From Candidatus Eiseniibacteriota bacterium (GTDB taxonomy: Bacteria > Orphanbacterota > Orphanbacteria > Orphanbacterales > Orphanbacteraceae), in NCBI GenBank assembly GCA_029262235.1, contig JAJCZU010000002.1, forward strand, positions 62,001 to 126,000: DNA of 64,000 nt, read 5' to 3'. Shown here piece by piece: positions 1-64,000 of the stretch (its first letter is position 1; every line of letters starts with the position of its first letter). A program made the translations under genes and the position numbers. Under the pieces are notes generated by a model. It was not told the DNA's origin, did not search any database, and saw nothing but the letters and a program-made list of their open reading frames with translations.

Positions 1-401
1 GCATCATGGAAGGCACGGGCGAGCCCGATTACGCCCGCTGCGTCGATATCTCGACCGCGGCCGCGATCAAGGAAATGATCGCCCCCGGGCTTCTCGCTAT
101 TATCACCCCTGTTGTTGTAGGATTGATCGACGTGGGTGCTCTCGGCGGTCTGCTGGCCGGGGTCACGGTCTCGGGTGTCGTTCTCGCCATCTTCATGGCG
201 AACTCGGGCGGCGCGTGGGACAACGCGAAAAAATACATTGAAACGGGTGCGTTCGGAGGCAAGGGATCGGACGCGCATAAAGCCGCGGTCGTCGGTGACA
301 CCGTCGGTGATCCCTTCAAAGACACAGCTGGTCCCTCACTCAACATTCTGATCAAGCTGATGTCGGTCGTTTCCCTCGTTCTCGCACCGATCTTTATTTA
401 A
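1..401 (+). CDS. hppA: Membrane-bound ion-translocating pyrophosphatase, C-terminal part
   Basis: The gene enters from before the window (reading frame starts at base 3) and ends with TAA at 399-401. The visible ~132 residues match the conserved C-terminus of membrane pyrophosphatases. They include a [17 protein letters not shown] stretch, the hydrophobic helix with [14 protein letters not shown], and the substrate-site segment [20 protein letters not shown], whose Asp and Lys residues bind Mg-PPi. The family couples PPi hydrolysis to H+ or Na+ export across the inner membrane. The residues that decide potassium dependence and ion specificity lie upstream of the window, so those are not called. 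It sits 16 bp ahead of rpsF on the same strand. Confidence 0.95.
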
Positions 402-417
402 GAAGGAGATTCGGATT

Positions 418-975
418 TTGGGCCTTTACGAAACCATGCTGATCCTCAGCAACAAGCTCGAACCGGGCGTGATTGAAGAGGAACTCGAGAAAATCAATAC
501 GTTCATCGAATCGAACGGCGGCTCGACGCACAACATCGAGAAAGTCGGACGTCGTCCGCTCGCCTACGAAATCGATGGGCATCGCGATGGCTTCTATGCG
601 GTGGTCTACTACAATCACGACCCCGCACAGATCGCGCCGTTCCAGCGCTCGCTTCGTCTGAACGAATCCGTGATTCGCCATAACGTGATTCGTATCGACA
701 AGTTTCCGGAAGTTCCGTGTGGACTCTTCTCGGATACGCGGCAGGCGCCGGAAGAACCGTCACGCGGCCGTTACGGTCGTGACCGTGATGGTGGTCGTGA
801 TTCGTACCAGGGACGCCGGCCGGGACCATCCTCACCTCCGCCCGCCGCTGCCCCGAAACCGGAAGCCCCCGCGACGCCCGCACCCGCTCCGGCCGCCGCT
901 CCGCAAGAGGCGGACAGCGCGCCGGCAGTGGACACGGCTCCGGCCGGCGACTCTCCGGAGACGCAGGCCGAGTAG
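418..975 (+). CDS. rpsF: 30S ribosomal protein S6 with long C-terminal tail
   Basis: Start is TTG at 418, placed 8-10 nt after a strong AAGGAG site at 402-407. Residues 1 to about 95 are a standard S6 fold: LYETMLILSNKLEP at the N-terminus, the IEKVGRRPLAYEI strand, and RLNESVIRHNVIRID near the end. S6 binds S18 and the 16S rRNA central domain; S18 (rpsR) is two genes downstream, the usual order rpsF-ssb-rpsR. Total length is 185 residues against about 95-135 for most S6 proteins. The extra ~85 residues are a low-complexity Arg/Gly then Pro/Ala/Glu-rich tail, probably disordered. Confidence 0.95.
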   Translation: MGLYETMLILSNKLEPGVIEEELEKINTFIESNGGSTHNIEKVGRRPLAYEIDGHRDGFYAVVYYNHDPAQIAPFQRSLRLNESVIRHNVIRIDKFPEVPCGLFSDTRQAPEEPSRGRYGRDRDGGRDSYQGRRPGPSSPPPAAAPKPEAPATPAPAPAAAPQEADSAPAVDTAPAGDSPETQAE

Positions 976-996
976 CAATACGCCAAGGAGGATGAA

Positions 997-1458
997 ATGG
1001 CGGAAGTGCGGTTACCTACGCTGAACAAGGTCATGTTGACGGGGCGCCTTACGCGCGACCCGGAAACGCGGTACACCCCGTCGGGGGCGGCCGTCTGCAA
1101 CATGGGAATCGCCGTCAACCGGCGGTTTCGTGGATCGTCGGGTGAGTGGCAGGAAGAAGTCTGCTACATCAACGTCGTCGCGTGGTCGAAACTCGCGGAA
1201 CGACTCGGCGAAACCTTGAAGAAGGGAAGCGCCGTCATGGTCGAAGGACGGCTGCAGAGCCGTTCGTGGGAGACCAAGGACGGACAGAAGCGCAATACGA
1301 TCGAAGTGAACGCGCTCAGCGTGCAGAGCCTCGACAAGCGCTCCGGTGGATATGAAGGTGGTGGCGGAGGCTACGACGGCGGTGGATCGTCGGATTCCGT
1401 GCCCGAACCGCCGCCCGCCGATGGATTCGGCGATGCCGAGGATGAAGTTCCGTTTTAG
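997..1458 (+). CDS. ssb: Single-stranded DNA-binding protein SSB
   Basis: A 153-residue SSB with an N-terminal OB fold (residues about 8-110), including NKVMLTGRLTRDPETRYTPSG and the WSKLAERLGETLKKGSAVMVEGRL core. A Gly-rich linker follows, then the acidic tip DEVPF, which docks partner repair and replication proteins. The start ATG at 997 follows AAGGAGG at 985-991. SSB coats single-stranded DNA during replication, recombination and repair. It lies between rpsF and rpsR, the classic arrangement. Confidence 0.97.
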   Translation: MAEVRLPTLNKVMLTGRLTRDPETRYTPSGAAVCNMGIAVNRRFRGSSGEWQEEVCYINVVAWSKLAERLGETLKKGSAVMVEGRLQSRSWETKDGQKRNTIEVNALSVQSLDKRSGGYEGGGGGYDGGGSSDSVPEPPPADGFGDAEDEVPF

Positions 1459-1552
1459 ACTTCATCGTCAGACAGTATAAAACAGGGTTGCTCCGTGCCC
1501 GGTCATGGGGCTGCAGCGCAAGCTGTGTCCGTAACTCATAAGGAGAATCGTC

Positions 1553-1786
1553 GTGGCTAGAAGGTTCGACGACAGAAAAGACCGCCGGCGTCCGCGCCGT
1601 GTCCCGCTCGAAAAAGGCAAAGAGATCGACTACAAGGACGAGCGTCTCATGCGCCGTTTCATTACGGACCGTGGGAAGATCGTTCCTCGTCGTATCTGCC
1701 GTCTTTCGGCAAAGGATATGCGTCAGGTGACGCGTGCCATCAAGCGTGCGCGTGAAATGGCCATCATTCCTTACGTCGGCGAGTAG
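1553..1786 (+). CDS. rpsR: 30S ribosomal protein S18
   Basis: 77 residues from GTG at 1553, preceded by AAGGAG at 1540-1545. The S18 signature is seen in [24 protein letters not shown] and the end [28 protein letters not shown]18 forms a heterodimer with S6 on the 30S platform. The basic N-terminus ([14 protein letters not shown]) is normal. The 94 bp before it hold no clear promoter. Confidence 0.97.
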
Positions 1787-1793
1787 CGCCCGC

Positions 1794-2756
1794 GTGGGAG
1801 GAGAGACCTCCGCCGAACGGTCCGGACCGAACGTGATCCTTTTCGCGATCGCGGCCGCGGGTCTTCTGGTCGCAACCGGAAGCCCTTCGATCTTCGAGCT
1901 GGCTGGCCGGCTTCTGGCGCCGGTTGCGTTGATCGTGCTCTTTCGTATAGGGCCGGTTCACGCAATCGGCGCCGCCATGGCCGGATGTCTCCTCCTCTTG
2001 TTGACCGCGCGCGACGGCGGCCTGGTGCTCCGCACCGCACTCCCCGTAGGAATCAGCGGACTCCTGCTCGGGCGCGCGGCGGGCATGCGGCTCCGGCCGA
2101 TGTGGGCGGTGGCCGAAGGCGCGCTTCCCTACGTCGTGCTCACCGCGTTCCTCTTCGCGGCGCCCCTCTCCGGACCTGAACTGGATACCGAGGTCGACCG
2201 GATCGTGGCGAGCAGTCTCGCGATGAGCCAGGAGTGGGCGGCGGGCGATGAAAGCGCGATGGAGAAAGTGGAAGAGCTCACGCGCTCGATGGTGCGCTGG
2301 TCCTTCTCCGTTCTCCCGGCCGTCAGTCTGGTCTATCTGTTGACCCTGACGACCGTTTCGTACCGGATCGGGGCGCTCATGCTTCGTAGGTTCGGCGTCG
2401 AGGCGATGCTTCCGTCACTCTTTTCGAGGTGGCGCGCGCCGTTCGGACTGGTTTGGATTTTCGCCGCTTCGCTGGGGCTCGTGCTCCTGACGGACGGCGC
2501 TCTGCAAAGGGTGGGCGCGAACGGGCTCACGTTTGCCGGGGCTATCTATTTTATACAGGGTCTTTCGATCCTGGCGTGGCTGCTCGGAAGGATGCGCCTG
2601 CACTGGTTACTGCGCGCCGCAATGCTCGCAGTGGCGGTGTTCATCGCGCTTCCGTTCTTTCTGCTGGCCACGTTGAGCCTGGGGCTCTCCGACAGTTGGT
2701 TCGATTTCAGACGATTGGATACACTCACGGAAAGCGAGGTACCACCGTGGAAGTGA
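1794..2756 (+). CDS. DUF2232 (YybS-like) multi-pass membrane protein
   Basis: A strongly hydrophobic protein with about eight predicted transmembrane helices. It lies between rpsR and rplI, the typical location of DUF2232/YybS membrane proteins, whose biochemical role is unknown. The open frame extends upstream into rpsR (ATG at 1734), but the extra N-terminus would be rpsR DNA read out of frame. GTG at 1794, 7 nt after the rpsR stop, or GTG at 1833 just before the first helix (ILFAIAAAGLLVATG), are better starts; 1794 is given provisionally because it couples to rpsR. The 3' end overlaps the rplI start by 10 nt. Family assignment rests on position and topology. Confidence 0.75.
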   Translation: MGGETSAERSGPNVILFAIAAAGLLVATGSPSIFELAGRLLAPVALIVLFRIGPVHAIGAAMAGCLLLLLTARDGGLVLRTALPVGISGLLLGRAAGMRLRPMWAVAEGALPYVVLTAFLFAAPLSGPELDTEVDRIVASSLAMSQEWAAGDESAMEKVEELTRSMVRWSFSVLPAVSLVYLLTLTTVSYRIGALMLRRFGVEAMLPSLFSRWRAPFGLVWIFAASLGLVLLTDGALQRVGANGLTFAGAIYFIQGLSILAWLLGRMRLHWLLRAAMLAVAVFIALPFFLLATLSLGLSDSWFDFRRLDTLTESEVPPWK

Positions 2757-3190
2757 TTTTACGAGAGAATGTGGAAAATCTGGGCTCGCGTGGCGATCGC
2801 GTGCAGGTTGCGCGCGGGTTTGCACGCAACTATCTCTTCCCGCAGGCGCTGGCTGTGGAGGCGAGCGCCGGCAACGTGCGCGCGCTGACGGAAGAGTCGA
2901 AGATGCGGGATCTCCGCGAGAACAAGTCGAAGCGCCATGCCGAAGGGCTCGCGCAGAAGCTCGGCAAGGTTTCCGTGACCGCTACGGTGCAGGTCGGAGA
3001 AGACGAGAAGCTGTTCGGATCGGTGACATCGGCCGACATCGAAGAGTTGCTCCGTGCGCAGGGCTACGAAATCGACAAGAGGCGGATTCTGCTTGACGAG
3101 CCGATCAAGGCACTCGGCGTCTATACCGTGCCGGTGAAGCTGCATCAGAACGTCGATACGAATGTCAAGGTTTGGGTCGTCAAAGGCTAA
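2747..3190 (+). CDS. rplI: 50S ribosomal protein L9
   Basis: 147 residues from GTG at 2747, with GCGAGGT about 8 nt upstream and a 10-nt overlap with the preceding membrane-protein gene. The N-domain holds VEVILRENVENLGSRGDRV and VARGFARNYLFPQALA, the L9 signature. A long central helix rich in Lys/Glu follows, then the C-domain with LFGSVTSADIEELL and VYTVPVKLHQNV. L9 binds 23S rRNA and bridges neighbouring ribosomes. A longer open frame upstream is unrelated to L9. Confidence 0.97.
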   Translation: MEVILRENVENLGSRGDRVQVARGFARNYLFPQALAVEASAGNVRALTEESKMRDLRENKSKRHAEGLAQKLGKVSVTATVQVGEDEKLFGSVTSADIEELLRAQGYEIDKRRILLDEPIKALGVYTVPVKLHQNVDTNVKVWVVKG

Positions 3191-3211
3191 AGGACCGGAG
3201 GCTGTTTCTGT

Positions 3212-4411
3212 ATGTTCGGGCGTAAATCGATACTCGTTCTCGTAGTGGGGGCGCTTCTTGCCGGCTGTGGCCAGCAGGGCGGGCGGGAAGGCGAAGTCAT
3301 CGCGACCGTCGGCTCCCGGAAGATCTATAAAGAAGACATTCTGCGTCGTCTGTCCGAGATGCCGTCGCAGATTCGGTCCGAGTTCGAAGGGAACGATGGA
3401 CGCAACCGCCTGATGCAGGGGCTGATCGACGAAGAGCTCCTGTACCTCGCTGCGGTCGATGCGGGTCTCGAAAAGAACCCCGAGGTCATGCGTCAGCTGG
3501 ACGCCGAGCGCCGGCGCGTTCTGATCCGCGCTTACTATACGCGTGAAGTGACGCCCTATACGACGATGACGGAAGAAGATATTCGTCGCTTCTACGATGA
3601 GAATCTCGAAGAGCTCTACAAGAAACCGAACGAATCCGTCGTGCGATGGGTTGTGGCGAAAGACATCGACACGGCCAATGAGGCTCGCGAAAAGCTTCTG
3701 AGTGGAATGAAGTGGGAACGCGTGATCACGGAATACGGTTCGCACGAGCCCACCCGCAGGGTGGCGGGGCGGATCGGGGCGATCGGCGAGAACACGACGC
3801 TGATTCCGCTCGTCGGCGCCGCGCCCGAGCTCACGAGAACGATCGACACGCTCACGATCGGTACGCTTTCGCCTGTCGTGCGTTCGCCGATCGGGTTTCA
3901 CGTGCTGACTGTCACCGAGCGCATTCCCGAAGCCTACATTCCGTATGAAAAGCTGAAGGACGACATTCGCCGCACGTTCAGCAGCGATTTCGTGGAAGAA
4001 GTGCGCACGGAGAAAGTGGATGCGCTGAAAGAGAAGTACCCCGTCAAGATTCTTACGGAGGACCTCGCCGAGAGCAATGAAGCCCTCGACGAAGGACAGG
4101 TGAGCCGGGCCGAAGAGGCAAAGAAGCTGTTTGAAATGGCCCAGATCACGTCCGATCCGCGGAAGCGCATCCAGTACTATCGCGAAATCGTCGAGAAGTT
4201 CCCGAACGACGAGCATGCCTGTGAAGCGCAGTTCATGATCGGTTTCGTCTACTCCGAAGAGCTGAATGATTTCGACAAAGCCCGCGAAGCCCTTGCGAAA
4301 GTCAAAGAACGCGCCGACTGTAAGGAAGAGATGGTGACGTCCGCACAATGGCTGCTGGACAACATGGGCAAGGAGCCGCCGCCGTTCGAGGATCCGGACG
4401 CCGGCAGGTAG
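3212..4411 (+). CDS. Periplasmic lipoprotein foldase, parvulin (SurA/PrsA) type
   Basis: A 399-residue lipoprotein with a signal peptide ending in the lipobox LLAGC at about residue 19. An N-terminal SurA-like helical region follows (KIYKEDILRRLSEMP, LMQGLIDEELLYLAAVDAGL). A PpiC/parvulin-type rotamase region comes next at about residues 140-245 (ESVVRWVVAKDIDTANEAREKL, and SPVVRSPIGFHVLTVTERIPE). The C-terminal ~110 residues look like a TPR/YbgF-like helical repeat (YYREIVEKFPNDEHACEAQF). The likely role is folding of envelope proteins such as beta-barrels at the outer face of the inner membrane or inner face of the outer membrane. A CCGGAGG site lies 12 nt before the ATG. Confidence 0.85.
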   Translation: MFGRKSILVLVVGALLAGCGQQGGREGEVIATVGSRKIYKEDILRRLSEMPSQIRSEFEGNDGRNRLMQGLIDEELLYLAAVDAGLEKNPEVMRQLDAERRRVLIRAYYTREVTPYTTMTEEDIRRFYDENLEELYKKPNESVVRWVVAKDIDTANEAREKLLSGMKWERVITEYGSHEPTRRVAGRIGAIGENTTLIPLVGAAPELTRTIDTLTIGTLSPVVRSPIGFHVLTVTERIPEAYIPYEKLKDDIRRTFSSDFVEEVRTEKVDALKEKYPVKILTEDLAESNEALDEGQVSRAEEAKKLFEMAQITSDPRKRIQYYREIVEKFPNDEHACEAQFMIGFVYSEELNDFDKAREALAKVKERADCKEEMVTSAQWLLDNMGKEPPPFEDPDAGR

Positions 4412-4419
4412 GAGCGAGC

Positions 4420-4914
4420 GTGAATCAGATGGTCGAAGTGAAGGTGAGTGGGCTGGCGGTCGACGACCGGAACAAATCGCCCGTCGTGATTCTGCAGGAG
4501 CTGAAGGGCACGCGTGTGCTGCCCATCTGGATCGGCCCGTCCGAGGCCAGCGCCATCGCCATGGAACTCGCCGGCCGCAAGTTCGAACGCCCCCTGACCC
4601 ACGACCTCACCAAGACGATTCTCGACGGCCTGAACGCCCGCATCGAAAAGATCCTCATTACCGAACTCGACGGCGGCACGTTTTTCGCCAAGATGGTCAT
4701 CCATCACGGCAGCGACGAAGTGCTGGCTATCGACGCCCGCCCCAGCGACTCCATCGCCCTCGCCCTGCGCTCCAAGGCCACGATCTTTGCCGACGAAGCG
4801 CTCTTCAGCCCCGACTCCGGCGAAGAAGATCTGAGCGAGGAAGACAAGGCCGAACGTTTGCGGAGATTTCTGCGTGACCTGCCGCCGGAAGATTTCGGGC
4901 GCGCGGGCCTTTAG
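4420..4914 (+). CDS. Bifunctional nuclease family protein (DUF151)
   Basis: 164 residues. GTG at 4420 is chosen because AGGAG at 4410-4414 sits 5 nt upstream; the preceding stop overlaps that site, so translation is likely coupled. Diagnostic DUF151 segments are VLPIWIGPSEASAIAMEL, RPLTHDL and DARPSDSIALALR. A C-terminal acidic helix (EEDLSEEDKAERLRRFLRDL) resembles the UVR-like tail of many family members. The founding plant members have RNase and DNase activity; bacterial roles are not settled. The stop codon overlaps that of the convergent amidase gene. Confidence 0.85.
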   Translation: MNQMVEVKVSGLAVDDRNKSPVVILQELKGTRVLPIWIGPSEASAIAMELAGRKFERPLTHDLTKTILDGLNARIEKILITELDGGTFFAKMVIHHGSDEVLAIDARPSDSIALALRSKATIFADEALFSPDSGEEDLSEEDKAERLRRFLRDLPPEDFGRAGL

Positions 4915-7118
4915 GGCGTCTCTTCGAGCCTCATTCCCCCGCCGGTTGTCTCGAGATCAAGCAGGGTTTCCATCAGCAGACTCCAGTTGCCGTTTCGATT
5001 GAGCCAGATCTCTCCGGGCAGGTTCATTGCGAAAGATCGAAACGTAAGTGGAGCGCTCGCGACCGGCTCGAGCACGATTCCGGGTGATCGCAGAAAGACC
5101 TGGTCGCCAGCCTGGAGGTCAGGAAGGGTCACTCTGTCGAACGCGGCAGTTTCCCAGAGTTTCTCGCGATCCTCACTGCTGAAGGGCATCGCCCCCTGAG
5201 CCACCGCCAGCGCCAGGGTTCGAAGCAATGCCGTCTCTTCTCTGCCGCAATCTTCCCCGGCCGGAAACTCGACGATAACAGCCGGGCAGGGCGTATCGCG
5301 CAGAACCGGTTCGGTGCCTGTCAGAACCGGAACGCTGACTCCGAGACGCGATCGAATCTCCTCCGCGATCGATTCCGCGGCCGGTCCGCCCCGACGGCTT
5401 CCGGGGAAATGCGTCACCTGATACGTGGACCCGGCTTCGATGGAAATCCAGAGTTCCGCGTCTATGCTGTTTGCCTGCCGTATTCGTACCGCAGGAGCCG
5501 GCGGCCGCGCGTCATGGTGGGAAAGAATCGCTCCCGGGCCGAGCCAGTCCAGAAGCTTCACGATCTCTCCCGCGGCAAACTCGACGGGATTCCGTGCGCA
5601 CGCCCGACTCACTCCGGCCGGCCCGTTGTCCGGGTCGATCACGATGTTCGGCGCGCCGGGAAACTGTTTCACGGGAACCGCGCGGTGCATTCCGGTTCCG
5701 TTCCATCCGGCCAGCCCGAATGCATCGGCATAGGCGTAGAGGGAGTCGTTGCGCCAGAGCGGTTGGTCGGGCACACAGATCATGACGCGGTCGAATTCAG
5801 GGAATGCGCTCAGATGCACATGCAAGGTGCCGCGAAGCTCCGGGGAGGTGTGAGCGTATCGGAGCGCGATGGCGGCGAATTCATCGGCAGGGAGCTGGTC
5901 GATCGCGGCGGTACCGGATCGAATCCATACTTCCCTCGTACCGTGGAAATCGAAGAGAAACTTCTGGTCTCTTATCGGTCGGCCACGCGCGTCCGGAAAC
6001 GCGAGTACCACATCGCGGCGGCCTTCGTGATCATCCCGCAATCCGTAGATCCTGCTCTCGTCCACCGGCAGATCCACCAGAACCTCCCGCCGCTCGACTT
6101 TCGTAGAGTTGCCGTTCCGATTGCGCGCGCGCAGCGTGAGTTCGTGCGGTGCGTTCGCGATTGTATACGGGAGCGCGGCCTGCACGCGGTCGCTGCCGGG
6201 AAGGAAGCGATGGGCGAGTGGTGCGCCGTCGAGCGTGAGCTCGATCGTGGACGGGTCGATTCCGGCGAAGCCGTCTTCGTCGCGCACGACTGCCTGCACG
6301 TGGAACTCGTCGACGCTGCGGATCGTGTCGCCCGGCACAGTCATGAGGTCGTCCGCCACGAACCACGCACGCGGCGCGCCGCTCATGAAGTAGCGCGTGA
6401 CGCCCAGAAAGTACGCTTCGGCTTCGAGGCGCTGGATGTCGCTCAGCTTCAGCTTCTCTTCGACGGGCGGGTGCGAGAGATACGACGATTCGCCGAGCAC
6501 GGCGGGCGCGCCGTTTTCGCGCAGCACGTAGAAGTTGCCGGGTATCACGCGGCCTTTCGCCTCGCCGAGATTGCGCTTCAAGTGAAAGAAGATCGCGTGG
6601 GCGGCGTCGCGCGACGGGCCGTCGTCGGCCATCGGGTAATACACTTCGATCTGATTGAACGCGCGATTCGTGTCGCCTCGCGCGTTGTGATGCACGGAGA
6701 GAAAGAGGTCGGGGTCAAGCGAGTCGCTGATCGCAACACGGGCGGCGAGGTCGCGGGTGAGGTCGCTCTCGGCCTCTGCGAGCAGGAAATCGCGGTCGGC
6801 CGCGCGCGTCAGATACGCGTCGGCGCCCGCTTCTTTCAGCAGCCCCCAGAGATAGAGCGAAACGCCCAGGTTGACACTCTTCTCTTCCAGCCCGTCCTGT
6901 CCTGTCGTACCGGTGAAGCGCCCGCCGTGCCCGGGGTCGATCAGAATCTTCTTTCCGCGCAGGACGTTGAAATTGAATGCCGTAAACTCGTCGGTGAGCG
7001 CGGTGTAGAGGGGAGAGATCGGTTCGCGGACGGGAGGCGTGCCGCCGCATCCTGCCAGGAGCAGCAGGACGGGAAGAGAACGCGTGATCACGCCGTGGAG
7101 TCGCTTGGTCCATTTCAC
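4911..7118 (-). CDS. N-acetylmuramoyl-L-alanine amidase lipoprotein with C-terminal pseudo-amidase domain
   Basis: 735 residues. The lipobox LLAGC puts the lipidated Cys near residue 24. Residues about 55-245 are an Amidase_3 domain with the zinc ligands visible: H64 (DPGHGG), E79 (GLEEK), H143 (SVHHN) and the catalytic E210 (AVLGESSYLSHP). An Ig-like segment follows (270-350: FHVQAVVRDEDGF, IELTLDGAPLAHRFLPGSD). Residues about 490-645 look like a second Amidase_3 fold that has lost its zinc site: IDPDNG replaces DPGHG, and WISIEA replaces LSVHH, while the final VIVEFP Glu (E617) is kept. Family role: cleaving peptidoglycan stem peptides in the periplasm during cell separation. It is 49 bp downstream of a longer paralogue and probably co-transcribed with it. 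Confidence 0.85.
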   Translation of the reverse strand: MKWTKRLHGVITRSLPVLLLLAGCGGTPPVREPISPLYTALTDEFTAFNFNVLRGKKILIDPGHGGRFTGTTGQDGLEEKSVNLGVSLYLWGLLKEAGADAYLTRAADRDFLLAEAESDLTRDLAARVAISDSLDPDLFLSVHHNARGDTNRAFNQIEVYYPMADDGPSRDAAHAIFFHLKRNLGEAKGRVIPGNFYVLRENGAPAVLGESSYLSHPPVEEKLKLSDIQRLEAEAYFLGVTRYFMSGAPRAWFVADDLMTVPGDTIRSVDEFHVQAVVRDEDGFAGIDPSTIELTLDGAPLAHRFLPGSDRVQAALPYTIANAPHELTLRARNRNGNSTKVERREVLVDLPVDESRIYGLRDDHEGRRDVVLAFPDARGRPIRDQKFLFDFHGTREVWIRSGTAAIDQLPADEFAAIALRYAHTSPELRGTLHVHLSAFPEFDRVMICVPDQPLWRNDSLYAYADAFGLAGWNGTGMHRAVPVKQFPGAPNIVIDPDNGPAGVSRACARNPVEFAAGEIVKLLDWLGPGAILSHHDARPPAPAVRIRQANSIDAELWISIEAGSTYQVTHFPGSRRGGPAAESIAEEIRSRLGVSVPVLTGTEPVLRDTPCPAVIVEFPAGEDCGREETALLRTLALAVAQGAMPFSSEDREKLWETAAFDRVTLPDLQAGDQVFLRSPGIVLEPVASAPLTFRSFAMNLPGEIWLNRNGNWSLLMETLLDLETTGGGMRLEETP

Positions 7119-7167
7119 AGTGGCGCCATCGTACTCCAGCCATGAAGGATCGTCAACGCGGGGGAAA

Positions 7168-9660
7168 TCAGCGGATCATCGAGAGCGTGCCGGGCGCCTT
7201 CATCTCTTCTGACACCGGATACTCGCTCCAGGCTCCGTTGCGCAGAATCCAGATCTCGCGTACGAAGCCGGGGTGGATCACCTGCCAGAGCTTGAAGTCG
7301 CCGTCGCGCAGCACTTGAAACGTGATGGCGTCGTTCACACGGATCAGGTCGCCCGCTCTGCGATCACGAATCACGTACTTCTCGAGCAGTTCGTCCGGTC
7401 GCGACTGATAGATCATCGCGCGCGTGAGCCCTTCGGCGACGCCTTGCGCGATCGTGCGGAGCATGGTCATCGAAGCGAGTGATTCGTCGGGGAGCCACGG
7501 GAACTCGACAACAACCGCGGTGCAGGGGGTGTCCCGCAGTTCGAGGCGCCTGTCGGTGCTCACGGGAATATCCTGACCAAGCAATGTCCCGAGAAGATCC
7601 GCCGTCAGTTCGCTGTCGGGGCCCGAGAAGCGGTTCCCCGGAAAGTGCAGGATCGAGAAGTCCGTGGCGGGCTCGAGCGTGATCCAGTAGGTAGCGAACC
7701 ACTCGTTCGCTACGCGCACGCGTTCCTCGAGCGGCGGAGGTTCGAACTCCTGATGCGTGAGCTGCGACGTAATTCCATAATATGTGAACATCTCCTGCAT
7801 CATGCGCGCGAGCGCAAGTGCCTGTTCGTTCGGCGGGAAAAGGGAGGCGCTGCCTCTGCCGCCGCCGGGGTCGATCAGAACGCGGCGCTCCTGATATTCC
7901 GCGGGAAGCGATCCCGCTCTCACAAGGGCCGCGAGCTCAGCGCTCTTTCTGGCGGAGGGCTGGCGCCCCACCTCGGCCGCAAGCCATGAGCGTCGAATCT
8001 CCAGCCGCGATTGCGCGCCGGTCGCATCGTACGCGCCATGTTTGCCTGCCCCCGCGTCCCTGCCTGCGCTCGCGTCCGTATCCGAGCCCGCACGCGCTCC
8101 TCCGGCCACGGGCATGTTGCCGAACTCGTCGGCGTATCCCAGGAACCGGTCTCCTTCCCAGACCGCGGCATACGGTTCCGTCGCTTCAATGAACGCGCCG
8201 TACCTCTGCACATTGGCGCCGCTGATCGTGAATGGAATCGTTTCGCGATCGAGCGTGAGCAGGAGTGAATCGAAGCGCGGGCTACGGAACGGGAGATTCG
8301 AGAGCCGCCCCTGGCGCAGCATCCCGCGCACTCCGGACGCAGCGTTGTCCGCACCGATGGATTCTGCGCCGGTGCCGCCCGCGCCAGTGTTCTCCCCGCC
8401 GGTTTCGTCAACGCTCGCCATCTGGTCCCGGATCGCCAGTCCGCGGCTGTCGTTCACGGCAACGCTGATATAGCTGACGGCGCTGTCACCCGGCGGGCTC
8501 AGCACGGCGCTTGCGGCCAGATCGGCGACGGGCAGATCGACCACGATCGAATACCGTGCCACGTTGGTGCTGTTGCCGTTCAGATTGCGCGCGCGGAGAA
8601 CGAGTTCGTGCCCGGCGTTCGTGATGTGATAGGGGAGCGCGGCCTGCACGCGGTCGCTCCCCGGGAGAAACCGGTGCGGAAGGGGGGAGCCGTCGAGCGT
8701 CAGTTCGATGGAGGTCGGATCGATCCCGGGAAAGCCGCTTTCGTCGCGCACGATGGCCTGCACATGAAATGCGTCGACGCTGCGAAGCGTATCGGCGCTG
8801 GATGACGCCATTCCGTCGGCCGCGTGACTCTCGCCGCCGGTTTCGCTGCCGTGCCCGATCTCGCTTTCATCGCGCCGCATGAACCGCGCACGCGGCGCCC
8901 CGCTCATGAAATAGCGCGCGATCCCGTAAAAGAGCGAGCGGGCTTCGATTTCCTGTCCTTCGCGGAGCTTCAGCCTCGCCTCGACGGGCGGGTGAGAAAG
9001 ATACGCCGACTCGCAAAGCACTGCGGGGGCGCCTCCGTTTCGCAGGACATGGAAATTCCCGGCGTACGTGCGGCCCTCGTCCTCACCGAAGTTTCGTTTC
9101 AGGTGAAAGAAGATCGCGCGTGCCGCGTCGCGCGACGGGCCTTCGTCTGTCATCGGATAATAAACTTCGATCTGATTGAACGTCGAGTCGCCGCGCGCGT
9201 TGTGATGCAGCGAGAGAAAAAGGTCGGGCGCGAGCGAGTCGCTGATCGCGACGCGCGCCGCGAGGTCCGCCGCGAGATCGTTCTCGGCTCCTTCGGGCAG
9301 AAAGTCGCGATCGTCCGCGCGCGTCATATGCACGTCGGCACCCGCCTCCTGCAGCATGTCCCGCAGCAGAAGTGATACGGCCAGATTGACGCTCGCCTCC
9401 TCGAGCCCTTCCCGGCCGTTCGTTCCCCGGTAGCGCCCGCCGTGGCCGGGGTCGATCAAAATCTTTTTTTCGCGGAGAACGTCGAGGCGGAAGTCGGAAT
9501 CGCGGTCGGTCATCGCAACAAAGAGAGCGGAGTCTTTGCCGTCGCCCCCGCATCCGGTGACCGTCAGGAGCAGCGTGGCCAGCATGACGAGCAGGAGAGA
9601 TACGGCAATGGATTGGAAAGAATGAGGGATTGATGGAATGACAGTGTGCGCTTGTTTCAC
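7168..9660 (-). CDS. N-acetylmuramoyl-L-alanine amidase lipoprotein, paralogue of the adjacent gene
   Basis: 830 residues, GTG start at 9660, lipobox LTVTGC (Cys about 37). The Amidase_3 domain (about 65-255) keeps H73 (DPGHGG), E88 (GLEEA), H152 (SLHHN) and E217 (VLCESAYLSHP), so it should be active. It shares the Ig-like region (VDAFHVQAIVRDESGFPG) and a second degenerate Amidase_3 domain with the neighbouring paralogue. In that domain IDPGGG replaces DPGHGG and WITLEP replaces LSLHH, while VVVEFPW is retained. A Gly/Ala/Ser-rich insertion (GENTGAGGTGAESIGADN) separates the halves and is absent from the shorter copy. The pair is a tandem duplication that has since diverged. Start choice is moderate because no strong ribosome site is adjacent. 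Confidence 0.83.
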   Translation of the reverse strand: MKQAHTVIPSIPHSFQSIAVSLLLVMLATLLLTVTGCGGDGKDSALFVAMTDRDSDFRLDVLREKKILIDPGHGGRYRGTNGREGLEEASVNLAVSLLLRDMLQEAGADVHMTRADDRDFLPEGAENDLAADLAARVAISDSLAPDLFLSLHHNARGDSTFNQIEVYYPMTDEGPSRDAARAIFFHLKRNFGEDEGRTYAGNFHVLRNGGAPAVLCESAYLSHPPVEARLKLREGQEIEARSLFYGIARYFMSGAPRARFMRRDESEIGHGSETGGESHAADGMASSSADTLRSVDAFHVQAIVRDESGFPGIDPTSIELTLDGSPLPHRFLPGSDRVQAALPYHITNAGHELVLRARNLNGNSTNVARYSIVVDLPVADLAASAVLSPPGDSAVSYISVAVNDSRGLAIRDQMASVDETGGENTGAGGTGAESIGADNAASGVRGMLRQGRLSNLPFRSPRFDSLLLTLDRETIPFTISGANVQRYGAFIEATEPYAAVWEGDRFLGYADEFGNMPVAGGARAGSDTDASAGRDAGAGKHGAYDATGAQSRLEIRRSWLAAEVGRQPSARKSAELAALVRAGSLPAEYQERRVLIDPGGGRGSASLFPPNEQALALARMMQEMFTYYGITSQLTHQEFEPPPLEERVRVANEWFATYWITLEPATDFSILHFPGNRFSGPDSELTADLLGTLLGQDIPVSTDRRLELRDTPCTAVVVEFPWLPDESLASMTMLRTIAQGVAEGLTRAMIYQSRPDELLEKYVIRDRRAGDLIRVNDAITFQVLRDGDFKLWQVIHPGFVREIWILRNGAWSEYPVSEEMKAPGTLSMIR

Positions 9661-9716
9661 GGGTTGCGATCGCCCTCATAACCGATCGGGTCTTTCGACT
9701 TTCGCGGCAGGTCCGG

Positions 9717-9745
9717 TTGACCCGCGCGCCCCCGCATCCTAGCAT
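9717..9745 (+). promoter_or_regulatory. Sigma-70-type promoter, leaderless
   Basis: TTGACC at 9717-9722, a 17-nt spacer, then TAGCAT at 9740-9745. The expected start site about 7 nt further on is 9752, the A of the ATG of the next gene, which has no ribosome-binding site. This predicts a leaderless mRNA. Confidence 0.6.
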
Positions 9746-9751
9746 GAAACG

Positions 9752-11584
9752 ATGATCCGCCAAGCCATCATGCCGCGCTCGGTCGCGCTGACGCTCGCGG
9801 CCGTTTTCGCGCTTCCGTTTCTCCTGGGGTGCGGCGGCGCGCCTGCCCGTCCGAACGTGCTGTTCATCATCGTCGACACGCTGCGCTGGGACCGGCTCAG
9901 CTGCTACGGCTCGCGCGAGGTCCGGACGCCGAACCTCGACCGCCTCGCCATGCGCGGCGTGCGTTTCGAGAACGCGTTTACGCAGGCGCCGTTCACGCTG
10001 CCGTCGATCACGACGATGATGACGGGGCTCTACCCGTACAAGCACCAGGTGAGAAACAATCAGACGAACCTCGCCGACGGATTCACGACGTTCGCGGAGA
10101 TCATGCAGGGCGCGGGGTACGCGACGGGCGCGGTGCTCGGGTCGGCGGTGCTCGAGCGCGAACGCAACCTCGCGCAGGGCTTCGACTATTATGAAGACGA
10201 GTACCCGGACTCCCTCGCGGTCTTCGATCCGCAGCTGCGGCGGCGCGGTGTCATGAAGGTGGGCGATCGGGGTCAGCGCCGCGCGAACGATGTCACGGAC
10301 ATCGCGCTCGCGTGGATCGACACGCAGAAGGACACAAACGCGCCGTTTTTTCTGCTCGCGCACTACTTCGATCCGCATGCGCAGTACGACCCGCCCCCGC
10401 CGTGGAATTCGCGCTACGCGGGGCGGCCGTACGAAGGGGAAGTGGCGTTTACGGACACGGAGATCGGGCGGCTTCTCGCCGGGCTCGAGCTCCGCGGGAT
10501 CGAGAAGAACACGCTCGTCGTTTTCGTTTCGGATCACGGCGAGTCGATGAACGATCACGGCGAAGCCGAGCACGGTTTTTTCGTGTACGACGCGACGATC
10601 CGCGTGCCGCTCATGATTTCGCAGCCCGGGCGCATTCCCGCGGGCGAAGTCACCACCACGTTCGTCCGCACGATCGACATCCTGCCCACCGTGTGTGATC
10701 TGGCCGGCGTGCCGTTCGACGCGCGCAGCGAGATCGACGGGCGCTCGTTCGCGGCCGCGGGACTTCTGGCCGACGCGGCTGCTCCGTACGACCCCGAACC
10801 GATCTACTCCGAAGCGTTCCTCGGCTATTTCGCGTACGGATGGGCGCCGACGCGCGCGATTCGCACCCCCGACTGGAAGCTCGTCGGCGCGCCGAAGCCC
10901 GAGCTCTACAATATGAGGACGGACCCGGGCGAGCTCACGAACCTCTATGACCGCGAACCGGGCGTTGCGGGCGATCTCGAAGCGATTCTGCGCGCGCATC
11001 TGCGCGCCGAGGCGGAGACGGATCCGGTCGACGTGGAAACGGGCGACATCGGCGAAGCGCAGAAGGAGCGCCTCGAAGCGCTCGGCTACCTCACATCCGT
11101 TCGCAAAACACCCGACACGAATACGTGGGACGATCTGATGGACCCGAAGGACGCGATGGCGGAGTTTCAGAAGCGCCAGGAGGCGAAGGTCATGGTAGGG
11201 AGCTCGCGTCCCTATATTCAGGCGGGCCAGTTCGACGAGGGGCGGCGCATCATTCAGGCCGCGCTCGACCATTCGCCCGAGCTGCCGATCGCGTACCAGT
11301 ATCTCGCGACCTCGTATATGCTCGAAAAGCGCTGGGCCGAGGCGGCGGAGGTCTTCCGGCATCTGATCGAACTGGGATGGGCCGTCGATGCGAACCGCGG
11401 GGAACTCAGCGTGGCGCTCATCAACAGCGGGCGCCTCGGCGAAGCGGAAGAGCAGCTCCGCATCGGGCTGGCGGCCAATCCCGCCGATACGCGCCTCCAG
11501 ACCCTGGCCGACGCGATCCGGACCGCGCGCGAAACGGGCAAGGCCGTCAATATCGCGTATACTACGGATCTGATGAAGCAGTAG
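9752..11584 (+). CDS. Sulfatase/alkaline-phosphatase-superfamily lipoprotein with TPR tail (Thr nucleophile)
   Basis: 610 residues. The N-terminus ends in a lipobox-like LPFLLGC. The core shows the sulfatase fold: NVLFIIVDTLRWDRLSCYG with metal Asp, then FTLPSITTMMTGLYP, and FVSDHGESMNDHG with Asp/His metal ligands. The position where true sulfatases carry the Cys/Ser that becomes formylglycine is Thr (T82 in FTLPS). By analogy with LtaS and phosphoglycerol or phosphoethanolamine transferases, this points to phosphoester chemistry rather than sulfate removal. After about residue 470 come TPR-like helices (AALDHSPELPIAYQYLATSY). It is probably anchored in the envelope facing the periplasm. Substrate unknown. 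A paralogous Thr-type enzyme lies at 30430-31935. Confidence 0.8.
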   Translation: MIRQAIMPRSVALTLAAVFALPFLLGCGGAPARPNVLFIIVDTLRWDRLSCYGSREVRTPNLDRLAMRGVRFENAFTQAPFTLPSITTMMTGLYPYKHQVRNNQTNLADGFTTFAEIMQGAGYATGAVLGSAVLERERNLAQGFDYYEDEYPDSLAVFDPQLRRRGVMKVGDRGQRRANDVTDIALAWIDTQKDTNAPFFLLAHYFDPHAQYDPPPPWNSRYAGRPYEGEVAFTDTEIGRLLAGLELRGIEKNTLVVFVSDHGESMNDHGEAEHGFFVYDATIRVPLMISQPGRIPAGEVTTTFVRTIDILPTVCDLAGVPFDARSEIDGRSFAAAGLLADAAAPYDPEPIYSEAFLGYFAYGWAPTRAIRTPDWKLVGAPKPELYNMRTDPGELTNLYDREPGVAGDLEAILRAHLRAEAETDPVDVETGDIGEAQKERLEALGYLTSVRKTPDTNTWDDLMDPKDAMAEFQKRQEAKVMVGSSRPYIQAGQFDEGRRIIQAALDHSPELPIAYQYLATSYMLEKRWAEAAEVFRHLIELGWAVDANRGELSVALINSGRLGEAEEQLRIGLAANPADTRLQTLADAIRTARETGKAVNIAYTTDLMKQ

Positions 11585-11627
11585 CGGCCCAGGCCGTCAC
11601 CATCCCTCGAGCAGAAAGCTGGAAGAC

Positions 11628-12530
11628 ATGACGATCCGCAGCAGGCTCGCGGCCGAACTCGCGACCAGAACCGGCTCCCCCGGCGCGGCGCTGCCGAAGC
11701 TCGATGTCGAAGCGTTGAAGACACTGCCCCGGGCCCGGATCGAGGACCTCGCGACTCTCTGGGCGCAGGCGGCCGCGCTCGGCGACAACGAATCCATCTG
11801 CCGCGTCCTGACGCGCTATCTGATGTACGTCGATACGCGCGACCTGAGTCTCACGCCGCACATGCTCATGAACGGGTTCTGGGAGACGTGGATCACGATT
11901 GCGGTCGCGCGGCATCTCCGCCCCGGCATGACGGTCGTGGATGTGGGAACGAACAACGGGTACTTCACCCTGCTGATGGCCGACTGCGTGGGCGCGGAGG
12001 GGCGCGTAATCGGTTTCGAGCCGAACCCGCGTCTTGCGGAGCTCCTGACGAAGACGCTGGCGGTGAACGGCTTCTCATCGCGCACCGCGCTGCACAATAT
12101 GGCCGTTCTGGACCGCGTGGTGGAGGGGCTCACGCTCCGTATTCCCGGCGATAACATGGGCGACGGTGCGATCGGAGTGCAGGGCGAGCATATCGCGAAC
12201 CCGTCGCAGACGTTCCGGTGCGACGGCACCGATCTCGACACCGCGCTGGCCGACTGCGACCGCGTCGACTTCGTCAAGGTCGATGCCGAGGGCGTCGAGC
12301 CGGAAGTGTGGGCCGGCATGCGGGAAACGCTGGCCCGGAATCCTGCCATCGTGATCGGGCTCGAATTTTCTCCCGGCCGGTACGCGGACGAAAGCGCACT
12401 CGTCGACCGCTTCGTCGCGGACGGCTTCGCGCTCGCCGAAGTCGGTTTCGACGGCACGATTCAGCCTCTCGAGAAAACCGAGCTTCTGGCCCGCGCCGAC
12501 TGGACTTTTCTCTGGCTGCAGCGCCCCTGA
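11628..12530 (+). CDS. FkbM family SAM-dependent methyltransferase
   Basis: 300 residues. The SAM-binding motif I is VVDVGTNNGYFTLLMA, followed by VIGFEPNPRLAELL, and the FkbM C-terminal motif VDFVKVDAEGVEPEVWAG. The N-terminal ~100 residues are helical and specific to this subgroup. Family members O-methylate sugars or other small molecules; the substrate here cannot be told. It lies 43 bp after the Thr-type sulfatase-fold gene with a GGAAG site before ATG 11628. Co-transcription is likely, suggesting work on an envelope glycan or similar polymer (inference). Confidence 0.85.
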   Translation: MTIRSRLAAELATRTGSPGAALPKLDVEALKTLPRARIEDLATLWAQAAALGDNESICRVLTRYLMYVDTRDLSLTPHMLMNGFWETWITIAVARHLRPGMTVVDVGTNNGYFTLLMADCVGAEGRVIGFEPNPRLAELLTKTLAVNGFSSRTALHNMAVLDRVVEGLTLRIPGDNMGDGAIGVQGEHIANPSQTFRCDGTDLDTALADCDRVDFVKVDAEGVEPEVWAGMRETLARNPAIVIGLEFSPGRYADESALVDRFVADGFALAEVGFDGTIQPLEKTELLARADWTFLWLQRP

Positions 12531-12653
12531 GTCTCGCATTGGGGGCCCGATCGCGATACACTGACTACCTGACCAGAGCATCAATCCAAGGCGATCCGGG
12601 AGCTTCAAGCGGGAGCAGAGCTGCTTGCAGCATAAAGTGATAGCGAGGCAATC

Positions 12654-13736
12654 GTGAGCGTGCGCGCGATCGGACTTCTGTCCGGCGGACTCGATTCGAC
12701 ACTGGCCGCGAAAATGATGATGGACCAGGGCATCGAGGTGCATGCCGTGCACTTCAATACGGGCTTCTGCCTGACCGACAACCCCGACCGTCTGCGGCAG
12801 AGCCCGGGCGATCTCGTGCGTCATGACGCGCTGCGGGCGGGCGAGCGTCTCGGCATCCCCGTCGAAATGATCGATATCTACGACGAATACTGGGACGTGC
12901 TGACGAAGCCGAAGCACGGCTACGGTTCGGCGATGAATCCGTGTATCGACTGCCGCTCGAAGATGATTTCGGTTGCGCGCCCGCTCATGGAAGACCGGGG
13001 CGCGCAGTTTCTGTTTACAGGTGAAGTGCTCGGGCAGCGCCCGATGTCGCAGCATAAAGAAGCCATGAAAACGATCGAGCGCGAAGCGGGCGTTGCGGGG
13101 TTTCTGCTGCGGCCGCTTTCCGCGAAGCTGCTTGCGCCTACGATTCCCGAAGTGCGCGGCTGGGTCGATCGCGCCCGGCTCGTTTCGTATGTGGGCCGCA
13201 CGCGCAAACCCCAGATGGCGATGGCGCGCGAAACCGGGCTCGAAGAGTATCCGAGCCCGTCCGGCGGGTGCTGTTCGCTCGCGGACAAAGGCTTCGCGAC
13301 GCGCCTGCAGGATCTGTTCGCCCATCGTCCGGGCGGGAGCGAGGAGCGCCTCGAACGCACCGAGATCTACCTGCTGAAAACGGGGCGCCACTTCCGGATT
13401 TCCGATGGCGCGAAGCTGGTTGTCGCGCGCGACGACGGCGAAAATCGCTTCCTGCATTTTCACAGGCGCGCGGGGTGGCGTCTCGAAGCGCTCGACGTTC
13501 CCGGCCCCGTCGCGATTCTGACAGGGCTTCCGTCGGAAGAGGATCTCACGCTGGCCGCGTCGATTGTGGCGAGCTACGGACCGGGCCGCGCGCACGGCCT
13601 CGTACGCATGGGTGTCGAGCATGGCGGGCAGGCGAGCGAGCTTTCGATCGCGCCGATGGATCGTGCGGAGACGAACCGTCTCGGCGTTCACAGAAACAAA
13701 TCACGAAGGGATCAGACCGGTGCCAGCATACAGTGA
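12654..13736 (+). CDS. PP-loop ATPase, ThiI/MnmA-like (tRNA thiolation type)
   Basis: 360 residues starting at GTG 12654, with GCGAGG about 6 nt upstream. The pyrophosphatase loop is [15 protein letters not shown]. Two Cys clusters follow, [10 protein letters not shown] and [13 protein letters not shown], consistent with persulfide or Fe-S chemistry. The central segment [16 protein letters not shown] is characteristic of a ThiI/TrmU-related family found in anaerobic and candidate-phylum bacteria. It is not canonical MnmA: spacing and C-terminal domain differ. Likely role is sulfur insertion into a tRNA uridine; the exact position is unknown. The last 17 nt overlap dcd. Confidence 0.75.
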
Positions 13737-14277
13737 CCGCTGGATTCGCAGAATGGCAGAAGAACACGGCATGATCGAACCGTTCGCGGAAGCATCCCGC
13801 GAACCGGGCACGATTTCGTACGGGCTTTCGTCGTTCGGCTACGATTTTCGACTCGCCGACGAATTCAAACTTCTGAAAGCGACAGGCGATTCCGTACTCG
13901 ATCCGAAGAACAGCGCGGCGGCCGCGTTCGAAGAAGTGCAGGCGCGCGAGCTGATCGTGCCGCCGAATGCCATGGTGTACGGGCGCACGCTCGAGTACTT
14001 CCGCATTCCGCGCGACGTGATCACGATCTGCTACGGCAAGTCGACGTACGCGCGCTGCGGCATCCTCGTCAACGTAACGCCGTTCGAACCCGAGTGGGAG
14101 GGGTACGCCACTCTCGCAATCGCGAACACGACGAACGTGCCCGCGAAACTCTACGCGTTCGAAGGAATCGCGCAGCTTCTGTTCCTCGCCGGGAACGAGC
14201 CGTGCGAAACGTCGTATGCCGACAAAAAGGGGCGCTACCAGGCGCAGCAATCGATCACCCACTCGAAAGTCCGATGA
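13720..14277 (+). CDS. dcd: dCTP deaminase
   Basis: 185 residues. GTG at 13720 is chosen: CGAAGGGA lies about 9 nt upstream, and the resulting N-terminus ([22 protein letters not shown]) fits the family. Motifs: [35 protein letters not shown] and the active-site segment [23 protein letters not shown] with its catalytic Glu. It converts dCTP to dUTP for thymidylate synthesis (the bifunctional version also hydrolyses to dUMP; not distinguished here). It overlaps the PP-loop gene by 17 nt and selA by 4 nt (ATGA), so it is translationally coupled on both sides. Confidence 0.95.
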
Positions 14278-15692
14278 GCAAGTTACTTCGCCATCTCCCT
14301 TCGGTCGACACGCTGCTTCAGAGCGAGGCCGTGCAGGAACTGCTGGCGCGCTTCCCGCGTGTGGTGGTCGTGGACGCGATCCGGGCGGTGCTCGACGAAA
14401 CGCGTGCCGCGGTGCTGAGCGGCGCCCCCCGCGCGCCCGGGAGGGAATCGGAAATCGCCGACCTCGCGCGTTACACGGGCCCGATCACGGCCGCGTGCGA
14501 CCGCCTCATGAGCCCGTCGCTCCGTCGCGTGATCAACGCAACCGGCATCGTCATTCACACGAACCTCGGCCGCGCGCCGATTGCGCCGTCCGTGTTCGAA
14601 CGCGCGCGCGATATCGCCGCCCGTTACACGAACCTCGAGTTCGATCTCGCTTCGGGAAAGCGCGGCTCGCGCCATACGCACGCCGAATCGCTCCTGACGC
14701 GCCTGACCGGGGCGGAAAGCGCGGTGGTCGTCAACAACTGCGCCGCGGCGCTGCTCACGTCGCTTCACGCACACGCGCATGGCCGCGAAGTGATCGTTTC
14801 GCGCGGCGAGCTCGTCGAAATCGGCGGCAGCTTCCGCCTGCCCGACATCATGAAGGCGTCGGGCGCGAAACTCGTCGAAGTCGGTACGACGAACCGTACG
14901 CGCGCCCGCGATTACCAAGACGCCATCACGGAACAGACGGCCGCGATCCTCAAAGTGCATCAGTCGAATTTCCGGATCGAGGGCTTCACCGAAGAGGTTA
15001 CGGTCGACGAACTGAGCGAAATCACGCGCGAGGCCGGCCTCAAGCTGCTTTACGACCTCGGAAGCGGGTCGTTTCTGCGCGTCGGCAAGGGCGCCGAGCC
15101 CACCGTGACCGACGAAATGAAGCGCGGGGCCGACGTCGTCATGATGTCGGGCGACAAGCTGCTCGGGTCGGTGCAGGCCGGCATCATGCTCGGGCGCGCA
15201 CCCGCCATCGACGTGATCAGGAAGTCGGCGCTCATGCGCGCGGTTCGGCCTGACAAAGTGACGCTTTCGCTGCTCGAATCCACACTGCTCTATTACCTGG
15301 AACCCGCGCGGGCACTGGGCGAAATCCCCGTTTTGCGTTTGATCGAACGCCCGCTCCGTGCTATCAAAGAAGATGCCGAGGCGATTCGTGACGCTCTCCG
15401 TGCGCGGCTGCCCGAAAACGCGGTCGAGATGGAGATCGTGGAGGGGAAATCGGAGGCGGGAGGAGGCGCGATCGGCCAACCGGCGATGGACACGGCCCTT
15501 CTGGCGCTCACTTTCCCCGATCGCAGTCCGGACGAGATTGCCGCCGCGCTCAGGCAGCGGCCGGTTCCCGTTGTGGCACGGATCTACCGTGATCGGCTTT
15601 GGATCGATCCCCGCACGCTGTTTGCGGACGATCACGACCCCCTTGTGGCGGCGCTTGCCGCAGTGATCGAAGAGCAGGGAGAGAACACATGA
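14274..15692 (+). CDS. selA: L-seryl-tRNA(Sec) selenium transferase
   Basis: 472 residues from ATG 14274, overlapping the dcd stop as ATGA. SelA is a PLP enzyme converting Ser-tRNA(Sec) to Sec-tRNA(Sec) with selenophosphate. Visible motifs: [38 protein letters not shown], and the PLP-lysine segment [18 protein letters not shown]. Length and colinearity are normal. No selB, selC, selD or obvious selenoprotein lies in the window, so this SelA is separated from its partners. It is coupled by another ATGA overlap to the SPOR-protein gene. Confidence 0.95.
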
Positions 15693-17662
15693 GCGACGCG
15701 CACCACGAATCCGGCTCCGTGATCGATCTCGGCGGGGTGGCCCTGCCGCCGAGCGGCGAAACCGGCCCCGTTCCGTTCGACTATCCCTTCACCCATGATT
15801 CCGAAGTCTTCTTCCGCGGCGTGCTCGACGGCATCGTCAACACCGGCGGAATGCCCCGGCTCCTGTTCGTAGGGCGCGCCGGGAACGGCGTACGCGCCGG
15901 GAACGGCGTGCGCGCCGGGAACGGCGTGCGCGCCGGCATTGCGGCCCTCGGGCTCGCGAAAGCCGCCGCGGAGAAGAAGATCGACGTACTCGTCGTCGAC
16001 GCCTCGTTCCAGGATCCTTCCCTCGCGAAGCCGTTTCCTTACCAGCCCGACGAGGGGCTGGCGGACATGATCCTGTGGGGCTCCTCGCTCCAGGCGACCT
16101 TGCGCAAGACGCAGAACGAACGCATTCAGGTCGTAAGCGCCGGTTCTCCTCCCGCCGACCCCGACAATATCCTTCTCGATCACGACTCCGACGCGGTCCT
16201 GAACACGCTTCGCGAGCAGGCTGAGCTCGTGCTCGTCGTCTCGGACCTCCACAGCAGCGCGGGGGATCTTTCGCCGCTCGTACGGCGCTCCGATCGCACG
16301 CTGATCGTGCGGGGCGAGGGAGACACGGTCGGTCCGATCAACGAGGCGCTCCCCGAGGGGAAGGTGCTCGAGATCACGATCGGCAATCTGATCGCGGTCG
16401 AGGACCCGATCGACGAAGCCGCTCTGCTCGCGGCCGCCGCAGCTGACGCCGCCCGAACCGAACCGGTCGAAAAGAAGGCCCCGGAGCTGAAAAAAGAACC
16501 GGCATCGCCCCCGAAGGCCGAACCGACGCCGGAGCCGGGTCCGAAGGTCGACCTCGAACCGACCCCGGGGCCGGCGCTGGACGAAGCGGACCGTGGGAAA
16601 GAACAGTTGCAGGACGAGCCGGCGGCGGGGAAGAGCGACGCCGGCGATGCGCGAGGGAAAGAAGCGGACAGAACGGAAACGAAAAAGCCCGAAACGCAGG
16701 AGCCCGCACCCCGGAAGCCCGAAACCGGCAAGCCCGCGCCCCCCGCTCAGAAGAAGCCGGTCGTGCCGGCTGCGGCGGCGGCATCGCCCGCTTCTTCGGG
16801 CGCGGCCCCGGCTCATGAGCCGAAGCCGTCTCCGGTCGCTCACGACCCTTCCATCCGCCCGGCCGTTCCGGCCTATGACGCGTCGAAGCAGAAGAAAGAG
16901 GGGTCGCTCCTCGGGATCGTCGGCGCTCTGGCCGGCGTGGCGGCCGTCATCGGCGTAGTCGGCGGCATCTGGTTCCTGCAGGGGCGTTTTCAGGGCGTCG
17001 CAGGCGTCGACGGGGCCCAGCCGGCCTCTGTCGCACAGAAGGACGTGCCGGACGCGGGGGGCCGTGCGGCCCTCGACGCGAACGGGAGCGGCGTGGTGAA
17101 CCAGCCCGCCGCCACAAGGCCCGACGATCAAGGTACCGGTCCTGCGGGTACCGGGAACGCGGGATCCGCGACCACGCCCGCAGACGACAACGCCGGACGA
17201 GCGCAGGAAGCGGGCGGAACGGCCGCTCCTCCCGCCGGCGAGATCGAGGCCCGTGATCGGACGATCCCGATCCAGTCGGGCACGAAAGTGGCTCACGCGG
17301 CCGACGCCGCCGCCGGGACCATGGCCGGGGAGGCCGCCGGGAGCGAGGCGAAGAAGGATCCGCCGGCGACCGCGCAGGAAGAATCGCCGGCATCGAAGCC
17401 GCCCGCGACGGTCCCGGGGCGCGCCTACGGCGTGCATGTCGAGTCGTTCCCGACCCGCAAAGAGGCGGAAGGCGCCGCCGCGGCCTATGAAGCGGCGGGA
17501 ATGCCTGTTACGATCAAAGCAGTCGACGTGCCGGGCAAGGGCCTCTGGCACCGCGTGATACTGGGCCGGGTAGGAAGCAAAGCCGAGGCGGATGTCCTTT
17601 CACGCGAAGTGAAAGAGCGATTCGATCTTCGTTATACATTAGTCGTGCGCGTGGACCGCTAA
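15689..17662 (+). CDS. Membrane protein: degenerate ParA/CpsD-like domain, Pro/Ala-rich linker, TM helix and SPOR domain
   Basis: 657 residues, ATG 15689 overlapping the selA stop. Residues about 30-260 look like a MinD/CpsD-type nucleotide-binding fold (KKIDVLVVDASFQDPSLAKPF, AELVLVVSDLHSSAGD). The Walker A position, however, is occupied by a tandem AGNGVR hexapeptide with no P-loop Lys-Ser/Thr. A long Pro/Ala/Lys/Glu-rich linker follows (about 265-410), then one hydrophobic helix (GIVGALAGVAAVIGVVGGIW), a second low-complexity region, and a C-terminal SPOR domain (YGVHVESFPTRKEAEGAAAA). SPOR domains bind denuded septal peptidoglycan, so a division or envelope role is likely. The predicted topology puts the ATPase-like part in the cytoplasm and SPOR in the periplasm. 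Confidence 0.75.
   Translation: MSDAHHESGSVIDLGGVALPPSGETGPVPFDYPFTHDSEVFFRGVLDGIVNTGGMPRLLFVGRAGNGVRAGNGVRAGNGVRAGIAALGLAKAAAEKKIDVLVVDASFQDPSLAKPFPYQPDEGLADMILWGSSLQATLRKTQNERIQVVSAGSPPADPDNILLDHDSDAVLNTLREQAELVLVVSDLHSSAGDLSPLVRRSDRTLIVRGEGDTVGPINEALPEGKVLEITIGNLIAVEDPIDEAALLAAAAADAARTEPVEKKAPELKKEPASPPKAEPTPEPGPKVDLEPTPGPALDEADRGKEQLQDEPAAGKSDAGDARGKEADRTETKKPETQEPAPRKPETGKPAPPAQKKPVVPAAAAASPASSGAAPAHEPKPSPVAHDPSIRPAVPAYDASKQKKEGSLLGIVGALAGVAAVIGVVGGIWFLQGRFQGVAGVDGAQPASVAQKDVPDAGGRAALDANGSGVVNQPAATRPDDQGTGPAGTGNAGSATTPADDNAGRAQEAGGTAAPPAGEIEARDRTIPIQSGTKVAHAADAAAGTMAGEAAGSEAKKDPPATAQEESPASKPPATVPGRAYGVHVESFPTRKEAEGAAAAYEAAGMPVTIKAVDVPGKGLWHRVILGRVGSKAEADVLSREVKERFDLRYTLVVRVDR
15875..15936 (+). 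repeat. 18-bp tandem repeat at the P-loop position
   Basis: Three full copies of an 18-bp unit (15875-15892, 15893-15910, 15911-15928; consensus CGCGCCGGGAACGGCGTG) and a partial fourth, encoding the hexapeptide RAGNGV repeated in frame. It falls where CpsD/MinD-like proteins have Walker A. Confidence 0.9.
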
Positions 17663-17693
17663 AGACGGGCCGGATGCGGGGGGTGGACCAGAC

Positions 17694-20600
17694 ATGTTCC
17701 TGAAACGAATCGAAGTGTTCGGCTTTAAATCGTTCATGAATAAAGTAGAAGTCGATTTCGGGAGCGGCATGACGTGCGTCATCGGCCCGAACGGCTGCGG
17801 AAAGTCGAATATCTCCGATGCCATTCGGTGGGTGCTCGGCGAGCAGAACCCGCGCCTTCTGCGCGGCGAGAGCATGGACGACGTGATCTTCAACGGCACG
17901 CGCGTCCGCAAGCCGCTCGGCATGGCCGAAGTGTCGCTTATCCTTTCGAACGAAGCGCGCACGTTCCCGATCGACTTCCCCGAGATCCGCGTCACGCGCC
18001 GCGTGTATCGTTCCGGCGTCTCCGAATATCTCATCAACAAGAACAATTGCCGCCTCAAGGATATCCGCGATCTTCTGATGGATACGGGGCTGGGTTCTTC
18101 GACCTACACCGTGATGGAACGCCAGCAGACGGACAACCTGCTGGGCAACACGTCCGTCAATCTTCGCATCATGGTCGAAGAAGCGGCCGGCATCATGAAG
18201 TACAAGACGCAGGAAAAGGCCGCCATGCGGAAGCTCGACGCGACGCAGGTCGACCTGCTTCGCATCCGCGATATCGTGGCCGAAGTCGAAAAGCGCGTTC
18301 GTTCGCTGAACCGCCAGATCGGCAAGGCGAATCGCCACCAGGAGCTGAGCGCGAAGGTGCGTGAGTTCGCTCTTTACGCCGGGCGCCTGGAACTCGAACG
18401 ACTGCAGGCGGAAGAAGCCGAGAAGAGCGGCGCGTACCAGGAGATCTCGCTTCGTCAGGAAGAAGTGAGCGGCCGGCTCGCGACTATCGAAGCGGACGTC
18501 GAAGAGAAGACGCTCGCCCTGCGCGAAAAGGAAGAGAAGCTGCGCGGCGCGCAGGACAATCTCAACGAAACGATGATCGAACTCGAGCGCACGCACAAAG
18601 AGTCGCTCGTGCTCGAAGAGCGCGAGAAGGGGATTCGCCACCGCCAGACCGTGCTCGAGAACGAAATCACCGAAGCGAACGAGCGCATCAAGGACACCGT
18701 GAAACTCCGCTGGGAGAAGATCGAAGCGCGCGACGAGTCCGCGAAAGCGATCCGCGCGCTCGAAGACGATCTCGAAGAGCGCCGCGCGAAGAACAACATC
18801 GTGCAGGGTCAGGTGGAGCGCGCGAAGGATATCCTGCTCGAGAAGAAGCAGATCACGCTCGATCTCTTCAAGGGCGAGTCGGAGAAGCGGAACGAACTCG
18901 GCAATCTCGAAACGTCCCGCACGAGTCTCAGCAAGCGGCGCGAGAGTCTGCATCGCCAGGTCGCGTCGCTCGACGAAGAGAATACCGCGCTGGCGCAGCA
19001 GGCAACGCATAAGACGGAAGAGCACGAGCAGAAGGCGCAGGAGGCGCTCGCTCTTCGCGAAAAGCGTGACAAGACTGAAAGGGCGATCGAAAAGCTTGCG
19101 ACCGAGCGCGCCGAGAACGCCGAACAGGTCGTGCTTCTGCAGGGCAAAACGGAGTCGCTCGCTTCGACGCTCAAGCTGCTGAACAAGCTGCGTGAAGATT
19201 ACGAAGGATACAAGCGCGGCGTACGCTCGCTTCTCGCGACCGACGACAAGCCGGCATCGCTGATCGGCGTTGTGGGCGAACTGCTCGACGTCGACGCGAA
19301 AGAATATCTGCCCGCGTTCGAAAACGCGATGGGCGACGCGCTGCAGTGCGTGGTCGTCGACTCGGAAAGCGACGCACTCGATCTCGTGCACTTTCTGCGC
19401 GAAAACGAACAGGGGTGGGCGACGTTCCTGCCGCGCGATCGATTCAAGGCGGCGCAGATCAACGTAGACCCGGCGCTTGCGTCGCGCGACGACGTGATCG
19501 GCTCGGCAAGCGATTTCATTCGCGGCGACGACGCAACCGGCCACGTGCTTCGCGTGCTGCTCGGCCGCACGATTCTCGTGCGCTCGCTCGATGCGGCGCG
19601 TGCGCTCAGCCACGAAGAGAAGTACAGCGATTACCGCTTCGTGACGGCCGACGGCGAGGGCGCCCGTTTCCCCGGGATCGTGTTCGGCGGCGGTTCGGAG
19701 CGCGAGGAAGTGGGCATCTTCGAACGCCGTTCGCGTATTGCCGACCTCGAGAGCGAGAAGAACGACCTCACGAAACAGCTCGAAAAAGGTCGTGCGCAGA
19801 AGGAAAAGCTCGACGGCGAGTTCGAGAAGACCCGCTTCGAACGCGAACGCATCGTGGCGGAACTCGATGCGCTGCGTGCGGAAGTCGAAAAGCTCTCGCG
19901 CGAGCGCGAACGTCTCCAGACCGGGCTCGAGAAGAGCCGCGAATCGGTCGAGCATTTCCGGAACGAACTCGCGGAACTCGATACGGAAGAAAACAACGTT
20001 CTCGGTCTCATTCAGGCGGTCGCGCAGGAGTTCGAGTCGATCGGCGCGCACGGGAGTGAAGCGGATCGCGGGCTGAAAGAGATCGAAACGGAGATGGTGC
20101 AGCTCGAAACCGAGCGCGAGGAGTCCCGCAAGGGATTGACCGCCGCGCAGGTCGCGCTGGCCGAGGCCGAGGGGAACCGCCGCACGCTCGAAGGAGAAGC
20201 GCTGAGCCTCGAGCGCCGCGAACAGGAACTTGCAGACGAAGTGACCCGCAAGCGCGAGGAGCTTCGTACGTCCGCGGACACGCTCACGCAGATCGAAGAG
20301 CGCATCGCCGAGCTCCGCGAACAGGAAGCCGGGCTCGCCGAGACGAAAGAAATGAAAACGGCCGCGCGCGACGAGATTCTCGCCGAGGTCAACCGCATCA
20401 GCGATGGAATCCGCGCGCAGGAAGATTCCGCACGCGGCGATCGCAAGGCGCGCGAAACGGTCGCGACGGAAGTGCACCAGCTCGAAATGCGGCTGCAGGA
20501 GATCAAGCTCGGCCGCACGAACCTGCTCGAGCGCATGGACGAAGAGTTCGAGGTCGGTCGCGAGGAGATTCTCGAAGCCGAGCCGGTCGAAGAGATGACC

Positions 20601-21308
20601 GAGCAGGAGATCAAACACGAAGTGCACCAGATGAAGGAAGCGATCCGTCGTCTCGGCCCGGTGAACCTCGTGGCGCTCGACGAATACGATGAAGAAGCCG
20701 AACGCTTCGAGTTCCTGAAAGAGCAGGAGGGTGACCTGATCGAGGCGCGCGATTCGCTGCAGGAGACGATCAAAACCGTCGACCGCAAGGCGCGCACGCT
20801 CTTCGTCGATACGTTCGAACTCGTGCGCGAGAACTTCCGCAATATCTTCACGACCCTGTTCCAGGGGGGCGAAGCGGACCTCGTCATGGAAGTGCCGGAC
20901 GACCCGCTGAACAGCCCGCTCGAAATCGTGGCACGCCCGGGGAACAAGCGTCCGCAGCGGATCGCGCTGCTTTCGGGCGGCGAACGCGCGCTGACGGCGA
21001 CGTCGGTTCTGTTCGCGCTCTACCAGGTGAAGCCGAGCCCGTTCTGCATTCTCGACGAACTCGACGCGCCGCTCGACGACGCCAATGTGGGCCGTTTTCT
21101 TCGCATGGTCGAGAAGTTCGGCGACAAGACGCAGTTCGTCGTCATCACGCATAACCGCCAGACGATGTCGGGCGCCGATTATCTTTATGGAGTCACGATG
21201 CAGGAGTCGGGCGTTTCGCGCGTCGTCTCCGTTCGCCTCGGGAAAGACTCGCAGGTCGGCGACGAAGAAGAGGCGATCCGCCAGATCGAGAGTGGCGCGG
21301 TCTCGTGA
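17694..21308 (+). CDS. smc: Chromosome segregation/condensation ATPase SMC
   Basis: 1204 residues, the usual SMC size. The N-terminal Walker A lies in CVIGPNGCGKSNISDAIRWV. A coiled coil runs to a hinge (about 520-680) with SLIGVVGELLDVDAKEYLP. A second coiled coil leads to the C-terminal signature LLSGGERALTATSVLFAL and Walker B/D-loop PFCILDELDAPLDDANVGRF. SMC dimers extrude DNA loops with ScpA and ScpB, which are not in this window. Its GTGA overlap with ftsY indicates co-translation. Confidence 0.98.
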   Translation: MFLKRIEVFGFKSFMNKVEVDFGSGMTCVIGPNGCGKSNISDAIRWVLGEQNPRLLRGESMDDVIFNGTRVRKPLGMAEVSLILSNEARTFPIDFPEIRVTRRVYRSGVSEYLINKNNCRLKDIRDLLMDTGLGSSTYTVMERQQTDNLLGNTSVNLRIMVEEAAGIMKYKTQEKAAMRKLDATQVDLLRIRDIVAEVEKRVRSLNRQIGKANRHQELSAKVREFALYAGRLELERLQAEEAEKSGAYQEISLRQEEVSGRLATIEADVEEKTLALREKEEKLRGAQDNLNETMIELERTHKESLVLEEREKGIRHRQTVLENEITEANERIKDTVKLRWEKIEARDESAKAIRALEDDLEERRAKNNIVQGQVERAKDILLEKKQITLDLFKGESEKRNELGNLETSRTSLSKRRESLHRQVASLDEENTALAQQATHKTEEHEQKAQEALALREKRDKTERAIEKLATERAENAEQVVLLQGKTESLASTLKLLNKLREDYEGYKRGVRSLLATDDKPASLIGVVGELLDVDAKEYLPAFENAMGDALQCVVVDSESDALDLVHFLRENEQGWATFLPRDRFKAAQINVDPALASRDDVIGSASDFIRGDDATGHVLRVLLGRTILVRSLDAARALSHEEKYSDYRFVTADGEGARFPGIVFGGGSEREEVGIFERRSRIADLESEKNDLTKQLEKGRAQKEKLDGEFEKTRFERERIVAELDALRAEVEKLSRERERLQTGLEKSRESVEHFRNELAELDTEENNVLGLIQAVAQEFESIGAHGSEADRGLKEIETEMVQLETEREESRKGLTAAQVALAEAEGNRRTLEGEALSLERREQELADEVTRKREELRTSADTLTQIEERIAELREQEAGLAETKEMKTAARDEILAEVNRISDGIRAQEDSARGDRKARETVATEVHQLEMRLQEIKLGRTNLLERMDEEFEVGREEILEAEPVEEMTEQEIKHEVHQMKEAIRRLGPVNLVALDEYDEEAERFEFLKEQEGDLIEARDSLQETIKTVDRKARTLFVDTFELVRENFRNIFTTLFQGGEADLVMEVPDDPLNSPLEIVARPGNKRPQRIALLSGGERALTATSVLFALYQVKPSPFCILDELDAPLDDANVGRFLRMVEKFGDKTQFVVITHNRQTMSGADYLYGVTMQESGVSRVVSVRLGKDSQVGDEEEAIRQIESGAVS

Positions 21309-22195
21309 GCTTCTTCAAGAATCTGCGCGCCGGTCTCGCGAAAACGCGGGACGGCCTCGTCAGTTCCCTCAAGAAAGCCGTTCAGAAAGACAACAACGAG
21401 GATCTTCGCGAGACGCTCGAAGAAGTCCTGATCATGGGGGACGTGGGCGTTCACGCCGCGGACCGCATCATCGAGAGCATCGCGGGGCGCGAAGGCGATC
21501 GCTGGGAACTGCTTCAGCAGGAGATGCTCGCGATTCTCGGCGGAGGCAACGGCGCCGAGCCGTATACGGCGGAGCTTCGTGGCAAGCCGCACGTGATTCT
21601 GCTCGTCGGCACGAACGGTTCCGGCAAGACGACCACCGCGGGCAAGCTGGCCGCGAAGTATGCAGCGCAGGGGAAGCGCGTGATTCTCGCCGCGGGCGAC
21701 ACGTATCGCGCGGCCGCGATCGAACAGCTCGCAGTGTGGGCAAAGCGCGCCGATGTCGAAGTGATCTCGCAGGAGCGCGGGTCCGACGCGGCTTCGGTCG
21801 CCTACGACGCACTCACGGCCGCGATTGCGCGCGGGGCCGACCTTCTCATTGTCGACACCGCCGGGCGCCTGCAGAATCGTTCGAACCTCATGGAAGAGCT
21901 CGCGAAGATCCGGCGCGTACTTAAAAAACACGGCGAAGAGTATCCGCATGAAACGTTTCTCGTACTCGACGCCACGATCGGGCAGAACGCGCTTTCGCAG
22001 GCGAAACTGTTCCACGAAGCGGTCGCGCTCGACGGCCTGATCGTGACCAAGCTGGACGGGACGGCGAAAGGTGGTATGATCCTCGCCGTTCGACAGGAAG
22101 TCGACCTACCGGTTCGCTACGTGGGCGTCGGAGAGGGGATCGACGATCTCATGCCGTTTGCACCGGAGGATTTCGTGAAAGCGCTCCTCGACTAG
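21305..22195 (+). CDS. ftsY: Signal recognition particle receptor FtsY
   Basis: 296 residues starting at GTG 21305, overlapping the smc stop. It has an N-domain (residues about 1-90) and a GTPase G-domain. G motifs: VGTNGSGKTTTAGKLAAKYA, AAGDTYRAAAIEQL, IVDTAGRLQNRSNLMEEL, TKLDGTAKGG and VGEGIDDLMPF. The acidic A-domain found in E. coli FtsY is absent, as in many bacteria. It receives SRP-ribosome complexes at the inner membrane. Confidence 0.97.
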   Translation: MSFFKNLRAGLAKTRDGLVSSLKKAVQKDNNEDLRETLEEVLIMGDVGVHAADRIIESIAGREGDRWELLQQEMLAILGGGNGAEPYTAELRGKPHVILLVGTNGSGKTTTAGKLAAKYAAQGKRVILAAGDTYRAAAIEQLAVWAKRADVEVISQERGSDAASVAYDALTAAIARGADLLIVDTAGRLQNRSNLMEELAKIRRVLKKHGEEYPHETFLVLDATIGQNALSQAKLFHEAVALDGLIVTKLDGTAKGGMILAVRQEVDLPVRYVGVGEGIDDLMPFAPEDFVKALLD

Positions 22196-23866
22196 GTGAA
22201 TATGGGCGAAGCGAAGCCGCAATACGAAGTCTTCCTGCGAGTAGCCGCCAGGTTGCAGATTCTCGACGAACTTCAGGATCAGCTCGACGCGATCGCCGAA
22301 GGCGTGGTCGAGGCGCAGACGTTCCGGCGCGCCCTCATTTCGCTGCTCGACGAGAACTGGACGGTGATCCAGATCGGCTCGGCGGGTATCGAGGCGGAGG
22401 AGCTCGAGCGCATTCGGGAGCGCCCTCCGCTGTCGCCCGAGCAGCGCCGCTCGCTCCTCGCCGAGAAATACCGCATCGGCAACTCCTACTTCATCCCTCA
22501 CTCGGAAGCATCCGCCCAGGAAATCCTCGCCAACGGCATCGAAAGTCATCTCGAAGACAAGGACTTCGTAGACTGGCATCCGGACGACGTGCTGTTCGTG
22601 CCGCTGCACGGGCGACAGGGCGAAATCCTCGGCACGCTTTCCGTCGACGATCCGAACGACGGTCGGCGCCCCACCGCCACCTCGCTCCGCATGCTCGAAC
22701 TTTTCGCGCGCGAAGCCGCCGTTACGATCGAAACGAGCATACTGAACGCGGAACTGTCGCGTGTGCGCATGTACCTCGAGACGCTGATCGAAAGCATTCC
22801 CGACGGCATCATCACGCTCGACCGCGAAGGGAACGTCGTGCTCTTCAACGGCGGCGCGTGCCGGATCACGGGGTACAGCGCCGAGGAGATCAAGGGCCAG
22901 CCCGTTACGAAACTGTATGCGTCCGAACAGCAGGCGAAAGAAGTCATGTTCATCCTGCGCAGCAAGAGCGAGGAGGGGGAGCGCGGTCTGCTCGCCGGAA
23001 AAGAGATCACGCTCAAGACGAAATCGGGCGAGGAGATTCCCGGTTCGCTCAGCGCTTCGATCATGCGCGACAAAGAGGGGCGCGAAATCGGCACGGCCGG
23101 TGTCTGCAAGGATCTTCGCCCGATCCGCAAGCTCGAACAGAAGCTGATCAAGGCCGAGAAGATCGCAACCGTGGGCGAGGTGGCGACGCTGCTTTCGCAC
23201 GAAGTGAACAATCACTTGACGGCGATTTCGGCTGCGGCCGAGCTGGCGCGTTCGTTTTTCGCGAAACCGGCCGTGCAGGAAGCGCTTACCGCCGCCGGCC
23301 TCGAGACGGAGCTGAAGCGCGAGCAGGCGCGCATCGAGACGATCCGGAGCGAAGCGCACGACATCAGCAATCTGACCGAGAAGCTGCAGGTGATGGGCAA
23401 GGGGCGCGAGTACGAAACGACCACCTACGTGGAAGGCGTTTCCATGATCGATATCGATCAGTCGCTCGAGAAGATGGCGAAAAATCGAGAGATCCGTATT
23501 CTGGTCGCGGATGATAAACTGTACATACGGCAGTCGCTCCGTGAAGTGTTCGACGCGGACGGATTTCTCGTGGACGATGTCGAGAACGGAGAGCAGGCGC
23601 TCGCGTGCCTGCGCAGGCTGAAATACGACCTGCTCGTCACGGACATCAAGATGCCCGGTCTGAACGGGTATCAGGTGGCCGAGGGGGCGCTCGAGCTGCA
23701 GCCGAAGCTGCCGGTCCTGCTGATCACGGCCTTCGGATACGATCCGGACCACACCGCCGTGCGCGCGCAGCGGAGCCCGAATGTCGCGGGAGTGCTGTAC
23801 AAGCCGTTCGATCTTGGTAAACTGAAGGCAGCCGTCAAAGAAATTCTCGCAAGAGACGCATCGTGA
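22196..23866 (+). CDS. GAF-PAS-DHp-receiver signalling protein lacking a kinase ATPase domain
   Basis: 556 residues; GTG 22196 directly follows the ftsY stop, with ATG 22202 as an alternative. A GAF-like domain (about 15-185) is followed by a PAS domain (about 193-305: ESIPDGIITLDREGNVVLFN). A HisKA/DHp segment follows (about 313-400) with H335 in LSHEVNNHL. A receiver domain closes the protein (about 433-553) with D439/D440, phospho-acceptor D483 (LLVTDIKMPG), T511 and K536 (VLYKPFD). No HATPase_c N, G1, F or G2 boxes exist between DHp and receiver; only ~33 residues join them. It could be a phosphotransfer hub or act with a separate kinase. Confidence 0.8.
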   Translation: MNMGEAKPQYEVFLRVAARLQILDELQDQLDAIAEGVVEAQTFRRALISLLDENWTVIQIGSAGIEAEELERIRERPPLSPEQRRSLLAEKYRIGNSYFIPHSEASAQEILANGIESHLEDKDFVDWHPDDVLFVPLHGRQGEILGTLSVDDPNDGRRPTATSLRMLELFAREAAVTIETSILNAELSRVRMYLETLIESIPDGIITLDREGNVVLFNGGACRITGYSAEEIKGQPVTKLYASEQQAKEVMFILRSKSEEGERGLLAGKEITLKTKSGEEIPGSLSASIMRDKEGREIGTAGVCKDLRPIRKLEQKLIKAEKIATVGEVATLLSHEVNNHLTAISAAAELARSFFAKPAVQEALTAAGLETELKREQARIETIRSEAHDISNLTEKLQVMGKGREYETTTYVEGVSMIDIDQSLEKMAKNREIRILVADDKLYIRQSLREVFDADGFLVDDVENGEQALACLRRLKYDLLVTDIKMPGLNGYQVAEGALELQPKLPVLLITAFGYDPDHTAVRAQRSPNVAGVLYKPFDLGKLKAAVKEILARDAS

Positions 23867-23876
23867 AAGAGGAATC

Positions 23877-24686
23877 GTGAGCGACCAATATAACGCCACC
23901 GTTACTGAAATCATGACATTCGTGGAAGGCCTCGCGATCTATCGCATCGAACCGGATGAGACGCCTGTCCGTTTCGAAGCGGGCCAGTACACCACGCTGG
24001 GGCTCATGCCCGAAGCGCCGCGCGTAGCAGGATCCGATCCCGATCCGCCCGACATCAAGCCCGGCAAGATGATCAAGCGCGCGTACTCGATCGGCTCGTC
24101 GTGCAAGATCACGGAGCACCTCGACTTCTATCTCGTGCTCGTTCCCGAAGGCGCGCTGACACCGCGACTTTTTGCGCTCGGCGTCGGGGATCGCGTCTGG
24201 GTCGCGAAGAAATGCGTGGGCACGTTTACGCTCGAGCCCGTCGGCGAGGATCAGGACGTCGTGCTGATCGGGACCGGCACCGGCGTGGCGCCGTACATGA
24301 GCATGATCCGCGCGTACTTCGATCCGAAGGCGAAGCGCAAATGGGCGATCATCCACGGCACGCGCAAATCGTTCGACCTCTCGTATCACGACGAGCTCAC
24401 GGAGCTCGCGAGCAAACATGAAAACTTCTTCTACTATCCCGCGATCACGCGCCCGGACGACGATCCGTGGGCGGGACCTGTGGGCCGCGTGAACACGCTG
24501 CTCGAAGACGGCACGTTCGAAGCCGCGTGGGGGTACGCGTTCGACGCCGCCTCGCAGCACGTCTATCTCTGCGGCAACCCCGGCATGATCGACGGCGCGG
24601 AGAAATGGCTCGGGGACAAGGGCTTCAGCGAGTATCAGAAGAAGAAAAACCCCGACGGCAATATCCATTTCGAAAAATACTGGTAA
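23877..24686 (+). CDS. fpr: Ferredoxin/flavodoxin--NADP+ reductase
   Basis: 269 residues. The FAD-binding domain has RFEAGQYTTLGL and the RAYSIGSS motif (FAD-binding RxYS). The NAD(P) domain has VLIGTGTGVAPYMSMIR and VYLCGNPGMI, and the C-terminus ends in an aromatic residue (HFEKYW), as in bacterial Fpr. It exchanges electrons between NADPH and ferredoxin or flavodoxin in the cytosol. GTG 23877 follows AGAGGAATC. It lies close behind the signalling gene (10 bp) and may share its transcript. Confidence 0.9.
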   Translation: MSDQYNATVTEIMTFVEGLAIYRIEPDETPVRFEAGQYTTLGLMPEAPRVAGSDPDPPDIKPGKMIKRAYSIGSSCKITEHLDFYLVLVPEGALTPRLFALGVGDRVWVAKKCVGTFTLEPVGEDQDVVLIGTGTGVAPYMSMIRAYFDPKAKRKWAIIHGTRKSFDLSYHDELTELASKHENFFYYPAITRPDDDPWAGPVGRVNTLLEDGTFEAAWGYAFDAASQHVYLCGNPGMIDGAEKWLGDKGFSEYQKKKNPDGNIHFEKYW

Positions 24687-24699
24687 GCGGGCAGGCGAG

Positions 24700-26331
24700 A
24701 TGTCACATCCCGTATGGGCGAAACCATTTCGATCGCTGACTCACGGAGGCCTGCTTTCCGTCGCGACTCTGCTTGCCTTCGCTCCGCTCTCTGCGCGAGC
24801 CTATGATCTCGACTCTCTCCCCGCGCCACCGCCCGGCACCGTTCATCTTTCTCCACTTGAAATCACGCGGGAAGGTCTCGACTTTCGCGGCTCGCAGGGA
24901 TTCCTGTTCGTGCCCGAGAATCGTGCCGTGCCGGACAGCCGAACGATCGCCGTTCATTTCATGTTCTTTCCGGCGAAGGAGGAGTCGGGCCTCGGCCCCG
25001 TCTTCTATCTTCCCGGCGGCCCCGGGGATTACTACGACGAACGCCGCTTCTACGAATACTATGGGGGTGAGCGCGCCAGACTGTGGACGACCGAGCTCAC
25101 AGCCCTGAATCGGTATCGACCGCTCGTGATCGTGAACCAGCGTGGGAACTCACGTGCACCCGGCTTCCTGCCGAGCCTGCGATGTCGAGTAGAGCAGGCC
25201 CCGCTCGACCGGGCTGAGAACGAAAATTCGGCCGGACTGCGGTATACGAGTGGGCTGGAAAGTGCGATCGCGTATTGGACAGAGCGCGGATTCGATCTCG
25301 CGGGCTACGACATTCTGAACATCAGTCACGACCTGGAAGACCTTCGGATCGCGTTAGGCTATGACAGGATCGCGCTCCGCGGCGGCAGTTTCGGCTCGCA
25401 ATGGGCATTCGCGTATATGGAACAGTGGCCGGAGCGCGTCGACTATGCGGTGCTCTCGGGCGTCGAGCCTCTCGACTATGCGTACGACCATCCTCAGCAC
25501 ATCTGGAACACTGTGTTGCGTGTTGATTCGCTCGTGAACGAGCAGACAGGCGCCGCGCGGATTCTGGCCGAACACGGGGGAATCGCAGGCGCGATCCGCA
25601 AACTCGTGTCGACACTGCAATCCGAGACGCGCACTGTAACGATCGCGGACGAAGATGGTGACAGCGTTGCCGTTGTCCTGGGAGCTTACGATTTCCAGCA
25701 ATCACTCATGAGTGAAGAGATCGAAACGTGGCCGCGGTTCCTGGCGGAGCTTCTGGCGGGAGACTATCGCTATCTTGCGTCGCGCGTGATAGAAGCGCGC
25801 CATGATCGTGACGGCGGGCTTCTGATCGAATGGTTGATCGACAACAGCCTCGGCGTTTCCGCTGAGCGCGAGGCGGAGATGCTCGCGGCGCCGGCGCGTG
25901 ACTGGCTCGGTGATCCGAACTTCCACTATGCGGCCAGTCGCGGCGTGACGCCGACACCGGTGATGCCGGACGCGATGCGTGCCAGTGCGCGCTCCAGGAA
26001 CCTCCCTGTCGTGATGATCCATGGCGATCTCGACTTCTCGACCCCGATCGAGAATGCTGAGTGGGTTCTGGATCGGTTTCCGAACGCGAAGCTGATACCC
26101 GTTCGAAACGGAGGCCATAGCGCGGTCTGGGATGCTCTTCGCGCAAGGCCGGAGTGGATCGACGACTTCTCGTCCCTGCTTACCGATCTCGAGCGCCCGA
26201 TCCAGACGCCGGACAATGCGCCGGATTCTGACCCTTCGACCGCAGATCGGCGTATACTCACGCTGTCACCGCCCGTCTTCGACGTCGAAACCGGCGTCAG
26301 TCTGTATGAAGAGCTGCTGCGCGACGAATGA
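24700..26331 (+). CDS. Secreted alpha/beta-hydrolase, tripeptidyl/prolyl aminopeptidase-like
   Basis: 543 residues with an N-terminal signal peptide (LLSVATLLAFAPLSARA). The hydrolase fold shows the oxyanion strand FYLPGGPGDYY, the nucleophile elbow GGSFGSQ, then a TAP-like C-terminal domain carrying Asp (IHGDLDFSTP) and His (RNGGHSAVW). This is the architecture of S33 aminopeptidases (TAP/SlpD/E type) that release N-terminal peptides or proline. It is likely periplasmic or secreted. It begins 13 bp after fpr. Confidence 0.8.
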   Translation: MSHPVWAKPFRSLTHGGLLSVATLLAFAPLSARAYDLDSLPAPPPGTVHLSPLEITREGLDFRGSQGFLFVPENRAVPDSRTIAVHFMFFPAKEESGLGPVFYLPGGPGDYYDERRFYEYYGGERARLWTTELTALNRYRPLVIVNQRGNSRAPGFLPSLRCRVEQAPLDRAENENSAGLRYTSGLESAIAYWTERGFDLAGYDILNISHDLEDLRIALGYDRIALRGGSFGSQWAFAYMEQWPERVDYAVLSGVEPLDYAYDHPQHIWNTVLRVDSLVNEQTGAARILAEHGGIAGAIRKLVSTLQSETRTVTIADEDGDSVAVVLGAYDFQQSLMSEEIETWPRFLAELLAGDYRYLASRVIEARHDRDGGLLIEWLIDNSLGVSAEREAEMLAAPARDWLGDPNFHYAASRGVTPTPVMPDAMRASARSRNLPVVMIHGDLDFSTPIENAEWVLDRFPNAKLIPVRNGGHSAVWDALRARPEWIDDFSSLLTDLERPIQTPDNAPDSDPSTADRRILTLSPPVFDVETGVSLYEELLRDE

Positions 26332-26391
26332 TCGCCTGCTTCTAGAGACTCACCGGACCGGGCGCGCGGACTTCCTTGCGAGGGCATTCTC

Positions 26392-26862
26392 ATGCAATCT
26401 GACAGCAACGTATCCGTGCGGGCCGTGTTTCTGACGGAATACGGGAAAGTGCTGCTCATGAAGGTTGCCGGCGAGCGGGAGAGCCTTTGGATTACGCCCG
26501 GGGGCCGCATGTTGCCCGGCGAAGATGCGGAGACCGCGCTGGCGCGCGAGATTCGGGAGGAGACCGGCCTCACCGGGTTCGACCCCCCGTCCGAAGTCTG
26601 GGTGCGCCACGGTTCGTTCGTTCAGAAGGGCAGGCAGCACGACGAAGTCGAACGCTTCTTCCTGATTCCCGCCGAGCCGTTCGAACCGACGACCCAGGGC
26701 ATGGAAGACGCCGAAAAAAAGCGGTTTCGCCGTTTCGAGTGGTGGAACATCGGCGACATCGTCGACTCCGACGAGGCTTTCGTGCCACGCAGGCTGGGCC
26801 AGCTGCTTCTCAAGCTGCATGCCGGCGACCTGCCCGCGAAACCGATCGAGACGGGGGAGTAG
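26392..26862 (+). CDS. NUDIX hydrolase
   Basis: 156 residues. The full Nudix box GGRMLPGEDAETALAREIREETGL is visible at residues about 44-67 (key residues G-x5-E-x7-REUxEExGU). It follows an N-terminal strand (SVRAVFLTEYGKVLLMKV) typical of MutT-like proteins. These enzymes hydrolyse nucleoside diphosphates linked to another group. Substrate unknown. GAGGG lies before ATG 26392. It is convergent with the TfoX_N gene. Confidence 0.92.
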   Translation: MQSDSNVSVRAVFLTEYGKVLLMKVAGERESLWITPGGRMLPGEDAETALAREIREETGLTGFDPPSEVWVRHGSFVQKGRQHDEVERFFLIPAEPFEPTTQGMEDAEKKRFRRFEWWNIGDIVDSDEAFVPRRLGQLLLKLHAGDLPAKPIETGE

Positions 26863-26899
26863 GCGGGGCGCAGCCTGGCAAGGCGGGAACGGCGGGGCG

Positions 26900-27241
26900 C
26901 TACTTCGCGGGCAGCGATCGCGCATATGCGAGCCCGCGCTCGACCCATTTGCGCAAGGACGCTTCGCGGGCGAACCCCGCGCGATCCACGAACACGAACC
27001 CCCTTAACACTTTACCCGTGAAGTCCATCTGGCGCGCGTGCTTCTGCGCCAGCGCATCTTCGTAGCCGTCCCGCCCGACGCGGATCATGAGATCGCCGTT
27101 GCCCGTGATGCCGCCGATCATGTTTCCGTTTGCGAGAAAACAGATCCCGCCGATCATCTTCTTCTCGGTGATGCCGCGTTTCCGCGCCAGCACATTTCGG
27201 AAACGGTCTACGGTTTTCTCGTGATCGGCGATCGGGCTCAT
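26900..27241 (-). CDS. TfoX N-terminal domain protein
   Basis: 113 residues. It matches the single-domain TfoX_N/MmcQ-type family (KMIGGICFLANGNMIGGIT, VLRGFVFVDRAGF). In Haemophilus and Vibrio, TfoX is a competence regulator, but single-domain versions in other bacteria have no defined role. The start overlaps the end of the upstream hydrolase gene by 4 nt (ATGA), so the two are coupled. Confidence 0.82.
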   Translation of the reverse strand: MSPIADHEKTVDRFRNVLARKRGITEKKMIGGICFLANGNMIGGITGNGDLMIRVGRDGYEDALAQKHARQMDFTGKVLRGFVFVDRAGFAREASLRKWVERGLAYARSLPAK

Positions 27242-28068
27242 GGACTTCTCCTCTCATTATCATTCAGAAATGATTGCATGACGCGCCGCGCCTGATCGGC
27301 GTCGTCGAGAAACGGCATATGACCGGAGCCCGCCAGTTCGGCGTGCTGCGCATCAGGCAGCTGCGCGTACAGCAAGCGCATGGCCGCGGCGTAGCGGTCT
27401 TCACTGCCGCAGAGCAGCAGGACGGGCATCGCCAGTTCGGCAATACGGGCGCGTCTGTCGAATCGCGGCAGTTCGTTCTGAAACGCGTCGCGAAACGGTT
27501 TATGTGAATAGCGAATCTGCCCCAGTACGTCATTGTACTGGTTCGGCCCGGGAAAGAACGTGGGCCAGAGGGTTTCGAAGATGCGTTTCAGGTCGGCGTC
27601 GGCCGTGATGCTGCGTGGCTTGAGGTTCACCTGTACCGGGCCGGCGGATGTCCCGCACAGAATCAGGCGGCGCACGTGTTCCGGGTGGGCGAGCGCGAAG
27701 TCGATGGCGAGAAATCCGCCGTACGAATGGCCGAAGAGGTCGAAGGAGCCGGGAGCGAGCTCGGCGGCCAGCTCCTGGAGGTCGCGCACCCAGCGCGCAT
27801 GGGAATAGCGCTCGTCCGGCTCACGATCCGAGCGCCCGTGGCCGGCCTGATCGAAGATGATTACGCGGCGGTTTCGATCGGCAAGCGAAGGGAGGCAGCT
27901 CGCGCGCAGGTAGTACGAGTCGAGCCCCATGCCCCCGTGAAGACAGACCAGCGTGCGGGAGGGAGGCGGGGCGCCGACGTTGTCCGCGCCACCCCATGAC
28001 CAGAACGCGAGGCGTCTGCCTGACCGGAGATGCACGAACCGCGGTTCCCGAGGGGCGCGGGCGGACAT
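27238..28068 (-). CDS. Alpha/beta-fold hydrolase
   Basis: 276 residues. Oxyanion motif VCLHGGMGLDSYY; nucleophile elbow FGHSYGG; charge-relay Asp in LLCGSEDRYAAAM; His in AGSGHMPFLDDAD. The closest general type is the proline iminopeptidase/epoxide hydrolase-like group, but the substrate cannot be told. There is no signal peptide, so it is cytosolic. It lies 1 nt after the stop of the DASS transporter gene and overlaps the TfoX_N gene, forming a three-gene minus-strand operon. Confidence 0.85.
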   Translation of the reverse strand: MSARAPREPRFVHLRSGRRLAFWSWGGADNVGAPPPSRTLVCLHGGMGLDSYYLRASCLPSLADRNRRVIIFDQAGHGRSDREPDERYSHARWVRDLQELAAELAPGSFDLFGHSYGGFLAIDFALAHPEHVRRLILCGTSAGPVQVNLKPRSITADADLKRIFETLWPTFFPGPNQYNDVLGQIRYSHKPFRDAFQNELPRFDRRARIAELAMPVLLLCGSEDRYAAAMRLLYAQLPDAQHAELAGSGHMPFLDDADQARRVMQSFLNDNERRSP

Positions 28069-28069
28069 G

Positions 28070-29830
28070 CTAGAACTTCCAGAAAACGGGGATCAGCAGG
28101 CTTGCGACGACCCACAGAATGAGAGTGAGCGGCCCGCCGACTTTCAGGAAGTCGCTGAAGCGATACCCGCCGGGCCCGTATACGAGCAGGTTCGTCTGGT
28201 ACCCGAGCGGCGTCGCGAACGCGGCCGACGCGGCGAACGCGATCGTGATCACGAAGGGGCGCGAGTCGACGCCGAGCGCGTTCGCGATCGCGAGCGCGAC
28301 GGGCACGAGCAGTACGGCGGTGGCGTTGTTCGAAAGCACGGCGGTCACGATGCTGGTCGCCAGGTAGAGCGCGGAGAGCGCGATCCAGGGCCCGAACGCC
28401 ATGCCGACCGCCACGAGAGGCTGTCCGATCAGGGCCGCCGCACCGGTAATCTCGAGCGCTTCCCCGAGCGCGAGCGTGCCGGCAACGAGCAGCAGAATCG
28501 GCCAGTTGATCGCTTCGTACGCCTGCTTTGCTTTCAGGCACCCGGTCAGGATCATCAGGAACGCACCGGCAAGACCCGCAATCTCCATCGGGATCATGCC
28601 CGTGCTGAGCGTGATCATGACGCCGAGCAGAATCAGGCCCGCGATCGGGGCCTTTGCCCGGTTCACATACGCTTCGTGAATTCCTTCCATGAGCAGAAAG
28701 TCGCCGCCGCGCGCCACTTCGCGAATGCCGGCCTCGCTCCCGAACGCGAGCAGCACGTCGCCGGGCTCGAGGCGAATGTTACTGATCTTGCCGCGGATGT
28801 GACGCCCGTGACGCATGATCGCGATCGGCACGAGGTCGGCCTTGTCACGCAGACCGATGCTGGACACCGGGCTTCGCAGCAGCCCGCTGTTCGGCGACAC
28901 GACGAGTTCCACGAACGACATCGTCTTCGGTTCGAAGCGCAATGTCTCGTCCTTGATGTCGGGCAGAATGCGAATTCCCTGGCGCGTTTCGAGTTCGGCG
29001 ATCGTGTTCAGGCTCCCCTGCAGAATCAGCACGTCGCCTTCGTGAATCACGTGCTCGTCGAACGGCGGCCAGTACATCTCTTCGCCGCGAATGATCGAAA
29101 GCGGCCGTGCGCCCGCCTGGCCGAAGACGTCCGCGATGCTCGTGCCGATCTTGGGCGAGCCGGCGAGCACCTCGACTTCGGTGACGAACTCGCGGATCTT
29201 CCCGCCCGGCGCGTCTGTCGTCAGCGAGTGACGTTCCGGCAGGAGCCGCTGCCCGATCGTCGCGAGATAAACACCCCCGATCGCGAACAGGATCAGGCCG
29301 AGCTTCATGAGTTCGAACATCGCGATGGGGGGCATGCCGTGCGATTCGCTTGCGGTCGAAACGAGGATGTTCGTCGATGTGCCGATGAGTGTGCACGAAC
29401 CGCCCAGGATCGATGCGTACGAGAGCGGAATCAGAATTTTCGAAGGGAAGATGCGCTTCTCGCTCGCGATCCCGAGAAGAAGCGGAATGAAAACGATGAC
29501 AACCGGCGTGTTGTTCAGGAACATCGAAACGGTGCCGACGAAAACCGTCGTCAGGATCAGGATGCCGATCGTGGTACCGCCCGATGCGGCGATGATGCGC
29601 CGCGCGATGAAACTGACGGCCCCCGTCTTCAGGATTCCTTCGCCCACGATGAAAAGTGCGCCCACGGTAATGACGGCGCGGTTCGCGAAACCCGAAACGG
29701 CCTGCCCCGGATCGAGGACGCCGCTCACCGCGAGCACGACGATGATCCCGATCCCGACGAGATCCATCGGAAGTTTTTCGCGCACGAGGACGTAAAGCGC
29801 GACAAGGGTAAGAGCGAGTGTGATCCACAT
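28070..29830 (-). CDS. SLC13/DASS family transporter with two central TrkA-C (RCK_C) domains
   Basis: 586 residues. Two halves of transmembrane helices flank a cytosolic region (about 195-370) with two RCK_C domains (FVTEVEVLAGSPKIGTSIAD and MSFVELVVSPNSGLL). The paired transporter motifs are FLNNTPVVIVFIPLL and VLSNNATAVLLVPVAL. RCK-containing DASS proteins include SodiTl-like and SLT-type sulfate or dicarboxylate carriers; the substrate is uncertain. TACGCT at 29837-29842 sits 6 nt before the ATG and no ribosome site is seen, so the mRNA may be leaderless. Confidence 0.9.
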   Translation of the reverse strand: MWITLALTLVALYVLVREKLPMDLVGIGIIVVLAVSGVLDPGQAVSGFANRAVITVGALFIVGEGILKTGAVSFIARRIIAASGGTTIGILILTTVFVGTVSMFLNNTPVVIVFIPLLLGIASEKRIFPSKILIPLSYASILGGSCTLIGTSTNILVSTASESHGMPPIAMFELMKLGLILFAIGGVYLATIGQRLLPERHSLTTDAPGGKIREFVTEVEVLAGSPKIGTSIADVFGQAGARPLSIIRGEEMYWPPFDEHVIHEGDVLILQGSLNTIAELETRQGIRILPDIKDETLRFEPKTMSFVELVVSPNSGLLRSPVSSIGLRDKADLVPIAIMRHGRHIRGKISNIRLEPGDVLLAFGSEAGIREVARGGDFLLMEGIHEAYVNRAKAPIAGLILLGVMITLSTGMIPMEIAGLAGAFLMILTGCLKAKQAYEAINWPILLLVAGTLALGEALEITGAAALIGQPLVAVGMAFGPWIALSALYLATSIVTAVLSNNATAVLLVPVALAIANALGVDSRPFVITIAFAASAAFATPLGYQTNLLVYGPGGYRFSDFLKVGGPLTLILWVVASLLIPVFWKF

Positions 29831-29836
29831 GCGAAG

Positions 29837-29842
29837 AGCGTA
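29837..29842 (-). promoter_or_regulatory. TANNNT box 6 nt before ATG
   Basis: TACGCT on the minus strand, separated by CTTCGC from the ATG of the DASS transporter at 29830. It fits a -10 element of a leaderless transcript; no clear -35. Confidence 0.4.
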
Positions 29843-29879
29843 GCCGAGGGGACCTCAGGGCGCTACCGGATTCGATCGT

Positions 29880-30395
29880 CTAGAGAAACCGGAACGTCTG
29901 GCGGATCCGCTGCATGACCGCGTCGAGTTCGCCCTCGCGCCGGAATTCGAGGGCGAGGAACCGGTCGCGATGGGGGACGACGAACGAAATGCAGGGCATC
30001 ATCGTGAAGGTGTCCTGATGTTTGTAGCGGTAGAGCTGCCCGGTTCTGCCCGAAAGCGCGATCTGGCCTTCCGGTTCGCCCTGCGCCCAGAGGCCGCGCG
30101 ACCGCGCCTCATCCTCGTCGCAGAAGTTGACGGCCACGATCGGGTACCCCTTGTACCGGAGCATGACGTCCGTACCCTCGTGGTGGTCCCGGGCTTCGAA
30201 CTCGGCCGGATACTGAAACGTGTAGCCGACCTGGTCGTTCGTGTACGTCTTCCACTTCGAGACCTCGCCGATTCCGATGTTTTCGGGGCCGCGCTTCGTG
30301 CATCCGAAGAGCGCGGCGGCCGTGACGAGAAGAGTGAGGGTGAGCACCCGTGCGAAGCGGGCACGCGGGGAAGCGAAGCGCACATGGTCCGACAT
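29880..30395 (-). CDS. Small lipoprotein, PsbP-like fold possible
   Basis: 171 residues with a signal peptide and lipobox (AALFGC, then TKRG). The mature part begins WKTYTNDQVGYTFQYPAEFEA, a stretch typical of PsbP/MOG1-like lipoproteins, and ends MQRIRQTFRFL. There is no enzymatic motif. An AAGGAGA site about 7 nt upstream supports ATG at 30395. Neighbours give no clear clue. Function unknown. Confidence 0.7.
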   Translation of the reverse strand: MSDHVRFASPRARFARVLTLTLLVTAAALFGCTKRGPENIGIGEVSKWKTYTNDQVGYTFQYPAEFEARDHHEGTDVMLRYKGYPIVAVNFCDEDEARSRGLWAQGEPEGQIALSGRTGQLYRYKHQDTFTMMPCISFVVPHRDRFLALEFRREGELDAVMQRIRQTFRFL

Positions 30396-30429
30396 GAGAC
30401 GATTCTCCTTCGTTATAGTAGCCGAGGCT

Positions 30430-31935
30430 CTATAGATAGCCGAGGCTCTCGAGGAGCCTGCGCGTTTCGGGATCGAGGTCGCCCGTATCGGTGCCGTCGG
30501 GAAGCGGGTGCGCCTTGCGCCAGTCGAGCAGCGCCTTGCGATACGGGATCAGGTCGCCGATGGCCGCGCCCGGCCCGCTGCGTCGTGCGCCGCCGGGCAT
30601 CGAGAGCAGCGCCTCGCCTCCCACGCCGTCGAACAGAAAGAAGCCTTCGCCGCGTGCTACTGCCAGCCTTTCGCCGCTCGTGCGCGGCGGCGCGGCCGTG
30701 GCGCCGTCCGGGCGCGGGAAGAAGAGCGCGTTGCGGTCGGCGATCCGGAGCGCGGCGCTTTCCGGAAGCGGGGGCTCTTCGATGATCACCGCGCGGTCCG
30801 CGGGAGCTTCCGCCGTCGACGAATAGAGCATGCGCCCTTCCATCGCATCCGGCGGTTCGATCCCGCACCCCCGCAGCATCGTCGGGGCCAGATCGATCGC
30901 ACCCTGAATCGCGGACACGACGGTGCCGCCTGCTTCACTTCGCGACTGCGCCGCGGGTTTGCGAATGAGCCCGATCCGTGTCACCGCGGGATGGATCGCG
31001 TTCGCGTGTTCGAGGTACGTGCCCTCGCCGAACGCCTCGCCGTGGTCCGTTACGAAGTAGACGTCCGCGTTCTCCCATCGGCCCGCACTTCGCAGGCCGT
31101 CGAACAGCGCCCCGATCCAGCGGTCGCTGTACGCGATCATCGATCGATAGAGCGTGAGCAGTCGTTCGTGTTCGGTTTCGTTCCAGCCCGTTTCCGCCGC
31201 GCGCTCGATTTCGTTCCAGTTCCCTTCGCGGAGGGGGCCGTCGTAGTACGCGGCGCGCTCGTAATGCGCGAGGCCCTCCGTCCCCCGGTATGGAAAGTGC
31301 GGGTCGAACAGATGCACCCAGAGCAGGCACGGTGTTTGCGCATCCCGCGCCTCGAGCCATGCGAGCGCGGCGGCTACTGTCTCTTCGCCCGGGCGCGAAC
31401 GCGTCGACTCCGGCATATCGAACGTCGTGAAGCCGCGCCCGAACCCGGCCCGTTCCGACAGGATTTTGACGCTCGTGAACGCCGCCGTTTCGTAGCCGGC
31501 ATTCGCGAGAATCTCCGCGATATGCGGTTCGTCTGCGGGAATCGTATCGCTGTTTCGCATGACGCCGGTCGAACGGGGATAGCGCCCCGTCAGCATCGTG
31601 GCATGCGAAGGCACCGTCAGCGGCGCGTGACAGAACGCGCGGTCGTAGCGAATGCCCCCCCGCGCGAACGCGTCGATGACCGGGGTCTCCGCGACCGAGT
31701 CGCCGTAGCAGCCGAGAAAGTCCGCGCGCGTCGTGTCGAGCGTGACGAGCACGATCGAGGGGCGTTCGTCGCGCGATCCGCAGCGCAGCAGCAGGGGGAG
31801 GAGCACCACGGCGATCGCGATCGCGATCGTGATCGTGCTGCCCTTCGTACTCCGTGCAATCCCGCGGTTTCTGCCGATCGGACTGTTTGCGATCCTGCGG
31901 TTTCTGCCGATCGTGCCGTTTCGTCTTCGCATCAT
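30430..31935 (-). CDS. Sulfatase/phosphatase-superfamily membrane-anchored enzyme (Thr nucleophile)
   Basis: 501 residues from ATG 31935; a longer open frame reaches 32178 but overlaps the divergent nadE region and lacks a start signal. An Arg/Asn-rich N-terminus with an 11-residue repeat is followed by one hydrophobic segment (ITIAIAIAVVLLPLLLRC) that may be a signal anchor or lipobox. Core motifs: IVLVTLDTTRADFLGCYGD, LTVPSHATMLTGRYP with Thr at the nucleophile site, and VYFVTDHGEAFGEGTYLEH. As in the 9752 enzyme, the absence of Cys/Ser argues against formylglycine sulfatase chemistry. Substrate unknown. TACATT-N6-ATG suggests a leaderless start. Confidence 0.8.
   Translation of the reverse strand: MMRRRNGTIGRNRRIANSPIGRNRGIARSTKGSTITIAIAIAVVLLPLLLRCGSRDERPSIVLVTLDTTRADFLGCYGDSVAETPVIDAFARGGIRYDRAFCHAPLTVPSHATMLTGRYPRSTGVMRNSDTIPADEPHIAEILANAGYETAAFTSVKILSERAGFGRGFTTFDMPESTRSRPGEETVAAALAWLEARDAQTPCLLWVHLFDPHFPYRGTEGLAHYERAAYYDGPLREGNWNEIERAAETGWNETEHERLLTLYRSMIAYSDRWIGALFDGLRSAGRWENADVYFVTDHGEAFGEGTYLEHANAIHPAVTRIGLIRKPAAQSRSEAGGTVVSAIQGAIDLAPTMLRGCGIEPPDAMEGRMLYSSTAEAPADRAVIIEEPPLPESAALRIADRNALFFPRPDGATAAPPRTSGERLAVARGEGFFLFDGVGGEALLSMPGGARRSGPGAAIGDLIPYRKALLDWRKAHPLPDGTDTGDLDPETRRLLESLGYL
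31859..31921 (-). repeat. 30-bp direct repeat in the N-terminal coding region
   Basis: Two copies (31859-31888 and 31892-31921, 26 of 30 bases the same, 33-bp period) encode the near-repeat GRNRRIANSPI / GRNRGIARSTK just before the hydrophobic anchor. Confidence 0.8.
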
Positions 31936-31941
31936 GTGCGA

Positions 31942-31947
31942 AATGTA
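31942..31947 (-). promoter_or_regulatory. TANNNT box 6 nt before ATG
   Basis: TACATT followed by TCGCAC and the ATG at 31935. No ribosome-binding site and no clear -35. A G/C palindrome (GCCCCGCGCGGGGC, 31955-31968) lies just upstream and could be an operator. Confidence 0.4.
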
Positions 31948-32092
31948 CCAATTTTGCCCCGCGCGGGGCGAATCGAATTGACGCCAGTCGCCGAAAGCCC
32001 CGAAACTGGAGTCCTGGGCGGGCAGCGCAGGTGACAGGGCCGGTCGGCCCGCAAACGTCCGATCACGACAGGCAGGCAAAGAGGTGGATTCG

Positions 32093-33829
32093 ATGAGCGG
32101 CGTCAGGATCGTTCTTGCGCAGATCAATACGCATGTAGGCAATCTGCGCGGCAACGCGCACAGGATTCTGGCGGGCATCGAGGAGGCCGAGCGCCTCGAG
32201 CCCGACCTGATCGCGTTCCCCGAGCTTACGGTTTCGGGCTACTCGCCCGAGGATCTGCTCGAACGCGCCCGCTTCGTCCGCGACTGCGAAGAAGCGGTGG
32301 CCGAAATCGCGCGCCGCGTCGGGAAGACAGCGGTCGTGATCGGCTTTCCGCATCGCACACCGGCCGGCCTCTTCAATTCCGCCGCGATCCTGCAGCACGG
32401 GAAAATCCAGGGCGTCTATCACAAGATGCTGCTCCCGAATTACGGCGTGTTCGATGAAAAGCGTTACTTCACGCCCGGCGATCGCGGCCTGGTTCTCACG
32501 ATGAACGATCTGCGGATCGGGTTTCACGTGTGCGAGGACTCGTGGTGGGCCGACGAGAAGCCGACAACGTGCGCGGCCGCGGCGCATGTAGACGCCGTGC
32601 TGAATATCAGCGCGTCGCCCTACACGCGCGCGAAGTTCGAAGACCGCCGGCACATTCTGCGCGAAGTCGCGAAGCGCACGAAGAGCCCCATCGCGTACGT
32701 GAATCTTGTCGGGGGGCAGGATGATATTCTGTTCGACGGCGGGAGTGTCGTTGTTTCGCGGGAGGGCGAAATCACGCAGAGCGCGAAACGATTCGAAGAA
32801 GATTTCATGGCGCTCGAGTTCACGCGGCGGGAGGGGCGCGGCGATCCGCCGACCGACCGGAACGCGTGCGACTGGGATGAACTGCGTCTTGACGTGCGCG
32901 ATCGTGCGCGCGACGGCGCGCGGGAACGGGCGCCGATCAACGTGCGGCCGCTCCCCGAGATGGAGCCGCTCGAAGAAGAAGTGTATAAGGCCCTGGTGCT
33001 CGGCACGCGTGATTATCTGCACAAGAACGGCTTCGCGAAAGCCGTGATCGGGCTGTCTGGCGGGATCGACTCGGCGCTCGTTGCCGCAATCGCGTCCGAC
33101 GCGCTCGGGTCCGAAAACGTAACCGGCGTCACGATGCCGAGCGAGTTCACGAGCGCGGGAACGCGCACCGACGCCGAAGCGCTCGCGGAAAATCTCGGAA
33201 TCCGGTTCGAGGAGATTCCGATCGGGCCCGTGGTCGACGCGTTCGAAACCGCGCTCGCCGTGCCGTTCGAGGGAACCGAGCGCGGGATCGCCGAAGAGAA
33301 CATCCAGGCGCGCGCGCGCGGCACGCTTCTCATGTCGCTCTCGAACAAGTTCGGCTGGATCGTGCTGAACACGGGGAACAAGAGCGAGAGCGCCGTCGGC
33401 TACTGCACGCTGTACGGCGACATGTGCGGCGGTCTCGCCGTTATCGCCGACGTGCCCAAGACGCTCGTCTACAAAGTGTGCCGCTGGCGGAACGAGGAGG
33501 CGGGCCGCGAACTGATCCCTGTCTCGACGATCGAACGTCCGCCGAGCGCCGAACTGCGCCACGATCAGAAGGACAGCGATTCGCTTCCGCCGTACGACTT
33601 TCTCGACGCCGTGCTCGCCGGCTTCATCGAGAAGCAGATGAGCGCCGAAGAACTGATCGAAGAGTTCGGCGAGAAGGACACCGTGTACCGCATTCTGAAG
33701 ATGGTGCGGAGCGCCGAGTACAAGCGCCGTCAGGCTGCGCCGTCGATCAAGATCACGCCGCGCGCGTTCGGCCGCGGCCGGCGCATCCCGATCACGAACG
33801 GATACTCCGCCGAGAACCGCTTCGTCTGA
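32093..33829 (+). CDS. nadE: Glutamine-dependent NAD+ synthetase
   Basis: 578 residues. An N-terminal nitrilase-type glutaminase has Glu in FPELTVSGYSPEDL, Lys in YHKMLLPNYGVFDE and Cys in FHVCEDSWW. A C-terminal ammonia-dependent synthetase has the PP-loop GLSGGIDSALVAAI and the NTGNKSESAVGYCTLYGD segment. It makes NAD+ from deamido-NAD+ with ammonia channelled from glutamine. ATG 32093 is chosen because AGAGG lies 8 nt upstream; GTG 32084 in frame is inside that site. Confidence 0.96.
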   Translation: MSGVRIVLAQINTHVGNLRGNAHRILAGIEEAERLEPDLIAFPELTVSGYSPEDLLERARFVRDCEEAVAEIARRVGKTAVVIGFPHRTPAGLFNSAAILQHGKIQGVYHKMLLPNYGVFDEKRYFTPGDRGLVLTMNDLRIGFHVCEDSWWADEKPTTCAAAAHVDAVLNISASPYTRAKFEDRRHILREVAKRTKSPIAYVNLVGGQDDILFDGGSVVVSREGEITQSAKRFEEDFMALEFTRREGRGDPPTDRNACDWDELRLDVRDRARDGARERAPINVRPLPEMEPLEEEVYKALVLGTRDYLHKNGFAKAVIGLSGGIDSALVAAIASDALGSENVTGVTMPSEFTSAGTRTDAEALAENLGIRFEEIPIGPVVDAFETALAVPFEGTERGIAEENIQARARGTLLMSLSNKFGWIVLNTGNKSESAVGYCTLYGDMCGGLAVIADVPKTLVYKVCRWRNEEAGRELIPVSTIERPPSAELRHDQKDSDSLPPYDFLDAVLAGFIEKQMSAEELIEEFGEKDTVYRILKMVRSAEYKRRQAAPSIKITPRAFGRGRRIPITNGYSAENRFV

Positions 33830-33846
33830 CCCGCCCGATCACTCTC

Positions 33847-34518
33847 CTACTGCTCGAGCGCGCGCGGGAACAGAATGTTGTTTTCGAGATGGATGTGCTG
33901 GTGCATGTCGCCCTCCAGCGTCTCGAGGCCGTGCCAGAGCGCGCGCCACGTGGTGCAGGCATCTTCCGGCACCGTGTAGTTGTCAGACAGTTCGCGCAGG
34001 CGGCGAAGCGCCGAGCCCGCGGACTCGTGCTCGTGTTCCATGACGGAGATCGGGGCGTTCGCGACGGCTCCGCGCCCGTGCTCGATCATCGGAAACAGGA
34101 TCTGCTCTTCCTTCGCCATGTGGACTTCGAGTTCGTCCTTCAGTTCGATATAGACCGTCAGCAGTTCCGCGAGGCGTTCGGGATCGCGCGGCCCGTGCGC
34201 CGCGACCACCTTGCGCGCCATCTGCTCGAGGCGCGGCAGCTCCTCTTTGAGCGGCACGTGATAGGTCGCCAGGATGTGCGAAATGAGGTCCGCAAGCGGC
34301 TCGTTTTCCCAGCTCTTGCCGGCCGCGTCGTTCGTGGCCAGTTCCTGCTCGATTTCCGCGAGCAGTTTCTGTGTGTCGAGTCCCTTCTCGTCGCACACGG
34401 TCTGGAGCGGCTTCCCGCCGCCGCAGCAGAAGTCGATGCCGTAGCGGTGATAGACCCGGGTGACCGCCGGGTGGCTGGCGGCGAGCTTGCCTACGCGCAC
34501 ATCACTCGTGATGCTCAT
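33847..34518 (-). CDS. Iron-sulfur cluster repair di-iron protein (RIC/YtfE/ScdA)
   Basis: 223 residues. The ScdA_N domain has IDFCCGGGKPLQTVC. The hemerythrin-like di-iron domain shows metal ligands in ATYHVPLKEELPRL, HMAKEEQILFP, VMEHEHESAG and DMHQHIHLENNILFPRAL. RIC proteins repair Fe-S clusters damaged by nitric oxide or oxidants. The start overlaps the end of the TetR gene by 4 nt, so the repressor and the repair protein are one operon. This fits stress-induced expression next to a large heme/Fe-S redox operon. Confidence 0.93.
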   Translation of the reverse strand: MSITSDVRVGKLAASHPAVTRVYHRYGIDFCCGGGKPLQTVCDEKGLDTQKLLAEIEQELATNDAAGKSWENEPLADLISHILATYHVPLKEELPRLEQMARKVVAAHGPRDPERLAELLTVYIELKDELEVHMAKEEQILFPMIEHGRGAVANAPISVMEHEHESAGSALRRLRELSDNYTVPEDACTTWRALWHGLETLEGDMHQHIHLENNILFPRALEQ

Positions 34519-35126
34519 GATTTTCTCCCTGATGTCAGCACTGTTTCCAGCGCGTCGAGTGTTTTGTCTGCATCGACGTGCGCGGAGCCGGATTGCGGGC
34601 CCGCGCCAGTCAGTGCGTGAATCGTTCCCATTACTATTACAGTCAGTTGTTCGGGCGCGATATCGTTCCGGATCGTCCCCGCTTCGGCTCCCTCGCGAAT
34701 GGCGCGAAGGATGTACTCGCGCGTTCGCCGCACGAGTCCGCGAAGCTGGCTGACCGTCATGTCAGGAAGGACGTCGGGCGCCTGCTCGGACCGGAGCATC
34801 CACGCATGTCCCGCGTTGTCCGCCAGCGTATTCACGCGATTGCGGACGAGACGTATGAGCCGCGGCAGAGCAGGGGCGCGGGAGTAGGGGAACGTGTCTT
34901 CCACGGCCTCGATCGTGATCAGGGCCGCTTCCGCGACGATATCCTCGAGTGACGAATAATGGCGATAGAGGGCACCGTTCGTGAAGCCGACCTCCTCGGC
35001 CAGGGTCGCGATGGTGAGCCCCTTGCGCCCGCCGCGGCCCAGAATGCTGAGGGCGGCGAATGCGATGTCGTCCCGGCGCTCGTCCTTCGTCTTGCGTGGA
35101 GCCCTTGTCTTGCCTGTTTCGTTCAT
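34515..35126 (-). CDS. TetR/AcrR family transcriptional regulator
   Basis: 203 residues from ATG 35126. An N-terminal TetR helix-turn-helix is seen (residues about 15-60; IATLAEEVGFTNGALYRHYS). The C-terminal ligand domain is helical (EYILRAIREGAEAGTIRNDI). An open frame continues upstream to 36299 only because it runs antisense through the barrel-protein gene. A promoter TTGCTA-17-TACTAT lies directly upstream with a 24-bp perfect palindrome filling the spacer, which predicts autorepression. The mRNA would start about 1 nt before the ATG. Ligand unknown; partner gene RIC suggests a redox or nitrosative signal. Confidence 0.9.
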   Translation of the reverse strand: MNETGKTRAPRKTKDERRDDIAFAALSILGRGGRKGLTIATLAEEVGFTNGALYRHYSSLEDIVAEAALITIEAVEDTFPYSRAPALPRLIRLVRNRVNTLADNAGHAWMLRSEQAPDVLPDMTVSQLRGLVRRTREYILRAIREGAEAGTIRNDIAPEQLTVIVMGTIHALTGAGPQSGSAHVDADKTLDALETVLTSGRKS

Positions 35127-35133
35127 AAACCAG

Positions 35134-35162
35134 ATAGTAAGTAAACGTTTACTTACTAGCAA
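35134..35162 (-). promoter_or_regulatory. TetR promoter with embedded 24-bp palindromic operator
   Basis: On the minus strand: -35 TTGCTA (35162-35157), 17-nt spacer, -10 TACTAT (35139-35134). The palindrome spans 35135-35158, with perfect 12-bp arms (TAGTAAGTAAAC and its reverse complement), and lies between and over the core elements. A repressor bound here would block RNA polymerase. Confidence 0.8.
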
Positions 35163-35218
35163 GGAGAATCGCAAGAGGGCCTGTGGCGTCACTACAGGGG
35201 CGCTCCGCCCCCAAAGCC

Positions 35219-36871
35219 CTAGAATCGATAGCTGGTGGAGCCGTGGATCACGCGGGAATCTTCGCCATTCCCCCTGGTCCAGTCGGCCGAGAGCGTGAGA
35301 TAGCAGCGGGCCGGCAGGTTCATGGCGACCTCGGCCGTGGTCCAGGTCAGGCGCCGTTCTTCCGGATTCGTCTCCGTCGGGTCCTCGCGTCGTTCGCCCC
35401 GCGTACCCGAAACCGTCGTCCGACTGCCGAGGCTCACGCCCAGTGTGCCGGTGAGCAGCCGCCCGTTGCCCCTGCCGTTGTCGTAAACGGTGGCCCGTGT
35501 CCGCAGGCTGAGGCCCGAGAGCTCGCGCAGATTGAGACCGGCGGTCCAGTCGGTCGAACGCGCTTCGCCGGCAGAACCTCCCGAGCGCACGCGGTGGCGC
35601 AGCGATGTCCGGAATCGCGTGCCGAGCCGATGGGTGACGCCGCCCCATGCGCCCTGGCGGTAACTGTCGTCGAAGTCTGTTTCCGGCGTGATCATGTGGC
35701 GATAGAGCCTGACAGCACGGCGGTTGTCGAAACCGGACTCGAGTGTGAGGGCCCTCGTGATGCTGAATCGGAGGGAGGCGTATGTGTTCGTGAAGGACAG
35801 GCGGCGATCTTCGGCTTCGTGGCGCCAGCCCCGATTGATGTCGACCTGCTGGGACAGGCTGAAGGAGAGCCGGTCGCGCCGGACTCGATTCTGCAGAAAG
35901 AGGTACTCCCGATTGATGTCGCTCTCGCCATAGGAACCGATCGCGCCCACCGTGATCGAAAGGCTGCGCCCGCGGGTCGGCTTCCGCCCGTATTCGACGA
36001 AGCCGCCGAACTCGCGGATGTCCTGCGAGAGTCCGTAGTCGCGCGCGCCGGGTTGCGTGCCCGCGAACAGGCCCGTTTTCCATCGCGCCCACTCCTTTCT
36101 GCCAAGCACGCCGTCGAAAACACTGACCGCCGCGAGCGATGCCGAGGTCTGACGCCCGAGCGTGACTTCTGTTCCGTGCCGGTCCCAGGCGCGTGACGCC
36201 GAGAGCCGATAGACGCGCGACCGCGAACTCTGCGGGGAGTCGCCGTTCGAGAGTGTTCTGTATGTCCTGCGCATGCGGACATCGACTTCCGCACCCCATG
36301 CCGTTCCTGCGATACGCGACCCGCGGACACGGAGATCGATTGCGGGCTGCGTGTAATCGTCCCCGTTCTCCGAGAGGTTGCTGCTGCCCGTGAAGCGGAG
36401 CGCGAAGCGGCCGCGCAGCCCCTGTTGTTTCAGGAAAGATCCGGAAGGGCGCCGGCGCTGCACCGCGGACGTCGCATCAGCCTCGGGAGACGGGGCGGAG
36501 AGCGCGGAGCCGGGGGGGGCGAGTGCGGGCGCGGAAGGAACGCGCACGATCGTAACGATGTCCCCCGCGCGGATTGCAGCGGAGTCCTCGAGCATCGTGC
36601 ATGCGGCCGAATGTGAAGCGAGGGACGTGACAAGGAGAGTACTGATGCGAACGCCGTTCCGCGCGACGTCCAGTTCCGCCCCCTCGCGCACGCCGTCGTC
36701 CTTGCCTAGGTCGACGTAGATGGTCTTCGCCGTCACGAACGTCACCGTTCCCTCGGTGCGGCCTTCCGCGCATGCGGCACGCGGCGTGATCACGAGAATG
36801 GTGATCGCTATCGTCAGGAGCCTTGCGACGGCAAACCACGCAAGGCGCTGGTGCATCATCAGTCCCCGCAT
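35219..36871 (-). CDS. Outer-membrane beta-barrel protein with N-terminal SH3-like periplasmic domain
   Basis: 550 residues. A signal peptide (LLTIAITILVITPRAACA) is followed by a small beta domain at about 35-110 (TVTFVTAKTIYVDLGKDDGV, GDIVTIVRV). This resembles the SH3-like domains seen in FlgT-type envelope proteins. After a Pro/Ala linker, residues about 150-550 are alternating amphipathic strands with many Arg/Thr/Tyr and short turns, ending in Phe (IHGSTSYRF), the outer-membrane barrel signature. It begins 2 nt after the stop of the 25-heme cytochrome gene, so it is the last gene of that operon. By analogy with MtrB/PCC porins it may house or contact a cytochrome conduit; that function is inferred from position. 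Confidence 0.72.
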   Translation of the reverse strand: MRGLMMHQRLAWFAVARLLTIAITILVITPRAACAEGRTEGTVTFVTAKTIYVDLGKDDGVREGAELDVARNGVRISTLLVTSLASHSAACTMLEDSAAIRAGDIVTIVRVPSAPALAPPGSALSAPSPEADATSAVQRRRPSGSFLKQQGLRGRFALRFTGSSNLSENGDDYTQPAIDLRVRGSRIAGTAWGAEVDVRMRRTYRTLSNGDSPQSSRSRVYRLSASRAWDRHGTEVTLGRQTSASLAAVSVFDGVLGRKEWARWKTGLFAGTQPGARDYGLSQDIREFGGFVEYGRKPTRGRSLSITVGAIGSYGESDINREYLFLQNRVRRDRLSFSLSQQVDINRGWRHEAEDRRLSFTNTYASLRFSITRALTLESGFDNRRAVRLYRHMITPETDFDDSYRQGAWGGVTHRLGTRFRTSLRHRVRSGGSAGEARSTDWTAGLNLRELSGLSLRTRATVYDNGRGNGRLLTGTLGVSLGSRTTVSGTRGERREDPTETNPEERRLTWTTAEVAMNLPARCYLTLSADWTRGNGEDSRVIHGSTSYRF

Positions 36872-36873
36872 AT

Positions 36874-38775
36874 CTATTTCCGCCCGTCAGGGTGGCAGTC
36901 ATAGCACGCGAAGCTCTCGTAGATGAATCCCTGCTCGCCGTCATGCTGGTCGGTGACATCGTTTTCATCGCTGTGCTTGTGACAGTCGATACAGCTGAAG
37001 GTCGAGAAGTCCCCCGGGGAGACGTGGCATTCCGTGCAGTCGTCCCAGGTCTCGCCCTTTCTGTGCTTTCCGGTGAAGATCGGGAAATACGTGCCGTCGT
37101 GATCGAATACCGCGCCCTCCCACATCGTCGTGTTGTGACAGTCCGTGCAGTCCGTCGGGAAGCCGGCGCCCGGGTGGTCCGGAACCGCGTTCTCGTAATC
37201 AGTCTGGTGACACGCGTAACAATCGGCCGACGTCGTCGAGAAGAGCGCGCCGCCCACGTGACAGTCGGAGCAGTTCGCGTCCGCATGTCCCTGCGTGAGT
37301 GCGAAGAACGAGTGGTCGTAGATCCCGTTCTCCCAGCCGCTCAAATCATGGCAGCTCGCGCAGTCGGTTGCGAATTCGGCGTCGGCGTGGATCGGCTCCT
37401 GCGAGTTGTCGAAGTCGGCCATATGACACGCTTCGCAATCAGTCGGCGTGCCCGCGAAAACGCCGTCGATGTGGCAGCTCGCGCAGTCGACCCCGGCGTG
37501 GCCCTGGGTCAGCGTGAAGAAGTCGTGGTCGAACGTGCCGTCGCCCCACTCGCTTGTCGTATGACACTCCGCGCAATCCGTCGGGAAGTTCGCGACGATG
37601 TGATCGGGCTCGCCCGCACCTTCGTAGTCGAGCTGATGGCACGCGTAACAATCGCTCGAGGTTGTCGAGAAGAGTTCACCGCCCACGTGGCAGTCGGAAC
37701 AGTTCGCGTCCGCGTGGCCCTGCGTGAGTGCGAAGAACGAGTGGTCGTAGATGCCGTTTTCCCAGCCGCTCAGGTCGTGGCACGATGCGCAGTCTGTCGC
37801 GAACTCGGCGTCGGCGTGGATCGGCTCCTGCGAGTTGTCGAAGTCGGCCATATGGCACGCTTCACACGTTGTCGGCGTCTCCGAGAAGTCGCCCCCCACA
37901 TGACAGCTCGCGCAATCCACGCCCGCGTGGCCCTGGCTCAGCGTGAAGAAGTCGTGGTCGAACGCGCCGTCGCCCCACTCGCTCGTCGTATGACAGCCTG
38001 CGCAGTCGGTCGGGAAGTTCGCGGCGATATGATCGGGCGCTGTAGTCGCTTCGAACGTCGCCTGATGGCACGCATAGCAGTCGGCCGACACTTCCTCGTA
38101 CGCCTGGCCCTCCAGGTGGCAACTGGCGCAGTCAACGCCCGCGTGCCCTTCGCTCAGCGGGAAGAACGAGTGATCGAAGTCCGCGCCGGCCCAGGCTGTG
38201 GTCTGATGACAGGATTCGCAGTTCGTAATCAGTCCGGCTTCGTTGTGATCGGGATCCTTTGCGCGGTCGCGATCGGAAACATGGCAGACTTCGCACGCTG
38301 TCGGGGTCCCTATATATTGAAGCTCGCCGACGACAGAGGCATGGCACTCGGCGCACTCGGCAGTCAGATGCGCGCCGGTCAGCGGGAATCGCGTCGACTG
38401 ATGGCCCCGTCTGAATGCCGCCGGGTCTTCGAAAGTCACGGTCGTGTGGCACTGGCTGCAGTCCGTCCCGAATTCCGTCTCGTGGATGTCCTGATGGCAG
38501 TCGATGCATGCGGGGCCCGCGACTTCGAACTTCAGATTGACGTGGCAACTGAGACAGGGAACGGTTTCGTGACTGTTCTCGAGCGCGAAGCCGTGCTTCT
38601 CATGCTTCCAGTCTTCGCTGAATTTCGCAGGCACCCATCCTGTCGCGCTATGACAGAGGTTGCAGTTCTCCTCGAGATCGCCGTGAGGACTCGTCTGGTC
38701 CGCGGCGAACCCCTGGATCGTGAGACCCGCGAAGCCCGCGCCGATCATGAGAAGCAGGATGCCGATGCGCCTCAT
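36874..38775 (-). CDS. Secreted 25-heme c-type cytochrome with tandem repeats
   Basis: 633 residues from ATG 38775, chosen because GGGAGG lies about 8 nt upstream and the N-terminus is then a signal peptide (RRIGILLLMIGAGFAGLTIQ). There are 25 CxxCH heme-binding motifs, from CNLCH near the N-terminus to CYDCH near the end. Many are followed by an FDHDFF or HAGVDC segment whose His may be the distal axial ligand. Two consecutive 143-residue units of six hemes each are nearly identical. It starts inside the stop of the 20-heme gene (ATGA). Likely a periplasmic electron wire or extracellular terminal cytochrome. No catalytic heme motif is recognised. Confidence 0.88.
   Translation of the reverse strand: MRRIGILLLMIGAGFAGLTIQGFAADQTSPHGDLEENCNLCHSATGWVPAKFSEDWKHEKHGFALENSHETVPCLSCHVNLKFEVAGPACIDCHQDIHETEFGTDCSQCHTTVTFEDPAAFRRGHQSTRFPLTGAHLTAECAECHASVVGELQYIGTPTACEVCHVSDRDRAKDPDHNEAGLITNCESCHQTTAWAGADFDHSFFPLSEGHAGVDCASCHLEGQAYEEVSADCYACHQATFEATTAPDHIAANFPTDCAGCHTTSEWGDGAFDHDFFTLSQGHAGVDCASCHVGGDFSETPTTCEACHMADFDNSQEPIHADAEFATDCASCHDLSGWENGIYDHSFFALTQGHADANCSDCHVGGELFSTTSSDCYACHQLDYEGAGEPDHIVANFPTDCAECHTTSEWGDGTFDHDFFTLTQGHAGVDCASCHIDGVFAGTPTDCEACHMADFDNSQEPIHADAEFATDCASCHDLSGWENGIYDHSFFALTQGHADANCSDCHVGGALFSTTSADCYACHQTDYENAVPDHPGAGFPTDCTDCHNTTMWEGAVFDHDGTYFPIFTGKHRKGETWDDCTECHVSPGDFSTFSCIDCHKHSDENDVTDQHDGEQGFIYESFACYDCHPDGRK
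37222..38079 (-). repeat. Two tandem 429-bp units inside the 25-heme cytochrome gene
   Basis: Units 37651-38079 and 37222-37650 have identical length (429 bp, 143 codons), each beginning after a CYACH codon block and encoding six CxxCH motifs. Long stretches are near-identical in DNA, such as the part encoding DNSQEPIHADAEFATDCASC. This indicates recent duplication. Confidence 0.85.
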
Positions 38776-40619
38776 GACTTCGCCCTCCCGACAGGAACGC
38801 CATCGGAGTGGCAACTTTCGCACGACGCATCAATCGGTTTGAAACGCGTGAATGCGCCGGCGGCATCGGACTCGCTCTTGTGACAGGCCGCGCAGGCGAC
38901 GTTCGAATGCGCGCCTTCGAGCGGGAACGATGAATCGCGGTCGTGCACGAAGCCCGGCGCGGGCCGGAACGCATTCTGGTCGTGACACTGCGCGCAGTCG
39001 GGCGCGAACTGGGCGCGGTGCGGATCCTGATGACAGTCGGCGCACGCGGCGTCAGCAACCGTAAACGCGAGGGGCGGGTCGAGCGGCGGGCCGAGGGAGA
39101 GCGTCGAAACGAGAGGCTGATGCGCCATGTCAGCGTGACAGGCGAAACAGGGGACGGCGGCGTGGGCCCCTTCGAGCGGGAACGAAAAGCGGGCGTGCAT
39201 GCCGGCATCGACGAGCGTCGGCGTGAAGCCCTGCACGTTATGACAATCGGCGCACGTCCCGGCGCGCTCGATGACTTCGCGGCCGTTTCCGGCACGGTCC
39301 GGTGCTTCGCTGCCCGCGTATTCGCTGCCCGCGTATTCGCTTCCCGCGTATTTTGCGCCGTGCGGATTCATATGGCAGTCGATACACGCCGACCCGTCGA
39401 GTCCGAAAAAGATTCCCGCAGGCCCCAGCAGGTCGTGGTCGGCGAGCACGGGCAGGAACTCGCGAACGGTTCCATGGCATTTTTCGCACGAAACGCCCGC
39501 GTGCGCCCCCTCGAGCGCGAACGGGAGGGAGGCGTGGTCCTGCGTCGTAAACGTCGAGGGACTCCAGTCTGCGGTCGTGTGACAGGATGCACATTCGCCG
39601 CCGCTGTCTGTGAGTGTGAGCTGACCGGCGTGTGCATCCTGATGACAGTCCGCGCAGAGTGCATGTGGCGGCCGGAGCGATACGCCGGCGGAACCGAGAT
39701 CGCGCGCGAGCAGGCCCGCGGTGTTCCCGGTGTGACAGCTTGCGCAGGGAACGAGTTCGTGTTTTCCGTCGAGCGGGAACGGGCTCTGCGCATGCCGGGC
39801 GACCGTGTAGGTCGACGGGCTGAATCTGTTCACGGTGTGACACGCGGCGCAATCGGCCTGTCGGCCGGCGAGCGTCGCCTGGCCCGCATGAGCATCCGTG
39901 TGACAGTCGCCGCAGCTCTGGAACGCGGGCCGTGCCACGCGCCGCTCCGCTTCACCGTGACACGCCTGACAATCGACAGCGGCATGCGCCCCGCGCAGAG
40001 GATAGGCGGTCCGGGCATGATCGAAACCGGTCGTTGCCACATCAAGAAAACTCGTCTCGACATGACAGTCGGCGCAGGCGGTTCCGAGTCGCCCCGCGTG
40101 CACGTCTTCATGACACGAGGCGCAGTTCGTCTCGAGCCCGATCCACGGGCGGTGGCCCCCCTTGAGCAGGTCGACAATGGGTGACTTCCGCAATTCCTGT
40201 TTGTGACAAACGCCGCAGGTTGCATCCGCATGCTTTCCATTGAGCGGCCATCCCGTCGAGGCGTGATCGAACGTACCGACCTGCAGCGCCTTGTCGTCGA
40301 TCAACGGGAAGTCGCGGCCGGCGTGATCGGGATGACAGGACGCGCACTCTCCCGACTCAGCCTGCCCGTGCAGTCCGCGCCCTTCGGACACGAGTTGCCC
40401 GATCCCTTCATGGCACGCCATGCACTGATTGCTGATGTTCTGGTCGCGCCCGATGCCGTGGCACTTGAGGCAGTTCAGCGCTCCCTCGAGATCTTCGTGA
40501 ACACGCGCGAGCGGACCCGGCGAAAACTGGGCTTCGGCACGGCTTGCGCGCCCGCAGAGCACGAGCAGCAGAAGCACGCAGACGATCAGGGGACCGTTCT
40601 GTTGCAGTTCGATGCTCAT
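38772..40619 (-). CDS. Secreted 20-heme c-type cytochrome
   Basis: 615 residues from ATG 40619, which overlaps the stop of the oxidoreductase gene (ATGA). Signal peptide: PLIVCVLLLLVLCGRASRAEA. It has 20 CxxCH motifs, starting with CLKCH and CMACH, including CIDCHMNPHG, and ending with CESCH. Spacer segments such as FDHARTAYPLRGAHAAVDC and HARFSFPLEGAHAAVPC repeat the pattern seen in the 25-heme protein, so the two are related. A short tandem YAGSE repeat (39309-39355) lies between hemes 14 and 15. Predicted periplasmic electron carrier between the inner-membrane di-heme b protein and the 25-heme protein (inference from order). Confidence 0.88.
   Translation of the reverse strand: MSIELQQNGPLIVCVLLLLVLCGRASRAEAQFSPGPLARVHEDLEGALNCLKCHGIGRDQNISNQCMACHEGIGQLVSEGRGLHGQAESGECASCHPDHAGRDFPLIDDKALQVGTFDHASTGWPLNGKHADATCGVCHKQELRKSPIVDLLKGGHRPWIGLETNCASCHEDVHAGRLGTACADCHVETSFLDVATTGFDHARTAYPLRGAHAAVDCQACHGEAERRVARPAFQSCGDCHTDAHAGQATLAGRQADCAACHTVNRFSPSTYTVARHAQSPFPLDGKHELVPCASCHTGNTAGLLARDLGSAGVSLRPPHALCADCHQDAHAGQLTLTDSGGECASCHTTADWSPSTFTTQDHASLPFALEGAHAGVSCEKCHGTVREFLPVLADHDLLGPAGIFFGLDGSACIDCHMNPHGAKYAGSEYAGSEYAGSEAPDRAGNGREVIERAGTCADCHNVQGFTPTLVDAGMHARFSFPLEGAHAAVPCFACHADMAHQPLVSTLSLGPPLDPPLAFTVADAACADCHQDPHRAQFAPDCAQCHDQNAFRPAPGFVHDRDSSFPLEGAHSNVACAACHKSESDAAGAFTRFKPIDASCESCHSDGVPVGRAKS
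39309..39355 (-). repeat. 15-bp tandem repeat encoding YAGSE
   Basis: Three imperfect copies of a 15-bp unit (plus-strand core CGCTGCCCGCGTATT) give YAGSEYAGSEYAGSE in a heme-free loop of the 20-heme cytochrome. Confidence 0.85.
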
Positions 40620-42058
40620 GCGTGACTCGTTTCCCGCGGGATGGCGACATCGCGGCTGACCATGCGGATGCCGATGCGTTCCAGAAACGGAAACGGCGGT
40701 TCGCCGCCGACGCGGATTACGACGTTGTCGTTCGGGATCGTGCGGGATTCTCCGCCTGCGAGCGCGAGCGTTACCTCGCCCTCGGTGATCTGCTGGATCT
40801 GGCTTTGCAGCAGCACTGCGATCTTGCCCTGCGCGGCGGCCGCGTCCAGTTTTTCGCGGTTGCGATCCTTCGCGCGCTTGAACTCCTCGCCCCGATAGCT
40901 GAGCGTCACGACGGCGCCTTCCTGATCGCAGGCGCCGAGCGCCGATTCGATCGCGCTGTCTCCGCCGCCGACAACGAGCACGTGCTTGCCGCGAAAAACT
41001 TCCATTTCGGCAACGTCGTAAAAGACCTTCTCGCGTTCTTCGCCCGGGACGCCGAGTTTGCGCGGTGTGCCGCGCCGGCCCATCGCGAGTACCACGCGCC
41101 GCGCGAGTCGCACCGTTTCTTCGTTCGTCGAGACGGCAAGAAACTCGCCCCGCTTTTCGATCGCGGTCACGCGCTGGTCCGTCTGCACGACCAGGCCCGA
41201 CCGCGCGATCACCTTGTCCCAGATTTCGATCAGATCTTCTTTCGAAGCGTCGCGCACCCAGAGATCGCCGAAGAGCGGAATGTTGACGGGTTCGGCGAGC
41301 AGCAGTTTGTGTCGCGGATACTTGCGAATCGTGTTGGCGGGCGTGCCCTGGTCGAGCAGAGCGTAGTCGAGTCCCTGGCGCAACGCTTCGAGACCGGCGC
41401 TCAGCCCGGCCGGGCCGGAGCCCACGATGATCACGTCGTGCACGCGTTCGTTCGGCGCGGTTCGCGCGGGCGCGCTCTCCTTCAACTCGCGCGCCACGCT
41501 CTCGATCGCGAGCTTGCCTTCGTTGATCGCGTTCTTGATGAGCCCGCGCCCTCCGAGTTCGCCCACAATATAAACGCCGGGCACGTTCGACTGGAAGTCG
41601 AGGCCGATATCGGGCATTTCGACGCGATGCACCGCTTCGCCGGTCGCCATGATGATCGCGCCGACGGGGCACGCATCGGCGCACTTGCCGTGGCCGACGC
41701 AGAGGGATTTGTCGACGACGGCGAGTTTTCCCTGCATGGCGATGGCCCCCTGTTCAGGGCATACGGGTATGCATGCCGTGCACCCTACGCATACGTCGGC
41801 CCGCACGATGGCTTTGAGCTGCCCGTCGTCTTCGCCCGTCTCCTGGGAGAGGGGTGCGCCGACCATCTCGTACACCTGCATCGCGATCCCGCAGCCGGGG
41901 CAGTAGAGCGCGCCGGTCGGCACGTTTTCACGGCAGCGCGGGCAGGCGGCGCCGTCCGGATCCGAGCCGCCGGGAGCGTCCGCGCGCTTCCGCATGTACG
42001 ACCGGATGAAGAGCATGGTTACGAGAATCGTGACGATTGTTGTGATGAAGGCTTCCAT
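40616..42058 (-). CDS. Membrane-anchored ferredoxin/FAD-dependent NAD(P) oxidoreductase
   Basis: 480 residues. One N-terminal transmembrane helix (FITTIVTILVTMLFIRS) is followed by a zinc-ribbon (C39, C42, C53, C56). Two 4Fe-4S sites follow: CxxCxxCxxxCP at 90-101 and a second with His in place of the second Cys (CVGHGKCADACP, 120-131). The rest is a thioredoxin-reductase-like fold with FAD motif IIVGSGPAGLSAG and NAD(P) motif VLVVGGGDSAIESA. The redox-active Cys pair of thioredoxin reductase is absent. It probably oxidises NAD(P)H at the inner membrane and passes electrons through Fe-S clusters to the adjacent di-heme b protein. It is coupled by ATGA to the 20-heme gene. Confidence 0.88.
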   Translation of the reverse strand: MEAFITTIVTILVTMLFIRSYMRKRADAPGGSDPDGAACPRCRENVPTGALYCPGCGIAMQVYEMVGAPLSQETGEDDGQLKAIVRADVCVGCTACIPVCPEQGAIAMQGKLAVVDKSLCVGHGKCADACPVGAIIMATGEAVHRVEMPDIGLDFQSNVPGVYIVGELGGRGLIKNAINEGKLAIESVARELKESAPARTAPNERVHDVIIVGSGPAGLSAGLEALRQGLDYALLDQGTPANTIRKYPRHKLLLAEPVNIPLFGDLWVRDASKEDLIEIWDKVIARSGLVVQTDQRVTAIEKRGEFLAVSTNEETVRLARRVVLAMGRRGTPRKLGVPGEEREKVFYDVAEMEVFRGKHVLVVGGGDSAIESALGACDQEGAVVTLSYRGEEFKRAKDRNREKLDAAAAQGKIAVLLQSQIQQITEGEVTLALAGGESRTIPNDNVVIRVGGEPPFPFLERIGIRMVSRDVAIPRETSHA

Positions 42059-42066
42059 AGTGCGTC

Positions 42067-42960
42067 CTACCAGAACCAGGTTGCGCCCATGACGACGACG
42101 ACGGCGACGTGAAGTACGACCGCGAGCAGTGCGGTGACGGCGAACGGACGATGCGCGACGTGCCAGAGCCGAAAGACGCGGCGCGTGGCATCGAGCGCGC
42201 GGATCTGATGGGAGAGTTTCAGTTCGCGGCGTGCGAGCTTCATTGCCCGGCGGAAATCCTTTTTGTCGAGCGGCTGATTCGCCGCGTTCCCTTCGCGCAG
42301 CTGCTTCTGGAGCGATCGGAGCACGCGGCCGCGCCGGAAGTCGTCCACGATCAAGAGACGAATTGTCGTAAGCGGATTGCGGGACGCGAACACGCCTGCA
42401 TCGACCGTAAGCATGTCTCGCAGCCTGGCGATGTCGATGTTCGTGGCCAGGCTGAGATCGGCGATCAGGTCGTCGCCCTGCATCCGGATGTCGGCGACGG
42501 AAAGCTCGGCGCCGTTTCGCGCGCGCGGAATGCGGACGTAGAGGTAGCGACCGATCACGCCGCTGAACGCCACGAGCAGCATGGCGAGATAGCCGAGCCC
42601 GATGACCCCCGTGAATCGCCAGCCCGCGTGCGTCGCGCCGAGCACCGGAATCAGGAGCCCGGCCGCGATATGGACTTCGAGCCAGCGGGGGACGGATCCC
42701 GTGAACGCGAGAAACGAGAACTGTTTGCGAATCGGGTAGAGCCAGAGAAACAGGAAAAGCGCGAACGCCAGGATCCCCGTCGACTGGCCGACCGTGCCGG
42801 ATGGAGAGAACACATCGTTCAGCGGATGGCGGACGCGATCGTGGAGAGGGAGAACGTAGTACCGCAGGCCGTAGATGTTGATCAGCGCGATCAGCATGAG
42901 GGGCGGGAGAACGAGGCGGGGGACCCAGCTCTTTGGTCGTGTCTGTGCTTTGCCGGTCAT
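42067..42960 (-). CDS. Ferric-reductase/NOX-like di-heme b membrane protein
   Basis: 297 residues from ATG 42960 (GAAGGG upstream; the open frame extends to 43059 but into the promoter region). It has about five transmembrane helices. Two His pairs each fit H-x13-H: HIAAGLLIPVLGATH and HRPFAVTALLAVVLH. This is the spacing that holds two b hemes across the bilayer in ferric reductases and NADPH oxidases. A soluble ~110-residue loop between them (SVADIRMQGDDLIADLS to LDKKDFRRAMKLARRE) is unusual and may dock a partner. It is the first gene of the redox operon. Confidence 0.82.
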   Translation of the reverse strand: MTGKAQTRPKSWVPRLVLPPLMLIALINIYGLRYYVLPLHDRVRHPLNDVFSPSGTVGQSTGILAFALFLFLWLYPIRKQFSFLAFTGSVPRWLEVHIAAGLLIPVLGATHAGWRFTGVIGLGYLAMLLVAFSGVIGRYLYVRIPRARNGAELSVADIRMQGDDLIADLSLATNIDIARLRDMLTVDAGVFASRNPLTTIRLLIVDDFRRGRVLRSLQKQLREGNAANQPLDKKDFRRAMKLARRELKLSHQIRALDATRRVFRLWHVAHRPFAVTALLAVVLHVAVVVVMGATWFW

Positions 42961-43281
42961 GTGAGCCCTTCCCTCAACCCTGCCCATTAAGGATCGGCGC
43001 AATCGCGCCCCGCTGTAGGCCACCCCGGCCTTTATAATATGAGGCAAGGAGAGTGCCAAAGGAAGGAGCGTTTTTCAGCCCGGGAGGACAAATACAGGCA
43101 GTCTGGCACGACTGTTCCCGCTTCAGGTGGTCCGTATTGAGCCAGCTGGTTCGTTTTGTGACAGCTTGCGGCCGCGATCGGACGAGCTTCCTGTCGGGCG
43201 GCGCCCGATTTCCACTTGCCTCGAGCAGGGCTCCCGGCGAGAATGGGAGCAATTCGTGAAGGGCTTACCAAGGAGATTACG
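42961..43281. other. Divergent intergenic region between redox operon and bioY
   Basis: 321 bp with no gene I can support. It holds a sigma-54-like element facing the redox operon (43043-43058), a TATAAT at 43033-43038 on the plus strand without a partner -35, and the bioY ribosome site AAGGAGA (43270-43276). No riboswitch was recognised. Confidence 0.6.
43043..43058 (-). promoter_or_regulatory. Sigma-54-type -24/-12 promoter for the redox operon
   Basis: Minus strand TGGCACTCTCCTTGCC: TGGCAC, five bases, TTGC, giving GG and GC separated by exactly 10 nt. The predicted start is near 43033, about 73 nt before ATG 42960. No enhancer-binding activator gene is in the window. Confidence 0.55.
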
Positions 43282-43869
43282 ATGACCGGTGCGAACGCCA
43301 CTTACGCGGACCTGTTCCGGCCCGCCGCCGCAAAGAACGCGCGGCTCTACGACCTGCTTCTGATCGTCGGGGGCTCGATCCTGACCGCGCTTTGCGCCCA
43401 GATCGCGTTCGAGCTTCCGTTGAGCCCGGTGCCGGTGACCGGGCAGACGTTCGCGGTCGTGCTTGTCGGCGCGCTGCTCGGTTCGAAGCGCGGCGCGCTC
43501 GCCATGCTCGCCTACGTAATGGAGGGGGCCGCCGGTCTTCCCGTGTTCGCGCAGGGGCGGTTCGGCCTGCCCGTGCTGCTCGGCCCGACCGGGGGGTACA
43601 TTTTCGGGTTCATCATCGCCGCGTTCGTGGTGGGGCTGCTCGCCGAGCGCGGGTGGGATCGCAAGCTCGTGCCGTCCGCTCTCGCGATGACGATCGGCAC
43701 CGCGTTCATCTTCCTGTTCGGCTGCACCTGGCTCGCCCGTTTTGTCGGCGCGGAGCAGGTGCTCGCTCTCGGGTTCACGCCGTTCGTGCCCGGCGCCGTC
43801 TTCAAGATCGCGCTCGCCGCGGCGCTGCTTCCCGTCGGCTGGAAACTGCTCGGCGCGACGAAGAAGTAA
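43282..43869 (+). CDS. bioY: Biotin transporter BioY (ECF S component)
   Basis: 195 residues from ATG 43282, with AAGGAGA 5-6 nt upstream. It has six predicted transmembrane helices. BioY signature regions are PLSPVPVTGQTFAVVLVGAL, RGALAMLAYVMEGAAGLPVF and GPTGGYIFGFIIAAF. It imports biotin, with or without the ECF energising module (not in the window). Transcribed away from the redox operon. Confidence 0.95.
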   Translation: MTGANATYADLFRPAAAKNARLYDLLLIVGGSILTALCAQIAFELPLSPVPVTGQTFAVVLVGALLGSKRGALAMLAYVMEGAAGLPVFAQGRFGLPVLLGPTGGYIFGFIIAAFVVGLLAERGWDRKLVPSALAMTIGTAFIFLFGCTWLARFVGAEQVLALGFTPFVPGAVFKIALAAALLPVGWKLLGATKK

Positions 43870-43935
43870 GAGCGCTCCAAACGGTGCCGTGTCCTTCCCG
43901 GGGTTGGAGGGGCCCGATCCGCGTTTTTCGGGGAG

Positions 43936-44016
43936 TTCACCTTTTGGTTAATTTCCTGTCTGGTTAATTCACCTTTTGGTTAACTCCACCATTTGGTTAA
44001 TTTACCGACGGGTTAC
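43936..44016 (+). repeat. Iteron-like array of five 16-17-bp direct repeats
   Basis: Units 43936-43951, 43952-43967, 43968-43983, 43984-44000 and 44001-44016. Consensus TTCACCTTTTGGTTAA; units 1 and 3 are identical and units 2, 4 and 5 are diverged but keep GGTTA. The array is AT-rich against the surrounding GC-rich DNA. Confidence 0.85.
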
Positions 44017-44181
44017 TTGCGGGAATGTGCCACAAGAGAAGTCCCATGGCAGGCAGGTAGATTTCCAGGTGCCGCCATGCGCGTTCAGACTCGCGCTGCC
44101 CCTTGAACGCGCCTGAAACCCGCGCCCGCACTGCATTTCCGCGTCGTCCGCCCTTTTTTTGCGCCCGCGTCACATTCCCGA

Positions 44182-44210
44182 TTGACCACTAAACATCTGT
44201 GCAGTACACT
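44182..44210 (+). promoter_or_regulatory. Promoter of the dinB operon with embedded candidate LexA box
   Basis: TTGACC (44182-44187), 17 nt, TACACT (44205-44210). The dyad ACTaaACAtcTGTgcAGT (44188-44205, both half-sites perfect) fills the spacer, the ideal place for a repressor. Expected start near 44217; GAGGGA precedes ATG 44240. Confidence 0.65.
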
Positions 44211-44239
44211 CCCTTTACTAGATCGAGGGAACCCACACA

Positions 44240-44494
44240 ATGCGCGTCGAACCGATTCAGGAACGCATCAAGGTACGTGCCGATTTCGAAGGCGCGAAGG
44301 TAACTCCTCTTCTCTTCCTGCGTAACGGGCAGAAGCATCGCGTGCTGAAAGTCAACCTGCGCTGGGAAGATCGGGAGGGGGGGCGGAAGCTCTACTACTT
44401 CTCCGTTTCGGTGGAGTCGGGCGACGTCTACCAGATGCACCTCGACAGCGCGGACCTGAGCTGGCATCTCGACTTCGTGATGCTGGAGAGCTGA
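44240..44494 (+). CDS. Small hypothetical protein in the dinB operon
   Basis: 84 residues, predicted mostly beta (KVRADFEGAKVTPLLFLRNG, KLYYFSVSVESGDVYQMHLD), ending SWHLDFVMLES. I do not recognise a family. It has its own GAGGGA site and lies directly under the predicted promoter; the dinB start is 3 nt after its stop, so it is the first gene of a two-gene operon with the Y-family polymerase. A helper or regulatory role in damage tolerance is possible but only inferred from position. Confidence 0.7.
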   Translation: MRVEPIQERIKVRADFEGAKVTPLLFLRNGQKHRVLKVNLRWEDREGGRKLYYFSVSVESGDVYQMHLDSADLSWHLDFVMLES

Positions 44495-44496
44495 GT

Positions 44497-45717
44497 TTGA
44501 GAGAGAAGCCGACAAGATCATGGGTGATGCATGTCGACTTCGACTCGTTCTTCGCATCGGTCGAGAAAGCGCTCAATCCGAAACTGATGGACCGGCCGGT
44601 CATCGTCGGAGCGGGCGTCATCGCAAGCTGCTGCTACGTGGCTCGCGCGCACGGACTGCACAACGGCATGCCCCTTTCGCGGGCGCGTCGTCTCTGTCCG
44701 GATGTGGTGATACTCGAGGGATCCCAGCCGACGTACCGTGCGGTGGCGCTCAAGATCTTCGATCTTCTGCGCGAAGTTTCACCGAACGTCGAGACGTTTC
44801 TCGACGACGCGTACGTCGAACTGACGGGCACCGAGCGGCTCTACGGCGCCCCGATTCAGATTGGCGACTGGCTTCGGAAGCGCGTACGCGCCGAAACGGG
44901 CCTGCCGCTGACGGTCGGAATCGGATCGAGCCGCATGGTCGCTCGTTTAGCGGGGAAGGGAGCGAAACCGGACGGGCTCGGCTATGTGCCTCCCGGCGAC
45001 GAGTCCGATTTCGTGGGCCGCTTCCCGATCCGTGATTTGCCCGGTGTAGGGTTTCGCTACGGCGATATCCTCGAGCGGCTCAGAATTCGCACCATTGCTG
45101 ATCTGCGCAACATGCCGCTCGAGGCCCTCACCGATCTCTTTCACTCGCATGGCGAAATCCTGTATCGCCGATGCCGCGGCGAGGACACAGCCGTTGTCGA
45201 AGAACGCGAAGTGCCGAAGTCGATCTCGCGCGAGAGCAGCTTTCACGTGAACACGGCCGACCGCAAAGAGATCGACGGCATGCTGTTCTACCTGAGCGAG
45301 CGGGCCGCGCGCACGCTGCGGCAGCTCGGGCTCGAAGCGCGCACCGTGCGCACGCGCGTTCGCTACGGCGGCGGCGGGTCCGAGGCCATGGCGCGCTCGC
45401 TCACCGTGCCGACCGACCAGCACGCGCCGCTCTTCGAGAAGGCGCTCACGATTCTCGATCGTATTTACGGCCGCCGCGAGGCGCTGCATCTCGTCGGCGT
45501 CACGCTTTCGGGCATTCGTATGGCGAACGGGCGGCAGCTCGATCTTCTCGCACAGGACGAAGCCGATCGCGAAGAGCACTTGAACGACGCGCTCGACGAA
45601 GTGCGCGACCGCTTCGGTTACTCCGCCGTGGTGGCCGGCAAGAGCCTCGACCTGCTCGGCAAGCTCGAACAGAACGATTACGGTTTCGTGCTGCGGACGC
45701 CGAGTCTGACGAAGTAG
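44497..45717 (+). CDS. dinB: DNA polymerase IV-like Y-family polymerase
   Basis: 406 residues, TTG start at 44497 with GGAGAG about 6 nt upstream. Palm: MHVDFDSFFASVEKALNP with the first catalytic Asp. Fingers: SCCYVARAHGLHNGMPLSRA. The second catalytic motif, SxDEAYLD in E. coli Pol IV, reads FLDDAYVE here, so the Glu next to the metal Asp is Asp and one residue appears deleted. Then come thumb HhH (LPGVGFRYGDILERL) and little finger (KSISRESSFHV onward). The C-terminus lacks an obvious beta-clamp QxLxLF motif. It performs translesion synthesis. SOS control is suggested by the upstream dyad. Confidence 0.92.
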   Translation: MREKPTRSWVMHVDFDSFFASVEKALNPKLMDRPVIVGAGVIASCCYVARAHGLHNGMPLSRARRLCPDVVILEGSQPTYRAVALKIFDLLREVSPNVETFLDDAYVELTGTERLYGAPIQIGDWLRKRVRAETGLPLTVGIGSSRMVARLAGKGAKPDGLGYVPPGDESDFVGRFPIRDLPGVGFRYGDILERLRIRTIADLRNMPLEALTDLFHSHGEILYRRCRGEDTAVVEEREVPKSISRESSFHVNTADRKEIDGMLFYLSERAARTLRQLGLEARTVRTRVRYGGGGSEAMARSLTVPTDQHAPLFEKALTILDRIYGRREALHLVGVTLSGIRMANGRQLDLLAQDEADREEHLNDALDEVRDRFGYSAVVAGKSLDLLGKLEQNDYGFVLRTPSLTK

Positions 45718-45721
45718 GGCG

Positions 45722-45739
45722 CTCGGCGCGTACGCCGAG
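45722..45739 (+). terminator. Perfect inverted repeat after dinB
   Basis: CTCGGCG, loop CGTA, CGCCGAG, 4 nt after the dinB stop. There is no T-run, so if it terminates it is not a classical intrinsic terminator. Confidence 0.45.
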
Positions 45740-45763
45740 TCTGACCAGGTAGCACGCATTTCT

Positions 45764-45792
45764 TTGACACGCCCTTCGCATCCCTCTACTCT
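45764..45792 (+). promoter_or_regulatory. Strong sigma-70-type promoter
   Basis: TTGACA (45764-45769), 17-nt spacer, TACTCT (45787-45792). The start near 45799 would give a ~53-nt leader to ATG 45852. Confidence 0.7.
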
Positions 45793-45851
45793 GTGCGCGA
45801 CCATCGAACCCGATTTCGATCCCCATCCCACAACGATCGAAAGGGATCTTC

Positions 45852-47390
45852 ATGCGCGCGCGTCTCATCTTTCTGTTGATTCTCCTGCTGGCGACCACAT
45901 TCGTGTTTCTCGTCGAGCGTTCGTTTGCGGCCGAAGACGACAACTGGCTGACCGGTTTCGAAGCGCCCCCGACGGGCGAAGGAATGGCGGGCGGGCCGGT
46001 GTATGCGCTGGCCGACTGGAACGGAACACTCGCGGCAGGCGGCGCGTTCACGGACGCGGGCACGAACACGCTGACATTCCGGCTCGCACTCTGGGACGGC
46101 GCGAACTGGAGCGACTTCGCCGAAACGGTAAACGGCAACGTGCGCGCGCTCCAGGAATACGGCGGCGACCTCTATGTGGGCGGGCAGTTCACGTTCGCGG
46201 GTCCCGACCCGATCCAGGGGATCGCGGTGTACGACGGCGCGGACCTCGCGATCGTGGGGACCGGGCTGAACGGTCCCGTGCAGGCGCTTGCGGTTTATGA
46301 CGGCGACCTGATCGCGGGCGGCTCGTTTACGACGGCGGGCGGTACGGCTGCGAACAACGTGGCGCGCTGGAACGGCGTGAGCTGGGGCGCGCTCGGGAAC
46401 GGATTGACCGGCACGACGATCGTCGGCCGCGCGCCCGTGCAGACACTGCGCGTGCTGAACGGCGAACTGTACGCCGGGGGCACGTTCACGACGTCCGGCG
46501 CGAACGCCGTGCAGAGCGTCGCGAAATGGAACAGCGCGGGCGGGGTGTGGGAGCAGGTCGGGACGCCGTTCAATGCGGGTGTTTTCGATCTCGCGTATTA
46601 CGACAGCACCGTGTTCGCGACGGGCGATCTCGCGATCGGGGCTGCGCCGTTCGCGGGGGCCGGCATTCCCGTTTTCAACGGGCTTGCGAAGCTGGAGCCC
46701 GACTCCACATGGTCGGCGTTCGGGAACGGACTGCGCGACGGCGCTTCGAACGGGTTCGGGTATGCGCTCGAAGTCTATCGCAATGAACTGTTCGTGCTCG
46801 GCCGCTTCGATTCGTGCGCGGGCAAGGAAGCATCGTGCATCGCGCATTACGATTCACTCTGGGGATGGCGCTCGGCGGGCACCGGGTTTTCGAACGCGAT
46901 CGCGGGATGGGACCTTGCCGGCTGGTCGGCACTCGCGTGGGGCGATTCGATGTACGTCGGCGGCACATTCTCGAATGCAGGCGACAAGGGCTCGGTCGTC
47001 ATGGGCACCTGGTACGACCTGACGAGTGTGGGCGTGGCGGGCGGGCATGGCGTGGCGGGCGCGGCCGGCGATGTGGATGTTGCTGACGAGCGACCGAACG
47101 ATGCGGAGGGGCGCGCCTTCGCCCTCGGGCAGGCGGCGCCGAATCCGTTTACGCGCAGCACGCAGATCAGTTTCCGTCTCGATGTGCCGGCGCCGGTTTC
47201 CGTAACGGTGTTCGATGTGCGGGGCCGGCATGTACGTACCCTTTTCCGGGAAACCGCGGAAGTAAGTAAACATTTACTTACTTGGGACGGATACAACGAA
47301 AAGGGCAGTCGTGTCGCCTCCGGCGTCTACTGGATTCGCCTCGACACGCCGACGGGCAGTGCCTCACAGAAGGTCGTACTCGGCCGGTGA
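45852..47390 (+). CDS. Secreted beta-propeller-like protein with FlgD-type C-terminal sorting domain
   Basis: 512 residues. Signal peptide: LIFLLILLLATTFVFLVERSFA. Six or so repeats of the form LYVGGQFTFAG, LIAGGSFTTAGG, LYAGGTFTTSGA, MYVGGTFSNAG with ArWNGxxW between them, a pattern seen in T9SS-exported beta-propellers. A linker leads to the FlgD/CTD tail: ALGQAAPNPFTRSTQISFRL, VTVFDVRGRHVRTLF, LLTWDGYNEKGSRVASGVYW. AAGGG before the ATG supports the start. It is co-transcribed with the HupE-like gene (GTGA overlap). The coding region contains a near-copy of the TetR operator at 47260-47283. Confidence 0.8.
   Translation: MRARLIFLLILLLATTFVFLVERSFAAEDDNWLTGFEAPPTGEGMAGGPVYALADWNGTLAAGGAFTDAGTNTLTFRLALWDGANWSDFAETVNGNVRALQEYGGDLYVGGQFTFAGPDPIQGIAVYDGADLAIVGTGLNGPVQALAVYDGDLIAGGSFTTAGGTAANNVARWNGVSWGALGNGLTGTTIVGRAPVQTLRVLNGELYAGGTFTTSGANAVQSVAKWNSAGGVWEQVGTPFNAGVFDLAYYDSTVFATGDLAIGAAPFAGAGIPVFNGLAKLEPDSTWSAFGNGLRDGASNGFGYALEVYRNELFVLGRFDSCAGKEASCIAHYDSLWGWRSAGTGFSNAIAGWDLAGWSALAWGDSMYVGGTFSNAGDKGSVVMGTWYDLTSVGVAGGHGVAGAAGDVDVADERPNDAEGRAFALGQAAPNPFTRSTQISFRLDVPAPVSVTVFDVRGRHVRTLFRETAEVSKHLLTWDGYNEKGSRVASGVYWIRLDTPTGSASQKVVLGR
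47260..47283 (+). promoter_or_regulatory. Intragenic copy of the TetR-operator palindrome
   Basis: A 24-bp near-perfect palindrome with arms AAGTAAGTAAAC / ATTTACTTACTT. Its central 22 bp match the operator at 35136-35157 at 21 of 22 positions. It lies in the coding region for EVSKHLLT, about 104 nt before the HupE-like start. Confidence 0.6.
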
Positions 47391-48508
47391 TCGCGCGTCC
47401 CATCCGTCTCGCGTGCCTTGCCATCGCCTGGGCGCTCCCGTTTCTCGCACTCCCCTCCGTGCTTCACGCGCACGACCTCTACACGAGCGGCACGATCGTT
47501 GAGCAGCGCGCCGACACGCTTCACGTTGCGATCGAGTTTCATGCAGGCGATCTCGGCCGCGTCTTCGGGCTGGATCGGAACGCCGACGACGCGATTGACA
47601 GCGCCGAAGTGGTCGCCGGCATGCCGGTCTTCGACGCCTACCTGGACACGCACGTTCGCATGGCATGGACCTCGCGCCCCGGCGCCGCCTTCGCAGGCAT
47701 CGGCACTGCCGCCTCGTGGGAATGGGATTACGATCTCGCCGGGAACCCGACCGTACGTCTGCTGTACGCGTTTCCGGCGCCCGACACGATCACGTCTCTC
47801 ACGTATGAGTTCGACTTGTTTCGCGATTTCGGCGAGAAGTTCCTGAACATCGGCATCGCAACGACGCCGGCGTTTCGGGCGCAGTTTCTGCTGACGATCG
47901 AGAACCCGTCGGTCGTCGTGCCGGTCCCGAAGCAAAGCCGGCGGGGCGTCGGCTTCCCGGCTTTCGTCAAGCTGGGCGTCGAGCATATTCTCGAGGGGAT
48001 CGACCACATCCTGTTTCTGTTCGGGCTGATTCTGGTCGGCGGGCGGCTTCTGTCGCTTATCAAGATCGTGACGGCGTTCACGGTGGCGCACAGCATCACG
48101 CTGGCGCTCGCGGCGCTCGAGGTTGTGGCGCTGCCGCCGGCGATGATCGAGTCGGCGATCGCGCTCAGCATCGCGTACGTGGCGGTCGAGAATTTCCGGA
48201 TCAAGAGCAGTGAAAATCGCTGGATCGTGACGGGCCTGTTCGGCTTCGTGCACGGATTCGGCTTCGCGAACGTGCTGCGCGACATCGGGCTTCCGAGAGA
48301 CGCGCTCGTTTCGAGCCTGCTCGGCTTCAACCTCGGCGTCGAACTCGGCCAGGTCATGATCGTGCTCGTACTCTTTCCGGTCGTGCTGCTCATCGGGCGC
48401 ACGCCGTGGCGCCGTTCGATCGTGTGGGCGCTCTCCGGCGCGCTCTTCGTGATCGCGATCGCGTGGTTCCTGGAACGCGCGTTCGGACTCCCCGTCGGCA
48501 TCCTCTAG
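47387..48508 (+). CDS. HupE/UreJ-family membrane protein with EF-hand-bearing exoplasmic domain
   Basis: 373 residues starting at GTG 47387, overlapping the preceding stop. Signal-like N-terminus: IRLACLAIAWALPFLALPS. A ~170-residue exoplasmic domain contains a canonical 12-residue calcium loop DRNADDAIDSAE (DxNxDxxIDxxE). The C-terminal half has the HupE/UreJ_2 core: GVEHILEGIDHILFLFGLIL, KIVTAFTVAHSITLALA and FGFVHGFGFANVL. Relatives are linked to nickel or cobalt uptake for hydrogenase and urease; metal and direction here are unknown. The gene ends 1 nt short of the convergent phosphatase. Confidence 0.82.
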   Translation: MIARPIRLACLAIAWALPFLALPSVLHAHDLYTSGTIVEQRADTLHVAIEFHAGDLGRVFGLDRNADDAIDSAEVVAGMPVFDAYLDTHVRMAWTSRPGAAFAGIGTAASWEWDYDLAGNPTVRLLYAFPAPDTITSLTYEFDLFRDFGEKFLNIGIATTPAFRAQFLLTIENPSVVVPVPKQSRRGVGFPAFVKLGVEHILEGIDHILFLFGLILVGGRLLSLIKIVTAFTVAHSITLALAALEVVALPPAMIESAIALSIAYVAVENFRIKSSENRWIVTGLFGFVHGFGFANVLRDIGLPRDALVSSLLGFNLGVELGQVMIVLVLFPVVLLIGRTPWRRSIVWALSGALFVIAIAWFLERAFGLPVGIL

Positions 48509-48509
48509 T

Positions 48510-50642
48510 CTACTTGACGAACGAAATCTTCCGCGTCCGCACATCGTCGCCGCTCCGGAGCACCGCGAAGTACGTGCCCGTTGCCACGGTGCGGCCGGCG
48601 GCGTTCGCGCCGTCCCAGATCACGACGTGCTCGCCCGCGAACTGTTCGCCCTGCTTCAGCGTGCGAACGAGACGTCCCGTGATGTCGTAAACGGCCAGGT
48701 CGACCGGGCGCGCCTCGGGAAGCGCGAAGCGAATCGTGGCGTGCTGCACGGACGGCGTCGGACCGATCGGAAAGAGGCGCAGGACGCTCGGGGCGGTTGC
48801 TTCGCCGTTTCCGCCTGCGACATCGACCGAGACTCCCTTGATGATGCGGAAGTCGTCGAGCACGGTGCCGGCGTCATCGATGAAGACGGCGTCCATCACG
48901 TTCGCGTCGATGTCGATCACCATCGATCCCAGCACGTTCATGCTGGTGACCATGACCGGATGGTTCAGCGTGCCGCCGCCGAGTTTCGAAGAGCTGCCGG
49001 GCACCGCATAGATACATCCTTCGAACTGGCCTTTTGCCTGCGAAGCTTTTTCGTAGGCGCCGTCGCCCGTTTCGGAGCCGTCGCCGCCGTCGATCGTCAT
49101 GCCCGCGGTGAGCGAGCCCGACAATCCGTAGTGCCCGTTCACGAGAAAAGACCGCTCGTACGAATGGCTGTGGCCGGAGAGCACGAGGTCGACGCCGGCC
49201 GAATCGAGGATCGGCAGGAAGTTGCCGCGCATGTCGGTCATGCGTCCGCCGCTGTCGCCCGCGTTATCCGAGTTGTGCGACCCCTTCGTGTAGGGCGGGT
49301 GATGCCAGAACGCGATGATCCACTGCTGTGTGGTCGCGGCGAGGTCGCTCCGGAGCCAGGTCGCCATGGCGCCGCCGGTCGCCAGGTTGCTGCCGTCCGA
49401 GTCGAGGCAGATGAAGTGGATGTTCGCGTGGTCGAACGAGTAGTACGCCTCCGTGCCGGATGCGATGCCGCCCAGGTCGCCCGCGATCGGCATCGTGAAG
49501 AATTCGTAGTAGTCGTTGTTGGCCCCCGCGCGCACGTCATCGTGATTCCCGCGCGTCGGGAAGAGCGCCGTGTTCTCGAGAATCGTCGGGTACATATCGA
49601 AGCAGCCGGTCTGATATTCCGCGTCCGTGCCGGCGTTGTACGCGTTGTCGCCGAGCATGAGCCATACGTCCGCACGGTCCGCGCCCGCGTAGGCTTCATA
49701 GGCCGACGCCACGTCGCGCGCATCCTGCGTTCCCTGCCCCGAGTCGCCGACGATCCAGAGGCGCGACTTCTTGACCGTCCCCGCGCTCGGCGACGTCTCG
49801 AAGTAAGTCGCGGCGCCGTTCGAATAGAGCGTTTCCGTTGTCGTACCGACATCGTAGAAGTACTTCTGGTCGGGCTGCAGGCCGTCGATGCGGATCTCGT
49901 GCTCGGTCGTGAGCGTGGCGCTGCTCTCGATGCTGCTCAGAGAACCGAGCGCCGTTCCGAAGCGAACCGCGGAGCTCGTGGCCGTGTTCGTACGCCAGCG
50001 AATCGTCGCGGTCGTGTCGCCGCGCATCTGAATGTACGGGCCGCGCGTCAGAAACTCAGACGTCGTCGAGTAGTTGAGCGCGAAGTCGGCCACGAGGTCG
50101 CTGCTTGTCGCGCTCGCCTGGTGCACTTCGACCGCGAGCACGTTCTGTCCCGTCAGGAGCGCCGACGCGAACGCCGTGATGTCGGTCGCTTCGTACCCGC
50201 CGCCTTCATGCAGCGAGGCGAGCGTGGTGTAGTTGATGACACCGCCCGGCATGCTCCGGCGCAATACTTCCGTGCCGTTCAAGTACGCGACGAAACCGTC
50301 GTCGAAATTCGCCTCGATCTCGAAGAACGTGACATCCGGGAACGTGTCCGTGAACGCAAACTCGTGGCGGAAGTACGTCGTGGGGTACTTGTTGTTCGCG
50401 TCCGGGCCGAAGTCCGTCGGGGTTGCAATGAACGTTTCGCCGTATCCGAGTGGCCCCGGCCCTGATGCCCACGAGGCGTCATTGAAGGCAAGGGGGCGCC
50501 ATGCGGTGCCGAGCCCCACGCCGCTGTCTTCGAACTTCCATGTCGCGCCGCGCGGAATCAGAATGATCTGGGCGGCCGCGCTTGCGGCCGTCAGCATCGA
50601 GAGAATCAGCAGGATCGCGAGTGTGCGGATCGGTCGGTTCAT
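48510..50642 (-). CDS. Secreted purple-acid-type metallophosphoesterase with FlgD-type C-terminal domain
   Basis: 710 residues. Signal peptide: LAILLILSMLTAASAAAQ. An N-terminal beta-sandwich (about 30-180) is followed by a fibronectin-III-like domain (residues about 195-280: RGPYIQMRGDTTATIRWRTN). The calcineurin-like core has metal ligands in IVGDSGQG, WLMLGDNAY, PTRGNHDD, FWHHPPY and LSGHSHSYERS. The tail APSVLRLFPIGPTPSVQHAT / VYDITGRLVRTL is the FlgD-like sorting domain. Probable extracellular phosphate-releasing enzyme. It is translationally coupled to the upstream TPR gene (ATGA). Confidence 0.87.
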   Translation of the reverse strand: MNRPIRTLAILLILSMLTAASAAAQIILIPRGATWKFEDSGVGLGTAWRPLAFNDASWASGPGPLGYGETFIATPTDFGPDANNKYPTTYFRHEFAFTDTFPDVTFFEIEANFDDGFVAYLNGTEVLRRSMPGGVINYTTLASLHEGGGYEATDITAFASALLTGQNVLAVEVHQASATSSDLVADFALNYSTTSEFLTRGPYIQMRGDTTATIRWRTNTATSSAVRFGTALGSLSSIESSATLTTEHEIRIDGLQPDQKYFYDVGTTTETLYSNGAATYFETSPSAGTVKKSRLWIVGDSGQGTQDARDVASAYEAYAGADRADVWLMLGDNAYNAGTDAEYQTGCFDMYPTILENTALFPTRGNHDDVRAGANNDYYEFFTMPIAGDLGGIASGTEAYYSFDHANIHFICLDSDGSNLATGGAMATWLRSDLAATTQQWIIAFWHHPPYTKGSHNSDNAGDSGGRMTDMRGNFLPILDSAGVDLVLSGHSHSYERSFLVNGHYGLSGSLTAGMTIDGGDGSETGDGAYEKASQAKGQFEGCIYAVPGSSSKLGGGTLNHPVMVTSMNVLGSMVIDIDANVMDAVFIDDAGTVLDDFRIIKGVSVDVAGGNGEATAPSVLRLFPIGPTPSVQHATIRFALPEARPVDLAVYDITGRLVRTLKQGEQFAGEHVVIWDGANAAGRTVATGTYFAVLRSGDDVRTRKISFVK

Positions 50643-51478
50643 TCGGATACCTCGTGGGTGAATGCCAGAGATTCGGACAAGTGGCGTTCGAGTCGCGCGG
50701 CAAGCGCACGGTCCGAGTCGTTCCAGTCGTCGGGATGTTTCGTGTCGTAAAGACGCTCGAGAGCGTCCGTGTAAAACGCGGCCGCTTCGAACGGCCGGTC
50801 GATGTCGCGATACAGGTCGCCCGTAAGTGCCAGGCCGGCCGGTGTGTTCGAAAACGATGGCGGCAGAAGCGTGGCGCGCGCGAACGCTTCGTCGGGGAGG
50901 CCGGTGCGTCGCGCGATGTCGATGGCCCGGAGTACGAGCGCGGGCAGGTTGCCGAGCGCTTCGACGCCGCTGTCGACCGCCGCCAGCGCACGGGCCGGTT
51001 CGCCCGCCGCCTCATGGGCGTCTGCTTCATATAGATAGGAGGAGGGCGGCGGGGACGGATGGTGCTCCCGGGCCATGCGGTACGCTTCCGCAGCCGCGGC
51101 CGAATTGCCGGCCGCCATCTCGATGCGCGCCAGCAGTTCGTGGCCGCGATGCGAATCCGGCGCCGCGCGCAGGAAACGCGCCACCTGTGCCCGCGCTTTT
51201 TCCAGGTCGCCCTGTCCGAGATGCACTTCCGCTTCCGCAAGATCGAGCCACGCGTCGTCCGGCGCCAGCGCCCGGATCTCGGCGAAGTCGGCCAGCGCCG
51301 GCTCCCATTCCTTGTGCGCGCGGTAGAGTTCCGCCCGTTTCCATAGAATGGCCGTGTCATGGGGGCGGGATCGGAGCGCCTCGGTTGCTTCGGCAATGAG
51401 GACGTCGAGCTGGCCGTGCGCCCAGGATGCCGGGGCGGCGAGAAGTATCAGACCGATCGTCAAAGCAAGGCGCCGCAT
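50639..51478 (-). CDS. Periplasmic TPR protein
   Basis: 279 residues. Signal peptide: LALTIGLILLAAPASWAHG. TPR-like repeats follow, for example HDTAILWKRAELYRAHKEWE, ALADFAEIRALAPDDAWLDL and GHELLARIEMAAGNSAAAAE. It has no enzymatic motif. GGGAGAA precedes ATG 51478. The stop overlaps the phosphatase start, so the two are made together; the TPR protein may be a scaffold or partner of the secreted phosphatase (inference). Confidence 0.82.
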   Translation of the reverse strand: MRRLALTIGLILLAAPASWAHGQLDVLIAEATEALRSRPHDTAILWKRAELYRAHKEWEPALADFAEIRALAPDDAWLDLAEAEVHLGQGDLEKARAQVARFLRAAPDSHRGHELLARIEMAAGNSAAAAEAYRMAREHHPSPPPSSYLYEADAHEAAGEPARALAAVDSGVEALGNLPALVLRAIDIARRTGLPDEAFARATLLPPSFSNTPAGLALTGDLYRDIDRPFEAAAFYTDALERLYDTKHPDDWNDSDRALAARLERHLSESLAFTHEVSE

Positions 51479-51610
51479 GCGCAGTTCTCCCGCGTACCAG
51501 GGTGTCGAATCGTGAGGCCGGGAGCGTTCTCGATCAATCTCGATGGGGTGTATAAAGATAGCGTGCCCCAGGCTCCACTCCTAATAGATTCTCATTTTCC
51601 ATGCTTGTGT

Positions 51611-51628
51611 GCTACTCAAATGTTTAGT
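51611..51628 (+). promoter_or_regulatory. Candidate LexA-type dyad upstream of dnaE
   Basis: GCTacTCAaaTGTttAGT matches 10 of 12 conserved positions of the dyad ACTnnACAnnTGTnnAGT seen at the dinB promoter. It lies 17 nt before the dnaE ATG in an AT-rich stretch with a possible -10 (TAGTAT, 51625-51630). Confidence 0.45.
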
Positions 51629-51645
51629 ATTCTCGCGACAACATC

Positions 51646-54600
51646 ATGACTGAGCAAACACGACCCTCCCGCGCCAGGCGGCCGGGAGCGCCGTTCGTCC
51701 CGCTCCATCTGCAGAGCCACTTTTCGCTGCTTCACGGAACCGCGTCCCTCGCGGAACTGGCGACCTGGCTCGAAGCCGAAGGGATCGAGGCCGCGGCGCT
51801 CGTCGACCGCAACAATGTTTACGGCGCCGTTTTCTGGCATGCCGCGATGGCGAAACTGCGCAAGCGCGCGATCACAGGCGCGGAAGTGGACGGCGCGTTC
51901 TGCGTGGGTGGTGAACGGCGGGGGGCATCGTCGGGGACGGAGCGGCGCGAGTCATCGGGTTCGGATGGGCGCGAGTCCGTTACTTCTCTCGACCGGTCGG
52001 CCTGGCCGAACCGGCCAAAAAAAGAGGCCGACCGGATCCGAGAAGCAACTCCTCGCGCCGGATCCGGACACGAAGGAGCACGGGCGAACTCCGGACCCGA
52101 AGCCTCACGCACGAAACCGTTACGCGAACACACCGTCGGTCGCGGCGAGAAGAATCCGGAGGGAGTGCTCGGAGCGGGCGCGCCGGCGAACACCACCGGC
52201 GAATCCGAAAACTCAGCGACAGCAAGCTCCGCACTGGCGAACGCCACACTATCAGTCCCTGCATCCGAAAACTCCGCGCGAACATTCCGTGAAATCACGC
52301 CGGGCACACGCGACAGCGGGAACGAGTCGCATGATCCGCCCGGGTTTGTTCACGCCGGAGTTTCCGGAAGTGCCGGTCCCCGGAGCCCTGAGCCCCATTG
52401 GCCGGTACGCCAGGGCGAAGGGCGGAGGGGATCGGGCGCCACGGGAACTTCCCACGGCGCGACAGGACCCGGGCGCGGGAATAATGAAACCCGTCACGCT
52501 TCCGCCGTGCTGCTCGCGCGCGATTTCAACGGCTATGAAAACGTGTGCCGGGTGGTGTCGGCGCGCCAGCTCGATCCGCAGTTCGATCTCGTGCACGCGA
52601 TCATCGAAGATGCGCGCGGGCTCTTCGTGCTCGTACGCGATCCGGCGCTCGCGCGGGCGCTGCGGCCGCATCTCGCGCCGGGCGCGCTCTGGATGGAGGT
52701 GTCGCTCTGGACCGGGCCGCGCATGCTCGCGCTGCAGCGCGAAACGGCGCACGCGCTCGGGATCGGGCTCGTGGCGGGCGGCGCGCTTGCGATGCGGTCA
52801 GGCGAAGACGCGATGCACCAGCGCGTTCTCGCGGCGATTCGCACGAACGGCGTGGCGAGCGAGATGCGGGGCGAAGATCTTGCGGACCCCGCAGGGTATC
52901 TGCGCCCGGTCGCGGAACTCACGGCGCTGCTGGCGCGTGAAGCACCCGAGGCGCTCGCGAATGCGCGTCAGATCGCCGACGCCTGTACGCTGAACCTTCT
53001 GCGCGACAAACCGATCTTTCCCGACTTTCCGCTCGGCGCGAACGAAACCGCCTATTCACGTCTGCATCATTTGAGCTATGAAGGGCTACGTTTTCGTTAC
53101 GGTGACGCGATCACGCCTGTCATCACCGAACGCCTCGACCGCGAACTGCAGATCATTCACAAGACAGGCTTCAGCGAATACTTTCTCGTAGTGGGCGACC
53201 TCGTCAGGTTCGCGCGCGAGAAGCGCATTCCCGTTGTCGGGCGCGGCTCGGGCGCGAGTTCGATCGTCGCGTACATCCTGGGGATCACGAGCGTCGACCC
53301 CATTCGCTATCGCCTGTACTTCGAGCGCTTTCTGAACTCGCTGCGCGACGACTGGCCCGATCTCGACATCGACATCTGCTGGCGCGGGCGCGACGACGTG
53401 ATCGACTATGCGTACGAACGCTACGGACGCGACCGCGTGGCGATGATCTCGACGCACAATCACTATCATCCGCGTTCGGCGTTTCGCGATGTCGCGCGCG
53501 CGTTCGGCATCCCGACCGACACCGTGAACCGCATCAGCAAACGCATGCCGCGCGAGATGGACGAACCGATCCCGTCGTACTTCGGCCATTCGAATCTGCT
53601 GCGCGAATATCCGCGCAATCAGGAGCCGTACCGCGCGGTGCTGCAATACGCCGAGGCGCTCCGGGGCGCCCCTCGCCATCTCGGGATTCATTGCGGCGGT
53701 ATCGTGATCGGCGACCGCCCGCTCGCACGTCTTACCGGGCTCGAAGAGGCGACGAAGGGGATCGTGGTCACGCAGTACGAAATGGATTCGATCGAACAGA
53801 TCGGGCTCATCAAGATCGACCTGCTCGGGAACCGCGCGATTTCGACCATTCGCGAAACGCTCTCCCTCGTGCGCGAGCGCCGCGGCGAAGATATCGATAT
53901 GGACACGATTCCGCATGACGAGGAGAAGACGTCCGCGCTGCTCAAAACCGGCCGTACGCTCGGCTGCTTTCAGATCGAGTCGCCCGGCATGCGGAACCTG
54001 CTGCGCATGATCGGCACGAAGAACATGCGTAAAACGATCGCGGCGCATTCGCTCATTCGCCCCGGCCCCGCGTCGTCCGGCATGAAAGAGGCGTACGTGA
54101 AGCGCGTGCGCGGCATGGACAATACGCACTTCAAGCATCCCGCGCTCGGCCCGCTGATCGGCGATCTGCTCGAAGACACCTTCGGCGTGCCCCTTTACGA
54201 AGAAGACGTGATGGCCGTGGCGAGCCGCGTGACCGGGATCTCGCTCGAAGAGGGCGACCTGCTCCGGCGGCGCATCGGCGAAGCGAAGGACGAAGTGAAG
54301 ATGCGCGCCCTGACCCATACGTTCCTGGCGCTCGCCGTGCAGCGCGGCGTCGATATCGGAATCGCGAAGGAAGTGTGGCGCCTCATCGCGCGCTTTGCGA
54401 GCTACTCGTTCTGCCGCGCCCATGCCGCCGGCTACGGAGTGCTCGCGTACCAGACCGCGTGGCTCAAGGCGAACTATCCCGTCGAGCACGCCGTTTCGCT
54501 TCTCAATAATCATCAGGGGATGTATCCCACGCGCGTGCATTTCGAAGAGGCGCGCCGGCGCGGGATTCCGATTCTGCAGGCATGTGTACAGAAGAGTGAG

Positions 54601-55968
54601 GATGAGTTTGTAATGGAGGGGGTGGTAGGGGGGCGCGAGTCCGGTGCTTCTCTCGACCGGGCGGCCTGGCCGAACCCGCCAAAAAAAGAGGCCGACCGGA
54701 TCCGAGAAGCAACTCCTCGCGCCCTCTCCGCCCCCGCCATAATAGTGGGGGAGGAGGAAGAGGCGGCGGACGGAATCGGAATAAGAGCGGAAAGAGAAGA
54801 AGTGGAATCGGATGCGGAACGAGAAACGGGAACGGAAGCGGAGGCGACGCCTTCTCCTGCTCTTTCTCTTTCTCCTTCTTCCTCTTCTCCTCACTTCGCG
54901 CGAGGCGTGAAGGGGGGACCGTCGTCGTCTTCTCCGCGGCCTTTGTCCGCACCGGGTCCTGTTGCGTCCGGCGAATCGTCTTCTGCTGCGTCCGGGCCGG
55001 GTGGCGCGTCGGACGGGGACCCCGGCCGAGCCTGTCGAGGACGGGGTCCCCGGACGCGACAGGACCCGGCCCCGCCCGAAGAAAACCATTCCCCGACGCG
55101 ACAGGACCCGGTGCCGGTGCCATCAACGCCGCCGAAGAAGCCGCCGACCGATCCCCCCTTCGACGCCGGTATTCGCGTGGGTCTTGGCCTTGTCCGCGAC
55201 CTTTCGCACGCGGTCCGCGAGCGGATCTACGCGGAGCGTCCGTTTCGTTCGCTGGGGCACTTTCTACGCAAGGTGGCGCCGCCGCGGCGGGACGCGGAGA
55301 ACCTGATCCTGATCGGGGCGTTCGACTGGACGGGGCTCGCGCGGACGGAGCTGCTCTGGGAGCTCTACGCGAAGTACGACGGGAAGAAGGCGCTCCGGGC
55401 GAAGGAGAAGAACGGGCGAGACGGGCTCTTTTCGGACGAGGAGATTTACCCGGGCGAGACGGGCGAGACGGGCGGGAGTGGGGGGGGCGCGGGCGGTGCC
55501 GGGGCAGGTGGGGGCGGCGCGCGCACGAAACGCCGGATCGCGCTCACGGATTTTTCACTCGAAGAGAAACTGCATCACGAGCTTCGCATTCTGGGTCTTG
55601 CGATCTCGGCGCATCCGATCGCACTCATTCGCGGAAGCGACCGGTGCCGGGGCGCGATCAGCGCACGCGCGTTTCACGAAACGGCGGCGCCGCGTTCGCG
55701 CGTGGTGTTCGTCGGGGTGCGCGACGCCTGGCGCACGACGCCGACGAAAAAGGGCGAGATCATGATGTTCCTGACGCTCGAAGACGAGCACGACCTCGTC
55801 GAGTGCACGCTCTTCCCGCGCGTCTACAAACGCTACGCGGAAGTCACGCGCATGCCGGGTCCGTTCCGCGTGACGGGCCGCGTTGACGAGCAGTACGGGG
55901 TCAAAACGATCACGGTTGACCATCTTGAAGCGTTCGGCGTCGACGCGGCACTCATGGAAGCGCTTTGA
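51646..55968 (+). CDS. DNA polymerase III alpha-type subunit, error-prone DnaE2-like, with two large in-frame insertions
   Basis: 1440 residues; without the insertions about 1035, the size of DnaE2/ImuC-type polymerases. The N-terminal PHP domain starts LHLQSHFSLLHGTASLAELA, where the usual HxH metal motif is HLQ, so the PHP metal site is impaired. Polymerase core: VVGRGSGASSIVAYILGITS, DDWPDLDIDICWRGRDDVI (catalytic Asp region), LGCFQIESPGMRNLLRM and SFCRAHAAGYGVLAYQTAWL. The C-terminus has an OB fold (VVFVGVRDAWRTTPTKKG). Insert 1 (residues about 86-285) splits the PHP domain. Insert 2 (about 993-1172) precedes the HhH region (IRVGLGLVRDLSHAVRERI). Both are low-complexity and each carries one copy of a 93-bp palindromic element. 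A short Gly-rich insert lies at about 1268-1296. Confidence 0.88.
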   Translation: MTEQTRPSRARRPGAPFVPLHLQSHFSLLHGTASLAELATWLEAEGIEAAALVDRNNVYGAVFWHAAMAKLRKRAITGAEVDGAFCVGGERRGASSGTERRESSGSDGRESVTSLDRSAWPNRPKKEADRIREATPRAGSGHEGARANSGPEASRTKPLREHTVGRGEKNPEGVLGAGAPANTTGESENSATASSALANATLSVPASENSARTFREITPGTRDSGNESHDPPGFVHAGVSGSAGPRSPEPHWPVRQGEGRRGSGATGTSHGATGPGRGNNETRHASAVLLARDFNGYENVCRVVSARQLDPQFDLVHAIIEDARGLFVLVRDPALARALRPHLAPGALWMEVSLWTGPRMLALQRETAHALGIGLVAGGALAMRSGEDAMHQRVLAAIRTNGVASEMRGEDLADPAGYLRPVAELTALLAREAPEALANARQIADACTLNLLRDKPIFPDFPLGANETAYSRLHHLSYEGLRFRYGDAITPVITERLDRELQIIHKTGFSEYFLVVGDLVRFAREKRIPVVGRGSGASSIVAYILGITSVDPIRYRLYFERFLNSLRDDWPDLDIDICWRGRDDVIDYAYERYGRDRVAMISTHNHYHPRSAFRDVARAFGIPTDTVNRISKRMPREMDEPIPSYFGHSNLLREYPRNQEPYRAVLQYAEALRGAPRHLGIHCGGIVIGDRPLARLTGLEEATKGIVVTQYEMDSIEQIGLIKIDLLGNRAISTIRETLSLVRERRGEDIDMDTIPHDEEKTSALLKTGRTLGCFQIESPGMRNLLRMIGTKNMRKTIAAHSLIRPGPASSGMKEAYVKRVRGMDNTHFKHPALGPLIGDLLEDTFGVPLYEEDVMAVASRVTGISLEEGDLLRRRIGEAKDEVKMRALTHTFLALAVQRGVDIGIAKEVWRLIARFASYSFCRAHAAGYGVLAYQTAWLKANYPVEHAVSLLNNHQGMYPTRVHFEEARRRGIPILQACVQKSEDEFVMEGVVGGRESGASLDRAAWPNPPKKEADRIREATPRALSAPAIIVGEEEEAADGIGIRAEREEVESDAERETGTEAEATPSPALSLSPSSSSPHFARGVKGGPSSSSPRPLSAPGPVASGESSSAASGPGGASDGDPGRACRGRGPRTRQDPAPPEENHSPTRQDPVPVPSTPPKKPPTDPPFDAGIRVGLGLVRDLSHAVRERIYAERPFRSLGHFLRKVAPPRRDAENLILIGAFDWTGLARTELLWELYAKYDGKKALRAKEKNGRDGLFSDEEIYPGETGETGGSGGGAGGAGAGGGGARTKRRIALTDFSLEEKLHHELRILGLAISAHPIALIRGSDRCRGAISARAFHETAAPRSRVVFVGVRDAWRTTPTKKGEIMMFLTLEDEHDLVECTLFPRVYKRYAEVTRMPGPFRVTGRVDEQYGVKTITVDHLEAFGVDAALMEAL
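51967..52059 (+). repeat. 93-bp palindromic element, copy A, in frame in dnaE
   Basis: Outer arms GGCGCGAG / CTCGCGCC, then CTTCTC / GAGAAG, then the 11-bp arms CCGGTCGGCCT / AGGCCGACCGG around a loop containing GGCCGAACCGGCC and A7. It is read through as SLDRSAWPNRPKKEADRIRE. It is identical to copy B at 89 of 93 positions. Confidence 0.85.
54631..54723 (+). repeat. 93-bp palindromic element, copy B, in frame in dnaE
   Basis: Same length, orientation and reading frame as copy A; four substitutions. Outer arms here read GCTTCTC / GAGAAGC. Encodes SLDRAAWPNPPKKEADRIRE. Confidence 0.85.
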
Positions 55969-55981
55969 GCTGAAAATCTGC

Positions 55982-55987
55982 TACCCT
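55982..55987 (+). promoter_or_regulatory. TANNNT box 6 nt before ATG
   Basis: TACCCT, then CGGCGC, then ATG 55994. No ribosome-binding site; no -35 at normal spacing. Weak on its own. Confidence 0.3.
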
Positions 55988-55993
55988 CGGCGC

Positions 55994-57220
55994 ATGCACA
56001 GCAGTGAAATCATGAAGTTCGAAGACAAGGACGCGGGCCTCTGCGGCTGGGTGGTCATCGACTCGCTGTTCGACGGACAGGCGAGCGGCGGCCTTCGCAT
56101 GGACCCGAACGTAAACGCCGACCAGCTCGGCACTCTCGCGATGACGATGACGGCGAAGTACGGCTACTACGGGCTCCCGAAGGGGGGCGCGAAAGCGGGC
56201 ATTCGCCACGATCCCGGAGGATCCCCCGCGCGCACTCAGGAAGTGCTGCTGGCGTTCGGTGCGAAGATCGCGGATCTCGTTCAGGAGCGCCGCTACTTCC
56301 CGGGGCCCGACATGGGAACAAACGATGAGTGCATACGCCTCGTGCTCGAGGGCGCGGGCGTACGGACGAACGACACCTCGCTCTGGGACACGACGGACTC
56401 GGGGCTCTTTACGGCCGCCGGTGTGGTCGAGTCTCTGCGCGTGGCGCTCGCACGATCGGGCAGGGAGCTTGCGGGCGCGCGGGTGCAGATCGAAGGGATC
56501 GGAGCGGTCGGCAGCAACGCGTGGCGCATTCTGCAGAAGCAGGGCGCGTGTGTCGTGGCTGTTTCGAATCGCTACGGGGCCATCGTGAACGAGGACGGGA
56601 TCGAGGTGTCGCCGCTTTTGCACTGGCTTTTCATAGAGGGGGGCGACGCGATTCAGAGCTACCCGGGCGCGCGGCCGCTTGACCGGCTCGCGTTCTATGA
56701 ACTCGAGACCGACGCGTTCCTGCCGTGCGGCGGCTCGTTCACGCTGGGTGAGGAAGAGGCCGCCACGCTGGCCGCGCCCCTCATCGTAGCGGGTGCCAAC
56801 GCCCCCGTGTTCGGCCCGGCCTGGCTAACGCTGGAGGAGCGCGGGAGCGCGATTCTCACGCTGCCCGATTTCGTCACGAACAGCGGCGGCGTGGTCGGCG
56901 GCGCCCTTCGTTACGCGGGCCTCAGCGCGAACGAAACCGTGCAGGCCGTCGAACGCATCGTCGGCAGCGCAGTGACGGGGCTGCTCGAGCACGGATCGCG
57001 GAACGGCGCGGTCGAAAAGGGCGGGCGCTCGCTCGTGAAACTCGCGGAAGGCATCGCGCACAACCGCTTTCAGGCGATGCAGGCGAAGCCACGCTCGCAC
57101 CTGCTGCTCTGGGGGATGCGCGCGAAGCGGCTCGGCCTTCTGCCCGACTTCGTGAGCCGCGCCGGTGCGGCGCGTTACGCGGCTGCGCTCACGGACTGGG
57201 TGCGGGAAATCGAAGCGTAG
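55994..57220 (+). CDS. Glu/Leu/Phe/Val dehydrogenase family protein
   Basis: 408 residues. The substrate domain holds GLPKGGAKAGIRHDP (the PxGGxKxGI motif with catalytic Lys) and YFPGPDMGTNDECIRL. The NAD(P)-binding Rossmann domain has QIEGIGAVGSNAWRIL. The C-terminal segment LPDFVTNSGGVVGGALRY matches the family. It would interconvert an amino acid and its 2-oxo acid with ammonium; Glu versus branched-chain specificity is not decided. Length fits family norms. ATG 55994 follows dnaE by 25 nt and has no ribosome site. Confidence 0.88.
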   Translation: MHSSEIMKFEDKDAGLCGWVVIDSLFDGQASGGLRMDPNVNADQLGTLAMTMTAKYGYYGLPKGGAKAGIRHDPGGSPARTQEVLLAFGAKIADLVQERRYFPGPDMGTNDECIRLVLEGAGVRTNDTSLWDTTDSGLFTAAGVVESLRVALARSGRELAGARVQIEGIGAVGSNAWRILQKQGACVVAVSNRYGAIVNEDGIEVSPLLHWLFIEGGDAIQSYPGARPLDRLAFYELETDAFLPCGGSFTLGEEEAATLAAPLIVAGANAPVFGPAWLTLEERGSAILTLPDFVTNSGGVVGGALRYAGLSANETVQAVERIVGSAVTGLLEHGSRNGAVEKGGRSLVKLAEGIAHNRFQAMQAKPRSHLLLWGMRAKRLGLLPDFVSRAGAARYAAALTDWVREIEA

Positions 57221-57375
57221 CGAAGGGGCCCGGGCGCTGCCCGAGAGTGCGACTTGACGCTCCCCGCAACCCGCAAGTCACATCGATCGTGTTCGGAAGA
57301 ACCCACGCTGACAAATTCTGATCAATTCTCAGACGCGCGGCGCGAACGCGTTCCCCTCTCGCTTCGGGAACCGGA

Positions 57376-57381
57376 TATAAT
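57376..57381 (+). promoter_or_regulatory. Consensus -10 placed for a leaderless transcript
   Basis: TATAAT, then TGACGC, then ATG 57388. The predicted start site is the A of the ATG. The -35 region (TTCCCC at 57351-57356) is weak. Confidence 0.55.
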
Positions 57382-57387
57382 TGACGC

Positions 57388-58359
57388 ATGATGAAACTGA
57401 AACAGATCGCGGATTACCTGGAGAGCCGTCACGGGTTTGCAATCGGTACGGCATCGCATTCGAAGGCGCCTCTGCGGGAGCGGAACGTGCGGCCGGGGCT
57501 GCCGCAACCGTTCGGGGGCGCGCCGGCATACTATCTCGCCACGAGTCGGGACCGGGCGGTCTGGGCGGAGCGCGAGGGGTGGGCGCTCTGCTTCGTCGAA
57601 CTGCCGGAGACGGTGGCGCTGAAACCGGGCGGGCAGAAGGCCACGGTAGTGCTGCTTCGCCCCGTGGCGCCGAACGGAGACGAACTCGCACGGGTGCTGC
57701 TGGGCCTGGCCTCGGCGCTCCAGATCCGCATCGTGATCAAGAACTGCGGCATTGCGGCCGCGGGCGGGCTTGCGGCGCGCGGCGTCGGTTTTCGCGCTTA
57801 CGGGCGAACCGAGCACTATCATCAGCTTGCCAAGTGGGACGATCAGACGTTCCCCGAAGTCATTTATGATCTGGAATCGCTGCGTGTGGGGTCGGGGGAT
57901 GGCGGCGCGTTCGCGCGCCCCACGGTCGGCGAAGCACGTGCGTTCATCGACCGCTGGTCGCGCGAGTACGTGGAGCGCAATCCCGACTGGGACTCATACT
58001 CCGTGCAGTCGTTTTACAACGGCGCGCTCGACCGCCTCGTGAACGATTCGGATTACGTTTGTTATGCGGCGCCGAACGGGCTCCCCGGCGGGCTTGTGGT
58101 GGCCGACCGCGTGAGCGACGCGCAGGTCGATGTCTGGGTCTGCGCCGCCGCGTCGGGCGACGTCCCGATTTCGCCCAACACATGGAGCCGCGCGCTCTAT
58201 CTGCGATTCTTCGCGCAGTGCGCGGCCGACGGAGTGCGCTTCGTGAACCTCGGCGGCAGCGAAACCGCGTCACTCCACTGGTTCAAATCGCGCCTGCTCG
58301 GCGAAACGCGCCCGCTCCTGCTGGAGCGGACGCATCTCGTACTCGAACCACCGCTATAG
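57388..58359 (+). CDS. Hypothetical protein, possible GNAT/DUF2156-like acyltransferase
   Basis: 323 residues, cytosolic. Family not firmly recognised. The C-terminal half (GGLVVADRVSDAQVDVWVCA, then FAQCAADGVRFVNLGGSETASLHWFKSRL) resembles GNAT-fold proteins of the DUF2156 or peptidoglycan-bridge type, where the NLGG-SE-LHxFK segment is typical. The N-terminal half (ATSRDRAVWAEREGWALCFV, LRPVAPNGDELARVLLGLAS) has no known match. No membrane helix. It is the only gene under a consensus TATAAT placed for a leaderless mRNA and is convergent with the Cys-rich family. Confidence 0.6.
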   Translation: MMKLKQIADYLESRHGFAIGTASHSKAPLRERNVRPGLPQPFGGAPAYYLATSRDRAVWAEREGWALCFVELPETVALKPGGQKATVVLLRPVAPNGDELARVLLGLASALQIRIVIKNCGIAAAGGLAARGVGFRAYGRTEHYHQLAKWDDQTFPEVIYDLESLRVGSGDGGAFARPTVGEARAFIDRWSREYVERNPDWDSYSVQSFYNGALDRLVNDSDYVCYAAPNGLPGGLVVADRVSDAQVDVWVCAAASGDVPISPNTWSRALYLRFFAQCAADGVRFVNLGGSETASLHWFKSRLLGETRPLLLERTHLVLEPPL

Positions 58360-58367
58360 TTTGACCC

Positions 58368-59075
58368 TTACGGACAGAGTCCCGGCGGGCACGGCGTGAT
58401 CGGAATCACGCTGCCCGGGCACGAATGCGCGCCGTTCAGATGCGGCAGATACTGGAACGTGTCCAGGAAGTTCACCGAGTTGCTGCAGTTGAAGTCGGCG
58501 CACCATCCGGTGCCCGCGTTCAGTTGCGGCAGGTACTGGAACGTGTCCTGGAAGTTGATCGTTCCGTTTCCGTTCATGTCAGGCGACTTGACGCAGAACT
58601 GTGCCTGCGTCTGACAGACGAACGCCGGACCGACCCACGCGTTGAAGTCCATCATCAGGCAGCCGCAGCCGCCGCCCGTGAACGTAAACGTGACTTCGCC
58701 GAGCGCGTCCGTCACGCCGAACAGCGTGACCATGCCGTTCGTCGTTCCGCACACCCACAGATTGTTCGCCGTGACTGTCGGTTCGCCCGTGAACCGGAAG
58801 TTCACCATGACCGTCGTGTTCACGCACGGGTTTCCGCCGACGTCGATGACGCCGATCGTGGCCGAGATCAGCGACAGGTCGCCCGCCGGACACCAGACCA
58901 CGTGATTCGAGCCGACCGGACACGCGTCGTTATGAATGACGCTCGTATTGCAGTAGGATGCGACCGGATCCGGAACGCCCGCCCCGGCGGTCGACGCCGT
59001 GACAAGAGCCAGCGTTGCCATCGTTGCCATCGTTGCCAGAGTCGTCAAACCCGGCGCATGAAACCATCGCTTCAT
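58368..59075 (-). CDS. Secreted Cys-rich Ig-like/dockerin-like protein, copy 3
   Basis: 235 residues from ATG 59075 (AGGAG upstream). Signal peptide: TLATMATMATLALVTASTAGA. A Big_1/invasin-like Ig domain follows (SATIGVIDVGGNPCVNTTVMV, GVTDALGEVTFTFTGGGCGC). Two calcium-loop-like repeats of dockerin type close the protein: DMNGNGTINFQDTFQYLPQLN and DFNCSNSVNFLDTFQYLPHLN, then CPG and a Cys/Pro-rich end. Conserved Cys positions are shared with the two neighbouring copies. Probably extracellular; the dockerin-like pair may mediate attachment or assembly. Function unknown. Confidence 0.75.
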   Translation of the reverse strand: MKRWFHAPGLTTLATMATMATLALVTASTAGAGVPDPVASYCNTSVIHNDACPVGSNHVVWCPAGDLSLISATIGVIDVGGNPCVNTTVMVNFRFTGEPTVTANNLWVCGTTNGMVTLFGVTDALGEVTFTFTGGGCGCLMMDFNAWVGPAFVCQTQAQFCVKSPDMNGNGTINFQDTFQYLPQLNAGTGWCADFNCSNSVNFLDTFQYLPHLNGAHSCPGSVIPITPCPPGLCP

Positions 59076-59127
59076 ATTGTTCTCCTGTTGATAAGTCCCA
59101 CTTCTGCTGTCAAACGCACTTCCACTC

Positions 59128-59844
59128 TTACGGACACGGATTCGGGCACGGCGCGAACGGGAGAATGCTCCCCGGGCACGCATGCGCGCCGTTCAGGTGC
59201 GGCAGATACTGGAACACGTCGAGGAAGTTCACCGAGTTGCTGCAGTTGAAGTCGGCGCAGTACCCCTGAGCCGTGTTCAGCATCGGCAGGAACTTGAACG
59301 TGTCCGTGAAGTTGATCGTGCCGTCCCCGGTCATGTCCGGCGATTTCACGCAGAACTGCGCGCTCGACGAACAGAGCACGAGGCCCGTGGTATACGCCGT
59401 CCAGTCCATGTTGACGCAGCCGCAGCCGCCGCCCGTGAACGTGAACGTCACTTCGCCGATCGCGTTTGTTACGCCCGAAAGCGTGATCGCTCCGCCCGCC
59501 GTGCCGCATACATAGAGGTTGCAGTTCGTGAAGTCGGGCGTTCCCGTGAACTGAAAGTCGACGTCAACCTGACAGCCCGGGCACGGGTTGTTGCTCACGT
59601 CGACCACGCCGATCGTGAGTGTAATGAGCGACCTGTCGCCCGCGGGGCACCACACGATTTCGTTGTTGATCGCGGGGCACGCGTCGTTCCGGATTACGCC
59701 CGGAACGCAGTACGAAAGTGTGGGGTCGACATTGCAGTTCGCACTGGCGCCGGCCGGCGCAAGCAGCGAGATCGCCAGCAGCGTCGCGAGCGCCGAAGAC
59801 GCAGCGAGCGCCGCAATCGAACCCGATAATCTCAAAGGATGCAT
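59128..59844 (-). CDS. Secreted Cys-rich Ig-like/dockerin-like protein, copy 2
   Basis: 238 residues from ATG 59844 (AAAGGAG upstream). Same plan as its neighbours: signal peptide (ALATLLAISLLAPAGASA), Cys-rich start (CNVDPTLSYCVPGVIRNDAC), Ig-like domain (GVTNAIGEVTFTFTGGGCGC), FCVKSPDMTGDGTINF, and the second loop DFNCSNSVNFLDVFQYLPHLN. The first loop keeps a full DxTGDGxINF calcium pattern. The second has NCSNS in place of the Asp/Gly core and may be held by disulfides instead. It sits 52 bp upstream of copy 3. Confidence 0.77.
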   Translation of the reverse strand: MHPLRLSGSIAALAASSALATLLAISLLAPAGASANCNVDPTLSYCVPGVIRNDACPAINNEIVWCPAGDRSLITLTIGVVDVSNNPCPGCQVDVDFQFTGTPDFTNCNLYVCGTAGGAITLSGVTNAIGEVTFTFTGGGCGCVNMDWTAYTTGLVLCSSSAQFCVKSPDMTGDGTINFTDTFKFLPMLNTAQGYCADFNCSNSVNFLDVFQYLPHLNGAHACPGSILPFAPCPNPCP

Positions 59845-60029
59845 GGAGCGGCTCCTTTCAAGGAGGTGTGCTGACCACGCCCGGGGCGCAGCAGGGATTG
59901 CGGAGACCGAGAACGAATCAGGCGTAGTCTCCGTCGGAGGGACATGAATAATGGTAGCAAAACCGCAAAACGCGTATAGAAGATTCGGAGGCGTGGCGAG
60001 GTCGCCGGAGGCCACGCGCGGCCCGTTCC

Positions 60030-60053
60030 GGGCGCCCCTGTGGGGAGGCGCCC
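60030..60053 (-). terminator. GC-rich hairpin downstream of copy 1
   Basis: GGGCGCC / GGCGCCC arms around CCTGTGGGGA, about 40 bp past the stop of the 60094-60789 gene. No T-run, so the terminator role is tentative. Confidence 0.4.
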
Positions 60054-60093
60054 GGAGGCCATGCGCGAGGCTGGGGAGGGCATTTTTCGTGCG

Positions 60094-60789
60094 CTAGAAA
60101 CAGGTGGGCGGCGTGCATGTCGTGGGCACCACGTTGTCGCCCGGGCACGAGTGCGCACCGAAGAGGTGCGGCAGATACGTGAACGTGTCGCCGAAGTTCA
60201 CCGTGTTGTCGCAGTTCAGGTCGCCGCAGTAGCCCTGCGTCGTGTTGAGCTGCGGCAGGTACTTGAACGTGTCCGAGAAGTTGATCGTGCCGTCGCCCGT
60301 AAAGTCCGGCGATTTGACGCAGAATCGATCCGCCCCCTGGCAGATGACCGTGCCGCCCGCAAACGCCAGCCAGTTCATCTCCAGACAGCCGCATCCGCCG
60401 CCCGTGATCTGGAACGTCACTTCGCCTGCCGCATTCGAGATCCCCGAAAGCGTCAGGAAGCCCGGCGCCGTGGCGCCGCAGATAAAGAGGTCGCACCCCG
60501 GCAGGTCCGGGTCGCCCAGGAAACGGAACTCGACGTCGATCGGGCAGCCCGGGCACGGCGAGCCGCCCGTGTCGAACACCTGGACCGTGAGCGTGATCAG
60601 CGACATGTCGCCCAGCGGGCACCAGACCAGCGTGTTCGAACCCGCCGGACACGCGTCGTTCCGGATGATGCCCGAGGTGCAGATCGTGAGTGTGGGGTCG
60701 AGGACGCAGGTGGCGTCGGCGACGACGGGCGCCAGAAGCAGGGCGGATAGCGTTACGAAGAGGCCGAGAACAAGGGGCAAGCGTTTCAT
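60094..60789 (-). CDS. Secreted Cys-rich Ig-like/dockerin-like protein, copy 1
   Basis: 231 residues from ATG 60789 (GGAGAA upstream; a GTG 12 nt earlier lies inside that site). Signal peptide: LPLVLGLFVTLSALLLAPVVA. It shares the family layout: CVLDPTLTICTSGIIRNDAC, Ig-like domain (GISNAAGEVTFQITGGGCGC), FCVKSPDFTGDGTINFSDTFKYLPQL, and the second loop DLNCDNTVNFGDTFTYLPHL. It is the most upstream of the triplet and has its own extended -10 promoter. The family is a local triplication with a fixed Cys framework. Confidence 0.77.
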   Translation of the reverse strand: MKRLPLVLGLFVTLSALLLAPVVADATCVLDPTLTICTSGIIRNDACPAGSNTLVWCPLGDMSLITLTVQVFDTGGSPCPGCPIDVEFRFLGDPDLPGCDLFICGATAPGFLTLSGISNAAGEVTFQITGGGCGCLEMNWLAFAGGTVICQGADRFCVKSPDFTGDGTINFSDTFKYLPQLNTTQGYCGDLNCDNTVNFGDTFTYLPHLFGAHSCPGDNVVPTTCTPPTCF

Positions 60790-60872
60790 GGTGTTCTCCA
60801 CGTGGTTGAACTGCGATTGGCTAGGTCAATGGATGCACTTTCTATTGATTTGTGGTGATTATGAGCGATTTC

Positions 60873-60881
60873 ATTATACCA
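60873..60881 (-). promoter_or_regulatory. Extended -10 promoter for the Cys-rich triplet
   Basis: Minus strand TGGTATAAT: consensus TATAAT (60878-60873) with the TGn extension and no good -35. Start near 60866, giving a ~77-nt leader. Confidence 0.6.
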
Positions 60882-60914
60882 CAAGTAAATGGTCTTTGTG
60901 CGAACGGGTGGAGA

Positions 60915-60951
60915 GGGGGGAGTGGGGGCGTGAGTCGGGGTCGTGCGGGGG
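60915..60951 (+). other. G-run cluster (possible G-quadruplex)
   Basis: Four G-runs of 6, 5, 4 and 5 separated by 3, 8 and 6 nt, between the promoter of the Cys-rich triplet and the stop of the propeller gene. Confidence 0.5.
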
Positions 60952-60956
60952 TTCGC

Positions 60957-62339
60957 TTACGGTCGCGAGACGAGCTTCCCGACGAAGAGGCCGTGGCCGC
61001 TTTCGATGCGCATCTTCGCTCCCGTCTGGAGGCGGCGCAGCCCGCCCTGATAATGTCCGGCGAAGTAAAGCGTGCGCTCGTGGACGGCAAGCGCCCGGAT
61101 CGCGCTCCCCCGTGATGCGACGAAGATTTCGCGGTACTTCGCGGCCGACCATGCGCTGTCGATTTCCGCGATCACCAGTGTCGTGGTCGAGTCGCCGTCG
61201 GATTCCTGGAACACGCCGTATGAAATCGAGAGCACGCCGTCCGAGCCGCGCGCGATGCGCACCGGCAGGTCCGCGACAGGGTCGCCGAACGGAAGTCCGC
61301 GCACGAGCGCGCCCGCCGGGTCCCGCTCGAGAATCGCGAGATGGACGCGCCGGCCGCCGGCTTCGCTTGCGCTCTCCGATTTCATCGCGACCACGGTGTT
61401 GCCGTTCGCGAGCACGATCAGATCGTCGACCGAGTCTGCCGTGCGCCGCCCCTTGAGGCCGTCGAGCTTGCTGCCGTACTGCCAGGCGCCGTCGATTGCT
61501 CCCGCCGGCCCGATGCGCATGACAAAACCGTCCTGGTCAAACGGCCCGAGCGTGGTGAACGTGTCCGTGCCCGCGACCATCGATTCGCGAAACGCGCCCC
61601 GCACGTACCAGTTGCCCTGCGTGTCACCTGCCGCCTCCGCCGGCCGCCCGTCCAGGGGCACGATCCACTCGACCTCGTGGCCGGCGTTAAGCTTCGCCGC
61701 GAAGTAGCCGCTTTCACCCGCGGCCCCGATCGTGTGCGCGCGACGCGACGATTCCGCCTGCCCGCCGACATGCACCGGGCCGTTGCTTTCCCCGATCGCG
61801 AGCACTTCGCCGCGCGCGTTCGACGCGACGTCGTACAGCAGCGACTGCCCCTCGAACGGGATCGAAAGCACTGTCTCGCCGCTGCCGTTCAGGAGCGCGA
61901 GAAAGCCCGCGTAGTCACCCGAAGATTCTCCCGTAACAAAGCCCGCGATCCAGACGTTGCCGTCCCCGGTCGCAGCCAGCGCCGTGGTCCGCCCTGCGCG
62001 TTCCCCGCGCTCCCCGCGCTCCATGCGGCGATACTCCGCTTCCGCGTCCGGCGTGATACGAATGACGCGCGGGTAATCGATCCCCGCACTGTCCGTCGCG
62101 AACGAGGCCAGATGAACGTTGCCCCGGTCGTCCGTGCCGAGGTCGACATGGTGCCCGCTCGAGATGCGCCGCGATTCCGCGTACTGCGCGAGCCAGGTGA
62201 GAGCGGCGGTTGAGTCGTCGGCGTGCGCGGGGGCGGGGGCGGCGCAGATCACAGCGCATGTCGCGACACAAGTCGCGGCGCAAGTCGCGACACAAGTCGC
62301 AACCCGGAGCCCGATCATCATTCGCAGCTTTCGGCGCAT
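60957..62339 (-). CDS. Secreted beta-propeller-like protein of unknown function
   Basis: 460 residues from ATG 62339 (AGGGGGA upstream). The open frame runs on to 63938 but that part is antisense to the radical SAM gene. The signal peptide is built from a tandem repeat (TCVATCAATCVATC). The mature part has SBBP/NHL-like blades: TTALAATGDGNVWIAGFVTG, EVLAIGESNGPVHVGG, GDTQGNWYVRGAFR, IARGSDGVLSISYGVFQ. No enzymatic motif and no FlgD tail. Probably periplasmic or surface-exposed. Divergent from the radical SAM gene. Confidence 0.7.
   Translation of the reverse strand: MRRKLRMMIGLRVATCVATCAATCVATCAVICAAPAPAHADDSTAALTWLAQYAESRRISSGHHVDLGTDDRGNVHLASFATDSAGIDYPRVIRITPDAEAEYRRMERGERGERAGRTTALAATGDGNVWIAGFVTGESSGDYAGFLALLNGSGETVLSIPFEGQSLLYDVASNARGEVLAIGESNGPVHVGGQAESSRRAHTIGAAGESGYFAAKLNAGHEVEWIVPLDGRPAEAAGDTQGNWYVRGAFRESMVAGTDTFTTLGPFDQDGFVMRIGPAGAIDGAWQYGSKLDGLKGRRTADSVDDLIVLANGNTVVAMKSESASEAGGRRVHLAILERDPAGALVRGLPFGDPVADLPVRIARGSDGVLSISYGVFQESDGDSTTTLVIAEIDSAWSAAKYREIFVASRGSAIRALAVHERTLYFAGHYQGGLRRLQTGAKMRIESGHGLFVGKLVSRP
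62263..62302 (-). repeat. 12-bp tandem repeat in a signal-peptide coding region
   Basis: Three to four copies of GTCGCGACACAA (plus strand, one diverged to GTCGCGGCGCAA) encode the alternating Ala-Thr-Cys-Val hydrophobic core of the propeller-protein signal peptide. Confidence 0.8.
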
Positions 62340-62366
62340 TCGATCCCCCTTTGTTTCATCGTAGTG

Positions 62367-62372
62367 TATACT
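62367..62372 (+). promoter_or_regulatory. -10 box placed for a leaderless transcript
   Basis: TATACT, then GCGCCT, then GTG 62379. Supports the GTG at 62379 as the start of the radical SAM protein. Confidence 0.5.
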
Positions 62373-62378
62373 GCGCCT

Positions 62379-63551
62379 GTGGGTGGGTCGTTTTTCTGGC
62401 GGGAGAAGTCCGTGCCGAAACGACCGAACACGAGCCCACACCAGCCCGACCTCTTCGACGCGGCGCGCGACGCCGCCAACCCCGACGTACGAGACCCGAA
62501 GTTCGACCAGACGTATAAGAAGCGCGCGCCCGGGCGCACGAGTGCGGAGAAGTATGTCGTGGAGGAGGGGGACGAGGGCGCGGGCGCCGGCCCGAACGTG
62601 CGCCGCGTCTGGAATCCGCCGAACCCGTTCGACTCCGAGCACCGCGAGCTGCTCGAAGAGGCGCCCGTCGCCGCGCTCGAGATCTACGAGGACCGCGCGC
62701 GGTCGATTCTTTCGCACAACACGAGCGACGACGTCGGCTTCGACTGGTCCGTGAACCCGTACCGCGGCTGCTTTCACGCGTGCGCCTACTGCTACGCGCG
62801 CCCCGGGCACGAGTACCTCGGCCTCGGCGCCGGCACTGACTTCGACCGCAAGATCTTCGTCAAGCGCGGCGCGCCCGAGCTGCTCGACCGCGCGTTCCGC
62901 CGGCCGTCCTGGCGCCACGAACTCGTCGCGTTCTCCGGCGTCACCGACTGCTACCAGCCCATCGAGGCCAGCTACGAACTGACCCGCCGGTGCCTTGCCG
63001 TCTGCGAACGCCACCGCAATCCCGTCGCCATCGTCACGAAGTCCGCCCTCGTGCGCCGCGACGCCGACATCCTCCAGGAGATCGCCGCGCGCCTCGGCCC
63101 CGATCAAGCCCACGTCAGCATCACGATACCCTTTACAGATGAATCGATGGCCCGTAAGATCGAGCCCGGAACGCCGAGCATTCGCAGACGATTCGAGACG
63201 ATGGAGATCCTCGCCCGCGCGGGCCTCAGCGTCGGCATCATGGTCGCGCCGATCATCCCCGGCCTGAACGACGCCCAGATCCCCGAACTCCTGCGCCGCG
63301 CCAAGGAAGCCGGAGCCGTGCGCGCCGGCCGCATCCTGCTGCGCCTGCCCGGGAGCGTGCGCCCCGTGTTCCTGCAGCGGCTCCGCGAGGAGCTGCCCCT
63401 GCGCGCCGGGCGAGTCGAGGAGCGGATTCGGGAGGTGCGCGGCGGCAAGATGAGCGAATGGCGCATCGGCAAGCGGCACGTGGGGAAGGGGACGTACTGG
63501 AAGGCGATCGATCAGATGTGGAAGAAGAATTGTGAGAGGTGGGGGTATTGA
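62379..63551 (+). CDS. PA0069-family radical SAM protein
   Basis: 390 residues from GTG 62379 (a TATACT box 6 nt upstream implies leaderless translation); GTG 62412 after GGGAGA is the alternative. The 4Fe-4S radical SAM motif is in RGCFHACAYCYARPGHEYLG (CxxxCxxC). Downstream segments typical of the PA0069/Rv2578c family are FSGVTDCYQPIEASYELTRR, VAIVTKSALVRRDADIL and VAPIIPGLNDAQIPELL. Relatives are distantly related to spore photoproduct lyase, but the reaction is unknown. It is divergent from the propeller gene. Confidence 0.88.
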   Translation: MGGSFFWREKSVPKRPNTSPHQPDLFDAARDAANPDVRDPKFDQTYKKRAPGRTSAEKYVVEEGDEGAGAGPNVRRVWNPPNPFDSEHRELLEEAPVAALEIYEDRARSILSHNTSDDVGFDWSVNPYRGCFHACAYCYARPGHEYLGLGAGTDFDRKIFVKRGAPELLDRAFRRPSWRHELVAFSGVTDCYQPIEASYELTRRCLAVCERHRNPVAIVTKSALVRRDADILQEIAARLGPDQAHVSITIPFTDESMARKIEPGTPSIRRRFETMEILARAGLSVGIMVAPIIPGLNDAQIPELLRRAKEAGAVRAGRILLRLPGSVRPVFLQRLREELPLRAGRVEERIREVRGGKMSEWRIGKRHVGKGTYWKAIDQMWKKNCERWGY

Positions 63552-63563
63552 GGGGGGGGTAGT

Positions 63564-64000
63564 ATGGCTAAGCCGAGGTTGTCCAAAATCCGCCGCTTCG
63601 TAAAGAACTGGCCGGGACTCGACACGCTTCTTCTCTACGGTCTGACGCTGGATCCGGTCGAACAGTTCTTCGATGACTTCCGAATGAAATACGAGCGGCG
63701 CAAGCGGGTCCCCCACGCGAACCTCTTTCAAATTCTGCGACTCGGGTCCGATGAGGTCAGACACAGCCGTTTCCTCGCCTGGCTCCTTGACTGCGAAGAG
63801 AGTCACCTGGAGGGACCCCGATTTCTGAGAGCTTTCCTTCATGCGGCCGGCTTTGATGACTGGCTGCCAACAGTGACTGATGACTGCATGTACGAAGTGT
63901 GGAGGGAGAGACCGGACCGAATCGACCTTTCGATTCACGCGAGGGGGAAGTTCGCGATCTACATCGAGAACAAGATCGATGCGCTCGAAGGAACCGACCA
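63564..64000 (+). CDS. PD-(D/E)XK nuclease superfamily protein, truncated by window end
   Basis: 145 residues are visible from ATG 63564 (G-rich purine stretch upstream). They match the PDDEXK_4-type family: ANLFQILRLGSDEVRHSRFL followed by AWLLDCEESHLEGPRFLRAF, then the nuclease core DRIDLSIHARGKFAIYIENK with catalytic Asp and the ExK (E-N-K) motif. Codon use looks less GC-biased than neighbours, suggesting horizontal origin. Such proteins often occur in defence or mobile contexts; what follows is outside the window. Confidence 0.8.
   Translation, partial: MAKPRLSKIRRFVKNWPGLDTLLLYGLTLDPVEQFFDDFRMKYERRKRVPHANLFQILRLGSDEVRHSRFLAWLLDCEESHLEGPRFLRAFLHAAGFDDWLPTVTDDCMYEVWRERPDRIDLSIHARGKFAIYIENKIDALEGTD

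Follow-up and report, generated by a model that had tools for sequence, protein, structure and literature searches.

The Mtr, Mto/Pio and Geobacter PCC electron conduits are fed via the quinone pool. The described system that most closely resembles the locus analysed here is PCC3, which consists of a barrel, an extracellular cytochrome (median of 34 hemes), a periplasmic cytochrome (median of 21 hemes) and an inner-membrane protein (He et al. 2017, PMC5566968). The latter protein comprises about 300 amino acids and five transmembrane helices (TMs), with an SGXXG motif on TM4 and WX3HX13H motifs on TM3 and TM5; it has already been compared with ferric reductases and NOX, and proteins of this type have been modelled as quinone-active cytochromes b that link the conduit to the quinone pool (PMC5566968). 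PCC3 has been reported from Proteobacteria, e.g., the clusters Slit_0867-0870 and Slit_1446-1449 of Sideroxydans ES-1 (PMC5566968). The PCC3 cytochromes of Gallionellaceae contain 21-27 and 10-35 hemes. Later papers treat PCC3 as a set of four genes (PMC12442390, PMC8788666), with no functional proof reported (PMC12442390).

Gene cluster and its relation to described conduits

The window, i.e., the entire stretch of 64,000 nucleotides of Candidatus Eiseniibacteriota DNA that was analysed, contains a tightly coupled run of genes on the minus strand that are transcribed in the order A, B, C, D, E (Table 1). A reading-frame check identifies an 8-nt gap between A and B, 4-nt ATGA overlaps at the B/C and C/D junctions, and a 2-nt gap between D and E, so that the five coupled genes with ATGA overlaps and a longest gap of 8 nt described in the initial annotation are confirmed in both coordinates and spacing. 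The base composition of the operon does not depart from that of the flanking DNA, and scans for promoters and terminators yield hits no more common than expected by chance.

Table 1. Coordinates of the cluster genes in the window and of the three-gene sets on proteobacterial plasmids
Feature	Record	Coordinates	Strand	Description
A	window	42067-42960	minus	297 aa; five-helix, predicted di-heme cytochrome b-type inner-membrane protein of the PCC3 type
B	window	40616-42058	minus	480 aa; 4Fe-4S and YpdA/TrxR-like FAD/NAD(P) oxidoreductase with an N-terminal TM
C	window	38772-40619	minus	615 aa; secreted multiheme cytochrome, 20 CxxCH; candidate periplasmic wire
D	window	36874-38775	minus	633 aa; secreted multiheme cytochrome, 25 CxxCH; candidate outer/extracellular wire
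E	window	35219-36871	minus	550 aa; predicted outer-membrane beta-barrel and small N-terminal beta domain
Tandem duplication within D	window	37193-37921	minus	copies 37193-37492 and 37622-37921
Three-gene plasmid set	L060	12842-16271		
Three-gene plasmid set	L061	13537-16259		
Three-gene plasmid set	L161	8082-11436		
Three-gene plasmid set	L162	7980-11466		
Three-gene plasmid set	L163	7980-11466		

Compared with the published description of PCC3 (motifs, size and heme counts, as opposed to homology to Slit_0867-0870), A has the properties of the inner-membrane protein (297 aa, five TMs, two WX3HX13H motifs and SGXXG); C, with its 20 CxxCH motifs, corresponds to the ~21-heme cytochrome; D, with 25 CxxCH motifs, internal repeats and a location that is a prediction, resembles the many-heme, repeat-bearing cytochrome; and E corresponds to the outer-membrane barrel (a 22-strand model and Foldseek matches). 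Compact clustering and repeats in the cytochromes are also common to both, and the heme numbers of C and D are in line with those of PCC3. The gene content differs, however, in that the window cluster includes, in addition to the four PCC3 genes, the conserved gene B, which elsewhere is sometimes fused to A; furthermore, whereas PCC3 is known from Proteobacteria, the five-gene form is found in Eisenbacteria-related, Gemmatimonadota and Bacteroidota genomes. The combination of a porin, a large multiheme cytochrome, a ~21-heme cytochrome and an HX13H protein, which the initial annotation had taken for an undescribed arrangement, is that of PCC3 (PMC5566968), so that this part of its interpretation is abandoned and only the electron path that it proposed is retained (see below). 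Rather than representing a new kind of system, the cluster is a variant of PCC3 that has an NAD(P)H module of its own. Its new aspects are the conserved NAD(P)H oxidoreductase, encoded by the fifth gene, and the occurrence beyond Proteobacteria. A search of the literature on PCC3 in connection with NADH, Bacteroidota, Gemmatimonadota and Eisenbacteria, covering the main texts (as distinct from supplements) of papers available without subscription, found no description of the five-gene form.

Other systems are related to the window cluster more distantly. MtrCAB, MtoAB and PioAB likewise combine cytochrome wires with an outer-membrane barrel, which is a functional likeness, but they contain 10 hemes, compared to 20 and 25 here, the window operon is without a NapC/CymA-type quinol oxidase, and no match to the MtrA, MtrC or MtrB families exceeds the cut-off. 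Specifically, D is rejected as MtrA (TIGR03508, 32 bits against a cut-off of 192), C as OmcA/MtrC (TIGR03507, 19.8 bits against 209), and E as MtrB/PioB, given that it matches no Pfam or NCBIfam model. The likeness to ferric reductases and NOX is also functional, in that TM3 and TM5 each carry an HX13H pair and electrons are predicted to cross the membrane from a FAD/NAD(P)H part on the cytoplasmic side, but A falls outside PF01794 by score, the flavin part of B is YpdA/TrxR-like and is combined with 4Fe-4S clusters, and the acceptor would be a multiheme wire. In PCC4 and in barrel-less HX13H clusters, an HX13H inner-membrane protein is encoded beside a cytochrome and another redox protein, as is the case here. 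However, the barrel-less plasmid clusters possess a 7-heme protein and an FNR-type 2Fe-2S partner and lack the barrel, and PCC4 contains periplasmic cytochromes of 4, 5 and 10 hemes (He et al. 2017, PMC5566968), so that the window system, whose two cytochromes have 20 and 25 hemes, is not a PCC4.

Beyond E, a perfect 20-bp palindrome, GTAAGTAAACGTTTACTTAC (35137-35156), is located immediately upstream of a TetR-family gene (34515-35123) and is likely to be an operator. The TetR gene overlaps a gene for a ScdA/RIC-type hemerythrin iron-centre repair protein (33847-34518). These two genes are not considered members of the operon because the TetR gene begins 95 nt beyond E and has a palindrome of its own, and because both genes are absent beside the cluster in relatives. 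The window also contains two sulfatase-family genes (9752-11584 and 30430-32178) that have no relation to the conduit.

The inner-membrane cytochrome and the oxidoreductase

The AlphaFold2 model of A consists of five TMs (mean pLDDT of 91), with H97-X13-H111 on TM3 and H270-X13-H284 on TM5; the corresponding motifs are WLEVH-x13-H and WHVAH-x13-H, and TM4 carries the sequence SGVIG. All four histidines are invariant among the 35 homologs compared, with identity down to ~22%, and so are both glycines of the SGXXG motif in these 35 proteins. The five-helix protein with two H-x13-H pairs recognized at the outset is thus borne out by the model and by the invariant histidines. No Pfam or NCBIfam family matches A above the cut-off, the nearest Pfam family being cytochrome b561 with a sub-threshold score (18.3 bits against a cut-off of 30.1). 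In the comparison with ferric-reductase profiles that the initial annotation had proposed, A misses the PF01794 cut-off (12.1 bits against 28) and accordingly is not a ferric reductase proper; the families that 32 homologs of A match at E <= 0.1 do not include PF01794 either. A Foldseek search with the model of A identifies no significant match, so that a ferric-reductase fold is not proven on structural grounds, and PDB sequence searches started with A, C or E return nothing useful. The positive-inside rule, applied to the sequence of A, suggests that the N terminus and the loop of ~115 residues between TM4 and TM5 face the cytoplasm. Such a charge-based orientation would place the heme bound by H97 and H270 near the cytoplasm and the heme bound by H111 and H284 near the periplasm.

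In protein B, a single N-terminal helix precedes basic residues, after which come a zinc-ribbon-like stretch, a ferredoxin domain with two clusters and a flavoprotein domain. The Fer4 and Pyr_redox domains score above the Pfam cut-offs, and the match to Pyr_redox_3 (141 bits against a cut-off of 30) identifies the FAD/NAD(P)-binding Rossmann domain of YpdA/TrxR-like flavoproteins; the PDB search yields a match to 7a76. The score against the YpdA equivalog model is 162 bits compared to the required 340, which makes B a relative of YpdA rather than YpdA itself. The zinc ribbon scores below the threshold and is absent from Bacteroidota and several other homologs, so that from the original prediction of a Zn-ribbon/4Fe-4S/FAD/NAD(P) oxidoreductase, the Fer4 and Pyr_redox parts are upheld whereas the ribbon has a sub-threshold score only. 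The second 4Fe-4S motif (window positions 41660-41790, minus strand) has the form CxxHxxCxxxCP, with H123 invariant in 20 of 20 aligned homologs; a cluster ligated by three cysteines and one histidine would be unusual in a ferredoxin domain. In the first 4Fe-4S motif, the second cysteine is replaced by serine in Bacteroidota and by threonine in one other member. The solved relatives of YpdA and TrxR act on disulfides, and given that the flavin half of B resembles these proteins, a different substrate is possible.

The multiheme cytochromes and the barrel

Profile searches identify both C and D as c7/c3-type multiheme proteins with signal sequences, which agrees, also with respect to the counts of 20 and 25 CxxCH motifs, with their initial annotation as secreted proteins. 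The signal sequence of C points to a periplasmic location. The heme count of C, 20 in the window, is 20-23 in most relatives, and the second cytochrome, in the position of D, contains from ~13 to 76 CxxCH motifs across relatives. D itself includes two 300-nt copies that are 84% identical and 429 nt apart, along with internal repeats; this tandem repeat shows a route by which heme numbers can shift. A search with PF22678 detects one weak match, which is located elsewhere in the genome.

The AlphaFold2 model of E (mean pLDDT of 76) contains 22 strands (residues 151-549) that end in phenylalanine; these are preceded by a small beta domain at residues 40-110 that plausibly is SH3-like. A Foldseek search started with this model identifies ushers, OccK/OprD porins and AlgE, i.e., outer-membrane barrels from no single family. 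Together with the lack of a match to any family model, the 22-strand model bears out the description of E as an outer-membrane barrel of no recognized family.

Linkage, partners and the proposed electron path

Among all fetched loci, 61 contain a strong match to A; 31 of these extend 8 kb or more beyond A in the downstream direction and are considered well covered. In the latter set, B, which is represented in several phyla, and a 19-23-heme cytochrome are each found in 28 of the 31 loci, E in 25, and all five components in 25, a conservation that excludes chance assembly. The gene order varies among A-B-C-D-E, A-C-D-E-B and B-C-D-E-A, so that the linkage is informative and does not merely reflect a frozen order. 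Of the gene-order conservation that was to be looked for in relatives, the linkage therefore holds but the fixed order does not. B is not encoded nearby in 3 of the 31 loci, and locus L100 has the order A-C-D-E with no B on the fetched contig, which indicates that B is dispensable.

The A profile is positive in 39 of 386 genomes scattered over the domain; by comparison, A is present in every one of the 21 genomes in which E is strongly matched (E < 1e-15), and E adjoins D in most clusters. A co-occurring barrel, a predicted beta-barrel and the histidine pairs, the lack of any of which had been named beforehand as evidence against the conduit, are accordingly all found. The co-occurrence of E with A and its position beside D argue against the very improbable alternative in which C and D stay in the periplasm as an electron store or a reductase fed by B and A, with E an unrelated channel. 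What this alternative has in its favor are plasmid clusters of Proteobacteria in which a distant A-like protein is encoded with a cytochrome and an NAD(P)H module and with no adjacent barrel, and which imply that the inner-membrane module is able to serve other ends. These three-gene sets (Table 1) come from alphaproteobacterial (L060 and L061) and gammaproteobacterial (L161-L163) plasmids and encode a FAD/NAD/2Fe-2S protein, an HX13H membrane protein and a 7-heme or c3-type cytochrome; they have no barrel, and copper-resistance genes are often located close by. A search of plasmid records for the named proteobacterial PCC3 copies retrieves only such barrel-less FNR-type clusters with A-like proteins.

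Searches of named genome contigs identify the cluster in metagenome-assembled genomes labelled Candidatus Eisenbacteria, Gemmatimonadetes and Bacteroidetes/Flavobacteriales, and in a cultured bacterium, Emticicia oligotrophica DSM 17448, the complete set (EMTOL_RS21090-RS21110) resides on the plasmid pEMTOL02. Directly upstream of the plasmid cluster (L059, 11896-14982) is a CcsA/ResB-type cytochrome c maturation gene, as if the plasmid supplied its own heme-attachment machinery. Neither A nor E is detected in three fairly complete genomes from the family to which the window belongs, so that the system is patchy within this family. Another genome of this family, G002, has a second, divergent cluster (L049) with the order A-C-D-E-B; in the tree of A, its protein groups with other lineages, which suggests horizontal transfer. 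In two lineages, a small TPR-repeat membrane protein, possibly an assembly factor, is encoded within the cluster (L095, 12100-12687; L051, 12146-12730).

The most direct connection between A and B is their fusion in one reading frame, which is observed in two unrelated families, in L111 (7959-10799, 946 aa, with B at residues 203-633 and A at 662-940) and in L112 (8400-10658, 752 aa, with B at 16-449 and A at 468-742). Beside the L112 fusion, there is a reading frame (14404-19998), truncated by the end of the fetched stretch, with at least 76 CxxCH motifs. In other loci, A-like proteins are found with different partners. A protein with FAD_binding_6, NAD_binding_1 and Fer2 domains adjoins the A-like protein in the plasmid sets and in L102, where this FNR-type module occurs together with a 40-heme cytochrome; a Pyr_redox_2 protein does so in L054; in L055, L058 and L118, distant A-like proteins are fused or adjacent to 4Fe-4S proteins with a cyclic-nucleotide-binding domain, and in L116, the latter type is combined with a YpdA-like domain. 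Thus, a cytoplasmic redox module is the rule for A-like proteins, and most of these modules contain NAD(P)-binding domains.

The main rival explanation, which appears rather unlikely, is that the quinone pool is the redox partner of A, as modelled by He et al. (2017, PMC5566968), with B in an accessory role, e.g., in disulfide reduction or upkeep of the system. The sub-threshold resemblance of A to the quinone-linked cytochrome b561 is compatible with such a role, and so are L100 and L109, where A and two multiheme cytochromes occur with no B on the fetched stretch. However, an accessory role of B does not fit well with the B-A fusions, with the presence of B in 28 of the 31 loci, or with the substitution of non-homologous FNR-type NAD(P)H modules for B beside A-like proteins. 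Together, the fusions, the conserved linkage and the alternative modules favor entry of electrons from NAD(P)H over a quinone link and lend good support, as a model, to the path from NAD(P)H via FAD, Fe-S clusters, b hemes and c hemes to the barrel that was proposed originally. On the strength of structure prediction and comparative genomics, the system probably is an electron conduit of the PCC3 type that spans the cell envelope and includes an NAD(P)H dehydrogenase of its own.

With the predicted membrane orientation and heme occupancy, B would be tethered to the inner membrane, its catalytic part would reside in the cytoplasm, and NAD(P)H would be oxidized at its FAD. The Fe-S clusters of B would hand electrons to the b heme of A that is nearer the cytoplasm (ligands H97 and H270), from which they would pass to the periplasm-side b heme (H111 and H284), then, in the presumed order of carriers, to the periplasmic 20-heme wire C and to the 25-heme wire D. 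Assuming the putative localization and surface exposure of the cytochromes, D would span or cap the outer membrane together with the barrel E, and the net flow, most likely outward, would end at an extracellular oxidant, the candidate partners being Fe(III) or Mn(IV), a partner cell or a shuttle. The host genome encodes cytochrome c maturation genes and two heme-copper oxidases; thus, the organism is able to make such cytochromes and probably respires oxygen.

Multiheme conduits are capable of running in both directions. Combined with the oxidative metabolism that the two heme-copper oxidases make possible, this reversibility would allow inward flow, in which Fe(II), Mn(II) or a partner cell donates electrons to D and, at the cytoplasmic end, B reduces NAD(P)+. 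The published proposals for PCC3 indeed concern Fe(II) oxidation (PMC5566968), but both PCC3 clusters of Sideroxydans ES-1 are down-regulated on Fe(II) (PMC8788666), and reduction of NAD(P)+ by Fe(II) against the membrane potential would be strongly uphill. Inward flow, like a purely periplasmic role, is considered less likely than the quinone-linked alternative and, by itself, improbable.

For the preferred outward path from NAD(P)H, general bioenergetics implies that electrons would leave the negative side of the membrane for the positive one with the proton left inside, so that the path alone would conserve no energy. Such flow would draw on the membrane potential instead of building it, and a role in redox balancing or reductive metal mobilization seems likelier than energy-conserving respiration. 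A more far-reaching reading, offered here tentatively, is that the cluster represents a quinone-independent, NAD(P)H-driven wire in which a NOX-like B-A unit with a Cys3His Fe-S cluster in B feeds at least 45 c hemes leading to the surface, with interchangeable dehydrogenases and a presence in several phyla. The NAD(P)H link can be tested directly, given the natural B-A fusions and the copy on a plasmid of the cultured Emticicia oligotrophica. PCC3-like conduits now also extend to candidate phyla, Gemmatimonadota and Bacteroidota, which are unusual groups for extracellular electron transfer. If the NAD(P)H link is true, there is a class of very long heme wires that drain cytosolic reductant directly, in a NOX-like manner, and their energetics and physiological purpose would differ from those of quinone-fed conduits.
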